The translations under genes and the position numbers were made by a program. From positions 13,398,121 to 13,462,120 of the forward strand of contig NC_084817.1 in NCBI RefSeq assembly GCF_963583255.1: a DNA stretch of 64,000 nucleotides, in the 5' to 3' direction. Below, piece after piece: positions 1 to 64,000 of the stretch (position 1 is its first letter; each line of letters begins with the position of its first letter). The notes under the pieces were generated by a model. The model was not told where the DNA came from. It saw only the letters and a program-made list of their open reading frames with translations, and did no database searches. This DNA is from Pyrus communis. Lineage: Eukaryota > Streptophyta > Magnoliopsida > Rosales > Rosaceae.

Positions 1-38
1 ATTTTTTTTTATTTTTTTTTTTATTAACATAAATAAAA

Positions 39-1232
39 TCAAACGGCATGGAATTGGTCCTTGAATGGAAGGTGATAATTGAAGTGAACCGGCATTGGTT
101 TGAATTCTAGTGTAGGTGCCTGATTCAAAAAAAATAGCAAGTTAGTATAAAATCTAATGGAATTTGGAAAAAAATACTTACTTGTTTTGTCCGACAAGAA
201 CTCAATGACAAATACCACTCCTTTGAAAGTTTCAGGGATATTGGACTTGGCCAGATTGCAAGTGATGGTTATTACTTGTCCAATGTCATCAAATTTAACT
301 TCTTTGGATTTTGTGGTTTCAAGAACGTCCTCTTTGATGGATTCATGACATTCCCTACTTGTCACCTTTGGAAGGGCTTCCAAGATGTCTTTTTCACATT
401 CTTCTTCCTTGGAAGTCATGAATCTGCAAGGAATAGGGTTAAAAATAATGAAATTTGGAACAACCATACCTGTATTAGATGGCATAGGAGCAATAGGAGC
501 CTCCGGTAAAGGTGTTTCCACCCTTTCCGTGGGTTGGGTGTATTCCTCTTCCTTGTGATTTGATTTTGATGGTTGAGGGTCCGTTCCAACCTCCTTGTCA
601 CTTCTCAACATGATTTCCTTGGCAGTTTCAAATTCTCCCTTCTGATTTGCAATGGTTGAACTAGGGAGTTCGCCTTGGTCGCAAAATTGTCCTTCGAACT
701 CCGCTATCTGCCCAATTTGCTTTTCCAGAGTAGTAAGTAATTGAAAAATCGTATCATTATCATTTGAATTACCTACATTACTTTGGGCAGGTTGTGGTGG
801 CTGCATAGGCGTTGAATAGAACTCCTCATACGGCTGCCAATATCCTTCTTGTTGAGCCTCATTGTCTTGATTTTGTAAGCCCTGCACCAAACAAATTAAT
901 TCATCAAGCTTTTGGTTATAATTTATTGACGAACTTAAATTTGGTTGGGCATATTGAATATGAGGTTGTGGTGGCTGCCAATATCCTCCTTGTTGAGCAT
1001 TTTGAGGTTCCCACCACATAGAGTTTGAATGATCACTCCAATCCGAATTGTAAGTATTGGAAAACACGTTATTCCTTGATTGAAGATTAAATATATCAAC
1101 TCTTTGCATTTGGGACCTTTCCATGAGTTGTGACAAAAGAGAAGCATTATCAAGTGCCATCTTGTTCTTAACAAACAAAACACAAATAAAAAAAAAAAAA
1201 CTAAATCTAAAAGACAATACAGAAACAAACAA
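39..1232 (-). CDS. gag-like ORF of a rearranged Athila-type element (L1)
   Basis: Open frame of 397 codons lying directly inside the PBS and LTR of element L1. From about residue 50 it resembles the C-terminal half of the gag of element B: the NTYN...W segment, Q/P-rich repeats, QIGQI-E motif, ELPSST and KDILE. The last 25 residues (QAPTLEFKPMPVHFNY) instead match the segment just before reverse transcriptase in B. The capsid core, zinc knuckle and protease (DLGAS) are absent, so two internal deletions have joined gag C-terminus to pre-RT sequence while keeping an open frame. A second in-frame ATG at residue 25 (MALDNASLL, near 1160) is the likelier start, because the first 24 residues are hydrophobic leader translation rich in F. 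Function unknown; probably a non-autonomous derivative. The left part of the element is outside the window. Confidence 0.55.
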   Translation of the reverse strand: MFVSVLSFRFSFFFFICVLFVKNKMALDNASLLSQLMERSQMQRVDIFNLQSRNNVFSNTYNSDWSDHSNSMWWEPQNAQQGGYWQPPQPHIQYAQPNLSSSINYNQKLDELICLVQGLQNQDNEAQQEGYWQPYEEFYSTPMQPPQPAQSNVGNSNDNDTIFQLLTTLEKQIGQIAEFEGQFCDQGELPSSTIANQKGEFETAKEIMLRSDKEVGTDPQPSKSNHKEEEYTQPTERVETPLPEAPIAPMPSNTGMVVPNFIIFNPIPCRFMTSKEEECEKDILEALPKVTSRECHESIKEDVLETTKSKEVKFDDIGQVITITCNLAKSNIPETFKGVVFVIEFLSDKTSKYFFPNSIRFYTNLLFFLNQAPTLEFKPMPVHFNYHLPFKDQFHAV

Positions 1233-1258
1233 TCCAAGGGATTAGCAAATTTTCTAAT

Positions 1259-1276
1259 TCCCCGGCAACGGCGCCA
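1259..1276 (-). other. Primer-binding site (tRNA-Asp) of element L1
   Basis: On the minus strand this reads TGGCGCCGTTGCCGGGGA, a perfect 18-base complement of the 3' end of plant tRNA-Asp including CCA. It lies 5 bases inside the LTR end, as expected for minus-strand DNA priming in Athila/Tat Gypsy elements. Confidence 0.93.
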
Positions 1277-1281
1277 AAATT

Positions 1282-3597
1282 TGATGCGAGATTTATACGC
1301 ACACAAATTAAACCCTCTTTTTGACAATTGTAGTATAAGTATAAGTAGGGATCGTTCTGGACCGGGGATTAGGAGGGATTGTTAATCACTTGGATTTGAC
1401 TTAAAAACGTAAAAACATAATATAAAACACTAAACTAGACTCAAAGAATGTAAAACTAAACTTTAAAACACTAAAACAAATCAAAAGACTCAAAATGCTT
1501 TTAAAAACACAAACTAAAATGCTATACTAAACTCGAAGAATTCAAAACTAAAAATAAGAAAGATTAAGACTAAGACTTAAACGAAATATGGGGGGATTGA
1601 TTTTGGACGAATTTAAACTAAAATGGATAGATTGTAAAGAAAACAAATTGTAAATATGAAATTGACGGAAATGAATGGATGGTATGGCTAGCTAAGGGGT
1701 TCTTCTCCACACATGTTACACTTGCATAATAAAAAGATTTCCAATTGCATTTCAATAAATTATGAAACTCATCACCCCGGGTTAATTAGGTCCGCTTAAA
1801 TTAACCGTCAAGTTTTCCTTAAGTTAATGAATTGGATGATTGCATACGACAACCCAAAGCATTCCCCACAAGTTCCCTACATGAATTGCATAATAGAGAT
1901 ACAAGCAAGAATCATTAAGTTCTTTGAAAACTATAAGTGTTGACGAGGCATTCGTTACTATGGAATACGCATGAAACTTATGCCAAGAATTCGTTTAACG
2001 CGATTGTTTATAAGCAACCTCCACTACTTGTGAATATAAGTTCATAACGATTAGGTGAAACTCACTTATATTCTAGCGTCATATTCATGAATGAAAATTA
2101 AGCGTGCACTCTCAATAAACATACATAAATAGGTTATCAATCAAATAGTTAAACAAATTGAATTCACAACTTATGAAACGCAATTAGAAGTAATCAAATC
2201 AAAATGCAAGCATAAACATTTATTTCGAATTACCCCCTAGCTAAAGGGGGATTAGTTCTTCATAACATTGAAATCAAAGAAACACCTAAACATTCCAACA
2301 ACTCAAACTTGAATTGTATGAACGTTTAGGCACTCTTCTCTTCCATTCCTTATACGTACAAAACAAAGAGAATTAAAATGAAACATTGAAATCAAAGAAT
2401 CACCTAAACATTCCAACAACTCAAACTTGAATTGTATGAACGTTTAGGTCCTCTTCTCTTCCTCGTTGTTGTAGCATAAGGTCTAAGGATAGTTGGTTTG
2501 GGGGAATGGAAGTGTGGAATGGAGTGAGGAGTGATGGAAATGGAAAGATGGTTGGTGTTTGGATTAGTAGGGAGGGGGGACTCACGGCTAAGGAAAGAAT
2601 GGAAGTGTTTGAGGGGTGTTGTGTTGTGAATGAGATGTTCTTGAATGAATGAATGCAAGGGTATTTATAGGAGTAGTGGAGGGAACATATGGTTGTTTGT
2701 TTAAGATGCAAGTGGCTAATTAATGATGGAAAAGTATGTGATTTAAAGGATGCAAAGTGAATGAATCATGAATCATTGTGGATGAAAGGTGGAAGTGCAT
2801 GTGTTGATGACTAGGTTAGTGGGTGGAAATCTGAAAATGGCATATAGGAAATAATGAAGATGCAATAAATAATGCATGTAAAGTGTGTGTGAATGCATGT
2901 GAAGATGCAATAAATAATGCATGTAGGGTTAGGAAATAATGAAGAAATGCATGTGAGATGTTTGGAAAGGAAATGGGAACCCACAACAATGAAGTTGTTT
3001 TGTGTTGTGAATTATGATGAATGCATGTGAGTTAAAGAGGGAGAATGTGGTGAAATGATGAAGTAGGAAGGTGGAAATGCATGTGAGATGTTTGGAAAGG
3101 AATAAAGAATGAATGGTGGAAATGTGAGTGAATGATGTGCATGTGTGAGAATGCATGTGGAATTAAGAGGAGTATGGAAGTGAAATAAATGAATGATATG
3201 TTAAGTGATAAGTGAATGATATGTGGTGAGTGATAAGTGAATGGTTTGATAAGTGATAAATGAATTAGTTTAAAGGGCTAGGGTTTAAGTACATAGAATG
3301 GGCCTAAAATAGGTTGGTTTGTATGGCATAATGTGTTTGATTGGGCTAGAGCCATTGTTTTGTGTCTTCAAGTGCATACAAGGCCTTCAAATTCGTCCAT
3401 CCTCTTGGCTCCATGGATAAGCTATCCAATCCATGCCCAAAAATGCTCCAAATGGCCTCAAAATGCACTTTCTTGCTCCCTAGGCCCTTAGAACCTGAAA
3501 ACACACAAAAGAAGCATAAAGGACTAAAATAACGAGAGAAACATAACGTAAATGCACGAGAACAAGCCATTTAAGTCGCATGAATATGCTCCTATCA
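1282..3597 (-). repeat. 5' LTR of element L1 (2316 bp)
   Basis: On the minus strand it starts TGATAGGAGC and ends CGCATCA, the terminal signature shared by all LTRs of this family here. A TATA box (TATAAATA, minus strand) is at 2662-2669 and two copies of the LTR hairpin are at 2285-2330 and 2403-2448. U3 (about 2700-3300) is dense in CATGCA motifs. The LTR abuts the PBS of L2 at 3598, so L1 inserted just inside L2's PBS. The expected target duplication GCTAA (3598-3602) has its partner off the window. Confidence 0.9.
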
Positions 3598-3602
3598 GCT
3601 AA

Positions 3603-3620
3603 TCCCCGGCAACGGCGCCA
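3603..3620 (-). other. Primer-binding site (tRNA-Asp) of element L2
   Basis: Same perfect 18-base tRNA-Asp complement on the minus strand, next to LTR 3627-5515. Only about 30 bases of L2's internal region are seen before the L1 insertion at 3597/3598. Confidence 0.92.
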
Positions 3621-3626
3621 AAAATT

Positions 3627-5515
3627 TGATGCGAAATATATTAAGCACACAAATTAAACCCTCTTCTGACAATTGTAGCAAAGTATGTAAGTAGGGATCG
3701 TTCAAAACCGGGGATTAGGAGGGATTGCTAAACTCTTGAAAACTGACCTAAGAACTCCAAAACAAAGTTAAAAACACTAATTTGGACTCAAAGAATGAAA
3801 AACCAAAGTTAAAACACTAAAACAAAACAAAAACTCAAAACAGCAACTAGAAGACTCAAAACTGCCTAAAAACCACTTTCTGGGCAGTTTTGAGCACCTA
3901 CACTAATTTGGACGAAATTGGTTGAAAACTTGACTCAAAACACTTAAAAACATGAACCAAAACAATTTCTAACTAAATTGAGATTTCAAAGTAAAGGGGG
4001 ATTTGATTTGGACGAAATTAAAGTTGAGAAAACAGATTGCAAAGTAAAACTGATTTTGAAATGTTTTTGGGGTTTTTAATGGATGATGGACTAGTTAGGG
4101 GTTCTTTCTCCACACATGACAAGTATGCAAATGACTCGATTTCCAGTTATTCCTTCATAGAATTATGAATGACAATGCCCCAAATTAACCGTGACATCAC
4201 TAGTTAATTCTCAAGTTTTCCTTGTGTTATTGAATTGGATGACATCATACGACAACCCAAAGCATTCTTCAAAAGTTCCTTACATGACATCATAATAAAG
4301 ATACAATCAAAGATCATTACGTTCAATGAAAACTATAAGCATTGACAAAGCACTTGTGACTATGACATCATGACACTTATGCTAGGAATTGAACTTAACA
4401 CGATTGTGACTAGCAACCTTCACTACTTGTAAATATAAGTGTGTGACAATTATGTGAAACAAACTTATATTCTAGCATCATATTCATGCAAGCCAATTAA
4501 GTGTCGACCCCTAATTAACAAACACAAATACGTTATTACTCGCACAGTTAAGCCAATTGCATTCACGATTCAAGAACTCATAACTGGAATTTATCAAATC
4601 AACTTGCACACATAGTTATGGCTTCGAAATCACCCCTAACCAATAGGGGTTTAGCCACTCATGTTCATAGCAAAATGAAAGGAAAATAAATTAAACATTG
4701 AAATCATAAAACGAATTACACCTAGAATGCACCAACGACGAAGCTTGAGCATCCAAGAGTCTTTCCTTCTTTCTCCTTGCTACGGCACAAAGGTGGATGG
4801 GATGGTTGGGATGTGTTTTAGGATCAGGGATTATGGAATTGGATGGAGGATAGGCACGGCAAGGTGTAGTGTTTGGCTGGAATTGTGTTTCTAGGATTTT
4901 CGGATGTGTAGAGTGGTGTGGCTAGATGAATGGACGAAAATTGGGTGAGTGAGTGATCCCCCCAAGTGCCTTGCTGCAAAGCCTTATTTATAGGGCTAGG
5001 AAAGGTTTTGAACTTAGTTGAAACCAAAAGGTTTTTTGTACCAGAAATTCTATACATGAAACACTTAAAGGATATATGTGTGTAGCTTGGACAAGGTAGG
5101 AGACAAGATAGGACGGCTAGGAGACAAGCTAGGACGGCTAGTGACAAGCTAGGACGGCTAGGAGACAAGCTAGGACGGCTAGTGACAAGCTAGGACGGCT
5201 AGGAGACAAGCTAGAAATTAGGCACCATGTGTGAATAGATAAAGCCTTCTAGAAATAAGGTTTTTTTAGGCCCCCTTGCAGCTCCCTAACTGAATTCAAG
5301 CCTTCAAATTCGTCCATCCTCATGCCTCCATGCTTGCACTATCCAATCTTGGCCCAAAAATGCTCTAGAATGCTCCAAATTGCTTCTTTTTGCATACTTT
5401 GACACTAAAACCTGAAATTGCACGAAAATGACTTTAAACACTTAAACTAACTAAGGAAAAACAACATAAATGCATGAGAACAAGCCAATTAAGTCGCATA
5501 AAAATGCTCCTATCA
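3627..5515 (-). repeat. 5' LTR of element L2 (1889 bp, diverged subfamily)
   Basis: Minus-strand LTR with the same TGATAGGAGC...CGCATCA ends but a clearly diverged body: ATGACATCAT replaces the sequences seen in the other LTRs, and the 46-nt hairpin is decayed. A TATA box (TATAAATA, minus) is at 4985-4992. It interrupts the 3' tail of plus-strand element K at 5515/5516. It contains a minisatellite at 5101-5212. Confidence 0.88.
5101..5212. repeat. 20/21-bp minisatellite in the U3 of L2's LTR
   Basis: About five to six tandem units built on GACAAGCTAGGACGGCTAG. Two forms, with AGGAGACAAG and AGTGACAAG, alternate and give a higher-order period near 41 bp. Not seen in the other LTRs. Confidence 0.85.
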
Positions 5516-5888
5516 TGTTCGTCTACATGTTTACATCAATCTCTCACATATAACTAGTGTAGGGTGTGTAGTCAGAAAATTTGTGTGAAAATAGAGTGCA
5601 TTCTAATAAGGAATTGAGGAAATTCTCTAAGGCATGTTACTACATTCAAATCATGGTTTTAAATGCTTAATTGTGAACTGGTATGTGGTGACTATGATTA
5701 AGAATGTACTTAAGTGTGAAGATGACTAAAATCTATGGGACTAATGAATTTTAACTTGTCATGTGCATTGGAAATCCCTGAAACGATTGTTGGAAGGTGT
5801 AGGTTGTGTTTTGTTCGTTTCGTTTTGTTTTTGGTTTCTTTTGTTTTGTTTTGCTCGAGGACTAGCAAAAGCTAAGTGTGGGGGAATT
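5516..5888 (+). mobile_element. 3' non-coding tail and polypurine tract of element K
   Basis: Matches the region upstream of the 3' LTR in the other elements, for example 11530-11830 on plus and 26600-26950 on minus. It ends with a stem-loop (TTTTGCT at 5849-5855 pairing with AGCAAAA at 5864-5870, loop containing GAGGAC) and the polypurine tract AAGTGTGGGGGAA (5874-5886), immediately before the LTR at 5889. The rest of K to the left was cut off by the L2 insertion at 5515. Confidence 0.85.
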
Positions 5889-6260
5889 TGATAGGAGCAT
5901 ATTCATGCGACTTAAATGGCTTGTTCTCGTGCATTTACGTTATGTTTCTTTAGTTATTTTAGTACTTTAAGCTATTTTCGTGTGTTTGTAGGTCCAAAGG
6001 GCTAAAGGAGCAAAAAGATGCATTTTGGAGACTTTTGGAGCACTTTTGGGCTAAGGATGGATAGGTTATGCTTGGAGCCAAAGTGTTGGACGAAATTGAA
6101 GACCTAATTGGAGCCAAAGTGTTGGAACCTTGTTCTCTTTAGTTTTAGGACATTTAAACCTTTCCTAATCCCAATCATGCCATGCATAACACACATCCAT
6201 TCTAACACATTGTCATTGCACATGCATTTCCTTCATTAGTTAACCCACATGCTCCCATTA

Positions 6261-6420
6261 CTTATCATCACCACTTACCACTTATCACTTATCATAACCA
6301 CATATCATATCACTTATCACTTATCACTTATCACTTATCATCATCACTTATCACTTATCACATATCATTCACCACTTATCATATCATACACTTATCATTC
6401 ACTTATCATATCATACACTC
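6261..6420. repeat. (ACTTATC)-type microsatellite in U3
   Basis: Degenerate tandem repeats of CACTTATC/ATATCATA over about 160 bp. A shorter counterpart (GTGATAAGTGAAT) is visible at about 3195-3265 in the L1 LTR, so the array has expanded in this copy. Confidence 0.8.
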
Positions 6421-6869
6421 AATCCATAAACCCCCAAGGCCGTGACTTCCCCCTTTACATTTCAGCCATTCCACATGCACTCATTGTCATTCCAACCTTT
6501 AATCCACATGCACTCCCATCCACCACTCATTGCCGTGCACATTCCATCAGAAAATCCACTTCGTTGCACATGCATTCCCTTCATAAATAATTCACATGCA
6601 TTCATCATCATTCACCACACCTTGCAGCCACATGCATCCTTTAATTCAATTCCAGAAAATCAACAACCCATGCCGTGCACATTCATACACTTTCACATGC
6701 ATCTTGGCAGCTTTCACATGCACACACATGCATTTCCAGCTCATCCACACTCAATGCCGTGCACAACCCATACCATTCCAGCACCAACAACACTCAATGC
6801 CGTGCACAACCCATCAGTTTTCCAGCATTTGCACATGCAACCTAGCTGTCATGTTCCCCCCATTTCACC

Positions 6870-6877
6870 TATAAATA
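6870..6877 (+). promoter_or_regulatory. TATA box of the K/C LTR
   Basis: TATAAATA followed by AGCATATTCAC. The same box is conserved in the other LTRs: 2662-2669, 25547-25554, 39893-39900, 44093-44100 and 52223-52230 on minus, 23403-23410 on plus, and as TATAAAAA at 34307 on plus and 54347 on minus. It sets the U3/R boundary roughly 30 bases downstream and about 190 bases before the first LTR hairpin. Confidence 0.75.
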
Positions 6878-7092
6878 AGCATATTCACTCATTCATACAC
6901 ATTTCATTCACTCATCCATTGCAGAAATGTAGACACCAAACACTTCCCTTTGGCCGTGAGTCTCCCTTACAATCCAAACACCATCCTTCCATTTCCACCA
7001 CTCCTCTTCCATTCATCCACCACTCCCCAAACCATTCACACCATCAAACTATCCTTAGACCTTGTGCTACAACGAAGAGGAAGAGAAGAGTG

Positions 7093-7256
7093 CCTAAACG
7101 TTCATACAATTCAAGTTTGAGTTGTTGGAATGTTTAGGTGCTTCTTTGATTTCAATGTTTAAATTCAATTCTCTTTGTTTTGTACGTATGAGGAATGGAA
7201 GAGAAGAGTGCCTAAACGTTCATACAATTCAAGTTTGAGTTGTTGGAATGTTTAGA
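7093..7256 (+). repeat. Duplicated 46-nt hairpin in the transcribed part of the LTR
   Basis: Two copies, 7093-7138 and 7211-7256, each starting CCTAAACGTTC and ending GAATGTTTAG(G/A). The 23-nt halves pair along nearly their whole length with two mismatches and a few G-U pairs. Copies recur in the other main-subfamily LTRs: 2285, 2403, 23622, 23740, 25156, 25273, 34504, 34622, 39502, 39619, 43704, 43812, 51872, 51990, 53978 and 54096. A second short inverted repeat (CCCCCT/AGGGGG around TTAGCT) follows the second copy in most LTRs, for example near 23819 and 34705. Confidence 0.8.
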
Positions 7257-8295
7257 TGTTTCTTTGATTTCAAAGTTATGAGGAAATTCGAAATATATGT
7301 TTATGCTTGCATTTTGATTTGATTAACTTTCGTTGGAATTTCATAAGTTGTTGATTCAATTTGTTTAACCGTTTGATTGATAACTTATTTATGTATGTTT
7401 ATTAAGAATGCGCGCTTAATTTTCATGCATGAATATGAAGCTAGAATATAAGTGAGTTTCACCTAATCGTTATGAAGTTATATTCACAAGTAGTGGAGGT
7501 TGCTTATAAACAATCGCGTTAAATGAATTCTTGGCAAGAGTTTCATGCTCATCATAGTAACGAATGCCTCGTCAACACTTATAGTTTTCATAATGCTTAA
7601 TGATCTTTGATTGTATCTTTATTGTGCTGTTCACGTAAAGGACTTTTGGAGAATGTAGTGAATTGCGTTGCGCTAACCCATCCAATTCATTAGCTTAAAG
7701 GAAAACTTAACGGTTAATTTAAGCGGACCTAATTAACCCGGGGTGATGAGTTTCATAATTTATTGAAATGTAATTGGAAATCTTTTTATTATGCAAGTAT
7801 AACATATATGGAGATGAACCCTCTAGCTAGCTTCAATCCATTCAATATCATCACATTCATCTTTACAATCTGTTTTGTTTCCAAGTTTCTATTTTTATTT
7901 CAAGTTTTCAAAACCAATCCCCCTTTTACTTTATTGTTCAATTTAGTTAGAAATCATTTTAGTTTATGTTTTAAAGTGTTTTGAGTCAAGTTACAACTTA
8001 ATTTCGTCCAAAATTGGGTTTAAGGTCAGAAACTGCCTAGTTAGTGTTTTTAGGCAGTTTTGAGTCTTTTGAACTTGTTTTGAGTCTTTTGGTTTGTTTT
8101 AGTGTTTTAAAGTTTAGTTTTGCATTCTTTAAGTCTAGTATAGTGTTTTTTATTGTGTTCTTATGTTTTTGAGTCAAATCCAAGTGATTAACAATCCCTC
8201 TAATCCCCGGTCCAGAACGATCCCTACTTATACTTATACTACAATTGTCAAAAAGAGGGTTTAATTTGTGTGCGTATAAATCTCGCATCAAATTT

Positions 8296-8313
8296 TGGCG
8301 CCGTTGCCGGGGA
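8296..8313 (+). other. Primer-binding site (tRNA-Asp) of element C
   Basis: TGGCGCCGTTGCCGGGGA, five bases after the LTR end, perfectly complementary to the 3' end of plant tRNA-Asp. Confidence 0.95.
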
Positions 8314-8413
8314 TTAGAAAATTTTCTAATCCTTTGGATTGTTTTATTTTCGTTTGTTTTTATATTATTCCAGATTCTTATGTTATTTTGTTTCTTGTTC
8401 TAGGTACCAGTTT

Positions 8414-8458
8414 ATGACTCGGAGTTCTCATCCGATTCGTGAACATATCCTGGAGTGA
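8414..8458 (+). pseudogene. Gag start remnant of element C
   Basis: Starts MTRSSHPIREHI, as in the gag of element D (MTRSSQPVREHI), and stops after 14 codons where the large gag-pol deletion begins. No function expected. Confidence 0.75.
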
Positions 8459-8598
8459 TTGGGTTCTTCGTCCGGCTGCAAGACGTAAAAGAAAGCGCTA
8501 CTTGGGAGGCAACCCAATGCATGATTAAAAAAAAAATAAATCATATATTAAATAAAATAAAAAAAAGAAGATACTAAACATGGAGAAAGATGGAGCCT

Positions 8599-9201
8599 TC
8601 ACAGAGGTTGTTTGCGTGAAGCCCCACTACGAGGCATAGAAGCGGGAGGCATCGGAGCGGAAGGCATCGGAGCTAGAGCATTCCAGGCCTCAATACTTGG
8701 CCAAGCGCTGGATGACCCAGGAAAAAGGTACCTCTGGAGATAAGCAGCAAGCTTTTGACGGTCACTTTGAATCCGACCTTCAGATTCTTGCAGCTCATCA
8801 AGCTTCCTCTTCATGCCCGCTGAATAGTTATTTGCAAGCACATGCAAACTTCTATTCTCGTACTTAAGCTGTTTGATCTCCTGCTTAAGACTTTCCACCT
8901 CTCCCATCAACGATTCCACTTGGCGGGACCGAGCAAGCAGGCGTTGGCCCATGTTGGACACAGAACTCGCACACTGAACACTAAGTGCGAGGGACTCTTG
9001 AACGGCCAACTCATCGGACCGTCCTGACAGCAGCCTACTATCTTTTGGAGTGAGGAGGTTCCTAGCTACTATTGTAGCTGTTGTGGCGTCCTGCATCACA
9101 GAGTCTTCACCTGAAAGAGGACCGTTAGAAGATAAGAAAGAAGGACTCCATACGTTACCTTGACGCGGCGCGCCCGTATCACTGCTAAGGCTCAATTCCA
9201 A
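8599..9201 (-). pseudogene. Antisense accessory coiled-coil ORF of element C, start lost
   Basis: Open frame of about 200 codons antisense to element C, homologous to the 220-230 residue proteins at 29665, 48170 and 58514. The core (RNLLTPKDSRLLSGRSDELA), the coiled coil (RQVESLMGEVESLKQEIKQL) and the PGSSSAWPSIEAW block are intact. The Pro-rich tail is shortened to about three repeats. The first nine residues, including ATG and half of the LxLxL motif, are missing: the frame opens at a TTG (9199-9201), because a deletion joined the upstream GCGTCGCCTAA sequence directly to CTTAGCTTGG. It carries more substitutions than the other copies differ by among themselves, yet no frameshift. Confidence 0.75.
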
Positions 9202-9560
9202 GCTAAGTTAGGCGACGCTCCCTCGGCTTTTCAGAAAACGCGTTCAACTTTGTCAAAAGATTTCTGACAAAGCTGAAAACACGTGGAGGCCATCATCGCA
9301 ACTACACATCTTTAGCCGACAAGCGCAAAGTTCGGCGACGCTTTCTCTGCTTTTCAGAAAACGCGTGCAACTTTGTCAAAAGGAGCCGCATCCGCACTAC
9401 TACGTGTCGTTCAGAAAGCAAAGGGGCGTCGTTCAGAAATCGAAGGGGCGCCCGCTCAGAAATCGAAGAGGTGTCGTTCAGATATCGAAGAGACATTTGT
9501 CGACAAGGGTAAAAGAACAGTACCACCACTTGATATTATCTCTATATATGTCGACCTTCG
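9202..9560. promoter_or_regulatory. Divergent promoter-like region of element C (partly deleted)
   Basis: Counterpart of 29214-29664 in B. It holds the TTTTGACAAAG...ACGCGT repeats (9240-9270 and 9360-9385), a CGTTCAGAAATCGAAG minisatellite (9405-9495) and, on plus, a TATATAT box (9543-9549) pointing towards the 3' LTR. The part next to the antisense ORF start has been deleted. Confidence 0.5.
9405..9495. repeat. Minisatellite in the accessory promoter of C
   Basis: Four tandem units of about 20-24 bp based on CGTTCAGAAATCGAAGGGG. The same unit occurs in about 2 copies at 29251-29290 (B), 3 at 47738-47803 (F) and 4 at 58061-58147 (E). Confidence 0.8.
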
Positions 9561-10134
9561 TCTTTTATGGCAAGGCAAACCTGAAGAAAATGCCCAACTC
9601 TTCCTCACCTCTGAGGGCGCACTCCCAGCAAAGCCTCTTGAAATACTTAATTTTTTCTCCCCCAAAGATGATACCAGATGCCTGGAGTACAGATGACCCA
9701 GGAGGAAACGGCACAACAAATACATGTGCTGATTCATTCACCGCTTCTTCAAAGGCAAAGGTATCTCATATCATCAAGGTCAAAAGCAAAAGTATCTCAT
9801 ATCATGCTCTCTCATTGTCTTTTTCTTTGTCCTTGTTCTTACTTGCATGGCAAAGTAAAAGAAGCAATCAGCCGGCACTTGGAGTCAGTCTTCCGATCTG
9901 GAGCCAACTGCCTGGAATCTATTCCTGGTTGCTTACCTAGCGTTGCTCTCGAGTAGTCATCTTCAACGGTTGATACACTTCCAGAGAAGGGACCACTTCT
10001 GCAAAGATTGAACAAAGAAACAGAGATAAAAGGAGGAAGCTCAGACCTTTGGGGGAGACCAAAAGAAATCCTGCTGCTCAGTTCAAGGGTAGCACAAAGG
10101 AAAATCAACGATGGGCGGAAACCAGTTTAGTCTA
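9561..10134 (+). other. Element-sense spacer downstream of the TATA box, element C
   Basis: Conserved with 28330-29200 (B), 46830-47640 (F) and 57110-57960 (E). It can be read as a long frame (9365-9940, 191 codons), but competing frames are almost as open and the composition is low-complexity (S/K-rich). I cannot support a protein; a non-coding or spliced transcript is equally possible. Confidence 0.35.
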
Positions 10135-10172
10135 AAACATTGAGGACAATGTTTAGTTTAAGTGTGGGGGGG
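10135..10172 (+). other. Upstream stem-loop plus polypurine tract (PPT2) of element C
   Basis: AAACATTG (10135-10142), loop AGGA and CAATGTTT (10147-10154) form a perfect 8-bp stem, followed by AAGTGTGGGGGGG (10160-10172). This is the layout of the real PPT beside the 3' LTR, but about 1.65 kb upstream of it. Confidence 0.7.
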
Positions 10173-11830
10173 TAACATTCTGTTTTGAGCTATTTTTGCA
10201 TGAAATTCGTAGGGTATTACCACCTAACATGTCTAAACTTGTTTCCCACTGTTTTAAGTGTGTTTAACATGTTTTGAAGTTTTTTTTTGTGTTACTTTGA
10301 AAAAATCCGAAAAACAGTTTGAATCAACTAAAAAGAGTCAGTTTGAGTCAGTTTTGTGTTTGTTTTTGTGTGTTTGTGTCTTAGGATACCTTCCAACACA
10401 ATGATGAGGATTTGATTTTTATGTGCATGTCTGTGAAAGAGAGTTATAAACATGGATGGAAGTTTGATATATTCTTGGTTTATACTTGGTTATAGTTGTT
10501 GTTTATGAATTCATCTTTAACCCCAAAGAAAGAAAAAAATAAGTTTTTGTAATATGCTTGAAGGAAGGAACTTAGAATAACATTACAACCCTGAGAGACT
10601 TGAGCTTTAAACATTCTTTGGAGAGTATTAATCTGTGATTCTTGTTTTCAAACTCGTTGCATGATCTCATTATTCTTGCTTGGTTGCTAATTAGAAGGCG
10701 TTTCATCACTTAGTTCCAAATGCTAGAACTTGCATCCATTCCATTCAAAGCATGATATTGATTGCATAATATATATCAAGATGAATTGTGTGGTGAAGCC
10801 ATCAACCAAACAGCCAACCCATGCACTATATATTGTAGGTCATAACCCCTATTGAGCCATTGTTAGCCTTTGTTCTTTGTTTACCCATATCATCCCTACC
10901 TAGCCTAGATTAGGACCACCCATGCCCTTGTTCTTGAAGCATAGTAAGCATGACTTAGAGGGAATCCTTTCGATTAAGCAAAACAACAAGTCTGGGGGAA
11001 TTTGTGTGTGTGAGTTGATATGCCACGAAAAGAAATAAGGCATGAGTGAAAATAAAAAGAAAAAAATTCGTGGAAAAAGAAAAAGAAAAGAAAATGTTGT
11101 GAAAAGAAAGAAAAAGAGTATGAAATAAGTGAAAATAAGCTCACATGTTTGTGGTAGTTGAAGAAAGAGTCCAAAACGTTGAATATGGCCCTAAGAGTTG
11201 TGTGAATTTTCCCCTTGTGTGTCTAAGTGAGTTTCTTCAATCATAAGTGATTCTAAGTGTCAAATTTCATTACTTTGCTTGCTATTGCTTAAAGAACGTT
11301 TGTTATCCTTACCTTTTATTGTTAGCCAATCACCCTTAAACCGTTACAACCCTTATGCTTCAATCTTGATCATTATGTTTTCAATAATGTGGAGTTTGGA
11401 ATTGATGTAAGCATATGGTGTCCCTGGTTCTCGCATCTAATTAGTAGCATTCCTTTCGTGAGATCATATTCATATACATTCCAGAAAAGTGCTTTCCTTG
11501 TTATAAACATATGTGAGTGTTTAGTTTCATATTTACATCAATCTTCTCACATATACTTAGTGTAGGGTGTGTAATCAGAAATTCTGTGTGAAAATAAGAG
11601 AGTATCTTGTAAGGAATTAAGTGAAGTCTCTAAGGCATGTTACTACATTCAAATGTTGTTTTAAATTGATTAAATGAGAACTAGTAAGTAGTGATTATGA
11701 TTACGTATGTGCCTAAGCGTAAGGATGACTAAAATCTATGTGAGTAATGATCTTGAACATGTCATGTGCATTAAGAATCCCTGAGACCACTGTTGGAAGG
11801 TTTAGGTTTTGTTTTGTGTTTCCATGCATT
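10173..11830 (+). mobile_element. 3' non-coding region of element C
   Basis: No credible ORF. Homologous, on the opposite strand, to 19881-21200 (G), 26624-28278 (B), 45109-46754 (F) and 55427-57063 (E). Near 11800-11830 the stem-loop and PPT that should precede the LTR are absent, so the junction with the LTR at 11831 is not a normal 3' end. Confidence 0.75.
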
Positions 11831-14800
11831 TGATAGGAGCATATTTATGCGACTTAGTTTGCTTGTTTTCGTGCATTTATGTTATTAATTCTTAGTTATT
11901 TTAGTTCTTTAAGCTCCTTTTGTGTGCTTTTAGGTTCATGAGACGTATTTGGCAAAAGGATGCATTTTGGAGCCTTTTGGAGCACTTTTGGGCACAAATT
12001 GTATAGCTTATGCTTGGAGCAAAAGGAACGGACGAAATTGAAGAGTTGATGTCGCAAGGATTCCTACTACGACAAGGATTCCTACTACGATGAGGATTCC
12101 AATTACGAGAAGGTTTCCAAATTGAAGGAGGTTTCCCACATTCACAAGGATTCCTACTTGAAGTAGGAAAGTTAAGCCAAAGTTTCCTATTTTGGTTGAC
12201 CTTTCCTAAATCAAGAACGCTCTAAGTTTTAGCACTTAAGATGGCTCCCGAGCACCCTTGGACAACAAACAAAGGTTCTTTGCAACTTTCCCTTCCTTGC
12301 CGTGCAAGGAAGGTTGTTTCCCTTTCTTTGTGTAAACTTCCCTATTTTTTCATATCTGTTAGGACCTTTCCCTTATTCTAATACCTCTTGCTTTGTGCCT
12401 TACCTTTCCCTAAGCTTGTGCCGCAACCTTCCCTTATTTCCTAGTTTAATTCACTTTCCTAGTTCTAAAACTTTCCCTAAAGTCTTAATTTCTGATTTCT
12501 TGCAAGGAATTGACTTTTCCTTCCTTCTTTTGCCCCCAATTTCGTTTCTTACCTTAAATTCCTTTTCCTTGTTGTGCAAGAGGTTTAATTTCTGATTCCT
12601 TACAAGGCAACGACATTCCTTACTTGTTTAAATTCGTGCATCCCCTTTTTTTGATTTTATTTGGACTTTATTCACTTACCTTTTCTATTTAGACTAGGAA
12701 ATCTGAATCATAACTCAATTAGGTATGTTATTAACTTCCCAAAACACATATAATCAGCCCTTGGCCGAACCCTAGAGGGAATTCACCATCAAAACTCGTC
12801 CGTTCACTCCCACACACATCCATTCATCCCAAAACATCATAAAAACAATCCAGAAACACAACCAGCCCTTCCACCTTCTTCCACCATCATTGCCGAGTCC
12901 TCCACCACCTTCCAACCATCAAACACTCATCCACACTCAACTTGCATCCCTTGTCGTGCCTCTAAACACCCCAAAATCCATTCTACATCATCAAAACAAC
13001 CCAGAAACCATCACAACCCAATCTGCCGCAAGCAAGGGAAAGGAGACAGATTCACTCAATTGTTTGGCTCTTCATTCTGAGTTGTTGAACAATTTTAGGT
13101 GTATTCTATCTTATATTTCAATGTCTAATTCATGTAATCTTTGTTTTGCTTTGAGAATGATTGGCTAAATTCGTTTTGGCTAAGGGTGTATTCGAAACCA
13201 TGATTATATATGTGAAATAAGTTGATTACTTCCAGTTATCGTTGCATATGTCGTGAATACAATTTGCTTAACCATTTAATTTAGAACTTATTCTTGTATG
13301 TTGATTGAGAGTGCACGCTTAATTTGCATGCTTGAATCTGGTGCTAGGGTATAAGTTTGTTTCACCTAATCGTTATGAATTTATATTCGCAAGTAGTGAA
13401 GGTCGCTAGTCACGATCCTGTTGAGTAGATTCCTGGCAGGAGTATCATGCTTTTCATAGTTACAAATGCCTTGTCGATGCTTATGATTTCCAAAGAACGT
13501 AATGATTCTAACTTGTGTCTTTATCATGCTGTTCATATAGAGAACTTGTTAGGAATAATTTGGTTGCGATGCATATTCATCCAATTCAATGATTCTAGGG
13601 AAATCTGAAGGTTAATTTAAGTGGACCTAATTAACTTGTAGTGTCGAGGTTTGATGCGAATTATATAAGCACACAAATTAAAACCCTCTTTTGACAATTG
13701 TAGTATATGTATAAGTAGGGATCGTTCTAAACCGGGGATTAGGAGGGGTTGCTAAAACACTTGAAAACTGACTCAAAAACGTAACACAAAGGTTAAAACA
13801 CTAAACTAGACTCAAAGAATGCAAAACTAAACACTAGAACACTAAAACAAACCAAAAGACTCAAAACAGCAACAAAACACTCAAAACTGCAGTTTTGAAC
13901 ACTTAACACTAATTTGGACGAAAATACAATTAGTTTTGACTCAAAAGACTCTAAAACACACTTTTGGAAAGATTTGGAATAAGTAAGAAAAGGGGATTTG
14001 TTTTTGGACGAATTTGAAAGAAAACAAGTAACTTAAAACTTAAAACAGATTTTTGGACGAATTTAAGTAAAACCAATGGATGATGAACTAGCCAAGGGAT
14101 ACTTCTCCACACATGATACATTAAAACATAAGTTGATTTCCAGTTGCTATTTTGATAAACCATGAACCTCAATACCCCAGATTAATCGTGACATCACTAA
14201 TTAACCCTCAAATTTCCCTTAAGTTATTGGATTGGATGACATCATACGACAACCCAAAGCATTCTTCAAAAGTCCCCTACATGACATCATAATAGAGATA
14301 CAATCAAAGATCATTACGTTCAATGGAAATCATAAGTATTGACAAAGCACTTGTAACTATGACATCATGATACGCATGCTAGGAATTTACTTCACATGAT
14401 TGTGAAAACAACCGTAACTACTTGTGAATATAAGTTTGTAACGATTATGTGAAACACCCTTATATTCTAGCACCAAATTTAAGCATGCAAATTAAGTAGG
14501 CCTCCCTAATCAACATACAAGAATAAGTTATCCATCAAACGGTTAAGTAAATTGCATTCACAATTTATGAAATCACAACTGGAATTTATCAACTCATATT
14601 ATAAATATAATCATGGCTTTAAAGCATCCCTAGGCTAAAACGAGTTTAGCCTCTCATGTTCATAACAAAACAAAGGGAATTAGAATTAAACATTGAAAAT
14701 AAAAGATAGATTACACCTAGAAGCGTTCCAACACTCCAACTCGAATGCATAAACGTGCAAGGCTTCGTTTTCTTTCTCCTCTTCTTTGCTAGGTCATGGC

Positions 14801-15593
14801 ACAAGTGCTAAGGTGGGTTTTTGGGTGAATTTCTGGGTTTAAGGTGGGTTTATGGAGGTATGGTGGTGCGGCAAGGCTTAGTGGTGGTGTAGGGTGGTTT
14901 GGACAAAGGTTTGGAAGTCGAGGGTTGGTGGGAATTTAGATGGAAAGCTGCGGCAAGGCTGGATGTGTTTGTGAATGAAGGCTGATTGTGTAGAAGGGGG
15001 AATTAGCTTCCTAAGGGTGCGGCACAAGAGTATATATAAGGAAGAAAAGACCTAAAGGCTTTATTACTTGGTTTAGGAAAGGAATTAATTCTAAATCTTT
15101 GAAGAATAGGAAACACAAAATCAGAAATTGAAAGAAATAGGAATGTGACTTGCGGCAAAGGTTAGAGAGAAAGGGAATGTCTTTTATTTCTGAATTTAGG
15201 CAAGGATTTAGGAATATAAAAGGGTATGTGAGTTATGGCTGAAATAGGTATGAGAAAGGAAGGTGTTTAAGTGTTTAAAATAGGGAACAAAGCCCTTCCT
15301 TGCATGGCAAGGAAGGGAGACACAAGGAAACACACGGCATTGTCCTAAGGTTGCAAGGGATGTTGTTTTTGTGACCTAGAATAGGTAGGAGCCTTTGATC
15401 TTGCTGAAATATGGAGTCTTTAAGGATTAGGAAAGATTAAACCAAAATAGGAAACCTTGGCTTAACTTTCCTACTTCAAGTAGGAAACCTTCTTTGACTA
15501 GGATTCCTCATTTGATTAGGAATCCTCTTGTGATTCTCTTGTGATTAGGAATCCTCTTGTGATTAGGAATCCTAACTTCATTATGTCTTCAAT

Positions 15594-18500
15594 TGTGACA
15601 ACCCGTTCCAAATTTTACGTTTTTATTTTATTTTAAAAGCGTGAATTTACGAAATTGCCCTAGAGCCAAGGACTTTGACTTCCGTTGACCATCGACTTGA
15701 AAGATGTGGGACTTATTCTTTTAGCATATCCTCGTAGTACTCATTGGTACGAACTTATAGGCGAAAACCGTTTGCGAGTCCGGATTATAACGGTATAGTT
15801 ACGGACGTTCGAAATTGGTTATCCAAGGTTAGTGTTTATTTAAATTAAATCCCCACTTTGTGGGGGAAGCCCAATCAGAAATGGAGGGAGAAAAGAAAAA
15901 AAAAAAAAAAAAAAACAAAAAGGGAAATGGGTTTTCGTCCACCCGCACCCACCGCGGGTGCCCATTTTCCAAGGCCGATTCCGGCCAACTCCGGTGGAGT
16001 TTTTCGATGCCACCACCACCATCTTGAAGCTCTCATTCCCCTCTACAAAACGCACCCAAGAACCACCTTGATTGACCATGGTATGAGGCGGTTTGAGGCC
16101 ACGAAAGTTGACGAAAATCAATGGTGCTCCGGCCACCCTTTTCGATTTTCTGGCAAATCGGCAAAGCAATGGCCGATGCCACCACTTAGGCTTTGTAGCC
16201 CATAATCCCAGGAGCAAAACCCAACCAACCTTGACCCCGTTGGACCACCGTAGACGACGAATCGACGTCGGGAAGTTTTAGGCATCCGCCGGCTTCGTGG
16301 GCAAAATTGACCATCTTCCGTCCACTTTTGGACTTCGTGGCAGGTATGAAAGTTGCTCCACTCACTGAGATCTTTATTTCTGTGAAGTTTGAGAATTTTT
16401 GAAATAGTTGGATTTTCCGGCGAGTCGGGGCGGCCGACCGCCACCCGCGGCGGCGCGTGGCCAGTGGGCCGCCAATGCTATTTTTAGGCTATGTCAAATG
16501 TCTTGAATTCAGTTTTGTCAGTTGAATGACGTAGGTTGATAGTTAGAACCTAAATTCGTTACGATACGTTACTTGATAAAAATGTGAATCGATGATCCGA
16601 CCGTTGAATCGTCACCAAAATGGGATATATTATAACACGTAATATTTAAAGATCATAGGAATTTACGGATCGGGAATCCGACTTACGGATCTTCCTGAAT
16701 TGGATTTGTAAGTTAGTAAAATAAATGTTCACGACCACTTGTTTTAGGCAATTGGCGGAGATCTGACCGTTGGATCGTAATGAAATTTTAATATGTTATT
16801 CTAGAAACATATTGTGGATCGTTGGGAGTTGTGGATTGAAAATCTGATATGCGGATCTTCCGGGTCAAGTTATACAGGGTTGTAAACCCTACCGTCGATC
16901 TTTGATCGGCAGTTGACTTGTGGTCAATGGGTATCAAACTATTTCAGAATGTCGTTGAGGTTGTGTTTTATGTGAATTGCGTATTCTACGGATAAGAGTT
17001 CTGAGATGTGATTTGATAATTGGCCACAGGGACCGATCATTCAAGACGCCTCGATGCGCGTGCTAGAGAAGTATAGCGTGGACTCCAGGTGAGTGGATCT
17101 TTTCCTTTTTATTGTGCATATTATTGAGAGTTCTATCGATACTTTTAAATTGATTAGGTATATTACCTTCATATAATTATTGTGAATGCTTGAAGTGCCT
17201 ATATGAACTACGAATGGCTTGATCCCTATTTAGGGTACGTAGGCAGTCTAACGAGACGTTAGATGCAGCCATACAATATTTGAGACAAAAGCCTTGCTTG
17301 GGAAATTGAGTAATGCGAAGGAAATTGGTAAAGACAAGTTTTAGTTTTGTGAATTAGTTAGTTAAATTAGAGTTAATTGGGTTGTCATGGATAATTATCC
17401 CTGAAAATAAGTAGTTTGGGAGTAGGGCGTTACTGATTGTACACTTCACACCATATTGTTTATAATTGAAAATGCTACGACATGGTTGAGTATTAGATTG
17501 CATCATAGTATATCAATATGTATATTACTTGCATATAATTATTGGGAATGCTTTCAAGTGCAAAGGTGAACTCAGGACACCCAGGTAAGTTCAGGTGAGT
17601 TTATGGTACTAGTTGAATCGATTGCGTTATAGCATGACTACAGTTATGTGTTAGGCAACTTCGATACTGTCGTACTGGTTGCCATGAGTTGCACATGTTA
17701 TATTGAGATGCACTGAGAGCTCATAAACCTGCACCCCGATGTTAGTGCTCTCGCCCGTGGCCAGGGCACAGTCCTTCACGTGATGTTCACCTCCCGCACC
17801 TTATGCTCACCTTGGATTCAAGGTAGGTGCACAATCCTGTCGTACAGACCACTTTAGGTGGTTCCGACTCGTGTGCAGGTATACTTATTGAGCTATATGC
17901 TAGCCAGGATTGATGAGATATAGATAAGTCGTACAGGTCACTATAAGTGACTCCGACTTATATGCTAGCCAGGATTGATGAGATATGGATAAGTCGTACA
18001 GGTCACTAGAGGTGACTCCGACTTATATGCTTGCCAGGATTGATGAGATATAGATAAGTCGTACAGGTCACTATAGGTGACTCCGACTTATATGCTAGCC
18101 AGGATTGATGAGATATGGATAAGTCGTACAGGTCACTAGAGGTGACTCCGACTTATATGCTAGCCAGGATTGATGAGATATGGATAAGTCGTACAGGTCA
18201 CTAGAGGTGACTCCGACTTATATGCTAGCCAGGATTGATGAGATATAGATAAGTCGTACAGGTCACTATAGGTGACTCCGACTTATATGCTAGCCAGGAT
18301 TGATGAGATATGGATAAGTCGTACAGGTCACTATAGGTGACTCCGACTGATATGCTAGCCAGGATTGATGAGATATGGATAAGTCGTACAGGTCACTATA
18401 AGTGACTCCGACTTATATGCTAGCCAGGATTGATGAGATATGGATAAGTCGTACAGGTCACTAGAGGTGACTCCGACTTATATGCTAGCCAGGATTGATG

Positions 18501-19400
18501 AGATATAGATAAGTCGTACAGGTCACTATAGGTGACTCCGACTTATATGCTAGCCAGGATTGATGAGATATAGATAAGTCGTACAGGTCACTATAGGTGA
18601 CTCCGACTTATATGCTAACCAGGATTGATGAGATATGGATAAGTCGTACAGGTCACTATAAGTGACTTCGACTTATATGCTAGCCAGGATTGATGAGATA
18701 TGGATAAGTCGTACAGGTCACTAGAGGTGACTCCGACTTATATGCTAGCCAGGATTGATGAGATATGGATAAGTCGTACATGTCACTATAGGTGACTCCG
18801 ACTTATATGCTAGCCATGATTGATGAGATACGGATAAGTTGTACATGTCATTTTAGATGACTCTGACTGATATATATTACTTTGTATTGATTTAGTTCAT
18901 TTGGCCTACTTATTAATGTATGGTGGATTTGATGGCAAACCGTGGTTTTGGTCATTTCTGAGTATAGTTTGGATATATGTATATATGTTGTACTGTCTTA
19001 TGGAAAACGATATGGGTTTTACATTTAGGGCATTACTTTTAGAGAGGTAATAACTTTGGGAAGCTTGGTTTTATTGCTTACTCACACCTTTTGTTTGGTG
19101 CCCTCCAGGTTTTAGCTGCTGAGTTTGTATCGACAAGAATCTGTGGTGAATCTTAGTATTAATGGATATTTCTGAGGGTATGATTCTTACCCACACTACT
19201 GTATCTTACTTATGCTCTGACATCGCGAGTGAAATGGGTTCGCTCCCACTCATAGCGCACTCTGGTACTTAGACACTTTTAGATTCAAATTTATTCACTT
19301 TTTATACACTATCACATTTTATGGCTTCGTCACCTTCCAGGTGTCGGCCAGCACAGCTCGATTCAGGGTCCAAGTGGACTTTCTGGGTCGGGGTGTGTCA
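15594..19400 (+). repeat. 3.8-kb solo LTR of another Gypsy lineage (Tekay/Del-like)
   Basis: Starts TGTGACAACCCG and ends GGGTGTGTCA, and is flanked by the perfect 5-bp duplication TCAAT (15589-15593 and 19401-19405). The TGTGACAACCCG start and the length of nearly 4 kb fit Tekay/Del chromovirus LTRs; that lineage call rests on family knowledge only. There is no coding region: ORFs near 15840-16444 are composition artefacts around a poly-A run (15896-15915). The 17896-18870 segment is a tandem array. Confidence 0.85.
17896..18870. repeat. Fifteen 65-bp tandem repeats inside the Tekay-like LTR
   Basis: Units start TATGCTAGCCAGGATTGATG at exact 65-bp steps from 17896 to 18806; the last is degenerate and a degenerate edge precedes the array at about 17838. 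Each unit holds an interrupted inverted repeat (AAGTCG...GTCAC / GTGAC...CGACTT). Variants at the loop (CTATAA, CTAGAG, CTATAG) recur in the same order in units 1-3 and 8-10, suggesting multi-unit amplification. Confidence 0.95.
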
Positions 19401-21200
19401 TCAATTTCGTCCATTCCTTTTGCTCCAAACATAAGCTATCCATTCCAAGTCCAATTTTGCTCCAAAATGCTCCAAAATGCATCTTTTTGCTTCCTTAGCC
19501 ATATGAACCTAAAAACACACGAAAATGGCTTAAACTACTAAAACAACTATGAATTAACAATATAAATGCACGAAAATAAGCTAAGTAAGTCGCCTAAATA
19601 TGCTCCTATCAAGGTTCATAACTTATTGAATTGATAACTGGATATTGATTTACGTTGCATATATTTCATGTGTGGAGAAGAACCCCTTAGCTATTCCATA
19701 ATCCACTGGTTCATCACAAATTATCTTACAATCTGTTTTCTTTAAAATCAGTCCATTAAATTTAATTTCGTCCAAAAACAATCCCCCCATATTTTGTTAA
19801 GTCTTAGTCTTTATAATCTGTCTTATTTTGTGTTTTTAAGTATTTTGAGTCACAAGCACTTTCAAATTCGTCCAAATCAAAGAAAGCATTTTCTGGATTT
19901 ACGACAATGACATGAATATGATCTCATGAATGGAATGCTACTACTTAGAATGAGAACCAGTGATTCCATATGCTCATACCAATTTCAAACTCCACAAATT
20001 GAACACATAACATCAAGATAGAAGTTGAGGGTTGTAACGGGGCTAAGGGTAATGGTTTAACAAAGAAAGGTAAAGTAAAACAAAGGTTCTTAAAGTAATA
20101 GGAAGCAAAGTAATGAAATTGACACTTAAACTCACTTTTAATGGCAGAAATCAACTTTTAAACACAAGGGAAGATTCATGCAACAACTAGGGTCAAATTC
20201 ACTCTTTTGGACCCTTCCTTCAATAACCAACACTTGTGAGATCATTCTCACTTATTTTTCAACTCTTTTTCTTTCTTTTCAACACTTTTCTATTTTCTTT
20301 TTATTTTTCCACGAATTTTTTTTTTTTATTTCATTCTTTGGCCATGCCCTATTATCTTCCCCCACACTCATTTTCTGCAATATATTGATCAAAAGGAGTT
20401 CATTCTAAGTCATGCTTCACTATCCTTTAAGAACAAGGGTATGGGAAATCCTAATCTAGGCTAGATAAGGATAATGTGGCTAACAAAGAAAATAGGCTTG
20501 AAAAGGCTCAAAAGGGGTAATCCTACAACACATGTGAAAAGGGATAGGCTTTTTGGCTTTGGCTTGACTAACAACTTCATCTTATTGTATGTTATGCAAT
20601 CAATATCATGCTTTGAATGAAATGGGCATGAGTTCTAGTATTTGGAACTATAATGAAATGCATTCCAAGTAGCAACCAAGCAAAGAATGATGAGATCATG
20701 CAACGACTTTAGAAAACAAGAAGTCACAGATTTATACTCTCCAAAGAACGTTATAGGCTCAAATCTCACAAGGATGTTGCTTTAGTTTGAGTTCCTTCCT
20801 TCAAGCATGTTACAAAAACTGATTTTCTCTTTGTAATTACATGTGAAGTCATAAACTATAACCATAACCAAGCATAAACCAAAGCATAAATCAACTTCCA
20901 GCCATGTTTACAACATTCTTTAATAGTCATGTAATTTAAAACCAAATCCTCATCATTGTGTTGGAAGGTGACCTAAGACCCAAACAAACACACAAAAACA
21001 ACTTTAAAACAACTCTTTTTGGGGTTTTTCAAAACTCTTTTGCAATTTTTTTTTGTAAATTTTCGGATTTTCTGATCAAAAGACATTAAAACATCCAAAA
21101 CACTCTAAAAACACTTAAAAACAGTGAGAAACAACATTATAAGTGATAGGTGATAAAATCCCACGAAAATCATGTAAAATCATGCAAAAACACTTGTTTA

Positions 21201-21240
21201 CCCCCCCCCACACTTAAATCGAACATTGTCCTCAATGTTT
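21201..21240 (-). other. Upstream stem-loop plus polypurine tract (PPT2) of G
   Basis: On minus: AAACATTG, loop AGGA, CAATGTT, then a purine run AAGTGTGGGGGGGGG. Same module as at 10135 in C, here next to pol with no accessory gene between. Confidence 0.65.
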
Positions 21241-21449
21241 CAAACAAAAACACACATTCAAACAAACAATAATAGCTAACTAACATGAGGAAATAAAAAC
21301 AGTAAAGAGATAGGGATTGAGGAACGTAAATTTGATTTTGTAGCATGAATTGGTGAATTGCCCAAATCCTCTCTAGTTGAATGCATGGGTTGCCTCCCAA
21401 GAAGCGCTTGCTTTAACGTCGTGCAGCCGAACGAACATGCTTCCTAGCC

Positions 21450-22045
21450 TCACTTAGAGCACACGGCATGGAGGGTATTGTCCTCCACAATCTGCCCTTC
21501 CACATTTGCATAATAGGGCTTCAAACGATGCCCATTCACCTTGAATTCTTGGCCCCTCAAGCTTTGGATTTGAACTGCGCCATATGGAAAAACATTAGTA
21601 ACAACAAAAGGTCCAATCCACTTAGAACGTAACTTACCAGGAAATAAACGTAAGCGAGAATTAAAAAGTAAAACTTTTTGCCCTATGGAGAATGTTTTGC
21701 TTCGGATCATCTTGTCATGAAAAGCCTTGGTCTTTTCCTTGTAAATGCAAGCATTCTCATATGCTTCACGCCTTAGCTCCTCAAGTTCATTCAATTGCAA
21801 CTTCCTATGCATTCCAGCCGCATCTATGTCCATGTTGAATGTCTTGATCGCCCAATGAGCCTTGTGTTCTAACTCCACGGGGAGATGACAAGGCTTGCCA
21901 TACACTAGCCGAAAAGGGGACATGCCTATTGGTGTCTTGTATGCCGTCCTATAGGCCCATAATGCATCCTCCAAACGCACACTCCAATCTTTTCTTGTTG
22001 GTCCAACGGTCTTCTCCAAGATTTGCTTGATTTCTCTATTAGACA
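21450..22045 (-). pseudogene. Integrase C-terminal fragment of element G
   Basis: About 198 codons homologous to the last fifth of the B polyprotein: [16 protein letters not shown] just after the catalytic Glu, [16 protein letters not shown], the GPF/Y-type module ([18 protein letters not shown]) and the C-terminus. The upstream part, including the DDE residues, is cut away by the LTR of D at 22046; the open frame continues 15 codons into that LTR. It differs from B at many positions (LEELRREAY against LEEIRNEAY), so G is an older or separate subfamily. Confidence 0.85.
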
Positions 22046-24182
22046 TGATAGGAGCATATTCATGCGACTTAAATGGCTTGTTCTCGTGCATTTACGTTAT
22101 GTTTCTCTAGTTATTTTAGTCCTTGATGCTTCTTTTGTGTGTTTTCAGGTTCTAAGGGCTTAGGGAGCAAGAAAGTGCATTTTGAGGCTATTTGGGGCAC
22201 TTTTGGGCATGGATTGGATAGCTTAATCATGGAGCAAAGAGGATGGACGAAATTGAAGCCTTGTATGCTCTTTGGGGACATAAAACAAAGGGCCTAGCCC
22301 AATCAAACAAATCCTTTGAGCCATGGAAAACCTCTAGCCCAAATCAAACATTCTATGCCATGCAAACCAACCTATTTTAGGCCCATTCTATGTACTTAAA
22401 CCCTAGCCCTTTAAACTAGCCATATTATGATTTATTCACTTCCATACTCTTCTTTATTCCACATGCATTCACACACATGCACATCATTCACTCACATTTC
22501 CTAGCCATGCATCACTTTAACCCACATTTTCACCCATTTACACACACATGCACTCACATGCATTCACATGCATTTCAAGCACCAAACATTCACCTTTGCC
22601 GAGCACTTCCCTTTCATTTCAGCATTTCCCCTTTGCATTTCCACCTTCCCACTTCATCATTTCACCACAAATCAACCACATGCCCTTATTCCTCCATCAT
22701 TGCACAACATTGTAACCACATGCACCCTTTAATTCATTTTCAGCACAATCACTTCAAAGCCGTGCATTACTCCTTCACATTCCAACATTACACATGCATT
22801 TCAAACCTTTCAACACCCTTTAATCATCCCCCTTTTAGTTATGATTTTATTTCCTAACCCTACATGCATTATTTATTAGCATCTTCACATGCATTCACAC
22901 ACACTTTACACATTCAAACACTAGCCTATGCCGTGCATCCCCCCTAACATTTCCAGCTTTTCTTCATCATTGCAGCCACCATTTCCTTCATCATTTCCAC
23001 CCCCACATGTCCCTTTAATCATTCAAACATGCACCCTTGATTCTTTCATTAATTAAACCATTCATCCATAATCATTCAACAACAACACCTTGCCGTGCAT
23101 AACCCACCTTTGTTCCAGCTTTCTCCCTTGCAATTCCACATGTATACCCTCACTCTTTAATCATTAATTCACATGCATTCATCATCATTCAAACATATCA
23201 ACCCTACATGCATTCACTCTTCATAATTCATCATCAATCTCCCTTCATTGTCGTGGCTTTCCCATCCCATTTTTAGCACACTCCACATGCAATTCCAGCT
23301 TTCCAACCTAGCCACATTCACATGCATTCACTCATAATCATTCACCAAAATTGCAGCCACATTTCCACCTATTCCTAGCTGTCATGTTCCCTCTCATTTA
23401 CCTATAAATAAGCATGCATTGCAGCCACAATGGAATCTCATTTTCTCATACACAACACACAACACAAAATCCTCCATTCTTGCCGTGCATATCCCTTCAT
23501 TTTCTGCATATTTTCTCTTCATTCTTCCATCTCCAACCACTCCCTACTCCATTCCACATACACCTAAAGCCCTTAACATCTCCTTAGACCTTGTGCCACA
23601 ACGAAGAGGAAGAGAAGAGTGCCTAAACGTTCATACAATTCAAGTTTGAGTTGTTGGAATGTTTGAGTGTTTCTTTGATTTCAAAGTTATAATTTAATTC
23701 TCTTTGTTTTGTACGTATGAGGAATGGAAGATAAGAGTGCCTAAACGTTCATACAATTCAAGTTTGAGTTGTTGGAATGTTTAGGTGTTTCTTTGATTTC
23801 AAAGTTATGAGGAACTAAACCCCCTTTAGCTAGGGGGTGATTCGAAACTATGTTTATATTTGCAATATGAATTGATTAACTTTCGTTGGAATTTCATAAG
23901 TTGTGGATTCAATTTGTTTAACCGTTTGATTGATAACTTATTTATGAATGTTTATTAAGAATGCGCGCTTAATTTTCATGCATAAATATGACGCTAGAAT
24001 ATAAGTGAATTTCACCTAATCGTTATGAACTTATATTCACAAGTAGTGGAGGTTGCTTATAAACAATCGTGTTAACGAATTCTTGGCATAAGTTTCATGC
24101 GTATTCCATAGTAACGAATGCCTCGTCAATACTTATAGTTTTCATAATGCTTAATGATCTTTGATTGTATCTTTATTGTGCT

Positions 24183-26583
24183 TGATGCGAGATTTACTTG
24201 ACACTCAAATTAAACCCTCGTTTGACAATTGTAGTAGAATGGATAAGTGAGGGATCGTTCTAGACCGGGGATTAGGAGGGCTTGCTAAAACCTTCTAAAT
24301 TGACTTAAAAACATAAAAACTAAATTAAAATACTCTTAACAAGACTACTATGACTCAGAATGGCTTTGAAAAACTCAAATTGTCTAAAACAATCAAATTG
24401 ACTCAAATAGAAGCTAGAACTTGATTTAAACGAATTTGCAATTGTTTATGACTCCAAAAGCTTAAAGATACAAAAATAAAACAAATACGAATGATTAAGA
24501 CTTAACAAAATAGGGGGGGGGGAATTGTGGTTGGACGATATTAAATTAAAAAGACAGAATATAATTAAAGGCAAAATGTAAATATGAATGTGATAAAAAT
24601 ATGGATGATGGAATAGCCAAGGGGTTCTTCTCCACATATGTTACACTTGCAAACAAAATTGATTCTCAGTTGGTCTTTCGATAAGTTGTGAAACTCAATG
24701 CTCCAAGTTAATTAGATCCGCTTAGATTAACTTTCAGATTTCCCTAAATTCGTTGGATTGAATGGAATACGCATTACAACCAAATTATTCTTAATCAAAG
24801 TCCCTAACTATGGAATACGCATGATAGAGACATTCAACAAAGATCATTAAGTTCAACGGAAATCATAAACATCGACGAGGCATTCGTTACTATGGAATAC
24901 GCATGAAACTTATGCCAAGAATTCGTTTAACGCACTTATATTCTAGCGTCATATTTATGCATGAAAATTAAGCTTGCAATCTCAATGAACATACATAAAT
25001 AAGTTATCAATCAAACAGTTAAACGAATTGAATCCACAACTTATGAAATTCCAACCAAACGTAATCAATTCAAAATGCAAATATAAACATAGTTTCGAAT
25101 CACCCCCTAGCTAAAGGGGGGTTTAGTTCCTCATAACTTTGAAATCAAAGAAACACCTAAACATTCCAACAACTCAAACGTGAATTGTATGAACGTTTAG
25201 GCACTCTTCTCTTCCCTTCTCATACGTACAAAACAAAGGGAATTAAATTTAAACTTTGAAATCAAAGAAACACCTAAACATTCCAACAACTCAAACTTGA
25301 ATTGTATGAACGTTTAAGCACTCTTTTCTTCCTCGTTGTTGTAGCACAAGGTCTAAGGTGAGCTTAAGGGCTTTAGGTGTATGTGGAATGGAGTAGGGAG
25401 TGGTTGGAGATGGAAGAATGAAGAGAAAATATGCAGAAAATGAAGTGGGACTCACGGCAATGGAATGGTATTTGTGTTGTGTGAAGTGTTGTGAATGGAA
25501 ATATGAGATATGAATTGAATGGGGAGTGAATGAATGAATGCTAGGGTATTTATAGGGGTAGTGGAGGGAACATATGGCTGTTTGTTTAAGCATTTGTGTG
25601 GAGGAATGATGGAAAAACAGCTAGGACATATGTGAAAACTGGAATTGCACAAGGGGAGCAAAGGGAACCCACGGCATTGAGTGTTTGTTTGATGATGATG
25701 CATGTGATGGTGGGAACAAAAGGGGAAACATGGCACAAGGGGGTTTGAATGAATGATTGAATGTGCATGTGGATTTTTAAAGAATGAGTGGTGGTGTAAT
25801 GATGAAGTGAATGCATGTGAAAATTAGCTAGGAAAAGTTGTGGAAAGGCAAGGGAATACACGGCATTGAGATGTTGTTAGTGTGTGAATGCATGTGAATT
25901 AAAGCTAGGGTGAATGATTATGTGTTTGTGAATTATGCAAGATTGTATGGATGAATGATTAGGGTCTTGTAAGGGTGGGAATGCATGTGTTGTGCATGGT
26001 TGTGAAGCTGGAATTAAGGGGGAAAGCCACGGCAATGAAGATGGGTGCATGTGTTGGATGATTTGTTTGTTGGTTAAAGCTTGTGAGTGAATGATTAAAA
26101 ATGCATGTGGATGAATTATACAATGGAAAAGTATGGAAGTGACACTAGGTTGAATGATGATGAGTGCATGTGAGTTGAAATGCATGTGGAATGAAGATGG
26201 AGAAGGTGGTGTAATGATGCATGGTTGTAGTTTAGGGTGTTGAATATGGATTTGCATGGCTTTTGAAGTGATTGTGGGTTTTGGAATTGGAAGGAAATGC
26301 ATGGCCTTGGGGTTGGTTTAAGAGAGAATGGGCTAGGCCCTTTGTTTTATGTCCAAAGTGAATACAAGGTCTTCAAATTCGTCCAACACTTTGGCTCCAA
26401 TCATATGCTATCCAATCCAAGCCCAATTTTGCTCCAAAATGCTCCAAAATGCATCTTTTTGCTCCCTTAGCCATATGAACCTAAAAACACACGAAAATGG
26501 CTTAATCTACTAAAACAACCATGAATTAACAACAAAGATGCACGAAAACAAGCTAAGTAAGTCGCCTAAATATGCTCCTATCA
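24183..26583 (-). repeat. 3' LTR of element B (2401 bp)
   Basis: Ends CGCATCA and TGATAGGAGC on minus. Same length as the 5' LTR and near-identical to it. TATA box 25547-25554; hairpins 25156-25201 and 25273-25318; U3 about 25600-26300 with many CATGCA motifs. Confidence 0.96.
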
Positions 26584-26623
26584 AACTCCCCCACACTTAT
26601 CTTTTGCTAGTCCTCTAGCAAAA
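26584..26623 (-). other. Polypurine tract and stem-loop of B
   Basis: On minus: TTTTGCT...AGCAAAA stem (26602-26623) with GAGGAC in the loop, then AAGTGTGGGGGAGTT directly before the 3' LTR. Equivalent modules stand at 45069-45108 (F) and 55387-55426 (E). Confidence 0.85.
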
Positions 26624-27366
26624 CAGAAAAACAAAACAAAACCTAAACCTTCCAACAATTGTTTTAGGGATTTCCAATGCACATGACATGTTAAAAATCA
26701 TCATTCTCACAGATTTTAGTCATCTTCACACTTAAGTACATTCTTAATCATAGTCACCACATACTATTTCACAATTAAGCATTTAAAACCATGTTTTGAA
26801 TGTAGTAACATGCCTTAGAGAATTTGCTCAAATCCTTACAAGATATGCACTCGTTTTTCACACAGATTTTCTGACTACACTCCCTACACTAGGTATATGT
26901 GAGAAGGTTGATGTAAACATGAAAGATTAGTATCTCACATATGTTATAACAAAGAAAGCATTTTCTGGATTTACGATAATGACATGAATATGATCTCATG
27001 AATGGAATGCTACTACTTAGAATGAGAACCAGTGATTCCATAAGCTCATATCAATTTCAAACTCCGCAAATTGAAACACATAACACTCAAGATAGAAGTT
27101 GAGGGATGTAACGGGGCTAAGGGTAATGGTTTAACAAAGAAAGGTAGAGTACACAAACGTTCTTAAAGCAATAGTGAGCAAAGTATTGAATTAGGCACTT
27201 AGAATTCCCTTTAGAACGCAGAAGTTAACTTTGAACACCCAAGGGGAAGTCACAAAACTTAGGGCCATATTCAAACTTTTTGGGCCCTTTCATCAACAAT
27301 CACACTTGTGAGTCCATTCTCACTTATTTTCACTCTTTTTCTTTCTTTTTTTTTTTTTTTTTTTCT

Positions 27367-27398
<32 letters not shown>

Positions 27399-28278
27399 TC
27401 ATCTTTCTTTTTTCCGTGCCTCCTTTAAGACTTAGGCACATACATACACACAAAAATCCCTTCCCCCACACTTATTTTCTGCAACATATTAATAAAAAGG
27501 AATTCAATTAAGTCATGCTCACTATCTTTCAAGAACAAAGGGTACGGATGGTCCTACTCTAGGCTAGGTAAGGGGTGATGTGGTTAGCAAAGAAAATAGG
27601 CTAAACGAGGCTCAACGGGGTTAAAACTTACAACAAATACGAAATATGGGAAGTAAGGCTATTTGGTTATGGTGGCAACTACACAACTTCATCTTGATAT
27701 ATGTTATGCAATTCAATGTTATGCTTTGAATGAAACGGATATAAGTTCTGGCATTTAGTTCTATCATGATACAATTGCATCCTAAGTAGCAACCAAGCAA
27801 GGAATAATGAGATCATGCAACAACTTTAGAAAACACAGAATCACAGAAAATAACTCTCCAAAGAAGGTAATGGCTCGAGTCTCACAGGGTTGTAGCGTTT
27901 GTTTGAATTCCTTCCTTCAAGCATGTTACAAAAACGAATTTTTCTTTTATGATTGCATGTGAAGTCATACATTATAACCATAACCAAGCATATACCAAGA
28001 GTAAATCAAACTTTTCTCTATGTTAATAACTCTTTTTAACCGTCATGCAATTACAAACCAAATCCTTATCATTGTGTTGGAAGGTATCCTAAAACACACA
28101 CACAAAAACATCTTTAAAACAACTCTTTTTGGGTTTTTCAAAACAATTTTTCAAATTTTTATGGGATTTTTGAATTTTTAAGACAAAATACACTAAAACA
28201 GTTTTAAAACAGTGAGAAACAACATGTGAAGTGATAGGTGAATAAATCCCACGAATTTGCATCAAATATACTTAGTTA
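26624..28278 (-). mobile_element. 3' non-coding region of B
   Basis: About 1.65 kb without a credible ORF, conserved between elements, containing a long T/C homopolymer stretch (27346-27400). The ORFs calculated across that stretch are poly-Phe or poly-Lys artefacts. Confidence 0.75.
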
Positions 28279-28316
28279 CCCCCCCACACTTAAATCAAAC
28301 ATTGTCCTCAATGTTT
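28279..28316 (-). other. Upstream stem-loop plus polypurine tract, distal copy (PPT2a) of B
   Basis: AAACATTG/CAATGTTT stem with AGGA loop (28297-28316) followed on minus by the purine run (28279-28291). A second, less perfect copy lies on the other side of the accessory gene at 30683-30721. Confidence 0.7.
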
Positions 28317-28329
28317 TAAGCATAGATTC

Positions 28330-29213
28330 ACACAAAGCATAAGTAAATACACAAAAAGCACTTAAACATACTAAACATGGCATAATGTAATTAACAAAGA
28401 GAAGAGTTTAGAGACGCAAATCTGGTTATAGAGTGTAAATTCCATCTTCTCCTTGGTAATTGCATTGAGGCTTTTGATCTTTGTGATTCCACAGGCTTAC
28501 TCTTGAACTGGTTTCTGCCCATCGTTGATTTTCCTTTGTGCTACTTCTTGAACTGGGCAGCAGGATGGTTCTTTTGGTCTCCCCTGAAGGTCTGAGCTTA
28601 CCCCTTTGGTCTGTTTCTTTGTTCAATCTTTCCAATTCGTATTGAAAAGGGTTGGAGGATAACTCAGCCTATGTTTGTCTCCACATGCTTCAATGTATCA
28701 TTTTCACTTGCCTTACTCGCTCCCCTTTGCAGAAGTGGTCCCTTCTCCGGAAGTGTATCAACCGTTGAAGATGACTACTTGAGAGCAACGCTAGGTAAGC
28801 AATTAGGAATAGATTCCAGGCAGTTGGCTCCAGATCGGAAGACTGACTCCAAGTGCCGGCTGATTGCTTCTTTTACTTTGCCATGCGAGTAAGAACAAGG
28901 ACAAAGAAAAAGACAGGGAAAGAGCATGATATGAGATACTTTTGCTTTTGACCTTGATGATATGAGATACCTTTGCTTTTGAAGAAGCGGTGAATGAATC
29001 AGCACATGTATTTGTTGTGCTGCTTCCTCCTGGGTCATCTGTACTCCAGGTATCTGGTATCATCTTTGGGGAAGAAGAAAATTTTGAGTATTTCAAAAGG
29101 CTTTGCTGGGAGTGCGCCCTCAGAGGTGAGAGAGAGTTGGTGGGCATTTTCTTCAAGTCTGCCTTGCCATAAGAGATGAAGGTCGACAAATATAGGGATT
29201 TGCTGAATAGCAA
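28330..29213 (-). other. Element-sense conserved spacer of the accessory module, B
   Basis: Lies downstream (element sense) of the divergent promoter. Conserved with 9561-10134, 46830-47640 and 57110-57960. It contains a 29-bp direct repeat (GATATGAGATAC(T/C)TTTGC, about 28927-28985). Short overlapping frames exist on both strands, none convincingly coding. The TATATA box seen in C, E and F is mutated here (about 29188). Confidence 0.4.
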
Positions 29214-29664
29214 GTGGTGATACTATTCTTTTACCCTTTGTCGACAAACGTCTCTTCGATTTCTGAACGAACGGCTCTTCGATTTCTGCATGGCAAAAGT
29301 AGTCACGGGTGCGGCTCTTTTGACAAAGCTGCACGCGTTTCTGAAAAGCAGAGAAAGCGTCGCCGAACTTTGCGCTTGTCGGCTAAAGACGTGTAAATGA
29401 GATGATGGCCTCCACGTGTTATCAGCTTTGTCAGATATCTTTTGACAAAGCTGAACGCGTTTTCTGAAAAGCCGCGAATGCGTCGTCGAAATTTGCGGAG
29501 GAAAATCCGGATCTCTGAATCGATGGACGCGTCGCCATGGCTTTTTATGGAGCTATCGATCACCCCAACAAATACACTTTGAAGAAATCCCATTCTTGAA
29601 AAATCGACTCCGGCCCTTTGAGAATTAACTCCATCCACCCCTTCTTTCTGAACACTTTTGAAAA
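29214..29664 (+). promoter_or_regulatory. Upstream promoter-like region of the antisense accessory gene, B
   Basis: Between the two divergent parts of the module. It contains a duplicated 59-bp block (29316-29374 and 29439-29497), each copy with TTTTGACAAAG (W-box core TTGAC) and ACGCGT; a G-box CACGTG (29413-29418); the CTTCGATTTCTGAACGA minisatellite; and a T-rich TATA-like stretch (about 29540). A short pyrimidine-rich leader then runs to the ATG. GC content and motif content differ from the AT-rich non-coding sequence around it. Confidence 0.5.
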
Positions 29665-30357
29665 ATGGCAAACTCATCGAACCTTAGCTTGGAATTGAGC
29701 CTTAGCAGTGATACGGGCGTGCCGCGTCAAGGTAACGTATGGCGCCCTTCTTTCTTTTCTTCTAACGGTCCTCTCACAGGTGAAGACTCCGTGATGCAGG
29801 ACGCCACAACAGCTACAATAGTAGCTAGGAACCTCCTCACTCCAAAAGATAGTAGGCTGCTGTCAGGACGGTCCGATGAGTTGGCCGTTCAAGAGTCCCT
29901 CGCACTTAGTGTTCAGTGTGCGAGTTCTGTGTCCAACATGGGCCAACGCCTGCTTGCCCGCTCCCGTCAGGTGGAATCATTGATGGCAGAGGTGGAAAGT
30001 CTCAAGCAGGAGATCCAGCAGCTGAAGTATGAGAATAGAAGTTTGCACGTGCTTGCAAACAACTATTCGACGGGCATGAAGAGGAAGCTTGATGAGCTGC
30101 AAGAGTCTGAAGGTCGGATTCACAGTGACCGTCAAAGGTTTTCGTCTTTCCTCCAGAGGCACCTTTTTCCTGGCTCATCCAGCGCTTGGCCAAGTATTGA
30201 GGCCTGGAGTGCTCTATCTTCGATGCCTCCCGCTCCGATGCCTTCTGCTCCTATGCCTTCCGTTCCTACGCCTTCCGCTCCGATGCTTTCTGTTCCTACG
30301 CCTTCCGCTTCAAGAGTAAAGCCACGTAGTGGGGCCTCAAGCAAACAACCTTTGTGA
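29665..30357 (+). CDS. Antisense accessory coiled-coil protein of element B (230 aa)
   Basis: Encoded opposite to gag-pol, between integrase and the 3' non-coding region. The start AAAAATGGC is a strong plant context and AATAAA (30391-30396) follows 34 bases after the stop, so it looks like a self-contained transcription unit. Residues 6-13 (NLSLELSL) fit the LxLxL EAR repression motif. Residues 55-100 are a conserved core (RNLLTPKDSRLLSGRSDELA). Residues about 100-150 form a coiled coil (RQVESLMAEVESLKQEIQQL onward), followed by PGSSSAWPSIEAW, a repeated Pro-rich pentapeptide (S(A/V)P(M/T)P, residues 187-214) and a basic tail (RVKPRSGASSKQPL). No transmembrane segment or enzyme motif. Near-identical copies at 48170 and 58514, degraded copies at 8599 and 63666. 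Plant Tat/Athila-type elements are known to carry additional ORFs, some antisense; I do not recognise this one's function. Confidence 0.72.
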   Translation: MANSSNLSLELSLSSDTGVPRQGNVWRPSFFSSNGPLTGEDSVMQDATTATIVARNLLTPKDSRLLSGRSDELAVQESLALSVQCASSVSNMGQRLLARSRQVESLMAEVESLKQEIQQLKYENRSLHVLANNYSTGMKRKLDELQESEGRIHSDRQRFSSFLQRHLFPGSSSAWPSIEAWSALSSMPPAPMPSAPMPSVPTPSAPMLSVPTPSASRVKPRSGASSKQPL

Positions 30358-30390
30358 AGCACCATCTTTCTTTGTTTAGCAGTGCCTATC

Positions 30391-30396
30391 AATAAA
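30391..30396 (+). terminator. Polyadenylation signal of the antisense gene, B
   Basis: AATAAA 34 bases after the stop codon; conserved at 48896-48901 (F) and 59210-59215 (E). A poly-T run of about 32 bases (30509-30541) lies further downstream. Confidence 0.55.
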
Positions 30397-30504
30397 TCAA
30401 ACATTTTCTCAATGTTACAATCATAGACTCACACAATTAATAAACAAACAAACAATAACAACTAAACAACCTAACAAGGCAGAAACGAAATAGCAACAAA
30501 GAGA

Positions 30505-30543
<39 letters not shown>

Positions 30544-30682
30544 GAATCTGGATTTGGAGTTTTATACCAAGACACTATAAAACACACTAAAACACTCTAA
30601 AAACGCTTAAAACAGCAAGAAACAACATTCTAAGTGATAGGTGAATAAATCCCACGAACTTCATGCAAATATAAATTGTTTA

Positions 30683-30721
30683 CCCCCCCCACACTTAAAT
30701 CAAACTTTGTCCTCAATGTTT
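30683..30721 (-). other. Proximal copy of the stem-loop/PPT module (PPT2b) of B
   Basis: Same layout as 28279-28316 but with a one-base mismatch in the stem (CTTTG/CAATG). With its flanking 100-150 bp (AAACAACATTCTAAGTGATAGG...) it is a direct repeat of the sequence beside PPT2a, so the accessory gene is bracketed by a duplication in B and E. F lacks this proximal copy. Confidence 0.6.
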
Positions 30722-30914
30722 TAAGCAGAAAGTCACAACAGAGCAAGCAAATAAACAAATACGAGAAAGAAAGCAAAGTAAAGGCAGTAAAGAAAAAGAA
30801 AGGAATAAAAATAAGTCTCTTAAAGGGGTTTCCAAGTTCTTCTCTATTCGGATGCATGGGTTGCCTCCCACGAAGCGCTTTCTTTTACGTCTTGCAGCCG
30901 GACGGTACCTCCGT

Positions 30915-33610
30915 TTAAGCTTGACTAGGTTCCACGGCATGGAGGGGTACCTCCTCCACGACATGCTCCTCAAACATCTCGTAATAGGGCTTCAATCGAT
31001 GCCCATTCACTTTGAATTCTTGCTGCGTCTTTGAACTTTTGATTTGCACTGCACCATGAGGGAAAACATTAGTAACAACAAACGGGCCAATCCATTTAGA
31101 ACGCAACTTACCAGGAAACAAACGTAGGCGAGAGTTGAAAAGTAACACTTTCTGCCCAACTGTGAAGGTCTTGGTTCGAATCATTTTATCATGGAATGCT
31201 TTGGTCTTGGCTTTGTACATCCGGGCATTCTCATAGGCTTCATTCCGAATCTCCTCAAGTTCATTCAATTGGAGCTTCCTATGAACTCCCGCTGCATCTA
31301 TGTCCATGTTGAAAATCTTCACGGCCCAATGTGCCTTGTGCTCTAACTCTACGGGCAAATGACATGGCTTACCATAGACGAGCCGAAAAGGTGACATCCC
31401 AATGGGTGTTTTGTATGCCGTACGATATGCCCACAGTGCATCATCTAAACGTAAGCTCCAATCCCTCCTTGTTGGTCCAACGGTCTTCTCCAAAATTTGT
31501 TTGATTTCTCGGTTAGACACCTCGGCTTGGCCATTTGTTTGAGGATGGTAAGGTGTGGAGACCTTATGGTTGACATGGTACTTTCTTAGCAACGCCTCAA
31601 TGGTCCGATTGCAAAAGTGAGACCCTCCATCACTTATGATTACTCTCGGCATTCCAAACCTAGCAAAAATGTTAGTTTTCACGAAATCTGCAACCACCTT
31701 AGAATCGTTAGTACGGGTGGCTTTTGCTTCCACCCATTTAGAAACATAATCAACGGCTACACACATATAAGTGAAACCATAAGATGGAGGAAAAGGGCCC
31801 ATGAAATCAATGCCCCAAACATCAAAAATTTCAACATTAAAGACAGGGGTTTGCGGCATTTGGTCCTTGGTACCTATGTTACCCATTCGTTGGCAACGAT
31901 CACAAGACATACAAAAGGTTCTAGCATCCCTAAATATAGTCGGCCAATAAAAACCACACTCTAGAACCTTGAGGGCAGTGCGTTGTGTGCCAAAATGACC
32001 CCCACATGCATATGTGTGACAAAAGCTTAGAATTGAGTGAAATTCAGAATCATGCACACATCTACGTACAATTTGATCTGAGCAATGCTTCCACAAATAA
32101 GGGTCATCCCAAACATAGAAACGTGCATCATTTTTAAGCTTATCACGTTGGTGCTTGTTTAGTTCATTTGGAATTTGTTTAGCCACCAAGTAATTCACTA
32201 AATCTGCATACCATGGTTCACTTACCTCAATGGATAGCAGCTGCTCATCGGGAAAAGTTTCAGGGATAGGTACGGCATGTTCATGCTCCTCGTGGATCAT
32301 TCGGCTTAAATGATCAGCCACTACATTCTCGCTTCCTTTCTTATCCCGGATTTCAATATCAAATTCTTGAAGAAGAAGAATCCAACGGATAAGCCTCGGC
32401 TTTGCTTCCTTTTTCGTGAGCAAGTACCTCAAAGCTGCATGATCAGAATAAACGATTACTTTAGTACCAATTAAATATGAACGGAATTTATCTAAAGCAA
32501 AAACCACAGCTAGAAGTTCTTTTTCCGTCGTGGAGTAGTTCAATTGGGCATCATTGAGAGTCCGAGAGGCATAGTATATGACATGCGGCCTCTTGTCTCT
32601 TCTTTGTCCTAGAACAGCTCCTAATGCATAGTCGGATGCATCGCACATGAGCTCGAACGGAAGGCTCCAATCTGGAGGTACAATAATGGGGGCCGAGACT
32701 AGCTTCTCCTTGAGTTGGTTAAATGCCGAATTACACTCTTCATCAAACTTGAATGGCACATCTTTTTGAAGCAATCGGCAAAGAGGGTTGGACATCTTGG
32801 AGAAGTCCTTGATAAAACGCCTATAGAACCCTGCATGGCCAAGAAACGAACGTACCTCTCTAACCGAAGTAGGAGAGGGTAAGTGACGTACAAGGTCTAT
32901 TTTCGATTTATCTACTTCAATTCCTTTTTCTGAAACAATATGTCCTAAAACTATACCTTGTTTCACCATAAAGTGACATTTCTCCCAATTCAAGACAAGG
33001 TTAGTTTCAACACATCGTTTCAAAATTAAGGTCAAATTATCCAAGCAATTATCAAATGAACTCCCAAATACACTGAAATCATCCATGAAAACCTCAATGA
33101 TCTTTTCAACAAAATCGGAAAATATACTTACCATACACCTTTGGAAAGTGGCCGGTGCGTTGCATAAGCCAAATGGCATGCGACGATAAGCAAATGTTCC
33201 AAAGGGACATGTGAATGTGGTCTTCTCTTGGTCATCCGGGGCTATCACAATTTGGTTATATCCAGAGTATCCATCAAGAAAACAGTAAAAAGCATGACCG
33301 GCTAACCTTTCGAGCATCTGGTCGATGAATGGCAAAGGAAAGTGATCTTTCCTAGTCATGGCATTTAGCTTCCGGTAATCGATACATACGCGCCATCCAG
33401 TCTGAATGCGTGTAGGCACGAGCTCATTCTCATCATTCTTGATAACAGTTACTCCGGACTTCTTGGGAACGACTTGAACTGGAGAGACCCAACGGCTATC
33501 GGAGATAGGGTAGATCACTCCGCAATCCAAAAGCTTGATTATTTCCTTCTTCACCACTTCCATCATCGGAGGGTTGAGACGGCGTTGAGCCTCTCGAGTT
33601 GGTTTAGCCC
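30915..33610 (-). CDS. Pol of B: reverse transcriptase, RNase H, integrase (C-terminal piece of a split polyprotein)
   Basis: The open frame extends to an ATG at 33656 inside the inserted LTR, so its first 15 residues are LTR-derived; numbering below includes them. [12 protein letters not shown] about 126-135 and catalytic FMDD 190-193. RNase H: D339, E380, D405, D448. Integrase: HHCC zinc module (H547, H554, C585, C588), catalytic D617, D676, E712 with the D-x35-E spacing, then a GPF module ([14 protein letters not shown]). No chromodomain. The frame is open to the natural stop. It is separated from gag-protease by the solo LTR at 33611-35587, so a full polyprotein cannot be made from this locus. 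Sequence around FMDD is typical of the Athila lineage. Confidence 0.93.
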
Positions 33611-35587
33611 TGATAGGAGCATATTCATGCGACTTAAATGGCTTGTTCTCGTACATTTACGTTATGTTTCTTTAGTTAGTTTAGTCCTTTATGCTTCTTT
33701 TGTGTGTTTTCAGGATAATAAGACGTGTTTGACGAAAGGATGCATTGTGGAGTGTTTTGGAGCACTATTGGGCTAAGGATGGATAGCTTATGCTTGGAGC
33801 CCAAGTGTTGGATGAAATTGAAGGCCTTGTAAGCACTTGAGGACATAAAACAATGGCCCTAACCCAATTACATTCACCTTGCCTTGGGCTTAACACAAAC
33901 ACCATTCCTTGCCATGCAAGGGGGAGCAATTTGGGTCCATTTCATGTACTTAAACCCTAGCCCAATCCACAAACACTTCAAAGCCATGCAAAACCTTTCA
34001 ACACCCTTTAATCATTCCCCTTTAAGTTATGATTTTATTTCCTAACCCTACATGCATTATTTATTAGCATCTTCACATGCATTCACACCTCTTTAATCCA
34101 CATGCATTCATCATCATTCACTCTAGTTTTAATTCACATGCATTCCATCCTTTAATTCACCCACATGCCCCTTTAAATCATTCAATCACACCATCACACA
34201 TTCATCCTCCAACATTGCACATGCACTTTGCCTTTCATCATTGCACAACAATCATAAGAGCCACATGCACTCTTAAACAATCAACAACATATTCTCCCAT
34301 TCCCCCTATAAAAACCCATGCATTCATTGAGAAATTCATTCACTCCCCATTCCATCTCTCCATTTCTCACACCACAACTAACACAAACACTTCCCCTTAG
34401 AATCCAAAACCGTGAGTTCCATTTCCACCACTCCTCATCCATTTCATAATCCCCCAAACCTCACCTTAGACCTTGTGCTACAACAACGAGGAAGATAAGA
34501 GGGCCTAAACGTTCATACAATTCAAGTGTGAGTTGTTGGAATGTTTAGGTGTTTCTTTGATTTCAAAGTTTAAATTCAATTCTCTTTGTTTTGTACGTAT
34601 GAGGAATGGAAGAGAAGAGTGCCTAAACGTTCATACAATTTAAGTTTGAGTTGTTGGAATGTTTAGGTGTTTCTTTGATTTCAACTTAATGAGGAACTAA
34701 AACCCCCTTTAGCTAGGGGGTGATTCGAAATAAATGTTTATGCTTGCATTTTGATTTGATTACTTCTAATTGCGTTTCATAAGTTGTGAATTCAATTTGT
34801 TTAACCGTTTGATTGATAACTTATTTATGTATGTTATTGAGAATGCGCGCTTAATTTTCATGCATGAATATGACGCTAGAATATAAGTGAGTTTCACCTA
34901 ATCGTTATGAACTTATATTCACAAGTAGTGGAGGTTGCTTATAAACAATCGCGTTAAATGAATTCTTGGCACGAGTTTCATGCTCATCATAGTAACGAAT
35001 GCCTCGTCAACACTTATAGTTTTCATAATACTTAATGATCTTTGATTGTATCTTTATTGTGCTGTTCACGTAAAGGACTTTTGGAGAATGTAGTGAATTG
35101 CGTTGCGCTAACCCATCCAATTCATTAACTTAAGGAAAACTTGACGGTTAATTTAAGCGGACCTAATTGACCCGGGGTGATGAGTTTCATAATTTATTAA
35201 AATGCAATTGGAAATCTTTTTATTATGCAAGTGTATCATGTATGGAGATGAACCCCTTAGCTATTCTATCATCCATTCATTCCATTTCATCAATTCCATA
35301 TTTACATTCTGTTTTAATTTGTTCATTTAATTTAATCTCGTCCAAACACAATCCCCCCTTTACTTTATTGTTCAATTTAATTAGAAATCAATTTAGTTTA
35401 TGTTTTAAAGTATTTTTGAATTCTTTGAGTCTAGTTTAGTGTTTTATATTGTTTTTACATTTTTAAGTCAGTTTCCAAGAGATTAACAATCCCTCATAAT
35501 CCCCGGTCCAGAACGATCCCTACTTATACATATACTACAACTTGACGAAAAGAGGGTTTAATTTGTGCGCGTATAAATCTCGCATCA
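33611..35587 (+). repeat. Solo LTR inserted in pol of B (1977 bp)
   Basis: Plus-strand LTR with TGATAGGAGC and CGCATCA ends, flanked by the exact 5-bp duplication AGCCC (33606-33610 and 35588-35592). The uninterrupted sequence is seen in element E near 62560. TATA box 34307-34314; hairpins 34504-34549 and 34622-34667. Orientation is opposite to B. The LTR terminus supplies the TGA that ends the upstream gag-pol frame. Confidence 0.95.
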
Positions 35588-38386
35588 AGCCCCCTCCTCA
35601 AGAAGTATACGGTGCATGCATGTGGTAGGGCTTATTCCTTTAATGTCGGCCAAAGTCCACCCTATGGCCGTTTTGTGCTCTCGCAGCACCCTCACAAGCT
35701 TCTCCTCCTCCATTGCCGTGAGACTTGATGAAATGATGACGGGCAATGTTTCGCCTTCTCCCAAAAACACATACTTCAAATGGTCCGGCAACGGCTTAAG
35801 TTCAAGCGATGGTGCCTGAACAACAGAAGGTAGCATCTTAGTGGAAACTGAATTTGAAAGTGAGAGTGGAACCTTACCATATTGTTGTGGCAATGACTCA
35901 AGGGCTGCCACAACCTCAATTATTTCTTCACTAGAACCCATTGCAAAGAATTCCTCCTCATTGCCATGGCCTTGCATTGGCCCAAATCCTTCATTTTTGC
36001 GCTCTATGGCCTTAGTGATGGTTGTTTCCAGGGCGTCCTTGTTCAATTCTTCAAGGTATACCTGCGCCAAAGAATCGATAACATCAATGGAAAAACAAGA
36101 ATGGTCATCAACGGGATATCTCATAGTTTCAGAAATATTAAAATCAATCACTTCCCCATCGAATTCCATTGTCAAGGTGCCTTTGTATACATCAATCTTC
36201 GTTCGGGCCGTCTTCATGAATGGCCTACCAAGGAGAATCGGCAAAGATGTAGAATGGGCTGAATCCTCCATGTCTAGGACGTAGAAATCAGCCGGAAAAA
36301 TTAAATGGTTCACCTGCACAAGCACATCTTCCAAAACTCCTTTTGGATACGCGTTAGAACGATCGGCCAATTGTATAATTACACCATCTTGTTTTAATTC
36401 ACCCAAATTCATAGATGCATAAATAGAATAAGGCATGACATTTATGGATGCACCTAAATCAAGCATGGCATGTTCAAAATGATTATGTCCAATCACACAA
36501 GGAATCGTGAAACTACCGGGGTCTTTGCACTTGGTAGGCAGTTTACGTTGCAAAGCAGCGGACACATTCTCGCTTACCTTCACTACCTCTTTGTTTGCCC
36601 TTCTTCTCTTTGTATTGCATAGGTCCTTGAGGAATTTAGCATACTTTGGAACCTGTTTGATTGCATCGAGAAGCGGTATGTTCACTTGCACCTTCCGGAA
36701 CGTTTCAAGAATGTCCTTCTCGCTTTCTTCCTTTTTTTCTTGCATGAACCTGCGAGGAAAAGGTACATTGGGCAGATTAGGACGTGAAGTACATGAATTT
36801 GAACTTAAATTACCTGATTTGGCCGAGTTAGGGTGATCTGCCTCAGGTTGTGTTGTCTCTTCATCTACTTTCTGGGCAGATTTGGGATTGTTTGGCTCGG
36901 TCCCAACTTCTTTTCCACCCCTTAGGGTGATGGCCTTGGCGGATTCGAATCCTCCCTTTGGATTGACTGTGGTTGAGCTAGGAAGCTTTCCTTGCTCTCT
37001 AATCTGTCCAAGGAACTCAGAAATCTGCCCTATTTGTTTCTTCATATCCATCATCTCCTTCTCGTTATTTTCTATCCGGTTGTTTTGATTTTGCAACCCC
37101 TGCGAAATAGAGGTTAGTAATTGCATAGCTTGATTACTTTCCAAAGACGTACCTGAATGAGATGATGCCGAAGGTTGTTGGGATTGTTGGGGTGCATACG
37201 GCTTGGAATAAAAACCAGGGGGGTTTGGCCTAAATCCTCCTTGTTGGGCAGCTTGTTGTGGCTCCCTCCATCCGGCATTGTAAGTGTTCGAGTATGGGTT
37301 GTTTTGATTTTGTCCTTGGAAACCAATTGCATTGGCAGATTCCCACCCACCATTCTCGATTAGTTGAGGGCACTTGTCGGATGGATGCCCTTGAATTGAG
37401 CACACGCCACAAACTTGGTGTTCTTGCGCTTTTGGACCAATCACAACCTGAGAAACAAGAGAAGTAAGATTAGCAAGTTGTGATTGAATTTCAGAAATAG
37501 CACTCACCTCATTTACACTTTGTTGCCGTGGGGCTTCCCTTTGGCCCACTCCTTCATATTGTTGAGCGTTGAGCGCTCGGTTGGCTATGAGAATCTTGGC
37601 ATCCCTTGGTGTTTTGTCCACCAATGCTCCTCCCGCTGACGCATCAACCATTTGACGTTCGATAGGAAGGAGGCCCTCATAGAAATATTGAAGGAGAAGT
37701 TCCTCCTTCATTTGATGTTGAGGACATGAAGCTACAAGGCCCTTGAAACGCTCATAATAAGCCGGGAATGTCTCGCCATGATTCTGTTGAATACCACTGA
37801 TTTTCTTCCGTAGGAGAATCACTCTCGAAGTAGGGAAGAATTTCTCCAAGAAAGCACGCTTCATACTCTCCCACGAAGTCACAGTTCCCGGGGCTAGTTC
37901 GTAGAGCCAATCTTTGGCCTTGTCCATAAGTGAAAATGGAAAGGCCTTCATCTTCAATATACTCCCATCCACATTGACGGGGGTCATGCTCGAACAAACC
38001 ACCTCGAACTCCTTCAAGTGTTTGTTGGGGTCTTCCATAGACAAGCCATGGAACTTCGGAATATGGTGTAACAAACTGGATTTGAGTTCAAATTCCTCAG
38101 TCTTCCCCTCTGCAGCCGTGGGGTATTGGATACAAAGAGGCAATGCATTATCCAAACCCGAGGCCGAAAGCTCCTTGATGGTTCTATTATCTGCTGCCAT
38201 GGCTTGTTCTTCTTCAAAAATCTGATCCGTGGGCTTTTCTTCTACACCTACTTCGTCTTCTTCAAGCCCAGGTTGTGGTGGGGGTTGTGGTGGCTCTTGT
38301 TGACTCCTCGTTCTCCTCAAAGTGCGTTCAAAATCACCGTCAAAGTCGGAGATGTTCTCTATAATAGGCCGAGAGCGACGAGTCAT
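35585..38386 (-). CDS. Gag-protease and start of RT of B (N-terminal piece of a split polyprotein)
   Basis: 933 codons from MTRRSRPIIENISDFDG, the family's usual gag start, to the TGA made by the solo LTR end. Residues about 100-280 are the retrotransposon gag (capsid) domain (FHGLSMEDPNKHLKEF, WESMKRAFLEKFFP). The zinc knuckle C-x2-C-x4-H-x4-C is at 326-339. A Q/P-rich linker and coiled region follow (425-465). The aspartic protease has DLGAS at 643-647 and ILLGRPFM downstream. The last 50 residues are the lead-in to RT ([13 protein letters not shown]). Gag and pol share one frame with no stop in between, as is usual for many Athila copies. No internal stop or frameshift seen, consistent with a recent insertion. 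Confidence 0.93.
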   Translation of the reverse strand: MTRRSRPIIENISDFDGDFERTLRRTRSQQEPPQPPPQPGLEEDEVGVEEKPTDQIFEEEQAMAADNRTIKELSASGLDNALPLCIQYPTAAEGKTEEFELKSSLLHHIPKFHGLSMEDPNKHLKEFEVVCSSMTPVNVDGSILKMKAFPFSLMDKAKDWLYELAPGTVTSWESMKRAFLEKFFPTSRVILLRKKISGIQQNHGETFPAYYERFKGLVASCPQHQMKEELLLQYFYEGLLPIERQMVDASAGGALVDKTPRDAKILIANRALNAQQYEGVGQREAPRQQSVNEVSAISEIQSQLANLTSLVSQVVIGPKAQEHQVCGVCSIQGHPSDKCPQLIENGGWESANAIGFQGQNQNNPYSNTYNAGWREPQQAAQQGGFRPNPPGFYSKPYAPQQSQQPSASSHSGTSLESNQAMQLLTSISQGLQNQNNRIENNEKEMMDMKKQIGQISEFLGQIREQGKLPSSTTVNPKGGFESAKAITLRGGKEVGTEPNNPKSAQKVDEETTQPEADHPNSAKSGNLSSNSCTSRPNLPNVPFPRRFMQEKKEESEKDILETFRKVQVNIPLLDAIKQVPKYAKFLKDLCNTKRRRANKEVVKVSENVSAALQRKLPTKCKDPGSFTIPCVIGHNHFEHAMLDLGASINVMPYSIYASMNLGELKQDGVIIQLADRSNAYPKGVLEDVLVQVNHLIFPADFYVLDMEDSAHSTSLPILLGRPFMKTARTKIDVYKGTLTMEFDGEVIDFNISETMRYPVDDHSCFSIDVIDSLAQVYLEELNKDALETTITKAIERKNEGFGPMQGHGNEEEFFAMGSSEEIIEVVAALESLPQQYGKVPLSLSNSVSTKMLPSVVQAPSLELKPLPDHLKYVFLGEGETLPVIISSSLTAMEEEKLVRVLREHKTAIGWTLADIKGISPTTCMHRILLEEGA

Positions 38387-38505
38387 ACACAGTACCTAAA
38401 AAACAAACAAGGAAACAAACAAACTAAGAATCTAAAATAAGAATGCACGAAAAACAAACAAAAAAAAATATAAAAATAAAGACAAAGGATTAGCAAAGTT
38501 GCTAA

Positions 38506-38523
38506 TCCCCGGCAACGGCGCCA
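38506..38523 (-). other. Primer-binding site (tRNA-Asp) of B
   Basis: Perfect 18-base complement of the tRNA-Asp 3' end on minus, five bases inside the 5' LTR. Confidence 0.95.
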
Positions 38524-38528
38524 AAATT

Positions 38529-40929
38529 TGATGCGAGATTTACTTGACACTCAAATTAAACCCTCGTTTGACAATTGTAGTAGAATGGATAAGTGAGGGA
38601 TCGTTCTAGATCGGGGATTAGGAGGGCTTGCTAAAACCTTCTAAATTGACTTAAAAACATAAAAACTAAATTAAAATACTCTTAACAAGACTACTATGAC
38701 TCAGAATGGCTTTGAAAAACTCAAATTGTCTAAAACAATCAAATTGACTCAAATAGAAGCTAGAACTTGATTTAAACGAATTTGCAATTGTTTATGACTC
38801 CAAAAGCTTAAAGATACAAAAATAAAACAAATACGAATGATTAAGACTTAACAAAATAGGGGGGGGGGAATTGTGGTTGGACGATATTAAATTAAAAAGA
38901 CAGAATATAATTAAAGGCAAAATGTAAATATGAATGTGATAAAAATATGGATGATGGAATAGCCAAGGGGTTCTTCTCCACACATGTTACACTTGCAAAC
39001 AAAATTGATTCTCAGTTGGTCTTTCGATAAGTTGTGAAACTCAATGCTCCAAGTTAATTAGATCCGCTTAGATTAACTTTCAGATTTCCCTAAATTCGTT
39101 GGATTGAATGGAATACGCATTACAACCAAATTATTCTTAATCAAAGTCCCTAACTATGGAATACGCATGATAGAGACATTCAACAAAGATCATTAAGTTC
39201 AACGGAAATCATAAACATCGACGAGGCATTCGTTACTATGGAATACGCATGAAACTTATGCCAAGAATTCGTTTAACGCACTTATATTCTAGCGTCATAT
39301 TTATGCATGAAAATTAAGCTTGCAATCTCAATGAACATACATAAATAAGTTATCAATCAAACAGTTAAACGAATTGAATCCACAACTTATGAAATTCCAA
39401 CCAAACGTAATCAATTCAAAATGCAAATATAAACATAGTTTCGAATCACCCCCTAGCTAAAGGGGGGTTTAGTTCCTCATAACTTTGAAATCAAAGAAAC
39501 ACCTAAACATTCCAACAACTCAAACGTGAATTGTATGAACGTTTAGGCACTCTTCTCTTCCCTTCTCATACGTACAAAACAAAGGGAATTAAATTTAAAC
39601 TTTGAAATCAAAGAAACACCTAAACATTCCAACAACTCAAACTTGAATTGTATGAACGTTTAAGCACTCTTTTCTTCCTCGTTGTTGTAGCACAAGGTCT
39701 AAGGTGAGCTTAAGGGCTTTAGGTGTATGTGGAATGGAGTAGGGAGTGGTTGGAGATGGAAGAATGAAGAGAAAATATGCAGAAAATGAAGTGGGACTCA
39801 CGGCAATGGAATGGTATTTGTGTTGTGTGAAGTGTTGTGAATGGAAATATGAGATATGAATTGAATGGGGAGTGAATGAATGAATGCTAGGGTATTTATA
39901 GGGGTAGTGGAGGGAACATATGGCTGTTTGTTTAAGCATTTGTGTGGAGGAATGATGGAAAAACAGCTAGGACACATGTGAAAAATGGAATTGCACAAGG
40001 GGAGCAAAGGGAACCCACGGCATTGAGTGTTTGTTTGATGATGATGCATGTGATGGTGGGAACAAAGGGGGAAACATGGCACAAGGGGGTTTGAATGAAT
40101 GATTGAATGTGCATGTGGATTTTTAAAGAATGAGTGGTGGTGTAATGATGAAGTGAATGCATGTGAAAATTAGCTAGGAAAAGTTGTGGAAAGGCAAGGG
40201 AATACACGGCATTGAGATGTTGTTAGTGTGTGAATGCATGTGAATTAAAGCTAGGGTGAATGATTATGTGTTTGTGAATTATGCAAGATTGTATGGATGA
40301 ATGATTAGGGTCTTGTAAGGGTGGGAATGCATGTGTTGTGCATGGTTGTGAAGCTGGAATTAAGGGGGAAAGCCACGGCAATGAAGATGGGTGCATGTGT
40401 TGGATGATTTGTTTGTTGGTTAAAGCTTGTGAGTGAATGATTAAAAATGCATATGGATGAATTATACAATGGAAAAGTATGGAAGTGACACTAGGTTGAA
40501 TGATGATGAGTGCATGTGAGTTGAAATGCATGTGGAATGAAGATGGAGAAGGTGGTGTAATGATGCATGGTTGTAGTTTAGGGTGTTGAATATGGATTTG
40601 CATGGCTTTTGAAGTGATTGTGGGTTTTGGAATTGGAAGGAAATGCATGGCCTTGGGGTTGGTTTAAGAGAGAATGGGCTAGGCCCTTTGTTTTATGTCC
40701 AAAGTGAATACAAGGTCTTCAAATTCGTCCAACACTTTGGCTCCAATCATATGCTATCCAATCCAAGCCCAATTTTGCTCCAAAATGCTCCAAAATGCAT
40801 CTTTTTGCTCCCTTAGCCATATGAACCTAAAAACACACGAAAATGGCTTAATCTACTAAAACAACCATGAATTAACAACAAAGATGCACGAAAACAAGCT
40901 AAGTAAGTCGCCTAAATATGCTCCTATCA
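38529..40929 (-). repeat. 5' LTR of element B (2401 bp)
   Basis: Partner of 24183-26583 (constant offset 14346). TATA box 39893-39900; hairpins 39502-39547 and 39619-39664. Followed by the target duplication GTGCT at 40930-40934, after which D's LTR resumes. Confidence 0.96.
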
Positions 40930-41564
40930 GTGCTTTTCACGTAAAGGACTTTTGGAGAATGTGGTGAATTGCGTTGCGCTAACCCATCCAATTCATTGAC
41001 TTAAGGAGAACTTGACGGTTAATTTAAGCGGACCTAATTAACCCGGGGTGTTGAGTTTCACAACTTATCGAAAGACCAACTGAGAATCAATATTGTATGC
41101 AAGTGTAACATGTGTGGAGAAGAACCCCTTGGCTATTCCATCATCCATATTTTCATCACATTCATATTTACATTTTGCCTTTAATTATATTCTGTCCATT
41201 TAATTTAATATCATCCAAACACATTTCCCCCATATTTCGTTGAGTCTTAATCATTCGTATTTGTTTTATTTTTGTATCTTTAAGCTTTTGGAGTCATAAA
41301 CAGTTTCAAATTCGTCTAAATCAAGTTCTAGTTTCTATTTGAGTCAGTTTGATTGTTTTAGGCAGTTTGAGTTTTTCAAAGCCATTCTGAGTCATAGTAG
41401 TCTTGTTAAGAGTATTTACATTTAGTTTTTGTGTTTTCAAGTCAATTCAAATTAGATTAGCACCCCTAGTTAATCCCCGGTTAGAACGATCCCTACTTAA
41501 ATCATTACTACAATTGTCACAAATAGGGTTTAATTTGTGTGCGTATAAATAATGCATCAAATTT

Positions 41565-41582
41565 TGGCGCCGTTGCCGGGGA
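41565..41582 (+). other. Primer-binding site (tRNA-Asp) of D
   Basis: TGGCGCCGTTGCCGGGGA, five bases after the LTR end. The untranslated leader 41583-41768 follows and shows nothing else recognisable. Confidence 0.95.
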
Positions 41583-41768
41583 TTGGCAAAGTTGCTAATC
41601 CCTTGTCTTGAGTCTTGTTTAAATTGTTTAGTTTCTGTTTTGTTTTAATTTTTTTTGCACCGTGTGTATGTGTTTTTGTGCCGTGTGTGGCAACTTGTTT
41701 TCTTACTTGTGCCAAGTCTATTAAGTTGGTTACTTATCTTGTTTACTTTTGTGTGTAGGTACTAGTTT

Positions 41769-42777
41769 ATGACCCGTAGCTCACAACCTGTTCGTGAGCA
41801 TATCTCCGACTTTGTGTGTAGGAACAAGAAATTGCAAGAGTCTAATCCTCCTAGTCCAGAACCTGAAGTAGAAGAGGAAGCCACGGATTGGGTTAAAGAG
41901 GAAGTACCAACCATGGCCGTGGACAATCAAACCATTAAAGAGCTTTCTGCCTCAGGTTTGGCCAATGCAGCCCCTCTTTGCATTCAATACCCCGTGGCTG
42001 CCCAAGGCAAGACCGATGAATTCGAATTGAAGTCAAGCTTGTTGCACCACATTCCGAAGTACCATGGGCTTTCCATGGAAGATCCCAACAAGCATCTCAA
42101 GGAGTTCGAGGTTGTTTGTTCGAGCATGACACCCATAAATGTCGATGGGAACATTCTGATGATGAAGGCTTTTCCATTCTCTCTTGTGGAAAAGGCTAAG
42201 GATTGGCTTTATGAATTGGCACCCGGGACCGTTACTTCTTGGGAGAGCATGAAGAGAGCCTTCTTGGAGAAGTTCTTCCCTACTTCAAAAGTCATTCTCT
42301 TGAGGAAGAAAATTAGCAGAATCTAACAAAGTCAAGGAGAATCTTTTCCGGCATACTACGAGCGTTTTAAAACCCTTGTTGCATCATGTCCTCAACATCA
42401 AATGAAGGAGGAGCTTCTCCTTCAATACTTCTATGAGGGCCTTCTTCCTATTGAAAGGCAAATGCTCGATGCTTCGGCGGGAGGTGCATTGGTGGACAAA
42501 ACACCTATGGCAGCCAAGACCCTAATTGCAAACCGTGCTCTAAATGCACAACAATATGAAGGTGTTGGACAAAGAGAAGGGCCACGACAACGAAGTGTGA
42601 ATGAGGTAAGTGCAATTTCTGATATTCAGTCACAATTGGCTAATCTTACTTCTCTTGTGTCTCAGGTTGTCAAGGGGTCAAAACCACAAGAAAACCAAGT
42701 GTGTGGCGTGTGTATAATGCAAGGGCATCCATCCGAGACATGCCCTCAATTAATAGAGAATGGGGGATGGGAATCTG
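41769..42777 (+). pseudogene. Gag of element D, with a nonsense codon and truncated by F
   Basis: Starts MTRSSQPVREHISDF and aligns with the B gag through the capsid domain (YHGLSMEDPNKHLKEF, WESMKRAFLEKFFP). A single in-frame TAA at 42324-42326 stands where B has CAA (Gln). The same frame then continues (ESFPAYYERFKTLVASCP) through the zinc knuckle (CGVCIMQGHPSETC) to ENGGWES, where element F is inserted at 42778. The N-terminal acidic linker is shorter than in B. No later part of D is visible in the window. Confidence 0.9.
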
Positions 42778-45068
42778 TGATGCGATATTTATACGCACAC
42801 AAACTAAACCCTATTTGTGACAATTGTAGTAATGATGTAAGTAGGGATCGTTCTAACCGGGGATTAACTAGGGATGCTAAACACTTGACTCAAATAAATA
42901 AAACTAACTTTTAATACACTAAGACAAACTAAAAGACTCAAAACAAGTTCAAAAGACTCCAAATACTTAAAAACATAAAATAAGACAAATCAAATGATTA
43001 AGACTCAACGAAATATGGGGGAAATGTGTTTGGACGATATTAAATTAAAAAGACAGAATATAATTAAAGGCAAAATGTAAATATGAATGTGATGAAAATA
43101 TGGATGATGGAATAGCCAAGGGGTTCTTCTCCACACATGTTACACTTGCATACAATATTGATTCTCAGTTGGTCTTTCGATAAGTTGTGAAACTCAATGC
43201 TCCAAGTTAATTAGGTCCGCTTAGATTAACTTTCAGATTTCCCTAAATTCGTTGGATTGAATGGAATACGCATTACAACCAAATTATTCTTAATCAAAGT
43301 CCCTAACTATGGAATACGCATGATAGAGACATTCAACAAAGATCATTAAGTTCAATGAAAATTATAAGTGTTGACGAGGCATTCGTTACTATGGAATACG
43401 CATGAAACTTATGCCAAGAATTCGTGTTTATAAGCAACCTCCACTACTTGTGAATATAAGTTCATAACGATTAGGTGAAACTCACTTATATTCTAGCGTC
43501 ATATTCATGCATGAAAATTAAGCTTGCAATCTCAATGAACATACATAAATAAGTTATCAATCAAACAGTTAAACGAATTGAATCCACAACTTATGAAATT
43601 CCAACCAAAAGTAATCAATTCATATTGCAAATATAAACATAGTTTCGAATCACCCCCTAGCTAAAGGGGGTTTAGTTCCTCATAACCTTGAAATCAAAGA
43701 AACAACTAAACATTCCAACAACTCAACTTGAATTGTATGAACGTTTAGGCACTCTTCTCTTCCATTACAAAACAAAGAAAATTGAATTCAAACATTGAAA
43801 TCAAAGAAACACCTAAACATTCCAACAACTCAAACTTGAATTGTATGAACGTTTAGGCACTCTTCTCTTCCTCGTTGTTGTGGCACAAGGTCTAAGGTGA
43901 GCTTTGGGGATTATGTGAAGTGTTTTGGAGGGATGGGAAGTGGTTGGATAGTGGCTGCAATGGAGGAGAAAAACTGCACAGAAATGGAAGGGGAATTGCG
44001 GCAATGGATGTGTATTTGTGTGGTGTGTTGTGTTGTGAAATGAATGAAAAATGAGATCCCTTGAATGATGGGAATGCAAGGGTATTTATAGGAGGAGTGG
44101 AGATGTATATGGCTGTTTGTTTAAGGTGTTTGTGTGGAGGAATGATGGAAAAACAGCTAGGACAACATGTGAAAGCTGGAAAATAAAAGGGAAAGCTGGA
44201 ATGTGGAATGGTGCCCACGGCAAAGTGTTGTTTGTTTGATGATGATGCATGTGATGGGTGGGAACGAAGGGGGAAACATGGCACAAGGGTACTTGAGTGA
44301 ATGATTGAATGTGCATGTGGATTAAAGAATGAGTGGTGGTGTAATGATGAAGTGAATGCATGTGGAATTGCAAGGAGGAAAGCTGAAATTGTGAAGGGAA
44401 GGCACGGCACAAGGCAGATTTTGATGTTGGAAATGCATGTGTTTTACTCAATTATATTGTTGGGAAGGCATGTGGATTAGATGGAATGTAGGTGGGTTAT
44501 AATGATGAATGCATGTGGAATTGCAAGGAGGAAAGGTGCAGAAAATGGGAAGAAATGCACGGCAATGTGTTTTGTAAAAGGGAAGATGGTGTGTGAATGC
44601 ATGTGAAGATGCTAATAAATAATGCATGTAAGGTTAGGAAATAAAATCATAATTTAAAGGGGAATGATTAAAGGGTGTTGAAAGGTTTTGCATGGCTTTG
44701 AAGTGATTGTGGATTGGGCTAGAGTTTAAGTACATGAAATGGACCCAAATTGCTCCCCCTTGCATGGCAAGGAATGGTGTTTGTGTTAAGCCCAAGGCAA
44801 GGTGAATGTAATTGGGTTAGGGCCATTGTTTTGTGTCCTCAAGTGCTTACAAGGCCTTCAATTTCATCCAACACTTGGGCTCCAAGCATAAGCTATCCAT
44901 CCTTAGTCCAATAGTGCTCCAAAACACTCCACAATGCATCCTTTCGTCAAACACATCTTATTATCCTGAAAACACACAAAAGAAGCATAAAGGACTAAAC
45001 TAACTAAAGAAACATAACGTAAATGTACGAGAACAAGCCATTTAAGTCGCATGAATATGCTCCTATCA
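42778..45068 (-). repeat. 3' LTR of element F (2291 bp)
   Basis: Family ends on minus (TGATGCGATA at 42778, CCTATCA ending 45068). TATA box 44093-44100; hairpins about 43704-43748 (outer base pair lost) and 43812-43857. Followed by the PPT and stem-loop of F. Confidence 0.92.
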
Positions 45069-45108
45069 AATACCCCCACACTTAGCTTTTGCTAGTCCTC
45101 GAGCAAAA
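45069..45108 (-). other. Polypurine tract and stem-loop of F
   Basis: Purine run (CCCCCACACTT on plus, 45073-45083) and TTTTGCT/AGCAAAA stem with GAGGAC loop (45087-45108). Confidence 0.85.
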
Positions 45109-45844
45109 CAGAAAAACAAAATAAAACGAAACAAAACAAACCAAACACAATCTTAAACCTTCCAACGTTGCCTCAGGGATTTCCAATGCACATGACATGT
45201 TAAAAATCATTATTCCCACAGATTTTGGTTATCTTTACACTTAAGTACATACTTAATCATAGTCACCACATACTAATTCACAATTAAGCATTTAAAACTA
45301 TATTTTGAATGTAGTAACATGCCTTAGAGAATTTGCTCAAATCCTTACAAGATATGCACTCAATTTTCACACAGATTTTCTGACTACACACCCTACACTA
45401 GCTATATGTGAGAAGATTGATGTAAAAATGAATTCTAACACTCACATATGTTATATTAAAGAAAGCATTTTCTGGATTTACGACAATGACATGAATATGA
45501 TCTCATGAATGAAATGCTACTACTTAGACGCGAGAACCAGTGACACCATAAGCTCATACCAAGTTCAAACTCCACAAATTGAAATACACAACACTCAAGA
45601 TAGAAGTCAAAGGGGTGTAACGGGGCTAGGGTATTGGCTAACAGTGAAAGGTGAACGATAAACAAACATTCTTAAAGCAATAGTGAGCAAAGTATTTGAA
45701 TTAGGCACTTAGAATTCCCTTTAGAACGCAAAAATCAACTTTGAACACCCAAGGGAAAGTCACACAAAACTTAGGGCCATATTCAACTTTTTGGACCCTT
45801 TCTTCAACCATCAACGCTCGTGAGTTCATTCTTACTTATTTTCA

Positions 45845-45884
<40 letters not shown>

Positions 45885-46754
45885 AATCTCGGAACATACA
45901 TATAAACGTAAGAACAAACTTTTACTCCCCCACACTCATTTTCTTGCATAATGTAACTCAAAAGGAATTCATTTAAGTCATGCTTAATATACTTTAAGAA
46001 CAAGGGTATAGGAAAGTCCTACTCTAGGCTAGGTAAGGGGTGATGTGGTTAGCAAAGAAAATAGGATAAACGAGGCTCAACGGGGTTAAAACTAATATAT
46101 ACGAAATATGGGAAGTAAGGCTATTTGGCTATGATGGCAACTACACAACTTCATCTTGATATATGTTATGCAATTCAATGTCATGCTTTGAATGAAACGG
46201 ATATAAGTTCTAGCATTTAGTTCTATCATGATACAATTGCATTCTAAGTAGCAACCAAGCAAGGAATAATGAGATCATGCAACAACTTTAGAAAACACAG
46301 AATCACAGATTATAACTCTCCAAAGAAGGTAATAGCTCGAGTCTCACAAGGTTGTAGCGTTTGTATGAGTTCCTTCCTTCAAGCATGTTACAAAAACGAA
46401 TTTTTCTTTTATGATTGCATGTGAAGTCATACATTATAACCATAACTAAGCATATACCAAGAGTAAATCAAACTTTTCTCCATGTTTATAACTCTTTTTA
46501 ACAGTCATGCAATTACAAACCAAATCCTCATCATAACTTTGGAAGGTTCCCTAAGACACAAACACACAAAAACAACTCTTTTTTTTGGGTTTTTCAAAAC
46601 AATTTTTCAAATTTTGATGTGCTTTTCGGAGTTATAAAAACAAAACATACTAAAACACTCTAAAACAACTTAAAAACACCTTAAAACAGCAAGGAACAAC
46701 ATTTGAAGTTATGGGTGATAAAATCCCACGAATTTGCATTAACAACATTAGTTA
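45109..46754 (-). mobile_element. 3' non-coding region of F
   Basis: Homologous to 26624-28278 of B. It has a T-homopolymer of about 36 bases (45848-45883) and no supported gene. Confidence 0.75.
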
Positions 46755-46794
46755 CCCCCCCCCACACTTAAATCAAACATTGTCCTCAATGTTT
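46755..46794 (-). other. Upstream stem-loop plus polypurine tract (PPT2) of F
   Basis: AAACATTG/CAATGTTT stem (46775-46794) followed on minus by AAGTGTGGGGGGGGG. The only copy in F. Confidence 0.68.
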
Positions 46795-46829
46795 TAAGCA
46801 TAGATTCACACAAAACATAAGTAAACACA

Positions 46830-48169
46830 CAAACAACAACTAAACATACTAAACATGGCAGAATGTAATTAACAAAGAGAAGAGTTTAGGGACGCAAATC
46901 TGGTTATGGAGTGTAAATTCCCCCTTCTCTTTGTTGATTGCATTGAGGCTTGATCTTGATGATTCCACAGGCTTACTCTCAAACTGGTTTCCGCCCATCA
47001 TTGATTTTCCTTTGTGCTACTGGGCTGGAGGATTCTTTTGGTCTTCCCCGAAGGTCTGAGCTTACCCCTTTGGTCTGTTTCTTTGTTCAATCTTTCCAAT
47101 TCGTAATGAAAAGGGTTGGAGGATAACTCAGCCTATGTTTGTCTCCACATGCTTCAATGTATCATTTTCGCTTGCCTTACTCGCTCCCCTTTGCAGAAGT
47201 GGTCCCTTCTCCAGAAGTGTATCAACCGTTGAAGATGACTACTCGAGAGCAACGCTAGGTAAGCAATCAGGAATAGATTCCAGGCAGTTGGCTCCAGAAC
47301 GGAAGACTGACTCCAAGTGCCGGCTGATTGCTTCTTTTACTTTGCCATGCGAGTAAGAACAAGGACAAAGAAAAAGACAGGGAAAGAGCATGATATGAGA
47401 TACTTTTGCTTTTGACCTTGATGATATGAGATACCTTTGCTTTTGAAGAAGCGGTGAATGAATCAGCACATGTATTTGTTGTGCTGTTTCCTCCTGGGTC
47501 ATCTGTACTCCAGACATCTGGTATCATCTTTGGGGAAGAAGAAAGAATTTAGTATTTCGAAAGGCTTTGCTGGGAGTGCACCCTCAGAGGTGAGGGAGAG
47601 TTGGGCATTTTCTTCAGGTTTGCCCTGCCATAAAAGACGAAGGTCGGCATATATAGAGATAATAGCAAGTGGTGGTACTTTTTACCTTTGTCGACAAACG
47701 TTTTGATCCCGCAACTCTGGCTTTTTGAAATAGTGACGCCTCTTCAATTTTTGAATACGCCTCTTCGATTTCTGAGCAGGCGCCCCTTCGATTTCTGAGC
47801 GACACGTGGTAGTGCAGATGCGGCTCCTTTTGACAAAGCTGCACGCGTCTTCTGAAAAGCCGAGAAAGCGTCGCTGAACTTTGCGCTTGTCGGCTAAAGA
47901 TGTGTAGTTGTGATGATGGCCTCCACGTGTTGTTTGAAAAGAAGAAATCTTTTGACAAAGTTGAACGCGCCTTCTGAAGAGCCGAGAAAGCGTCGCCTAA
48001 ATTACGCCGAAAATTCCGGCTTTTTGAATTGGTGGACGCGTCGCCTTGGCTTTTTTATTGAGCTATCGATCACCACAACAAACACACTCTGAAGATTTCC
48101 CATTCTTGAAAATCGACTCCGGCCCTTTGAAATTTAACTCCATCCCTTCTCTTTGAACACTTTTGAAAA
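46830..48169. promoter_or_regulatory. Accessory spacer and divergent promoter-like region of F
   Basis: 46830-47640 is the element-sense spacer. On minus, a TATATA box (47649-47655) points into it. 47660-48169 is the upstream region of the antisense gene, with two G-boxes (47803-47808 and 47924-47929), TTTTGACAAAG repeats (about 47827 and 47949) and the CTTCGATTTCTGAGC minisatellite (47738-47803). Confidence 0.45.
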
Positions 48170-48862
48170 ATGGCAAACTCATCGAACCTTAGCTTGGAAT
48201 TGAGCCTTAGCAGTGATACGGGCGCGCCGCGTCAAGGTAACGTATGGCGCCCTTCTTTCTTTTCTTCTAACGGTCCTCTCACAGGTGAAGACTCCGTGAT
48301 GCAGGACGCCACAACAGCTACAATAGTAGCTAGGAACCTCCTCACTCCGAAAGGTAGTAGGCTGCTGTCAGGACGGTCCGATGAGTTGGCCGTTCAAGAG
48401 TCCCTCGCACTTAGTGTTCAGTGTGCGAGTTCTGTGTCCAACATGGGCCAACGCCTGCTTGCCCGCTCCCGTCAGGTGGAATCATTGATGGCAGATGTGG
48501 AAAGTCTCAAGCAGGAGATCCAGCAGCTGAAGTATGAGAATAGAAGTTTGCACGTGCTTGCAAACAACTATTCGACGGGCATGAAGAGGAAGCTTGATGA
48601 GCTGCAAGAGTCTGAAGGTCGGATTCACAGTGACCGTCAAAGGTTTTCGTCTTTCCTCCAGAGGCACCTTTTTCCTGGCTCATCCAGCGCTTGGCCAAGT
48701 ATTGAGGCCTGGAATGCTCTATCTTCGATGCCTCCCGCTCCGATGCCTTCTGCTCCTATGCCTTCCGTTCCTACGCCTTCCGCTCCGATGCCTTCTGTTC
48801 CTACGCCTTCCGCTTCAAGAGTAAAGCCACGTAGTGGGGCCTCAAGCAAACAACCTTTGTGA
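48170..48862 (+). CDS. Antisense accessory coiled-coil protein of element F (230 aa)
   Basis: Same architecture as the B copy: LxLxL motif at residues 7-13, conserved core, coiled coil about 100-150, Pro-rich pentapeptides, basic C-terminus. I count five amino-acid differences from B (V19A, D62G, E109D, S182N, L208P). The AAAAATGGC start context and downstream AATAAA (48896-48901) are conserved. The frame is intact although F's own pol carries a stop. Confidence 0.72.
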   Translation: MANSSNLSLELSLSSDTGAPRQGNVWRPSFFSSNGPLTGEDSVMQDATTATIVARNLLTPKGSRLLSGRSDELAVQESLALSVQCASSVSNMGQRLLARSRQVESLMADVESLKQEIQQLKYENRSLHVLANNYSTGMKRKLDELQESEGRIHSDRQRFSSFLQRHLFPGSSSAWPSIEAWNALSSMPPAPMPSAPMPSVPTPSAPMPSVPTPSASRVKPRSGASSKQPL

Positions 48863-49125
48863 AGCACCATCTTTCTTTGTTTAGCAGTGCCTATCAATAA
48901 ATCAAACATTTTCTCAATGTTACAATCATAGACTCACACAATTAATAAACAAACAAACAATAACAACTAAACAACTTAACAAGGCAGAAACGAAATAGCA
49001 ACAAAGAGAAGAGTTTTTTAGGAATCTGGATTTGGAGTGCTTTCTAAGTCTTCCTTTATTGAATGCATGGGTTGCCTCCCAAGTAGCGCTTTCTTTTACG
49101 TCTTGCAGCCGGACGGTACCTCCGT

Positions 49126-50893
49126 TTAAGCTTGACTAGGTTCCACGGCATGGAGGGGTACCTGCTCCACGACATGCTCCTCAAACATCTCGTAATAGGG
49201 CTTCAATCAATGCCCATTCACTTTGAATTCTTGCTGCGTCCTTGAACTTTTGATTTGCACTGCACCATGAGGGAAAACATTAGTAACAACAAACGGGCCA
49301 ATCCATTTAGAACACAACTTACCAGGAAACAAACGTAGGCGAGAGTTGAAAAGTAACACTTTCTGCCCAACTGTGAAGGTCTTGGTTCGAATCATTTTAT
49401 CATGGAATGCTTTGGTCTTGGCTTTGTACATCCGGGCATTCTCATAGGCTTCATTCCGAATCTCCTCAAGTTCATTCAATTGGAGCTTCCTATGAACTCC
49501 CACTGCATCTATGTCCATGTTGAAAGTCTTCACGGCCCAATGTGCCTTGTGCTCTAAATCTACGGGCAAATGACATGGCTTACCATAGACGAGCCGAAAA
49601 GGTGACATCCCAATGGGTGTTTTGTATGCCGTACGATATGCCCACAGTGCATCATCTAAACGTAAGCTCCAATCCCTCCTTGTTGGTCCAACGGTCTTCT
49701 CCAAAATTTGTTTGATTTCTCGGTTAGACACCTCGGCTTGGCCATTTGTTTGAGGATGATAAGGTGTGGAGACCTTATGGTTGACATGGTACTTTCTTAG
49801 CAACACCTCAATGGTCCGATTGCAAAAGTGAGACCCTCCATCACTTATGATTACTCTCGGCATTCCAAACCTAGCAAAAATGTTAGTTTTCACGAAATCT
49901 GCAACCACCTTAGAATCATTAGTACGGGTGGCTTTTGCTTCCACCCATTTAGAAACATAATCAACGGCTAGCAATATATAAGTGAAACCATAAGATGGAG
50001 GGAAAAGGCCCATGAAATCAATGCCCCAAACATCAAAAATTTCAACATTAAAGACAGGGGTTTGCGGCATTTGGTCCTTGGTACCTATGTTACCCATTCG
50101 TTGGCAACGATCACAAGACATACAAAAGGTTCTAGCATCCATAAATATAGTCGGCCAATAAAAACCACACTCTAGAACCTTGAGGGCAGTGCGTTGTGTG
50201 CCAAAATGACCACCACATGCATATGTGTGACAAAAGCTTAGAATTGAGTGAAATTCAGAATCATGCACACATCTACGTACAATTTGATCTGAGCAATACT
50301 TCCACAAATAAGGGTCATCCCAAACATAGAAACGTGCATCATTTTTAAGCTTATCACGTTGGTGCTTGTTTAGTTCATTTGGAATTTGTTTAGCCACCAA
50401 GTAATTCACTAAATCTGCATACCATGGTTCACTTACCTCAATGGATAGCAGCTGCTCATCGGGAAAAGTTTCAGGGATAGGTACGGCATGTTCATGCTCC
50501 TCGTGGATCATTCGGCTTAAATGGTCAGCCACTACATTCTCGCTTCCTTTCTTATCCCGGATTTCAATATCAAATTCCTGAAGAAGAAGAATCCAACGGA
50601 TAAGCCTCGGCTTTGCTTCCTTTTTCGTGATCAAGTACCTCAAAGCTGCATGATCAGAATAAACGATTACCTTAGTACCAATTAAATATGAACGGAATTT
50701 ATCTAAAGCAAAAACCACAGCTAGAAGTTCTTTTTCCGTCGTGGAGTAGTTCAATTGGGCATCATTGAGAGTCCGAGAGGCATAGTATATGACATGCGGC
50801 CGCTTGTCTCTTCTTTGTCCTAGAACAGCTCCTAATGCATAGTCGGATGCATCGCACATGAGCTCGAACGGAAGGCTCCAATCTGGAGGTACA
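49126..50893 (-). pseudogene. RNase H-integrase part of F pol, with stop, truncated by E
   Basis: Open from the E insertion (50893, at the [10 protein letters not shown] segment before RNase H) through RNase H and the whole integrase. At 49205-49207 a CGA (Arg in B) has become TGA, cutting the last 27 residues ([11 protein letters not shown]...). The natural stop would be at 49126. The catalytic integrase residues and HHCC module are intact. RT and everything upstream are separated by E. Confidence 0.9.
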
Positions 50894-53800
50894 TGATGCG
50901 AGTTTTATACGCGCACAAATTAAACCCTCTTTTTGTCAAATTGTAGTATAGGTGCAAGTAGGGATCGTTCTGGACCGGGGATTAGGAGGGATTGTTAATC
51001 TCTTGGAAACTGACTTAAAAACGTAAAAACAATATAAAACACTAAACTAGACTCAAAGAATTCAAAAATACTTTAAAACATAAACTAAACAGATTCTAAC
51101 AAGTTCAAAAGACTCAAAACTCTTAAAAACACAAACTAAATTGATTTCTAACTAATTTGACATTAAAGTAAAGGGGGATTTAGGTTTTGACAAAATTAAA
51201 CTAAATGAACAAATTGCAATTAAAACAGAATGTAAATATGAATGTGAATAAAATATGGATGATGGAATAGCCAAGGGGTTCTTCTCCACACATGTTACAC
51301 TTGCATACAAGATTGATTCTCAGTTGGTCTTTCGATAAATTATGAAACTCAATGCTCCAAGTTAATTAGGTCCGCTTAAATTAACTTTCAGATTTCCCTA
51401 GATTCGTTGGATTGAATGGAATACGCATTACAACCAAATTATTCTTAATCAAAGTCCCTAACTATGGAATACGCATGATAGAGACATTCAACAAAGATCA
51501 TTAAGTTCAACGGAAATCATAAACATCGACGAGGCATTCGTTACTATGGAATACGCATGAAACTTATGCCAAGAATTCGTTTAACGCGATTGTTTATAAG
51601 CAACCTCCACTACTTGTGAATATAAGTTCATTACGATTAGGTGAAATTCACTTATATTCTAGCGTCATATTTATGCATGAAAATTAAGCGCGCATTCTTA
51701 ATAAACATTCATAAATAAGTTATCAATCAAACGGTTAAACAAATTGAATCCACAACTTATTAAATTCCAACCAAAAGTAATCAATTCATAATGCAAGCAT
51801 AAACATGTATTTTGAATCACCCCCTAGCTAAAGGGGGTTTAGTTCCTCATAACTTTGAAATCAAAGAAACACCTAAACATTCCAACAACTCAAACTTGAA
51901 TTGTATGAACGTTTAGGCACTCTTCTCTTCCATTCCTCATACGTACAAAACAAAGAGAATTAAATTTAAACTTTGAAATCAAAGAAACACCTAAACATTC
52001 CAACAACTCACACTTGAATTGTATGAACGTTTAGGCCCTCTTATCTTCCTCGTTGTTGTAGCACAAGGTCTAAGGTGAGGTTTGGGGGATTATGGAAATG
52101 GATGAGGAGTGGTGTTTGGATTATAAGGGAATGGATGGGAAGCTCACGGCTAGGGAAGGGAGAATGTGTTTGTAATGTGTTGTGTATGAAATGAGATGTC
52201 CTTGAATGAATGAATGCAAGGGTATTTATAGGAGTAATGGAGGGAACATGACAGCTAGGAGGTGGGTGGAAATGTGGCTGCAAGTTTGGTGAATGATTAT
52301 GAGTGAATGCATGTGAATGTGGCTAGGTTGGAAAGCTGGAAATCTGAAAATGCAAATGGGAATGCTGAAATGCAAAGGTGGCCACGGTTTTGAGTGTGTT
52401 TTGTGTTGGAAATGCATGTGAATGCATGTGAATGTTGTTTGTGTGAAGTGTGTGTGGGTTAAAGAGTGAATGGTGGTGTAATGATGAAGTGTGATGGCTG
52501 AAAATGTCAAGGGAAATGCATGTGATTGCACGGCAAAGAATTTCAGGATGCATGTGTGTTGGTGTGTTGTGTGATTTGTTTTGTGGTTGATGGGAATGTG
52601 GTTGAATGATTAAATGGACATGTGGGGTGTAATTGAAAAGGGAATGCAAAGTGAACGAATAATGAATGCATGTGCACTGTTTTTGGGAGAAAGGTGGCTG
52701 AATGTGCATGTGAATTAGGTTGTGAAAACATGTGGAATGTGGCTGGAATTGATGAGTAATGCACGGTTTTGTTGTTGGTTCTTTGGTGATGAATGCAATG
52801 ATGAAATGGATGGGAGTGCATGTGGATTAGGTGGTGTAATGATGAAGTGGGAAGTGGAAGAATGTGGTTGGAAATGGCTAAGGGGATGCACGGCTAGGAA
52901 GAAGAATGAATGATGTGCATGTGTGTATGCATGTGAAGATGCTAATAAATAATGCATGTAGGGTTAGGAAATAAAATCATAACTTAAAGGGGAATGATTA
53001 AAGGGTTTTGAAAGGTTTTGCATGGCTTTGAAGTGAATGTGGATTGGGCTAGAGTTTAAGTACATGAATGATGCGTGATTTATGCGCACACAAATTAAAC
53101 CCTCTTTTTGACGATTTGTAGTATAAGTGCAAGTAGGGATCGTTCTAGACCGGGGATTAGGAGGGCTTGCTAAAACCTTCTAAATTGACTTAAAAACATA
53201 AAAACACAATATAAAACACTATTTAATGCTTGAAGAAAGCAAAACTAAAAATAAGAAAGATTAAGACTAAGACTTCAACGAAATAGGGGGGAATTGGATT
53301 TGGACGAATTTAAACTAAAATGAATACTTGGAAACAAAACAAATTGTAAAAATGGATTTGACGGAAATGAATGGATGGTATGGCTAGCTAAGGGGTTCAT
53401 CTCCATACATGTTACACTTGCATAATAAAATGATTTCCAATTGCATTTCAATAAACCATTAATTCTCAACACCCCGGGTTAATTAGGTCCGCTTAAATTA
53501 ACCGTCAAGTTTTCCTTAAGTTAATGAATTGGATGATTGCATACGACAACCCAAAGCATTCCTCACAAGTTCCCTACATGAATTGCATAATAGAGATACA
53601 AGCAAGAATCATTAAGCATCATGAAAACTATAAGTGTTGACGAGGCATTCGTTACTATGATTGCATGAAACTTATGCCAAGAATTTGTTTAACGCGATTG
53701 TTTATAAGCAACCTCCACTACTTGTGAATATAAGTTCATAACTATTACGTGAAACTCACTTATATTCTAGCGTCAAATTCATGCATGAAAATTAAGCGTT

Positions 53801-55386
53801 CATTCTTAATAAACATACATAAATAGGTTATCAATCAAACAGTTAAACAAATTGAATTCACAATTTATGAAACGTAATTAAAAGTAATCAAATCATATTA
53901 CAAACATAAACATAATTTCGAATCACCCCCTAGCTAAAGGGGGTTTTAGTTCCTCATTACGTGAAATCAAAGAAACACCTAAACATTCCAACAACTCAAA
54001 CTTGAATTGTATGAACGTTTAGGCACTCTTCTCTTCCATTCCTCATACGTACAAAACAAAGAGAATTAAATTTAAACTTTGAAATCAAAGAAACACCTAA
54101 ACATTCCAACAACTCAAACTTGAATTGTATGAACGTTTAGGCACTCTTTTCTTCCTCGTTGTTGTAGCACAAGGTCTAAGGTGAGGTTTGGGGGATTATG
54201 GAAATGGATGAGGAGTGGTGTTTGGATTCTAAGGGAGAGATGACTCACGGCTAAGGAAAGAATGGAAGTGTTTGAGGGGTGTTGTGTTGTGAATGAGATG
54301 GAGAGATGGAGTGGGGAGTGAATGAATTTCTCAATGAATGCATGGGTTTTTATAGGGGGAATGGGAGAATATGTTGTTGATTGTTTAAGAGTGCATGTGG
54401 CTCTTATGATTGTTGTGCAATGATGAAAGGCAAAGTGCATGTGCAATGTTGGAGGATGAATGTGTGATGGTGTGATTGAATGATTTAAAGGGGCATGTGG
54501 GTGAATTAAAGGATGGAATGCATGTGAATTAAAACTAGAGTGAATGATGATGAATGCATGTGGATTAAAGAGGTGTGAATGCATGTGAAGATGCTAATAA
54601 ATAATGCATGTAGGGTTAGGAAATAAAATCATAACTTAAAGGGGAATGATTAAAGGATGTTGAAAGGTTTTGCATGGCTTTGAAGTGATTGTGGATTGGG
54701 CTAGGGTTTAAGTACATGAAATGGACCCAAATTGCTCCCCCTTGCATGGCAAGGAATGGTGTTTGTGTTAAGCCCAAGGCAAGGTGAATGTAATTGGGTT
54801 AGGGCCATTGTTTTGTGTCCTCAAGTGCATACAAGGCCTTCAATTTCATCCAACACTTGGGCTCCAAGCATAAGCTATCCATCCTTAGCCCAATTAGTGC
54901 TCCAAAACACTCCACAATGCATCCTTTCGTCAAACACGTCTTATTATCCTGAAAACACACAAAAGAAGCATAAAGGACTAAACTAACTAAAGAAACATAA
55001 CATAAATGTACGAGAACAAGCCATTTAAGTCGCATAAATATGCTCCTATCAATGAAATGGATCCAAATTGCTCCCCCTTGCATGGCAAGGAATGGTGTTT
55101 GTGTTAAGCCCAAGGCAAGGTGAATGTGATTGGGTTAGGGCCATTGTTTTGTGTCTTCAAGTGCATACAAGGCCTTCAAATTCGTCCATCCTCTTGGCTT
55201 CATGGATAAGCTATCCAATCCATGCCCAAAAATGCTCCAAATGGCCTCAAAATGCACTTTCTTGCTCCCTAGGCCCTTAGAACCTGAAAACACACAAAAG
55301 AAGCATAAAGGACTAAAATAACGAGAGAAACATAACGTAAATGCACGAGAACGAGCCATTTAAGTCGCATGAATATGCTCCTATCA
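50894..55386 (-). repeat. 3' LTR of element E, split by a solo LTR
   Basis: Family ends at 50894 (TGATGCGAGT) and 55386 (CCTATCA), about 2505 bp without the insertion at 53069-55051. TATA box 52223-52230; hairpins 51872-51917 and 51990-52035. PPT follows at 55387. Confidence 0.92.
53069..55051 (-). repeat. Solo LTR inside E's 3' LTR (1983 bp)
   Basis: Family ends on minus, flanked by the exact 5-bp duplication ATGAA (53064-53068 and 55052-55056). TATA-type box 54347-54354; hairpins 53978-54023 and 54096-54141. Similar in length and body to the solo LTR in B pol (33611-35587). Confidence 0.93.
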
Positions 55387-55426
55387 AATACCCCCACACT
55401 TAGCTTTTGCTAGTCCTCGAGCAAAA
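55387..55426 (-). other. Polypurine tract and stem-loop of E
   Basis: Purine run next to the LTR and TTTTGCT/AGCAAAA stem (55405-55426) with GAGGAC loop. Confidence 0.85.
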
Positions 55427-57063
55427 CAGAATAAAAACAAATAAACAAAACGACACTAAACACGTAAAACACAACCTAAACCTTCCAACAACCGTCTTAG
55501 GGATTTCCAATGCACATGACATGTTAAAAATCATCATTCTCACAGATTTTAGTCATCTTCACACTTAAGTACATTCTTAATCATAGTCACCATATACTAG
55601 TTCACAATTAAGCATTTAAAACCATGTTTTGAATGTAGTAACATGCCTTAGAGAATTTGCTCAATTCCTTACAAGATATGCACTCGATTTTCACTCAGAA
55701 TTTCTAACTACACACCCTAATCTAGTCATATGTGAGAAGATTGATGTAACATGAAAACGAACACTCACATATAAGTATCACAAAGAACGCAATTTCTGGA
55801 GTTAATAAGCATGTTTAGATATGATCTCATGAATGGAATGCTACTACTTAGACGCGAGAACCAGTGACACCATAAGCTCATACCAAGTTCAAACTCCACA
55901 AATTGAAATACACAACACTCAAGATAGAAGTCAAGGGTTGTAACGGGGCTTGGGGTATGTGGATAACAAAGAAGGGATATGGAAAACAAAGGTTCTTAAA
56001 AAAAAAAAAATAGTGAGCAAAGCATTTGAATCAACTTAGAATTCACTTTTGAATGAAAACTCAACTTTTGAACAAAAAGGGAGAATTTAGACAATTTACG
56101 CCCAGAATTGGTGTTTTGGAACCTTTCTTCAATCACTTATTCTTTTCTCTCTTTTTTTTTTTTTTTTTTTTTTTTTTTCTTTTCTTTTGAATCTCAAAAC
56201 ATAAACACTTAAACATTCTCTCCCCCACACTTATTTTCTTTCATAATGTAACTCAAAAGGAATTCAATTAAGTCATGCTCACTATCTTTTAAGAACAAGG
56301 GTGGGGATTGTCCTAAACTAGGCTAGGTGAGGAAAAAGTGGGTTAACAAAGAACATGGGCTAACACGGCTCAACGGGGGTACAACTTACAACATATACGA
56401 AATATGGGAAGTGAGGCTATTTGGCTATGGTGGCAACTACACAACTTCATCTTGAATATGTGTTATGCAAATCAATAACATGCTTTGAATGAAATGGGCA
56501 TGAGTTCTAGCATTTGGAACTATATGATGAAACGCCTTCTAAGTAGTAACCAAGCAAAGAATAATGAGATCATGCAACGACTTTAGAAAACAAGAAATCA
56601 CAGATTATACTCTCCAAAGAACGTTATAGGCTCAAGTCTCTCAGGGTTGTAGCGTTTGTTTGAGTTCCTTCCTTCAAGCATGTTACAAAAACGAATTTTT
56701 TTTATTTTTTTATGATTGCATGTGAAGTCATACATTATAACCATAACCAAGCATATACCAAGAGTAAATCAAACTTTTCTCTATGTTTATAACTCTTTCT
56801 AACCGTCATGCAATTATAAACCAAATCCTTATCATTGTGTTGGAAGGTACCCTAAGACACAAACTCACAAAAAAAACGACTCAAAACACTCTTTTTAGGC
56901 TTTTCAAAACAATTTTTCAAATTTTTATGTGCTTTTCGGAGTTATAAAACAAAACACGCTAAAACAGTTTAAAAACACCTTAAAAACATTTAAAACAGCA
57001 AGGAACAACACTTGAAGTTATGGGTGATAAAATTCAACGAATTTGCATCAACATACTTAGTTA
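55427..57063 (-). mobile_element. 3' non-coding region of E
   Basis: Homologous to 26624-28278. Contains poly-A (55999-56010) and poly-T (56153-56180) runs; no supported gene. Confidence 0.75.
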
Positions 57064-57102
57064 CCCCCCCCACACTTAAATCAAACATTGTCCTCAATGT
57101 TT
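57064..57102 (-). other. Upstream stem-loop plus polypurine tract, distal copy (PPT2a) of E
   Basis: Perfect AAACATTG/CAATGTTT stem (57083-57102) and purine run. A proximal copy with a mismatched stem is at 59653-59690. Confidence 0.68.
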
Positions 57103-57109
57103 TAAGCAT

Positions 57110-58513
57110 AGATTCACACAAAGCATAAGTAAATACACAAAAAGCACTTAAACATACTAAACATGGCATAATGTAATTAACAAAGAGAAGAGTTTAGAGA
57201 CGCAAATCTGGTTATAGAGTGTAAATTCCATCTTCTCCTTGGTAATTGCATTGAGGCTTTTGATCTTTGTGATTCCACAGGCTTACTCTTGAACTGGTTT
57301 CTGCCCATCGTTGATTTTCCTTTGTGCTACTTCTTGAACTGGGCAGCAGGATGGTTCTTTTGGTCTCCCCCGAAGGTCTGAGCCTATCCCTTTTATTTGT
57401 TTCTTTGTTCAATCTTTCCAATTCGTATTGAAAAGGGTTGGAGGATAACTCAGCCTATGTTTGTCTCCACATGCTTCAATGTATCATTTTCACTTGCCTT
57501 ACTCGCTCCCCTTTGCAGAAGTGGTCTCTTCTCCGGAAGTGTATCAACCGTTGAAGATGACTACTCGAGAGCAACGCTAGGTAAGCAATCAGGAATAGAT
57601 TCCAGGCAGTTGGCTCCAGAACGGAAGACTGACTCCAAGTGCCGGCTGATTGCTTCTTTTACTTTGCCATGCGAGTAAGAACAAGGACAAAGAAAAAGAC
57701 AGGGAAAGAGCATGATATGAGATACTTTTGCTTTTGACCTTGATGATATGAGATACCTTTGCTTTTGAAGAAGCGGTGAATGAATCAGCACATGTATTTG
57801 TTGTGCTGTTTCCTCCTGGGTCATATGTACTCCAGGCATCTGGTATCATCTTTGGGGAAGAAGAAAGAATTGAGTATTTCGAAAGGCTTTGCTGGGAGTG
57901 CACCCTCAGAGGTGAGGGAGAGTTGGGCATTTTTTTCAGGTTTGCCCTGCCATAAAAGACGAAGGTCGACATATATAGAGATAATATCAAGTGGTGGTAC
58001 TTTTTACCTTTGTCGACAAACGTTTTGATCCCGCAAATCCGGCTTTTTGAAATAATGGCGCCTCTTCGATCTCTGAACACGCCTCTTCGATTTCTGAGCA
58101 GGCGCCCCTTCGATTTCTGAACGACGCCCCTTCGCTTTCTGAACGACACGTGGTAGTGCAGATGCGGCTCCTTTTGACAAAGCTGCACGCGTCTTCTGAA
58201 AAGCTGAGAAAGCGTCGCCGAACTTTGCGCTTGTCGGCTAAAGATGTGTAGTTGTGATGATGGCCTCCACGTGTTGTCAGAAAAGAAGAAATCTTTTGAC
58301 AAAGTTGAACGCGCCTTCTGAAAAGCCGAGAAAGCGTCGCCTAAATTACGCCGGAAATTCCGGCTTTTTGAATTGGTGGACGCGTCGCCTTGGCTTTTTT
58401 ATTGAGCTATCGATCACCACAACAAACACACTCTGAAGATTTCCCATTCTTGAAAATCGACTCCGGCCCTTTGAAATTTAACTCCATCCCTTCTCTTTGA
58501 ACACTTTTGAAAA
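57110..58513. promoter_or_regulatory. Accessory spacer and divergent promoter-like region of E
   Basis: TATATA box on minus at 57972-57977 facing the spacer 57110-57960. G-boxes at about 58147 and 58268-58273, TTTTGACAAAG repeats (about 58171 and 58292), CTTCGATTTCTGA minisatellite (58061-58147), then a pyrimidine-rich leader to the ATG at 58514. A 237-codon minus frame (57589-58302) runs through this region but is not convincing as a protein. Confidence 0.45.
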
Positions 58514-59176
58514 ATGGCAAACTCATCGAACCTTAGCTTGGAATTGAGCCTTAGCAGTGATACGGGCGCGCCGCGTCAAGGTAACGTATGGCGCCCTTCT
58601 TTCTTTTCTTCTAACGGTCCTCTCACAGGTGAAGACTCCGTGATGCAGGACGCCACAACAGCTACAATAGTAGCTAGGAACCTCCTCACTCCGAAAGATA
58701 GTAGGCTGCTGTCAGGACGGTCCGATGAGCTGGCCGTTCAAGAGTCCCTCGCACTTAGTGTTCAGTGTGCGAGTTCTGTGTCCAACATGGGCCAACGCCT
58801 GCTTGCCCGCTCCCGTCAGGTGGAATCATTGATGGCAGAGGTGGAAAGTCTCAAGCAGGAGATCCAGCAGCTGAAGTATGAGAATAGAAGTTTGCACGTG
58901 CTTGCAAACAACTATTCGACGGGCATGAAGAGGAAGCTTGATGAGCTGCAAGAGTCTGAAGGTCGGATTCACAGTGACCGTCAAAGGTTCTCGTCTTTCC
59001 TCCAGAGGCACCTTTTTCCTGGCTCATCCAGCGCTTGGCCAAGTATTGAGGCCTGGAATGCTCTATCTTCGATGCCTTCTGCTCCTACGCCTTCCGCTCC
59101 GATGCCTTCTGTTCCTACGCCTTCCGCTTCAAGAGTAAAGCCACGTAGTGGGGCCTCAAGCAAACACCCTTTGTGA
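58514..59176 (+). CDS. Antisense accessory coiled-coil protein of element E (220 aa)
   Basis: As in B and F: MANSSNLSLELSL start with the LxLxL motif, conserved core, coiled coil and basic tail (ending SSKHPL). Two fewer pentapeptide repeats than B and F account for the shorter length. AATAAA at 59210-59215. The C-terminal third is also present in inverted orientation at 63666-63854. Confidence 0.72.
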   Translation: MANSSNLSLELSLSSDTGAPRQGNVWRPSFFSSNGPLTGEDSVMQDATTATIVARNLLTPKDSRLLSGRSDELAVQESLALSVQCASSVSNMGQRLLARSRQVESLMAEVESLKQEIQQLKYENRSLHVLANNYSTGMKRKLDELQESEGRIHSDRQRFSSFLQRHLFPGSSSAWPSIEAWNALSSMPSAPTPSAPMPSVPTPSASRVKPRSGASSKHPL

Positions 59177-59908
59177 AGCACCATCTTTCTTTGTTTAGCA
59201 GTGCCTATCAATAAATCAAACATTTTCTCAATGTTACAATCATAGACTCACACAATTAATAAACAAACAAACAATAACAACTAAACAACCTAACAAGGCA
59301 GAAACGAAATAGCAACAAAGAGAAGAGTTTTTTTTTTTTTAGGAATCTGGATTTGGAGTGCTTTCTAAGTCTTCCTTTGTTGAATGCATGGGTTGCCTCC
59401 CAAGTAGCGCTAAGACACAAACAAACACCAAAATGACTCAAATGACTCTAAAAACACATATTTTTGGGTTTTTCAAAAGAATTTTTTTTTTTTTTTTTAT
59501 TTTTTTAAATTTTTATCAAATTTTCGGAGTTTTATACCAAGACACTATAAAACACACTAAAACACTCTAAAAACGCTTAAAACAGCAAGAAACAACATTC
59601 TAAGTGATAGGTGAATAAATCCCACGAAATTCATGCAAATACAAATTGTTTACCCCCCCACACTTAAATCAAACTTTGTCCTCAATGTTTTAAGCAGAAA
59701 GTCACAATAGAGCAAGCAAATAAACAAATACGAGAAAGAAAGCAAAGTAAAGGCAGTAAAGAAAAAGAAAGGAATAAAAATAAGTCTCTTAAAGGGGTTT
59801 CCAAGTTCTTCTCTATTCGGATGCATGGGTTGCCTCCCACCAAGCGCTTTCTTTTACGTCTTGCAGCCGGACGGTACCTCCGTTTAAGCTTGACTAGGTT
59901 CCACGGCA
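59003..59908. repeat. Left arm of E's large inverted repeat
   Basis: 906 bp from the C-terminal part of the antisense ORF to just inside the end of pol. The reverse complement recurs at 62934-63854 (921 bp) with very few differences: a 15-bp pentapeptide-repeat unit, homopolymer lengths and at least one substitution near 59815/63029. The arms are separated by 3,025 bp of pol. Confidence 0.93.
59653..59690 (-). other. Proximal copy of the stem-loop/PPT module (PPT2b) of E
   Basis: Lies between two direct copies of the ATGCATGGGTTGCCTCCCA motif (59384-59402 and 59820-59838). The module was therefore duplicated together with the post-pol motif. Confidence 0.6.
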
Positions 59909-62900
59909 TGGAGGGGTACCTCCTCCACGACATGCTCCTCAAACATCTCGTAATAGGGCTTCAATCGATGCCCATTCACTTTGAATTCTTGCCGCGTCCT
60001 TGAACTTTTGATTTGCACTGCACCATGAGGGAAAACATTAGTAACAACAAACGGGCCAATCCATTTAGAACGCAACTTACCAGGAAACAAACGTAGGCGA
60101 GAGTTAAAAAGTAACACTTTCTGCCCAACTGTGAAGGTCTTGGTTCGAATCATTTTATCATGGAATGCTTTGGTCTTGGCTTTGTACATCCGGGCATTCT
60201 CATAGGCTTCATTCCGAATCTCCTCAAGTTCATTCAATTGGAGCTTCCTATGAACTCCCGCTGCATCTATGTCCATGTTGAAAATCTTCACGGCCCAATG
60301 TGCCTTGTGCTCTAACTCTACGGGCAAATGACATGGCTTACCATAGACGAGCCGAAAAGGTGACATCCCAATGGGTGTTTTGTATGCCGTACGATATGCC
60401 CACAGTGCATCATCTAAACGTAAGCTCCAATCCCTCCTTGTTGGTCCAACGGTCTTCTCCAAAATTTGTTTGATTTCTCGGTTAGACACCTCGGCTTGGC
60501 CATAAGGTGTGGAGACCTTATGGTTGACATGGTACTTTCTTAGCAACGCCTCAATGGTCCGATTGCAAAAGTGAGACCCTTCGTCACTTATGATTACTCT
60601 CGGCATTCCAAACCTAGCAAAAATGTTAGTTTTCACGAAATCTGCAACCACCTTAGAATCGTTAGTATGGGTGGCTTTTGCTTCCACCCATTTAGAAACA
60701 TAATCAACGGCTAGCAAGATATAAGTGAAACCATAAGATGGAGGGAAAGGGCCCATGAAATCAATGCCCCAAACATCAAAAATTTCAATATTAAAGACAG
60801 GGGTTTGCGGCATTTGGTCCTTGGTACCTATGTTACCCATTCGTTGGCAACGATCACAAGACATACAAAAGGTTCTAGCATCCCTAAATATAGTCGGCCA
60901 ATAAAAACCACACTCTAGAACCTTGAGGGCAGTGCGTTGTGTGCCAAAATGACCACCACATGCATATGTGTGACAAAAGCTTAGAATTGAGTGAAATTCA
61001 GAATCATGCACACATCTACGTACAATTTGATCTGAGCAATACTTCCACAAATAAGGGTCATCCCAAACATAGAAACGTGCATCATTTTTAAGCTTATCAC
61101 GTTGGTGCTTGTTTAGTTCATTTGGAATTTGTTTAGCCACCAAGTAATTCACTAAATCTGCATACCATGGTTCACTTACCTCAATGGATAGCAGCTGCTC
61201 ATCGGGAAAAGTTTCAGGGATAGGTACGGCATGTTCATGCTCCTCATGGATCATTCGGCTTAAATGGTCAGCCACTACATTCTCGCTTCCTTTCTTATCC
61301 CGGATTTCAATATCAAATTCTTGAAGAAGAAGAATCCAACGGATAAGCCTCGGCTTTGCTTCCTTTTTCGTGAGCAAGTACCTCAAAGCTGCATGATCAG
61401 AATAAACGATTACTTTAGTACCAATTAAATATGAACGGAATTTATCTAAAGCAAAAACCACAGCTAGAAGTTCTTTTTCCGTCGTGGAGTAGTTCAATTG
61501 GGCATCATTGAGAGTCCGAGAGGCATAGTATATGACATGCGGCCGCTTGTCTCTTCTTTGTCCTAGAACAGCTCCTAATGCATAGTCGGATGCATCGCAC
61601 ATGAGCTCGAACGGAAGGCTCCAATCTGGAGGTACAATAATGGGGGCCGAGACTAGCTTCTCCTTGAGTTGGTTAAATGCCGAATTACACTCTTCATCAA
61701 ACTTGAATGGCACATCTTTTTGAAGCAATCGGCAAAGAGGGTTGGACATCTTGGAGAAGTCCTTGATAAAACGCCTATAGAACCCTGCATGGCCAAGAAA
61801 CGAACGTACCTCTCTAACCGAAGTAGGAGAGGGTAAGTGACGTACAAGGTCTATTTTCGATTTATCTACTGCAATTCCTTTTTCTGAAACAATATGTCCT
61901 AAAACTATACCTTGTTTCACCATAAAGTGACATTTCTCCCAATTCAAGACAAGGTTAGTTTCAACACATCGTTTCAAAATTAAGGTCAGATTATCCAAGC
62001 AATTATCAAATGAACTCCCAAATACACTGAAATCATCCATGAAAACCTCAATGATCTTTTCAACAAAATCGGAAAATATACTTACCATACACCTTTGGAA
62101 AGTGGCCGGTGCGTTGCATAAGCCAAATGGCATGCGACGATAAGCAAATGTTCCAAAGGGACATGTGAATGTGGTCTTCTCTTGATCATCCGGGGCTATC
62201 ACAATTTGGTTATATCCAGAGTATCCATCAAGAAAACAGTAAAAAGCATGACCGGCTAACCTTTCGAGCATCTGGTCGATGAATGGCAAAGGAAAGTGAT
62301 CTTTCCTAGTCATGGCATTTAGCTTCCGGTAATCGATACATAACCGCCATCCAGTCTGAATGCGTGTAGGCACGAGCTCATTCTCATCATTCTTGATAAC
62401 AGTTACTCCGGACTTCTTGGGAACGACTTGAATTGGAGAGACCCAACGGCTATCGGAGATAGGGTAGATCACTCCGCAATCCAAAAGCTTGATTATTTCC
62501 TTCTTCACCACTTCCATCATCGGAGGGTTGAGACGGCGTTGAGCCTCTCGAGTTGGTTTAGCCCCCTCCTCAAGAAGTATACGGTGCATGCATGTGGTAG
62601 GGCTTATTCCTTTAATGTCGGCCAAAGTCCACCCTATGGCCGTTTTGTGTTCTCGCAGCACCCTCACAAGCTTCTCTTCCTCCATTGCCGTGAGACTTGA
62701 TGAAATGATGACGGGCAATGTTTCGCCTTTTCCCAAAAACACATACTTCAAATGGTCTGGCAACGGCTTAAGTTCAAGCGATGGTGCCTGAACAACAGAA
62801 GGTAGCATTTTAGTGGAAACTGAATTTGAAAGTGAGAGTGGAACCTTACCATATTGTTGTGGCAATGACTCAAGGGCTGCCACAACCTCAATTATTTCTT

Positions 62901-63021
62901 CACTAGAACCCATTGCAAAGAATTCCTCCTCCTTGCCGTGGAACCTAGTCAAGCTTAAACGGAGGTACCGTCCGGCTGCAAGACGTAAAAGAAAGCGCTT
63001 GGTGGGAGGCAACCCATGCAT
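59884..63021 (-). CDS. Pol of E: RT, RNase H, integrase with a novel 29-residue start
   Basis: 1045 codons. Residues 1-29 are translated from the inverted arm (62934-63021), which by chance supplies an in-frame ATG. From [14 protein letters not shown] onward it matches the segment between protease and RT in B. RT FMDD is near 327-330, RNase H D476/E517/D542/D585, and integrase D754, D813, E844. Two departures affect integrase. A 15-bp deletion removes HPQTN just before the catalytic Glu (KVSTPY then GQAEV), and GG after the second Asp has become EG. Protease and gag are missing. Integrase is probably inactive, so E must have been mobilised by another copy, or lost function afterwards. The junction at residue 154 ([10 protein letters not shown]) shows the uninterrupted form of the site hit by the solo LTR in B. 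Confidence 0.9.
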
Positions 63022-63854
63022 CCGAATAAAGAAGAACTTGGAAACCCCTTTAAGAGACTTATTTTTATTCCTTTCTTTTTCTTTACTGCCTTTACTTTGC
63101 TTTCTTTCTCGTATTTGTTTATTTGCTTGCTCTGTTGTGACTTTCTGCTTAAAACATTGAGGACAAAGTTTGATTTAAGTGTGGGGGGGTAAACAATTTG
63201 TATTTGCATGAATTTCGTGGGATTTATTCACCTATCACTTAGAATGTTGTTTCTTGCTGTTTTAAGCGTTTTTAGAGTGTTTTAGTGTGTTTTATAGTGT
63301 CTTGGTATAAAACTCTGAAAATTTGATAAAAATTTAAAAATAAAAAAATAAAAAAAAAATTCTTTTGAAAAACCCAAAAATATGTGTTTTTAGAGTCATT
63401 TGAGTCATTTTGGTGTTTGTTTGTGTCTTAGCGCTACTTGGGAGGCAACCCATGCATTCAACAAAGGAAGACTTAGAAAGCACTCCAAATCCAGATTCCT
63501 AAAAAAAAAAAAAACTCTTCTCTTTGTTGCTATTTCGTTTCTGCCTTGTTAGGTTGTTTAGTTGTTATTGTTTGTTTGTTTATTAATTGTGTGAGTCTAT
63601 GATTGTAACATTGAGAAAATGTTTGATTTATTGATAGGCACTGCTAAACAAAGAAAGATGGTGCTTCACAAAGGGTGTTTGCTTGAGGCCCCACTACGTG
63701 GCTTTACTCTTGAAGCGGAAGGCGTAGGAACAGAAGGCGTAGGAACAGAAGGCATCGGAGCGGAAGGCGTAGGAGCAGAAGGCATCGAAGATAGAGCATT
63801 CCAGGCCTCAATACTTGGCCAAGCGCTGGATGAGCCAGGAAAAAGGTGCCTCTG
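62934..63854. repeat. Right arm of E's large inverted repeat
   Basis: Reverse complement of 59003-59908. The inner junction shares TGCC (62934-62937) between pol and the arm. At the outer junction CTCTG/AAGAAATT leads straight into the LTR at 63863. It includes an inverted PPT2b module (63151-63188) and inverted post-pol motifs (about 63003-63020 and 63438-63456). Confidence 0.93.
63666..63854 (-). pseudogene. Inverted C-terminal fragment of the accessory ORF
   Basis: Encodes LQRHLFPGSSSAWPSIEAW, five pentapeptide repeats and the basic tail, now in the same direction as E's own transcription. The frame stays open through the LTR boundary (to 63926), fusing 23 LTR-encoded residues to the fragment. 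No evidence of function. Confidence 0.8.
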
Positions 63855-63862
63855 AAGAAATT

Positions 63863-64000
63863 TGATGCGAGTTTTATACGCGCACAAATTAAACCCTCTT
63901 TTTGTCAAATTGTAGTATAGGTGCAAGTAGGGATCGTTCTGGACCGGGGATTAGGAGGGATTGTTAATCTCTTGGAAACTGACTTAAAAACGTAAAAACA
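63863..64000 (-). repeat. 5' LTR of element E (first 138 bp seen)
   Basis: TGATGCGAGTTTTATACGCG at 63863. All 138 bases are identical to 50894-51031 of the 3' LTR. The PBS that should lie just inside it is absent. Confidence 0.92.

Follow-up and report, generated by a model that had tools for sequence, protein, structure and literature searches.

The window, i.e. the whole 64-kb stretch of DNA analysed, is by self-BLAST a nest of related LTR retrotransposons, in which element C (24183-40929, minus strand; delimited by self-BLAST and by comparison of PBS, LTRs and TSD) serves as the reference copy. C shows TG..CA ends, a PBS, a PPT and a 5-bp TSD: its LTRs (24183-26583 and 38529-40929) differ at 6 of 2401 positions, its TSD is GTGCT and its PBS at 38506-38523 is a perfect match of 18 bases. 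A gag domain was found by Pfam in an ORF of C, and the domains RVT_1, RT_RNaseH, Integrase_H2C2 and rve follow each other in this order in both C and E, which is the Ty3/gypsy arrangement of gag plus pol with the order RT, RNase H, integrase, E itself being devoid of gag. The protease of C is presumed from its position and a known motif, and from the RT motifs and the PBS we take the family to be Athila-like. All of C, D and E have their pol region on the minus strand, and a solo LTR of a related element is nested in C (33611-35587, TSD AGCCC).

Element E is a defective Ty3/gypsy element on the minus strand lacking PBS and gag. It begins at 50894 inside the pol of element D, which matches the pol of E up to 50893 and then stops (self-BLAST), and the adjoining bases GTACA (50889-50893) are the expected TSD, the partner of which lies beyond the window. 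The 3' LTR of E (minus strand) is divided into a first part (50894-53068, end TGATGCG) and a remaining part (55052-55386) by a related solo LTR (53069-55051, minus strand); as the latter has its own 5-bp TSD ATGAA within the 3' LTR, the second copy being the first five bases of the remaining part, it was inserted after the arrival of E. The visible end of the 5' LTR spans 138 bp (63863-64000, minus strand), the rest being beyond the window. The initial annotation described the visible LTRs as identical, and they are so at 138 of 138 positions (63863-64000 against 50894-51031), a statement that extends to these 138 bp of a 3' LTR split by the later solo LTR. Since the right-hand TSD of E falls outside the window, as does almost the whole of its 5' LTR, a single normal insertion of E can only be presumed. 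A PPT-like sequence adjoins the 3' LTR at 55387-55404 (minus strand), where it would act as the PPT of the element. The pol of E is contained in an open frame of 1096 aa (59884-63174, minus strand; ORF list and Pfam) encoding RT, RNase H and integrase, the integrase having a 15-base in-frame deletion of a motif that is present in a database protein, P0124. As a separate observation, a PPT-like module is duplicated within E at 57060-57118 and 59648-59706, the latter on the minus strand, found by repeat search and called PPT2b in the initial annotation; the two copies are 90% identical, resemble the PPT beside the 3' LTR and are possible extra plus-strand priming sites.

Antisense to pol, E contains an accessory ORF of 221 aa (58511-59176, plus strand; ORF list), the last 177 bases of which lie in the left arm described below. 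It has 615 relatives in the database, and among the 120 matches listed the named ones come from Malus or Pyrus, which points to a host probably related to apple and pear. The pN/pS ratio is 0.22-0.28 in five of six pairs, the sixth, C-D, giving 1.57 from 6 differences, and the ORF probably encodes a real protein as judged from these sequence comparisons. Profile searches returned weak coiled-coil-type matches only, with NCBIfam matches far below the curated cut-offs. Assignment to the Retand lineage was considered and rejected: an antisense ORF is present but the expected TRP28 domain (PF04195) gave no match at an E-value of 0.01 in a Pfam search of three copies.

The central feature of E is a pair of long inverted arms. 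The left arm (59000-59908, plus strand; self-BLAST, repeat search and alignment) consists of the original post-pol region, the end of pol and the end of the antisense ORF, and the right arm (62934-63857, minus strand; self-BLAST and alignment with C and D) is an inverted copy of 59000-59908 replacing PBS, gag and protease, all of which are found in C at the matching place (~35970-38528, ~2.56 kb). In the self-BLAST, 58996-59914 aligns to the opposite strand of 63860-62928 at 97.3% over 936 columns, and the repeat search returns the same pair as four ungapped blocks (I1-I4) with 96-98% complementarity; the limits used here were set by alignment with C and D together with the junction sequences. 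The initial annotation, which regarded 62934-63854 as a near-perfect reverse complement of 59003-59908 standing in place of PBS, gag and protease, was thus accurate in substance, with limits right to within 3 bases. Neither arm contains LTR sequence. Listing inverted pairs from self-BLAST of the window (at least 150 bp, E-value 1e-20), we found three of at least 400 bp and at least 95% identity, and only that of E has both arms within one element.

Aligned over 917 columns, the arms show 8 mismatches and 17 gap columns. Two mismatches fall outside the arms, at 58999 in the LTR spacer and at 59909 in pol, two are in a poly-T tract (59492 and 59501), and the remaining four (59002, 59526, 59708 and 59813) are clear point differences, all of them C/T or G/A; one 15-base minisatellite unit makes up 15 of the gap columns. 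In seven alignment columns both arms share a variant against C and D, six of these being in the minisatellite and dependent on the alignment and one, at 59167, being independent of it. The shared variants indicate that the template of the inverted arm was E-like, i.e. E's own sequence or that of a sister copy.

Both ends of the right arm are informative. At the outer junction, compared with 38470-38560 of C, an intact 5-base LTR-PBS spacer (63858-63862, minus strand; AATTT in element sense) is joined directly to the arm; the LTR is whole, the PBS is gone, and the break coincides exactly with the spacer/PBS boundary. No PBS was found in E with up to 3 mismatches; five PBS copies are present elsewhere in the window, four with a 5-base spacer and the one at 3603 with a 6-base spacer. 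The spacer/PBS boundary is the point where tRNA-primed minus-strand DNA starts and hence the end of unprocessed cDNA. Homology at this junction is small, 6 of 16 bases matching in register with only TT in common, which, together with the C/T difference at 59002, points to a possible contribution of end-joining.

At the inner junction there is an inverted microhomology with a shared 4-mer core (62934-62937, minus strand), around which 11 of 14 bases agree between the pol of C and the antisense arm. A match of 11/14 or better occurred in 108 of 200,000 random registers and in 620 of 20,000 registers sharing a 4-mer (3.1%); given the shared 4-mer, the microhomology is only moderately unusual. The 1096-codon frame crosses this junction, starting in the right arm and running on into pol. 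Just past the junction, E and P0124 both have Lys where C has Asn, indicating that E follows a known pol variant here without a new mutation and that the apparent mismatch of E is probably a parental variant. P0124 is a full-length gag-pol protein from a 5805-nt database contig and is 100% identical to E over the aligned 47% of E-frame residues 20-130; its source may be a transcript, which would mean that the family is expressed. A protein-database search with these residues gave 15 matches covering at most 53% of the 111 residues, none shown to span the inner junction, a search of this kind being restricted to predicted proteins with words in common with the query.

These observations support a model in which E acquired its inverted arm at the cDNA stage, during its last reverse transcription, to which we assign a probability of about 0.7. 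The junction evidence and the proposed origin are new here, the structure having been described before without an origin. During reverse transcription of E, one end would have switched template at the short inverted microhomology between 5' pol and the post-pol region and copied in the wrong direction for about 0.9 kb, after which the copied end would have been joined to an LTR cDNA that had ended at the spacer, where the minus strand begins. This partner may have been plus-strand strong-stop DNA without the tRNA-copied PBS, or a linear cDNA whose end was ligated by host enzymes, and the resulting cDNA would have been inserted into element D. Lacking the PBS, E could not be primed normally again and would be a dead end. 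Of what a template-switch product should show, the inner junction has the microhomology and a reverse-transcription landmark is present; the outer junction has this landmark but little homology. Speaking against the cDNA origin, the coincidence with the PBS boundary is a single event noticed post hoc. One simpler variant, in which the internal PPT-like module primed the arm template, was rejected, the arm extending about 200 bases past the module on its 5' side (59706 to 59908).

Age and composition of the elements fit a recent accident of this kind. The arms differ at 4 clear points, the visible LTR of E at 0 of 138 positions and the LTR pair of C at 6 of 2401, suggesting that all three are recent. 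Pol identity is 99.1% for E-C and 98.8% for E-D; in the post-pol region C, D and E are 90.6-91.7% identical, with 200-bp windows near 56 kb falling to 75-76% (E 55387-62560 against C and D). C, D and E are mosaics, as recombination during reverse transcription would give, and frequent recombination at this step is described for Onsen (PMC5668417).

The inversion might instead have formed on the chromosome after the insertion of E, by microhomology-mediated break repair or break-induced replication. The inner microhomology would suit this as well, and foldback inversions via DNA hairpins are described in yeast in the available part of a report (PMC7467729), but chromosomal repair does not explain why the outer break should coincide exactly with the spacer/PBS boundary and spare the LTR, and we regard it as unlikely. 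That the arm is an assembly or foldback-read artefact, as a nest of similar elements might invite, is highly improbable, since the arms produced by a self-folded read would not differ, while those of E do so at 4 clear sites, a 15-base unit and the poly-T tract, and one arm end joins precisely to the LTR spacer while the other carries a pol variant found in an independent database protein. The position of the outer junction at the PBS boundary, the few differences between the arms and their shared variants together make an accident at the cDNA stage fit better than either chromosomal rearrangement or a foldback artefact.

The arm layout implies that both arms, separated by about 3 kb of pol, would be present in any transcript through E, as the initial annotation had proposed, and in the predicted minimum-energy fold of the 4858-nt stretch 905 of the 924 right-arm bases pair with the left arm. 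The predicted energy is -0.525 kcal/mol per nt for E, compared with -0.296 for C (4606 nt) and -0.288 for E without the arm (3934 nt), the longest helix in each of these controls being 17 bp. Provided that the 5' LTR of E is active, the RNA would form a stem of about 900 bp closed by a loop of 3 kb, on which a Dicer-like enzyme could plausibly act, making E RNA a possible hairpin source. Of the 886 24-mers of the left arm, 766 are found in the right arm, and of the 901 of the right arm, exact matches exist for 496 in C, 303 in D, 27 in 5000-13000 and 3 in 19600-22045, with 0/901 in both 1-5000 and 13000-19600. The earlier proposal that the double-stranded RNA would cover all related elements is therefore too wide, C and D being the only stretches, of those tested, that exact matches cover well.

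Could E be a working trans-silencer, i.e. a source of LTR-driven hairpin RNA cut to small RNAs that repress the family, like Mu killer (Muk) for MuDR? The long and near-perfect arms and the 24-mers shared with C and D would suit this. Precedents are found in the accessible portions of two reports, maize long hairpin loci yielding small RNAs at 28 hp-siRNA loci (PMC11390486) and Muk being an inverted duplication with hairpin RNA that silences its family (PMC2725412). Several observations count against it. Lacking LTR or promoter sequence, the arms would not be expected to direct promoter silencing directly. A related LTR element entered the 3' LTR of E after E itself (TSD ATGAA), and by raw counts the well-covered target C is of about the same age as E (6/2401 in the LTRs against 4 in ~905 arm columns), giving no sign that the family stopped. 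The antisense ORFs of the family could already give double-stranded RNA without E, and exact-match cover beyond C and D is poor among the stretches tested. We therefore consider such a role of E doubtful.

The arms of Muk include the terminal/promoter region of its target, whereas those of E are internal and without LTR or promoter; E is moreover an LTR retrotransposon, and its hairpin is known from sequence and predicted fold. E shares with Muk, which derives from maize MuDR, the inverted duplication of part of a transposon, both being rearranged derivatives that could make hairpin RNA according to the available text (PMC2725412, PMC11624286). Near-perfect long genomic hairpins cut to small RNAs, among them the Tpd1 hairpin, are described for maize in the part of the report at hand (PMC11390486); that of E is likewise long and near-perfect but has a 3-kb pol loop and LTRs and is known from its predicted fold. 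Nested antisense EVD insertions in Arabidopsis are a further case in which retrotransposons are proposed to supply hairpin RNA or dsRNA for silencing (PMC11624286), but there two insertions of opposite orientation form LTR hairpins, whereas in E the arm is internal to a single element and the hairpin is free of LTR sequence. Regarding origin, the complex LTR insertions of Triticeae (Sabot and Schulman 2007; 2 complexes against 400 LTR retrotransposon insertions) resemble E in that, by the available text, aberrant template switching in reverse transcription built an odd element that was then inserted, but they are fusions of two elements (PMC1950507), whereas in E an inverted duplicate of internal sequence stands in for PBS and gag. 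The stem 'invert' is absent from the main text of that report as far as it is accessible, and the titles, abstract openings and passages surveyed in the open-licence literature showed no LTR element in which such a duplication takes the place of PBS and gag.

The antisense ORFs differ from those of Grande, RIRE2 and Retand in having no TRP28 match at an E-value of 0.01 and in accompanying a pol that we take to look Athila-like. They are alike in lying between pol and the 3' LTR on the strand opposite to pol, and for elements with such ORFs the formation of dsRNA with the genomic RNA is suggested in the accessible parts of the reports (PMC7264820, PMC11963269).

Hairpin-forming copies are one proposed trigger for a plant's first recognition of a new transposon family, and E offers a concrete route by which such a copy may be born inside an LTR family. 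E is a real, recent and defective copy with a well-supported origin, and a possible hairpin source. That one retrotransposition accident, a mis-transfer at the PBS boundary producing an LTR-driven, self-complementary and non-mobile copy, makes a family-specific silencer seems unlikely to us; if true, the plant would gain a dead-end 'killer' copy for free, and if hairpins at the PBS edge recur, errors of reverse transcription would regularly supply young LTR families with new silencing loci. The junction provides a signature searchable in genomes, i.e. LTR and spacer running straight into inverted internal sequence without a PBS, making the frequency of the accident measurable even if E is silent.

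In further scans of the window, Rfam gave 0 matches at the gathering threshold and a tRNA scan 0, and a viral-contig scan with a piece of the C pol matched 4 stretches with 0 relatives, being uninformative for a plant element. Apart from the elements described, the window contains a tandem array at 17894-18873 with 15 copies of a 65-bp repeat (~95% matches).
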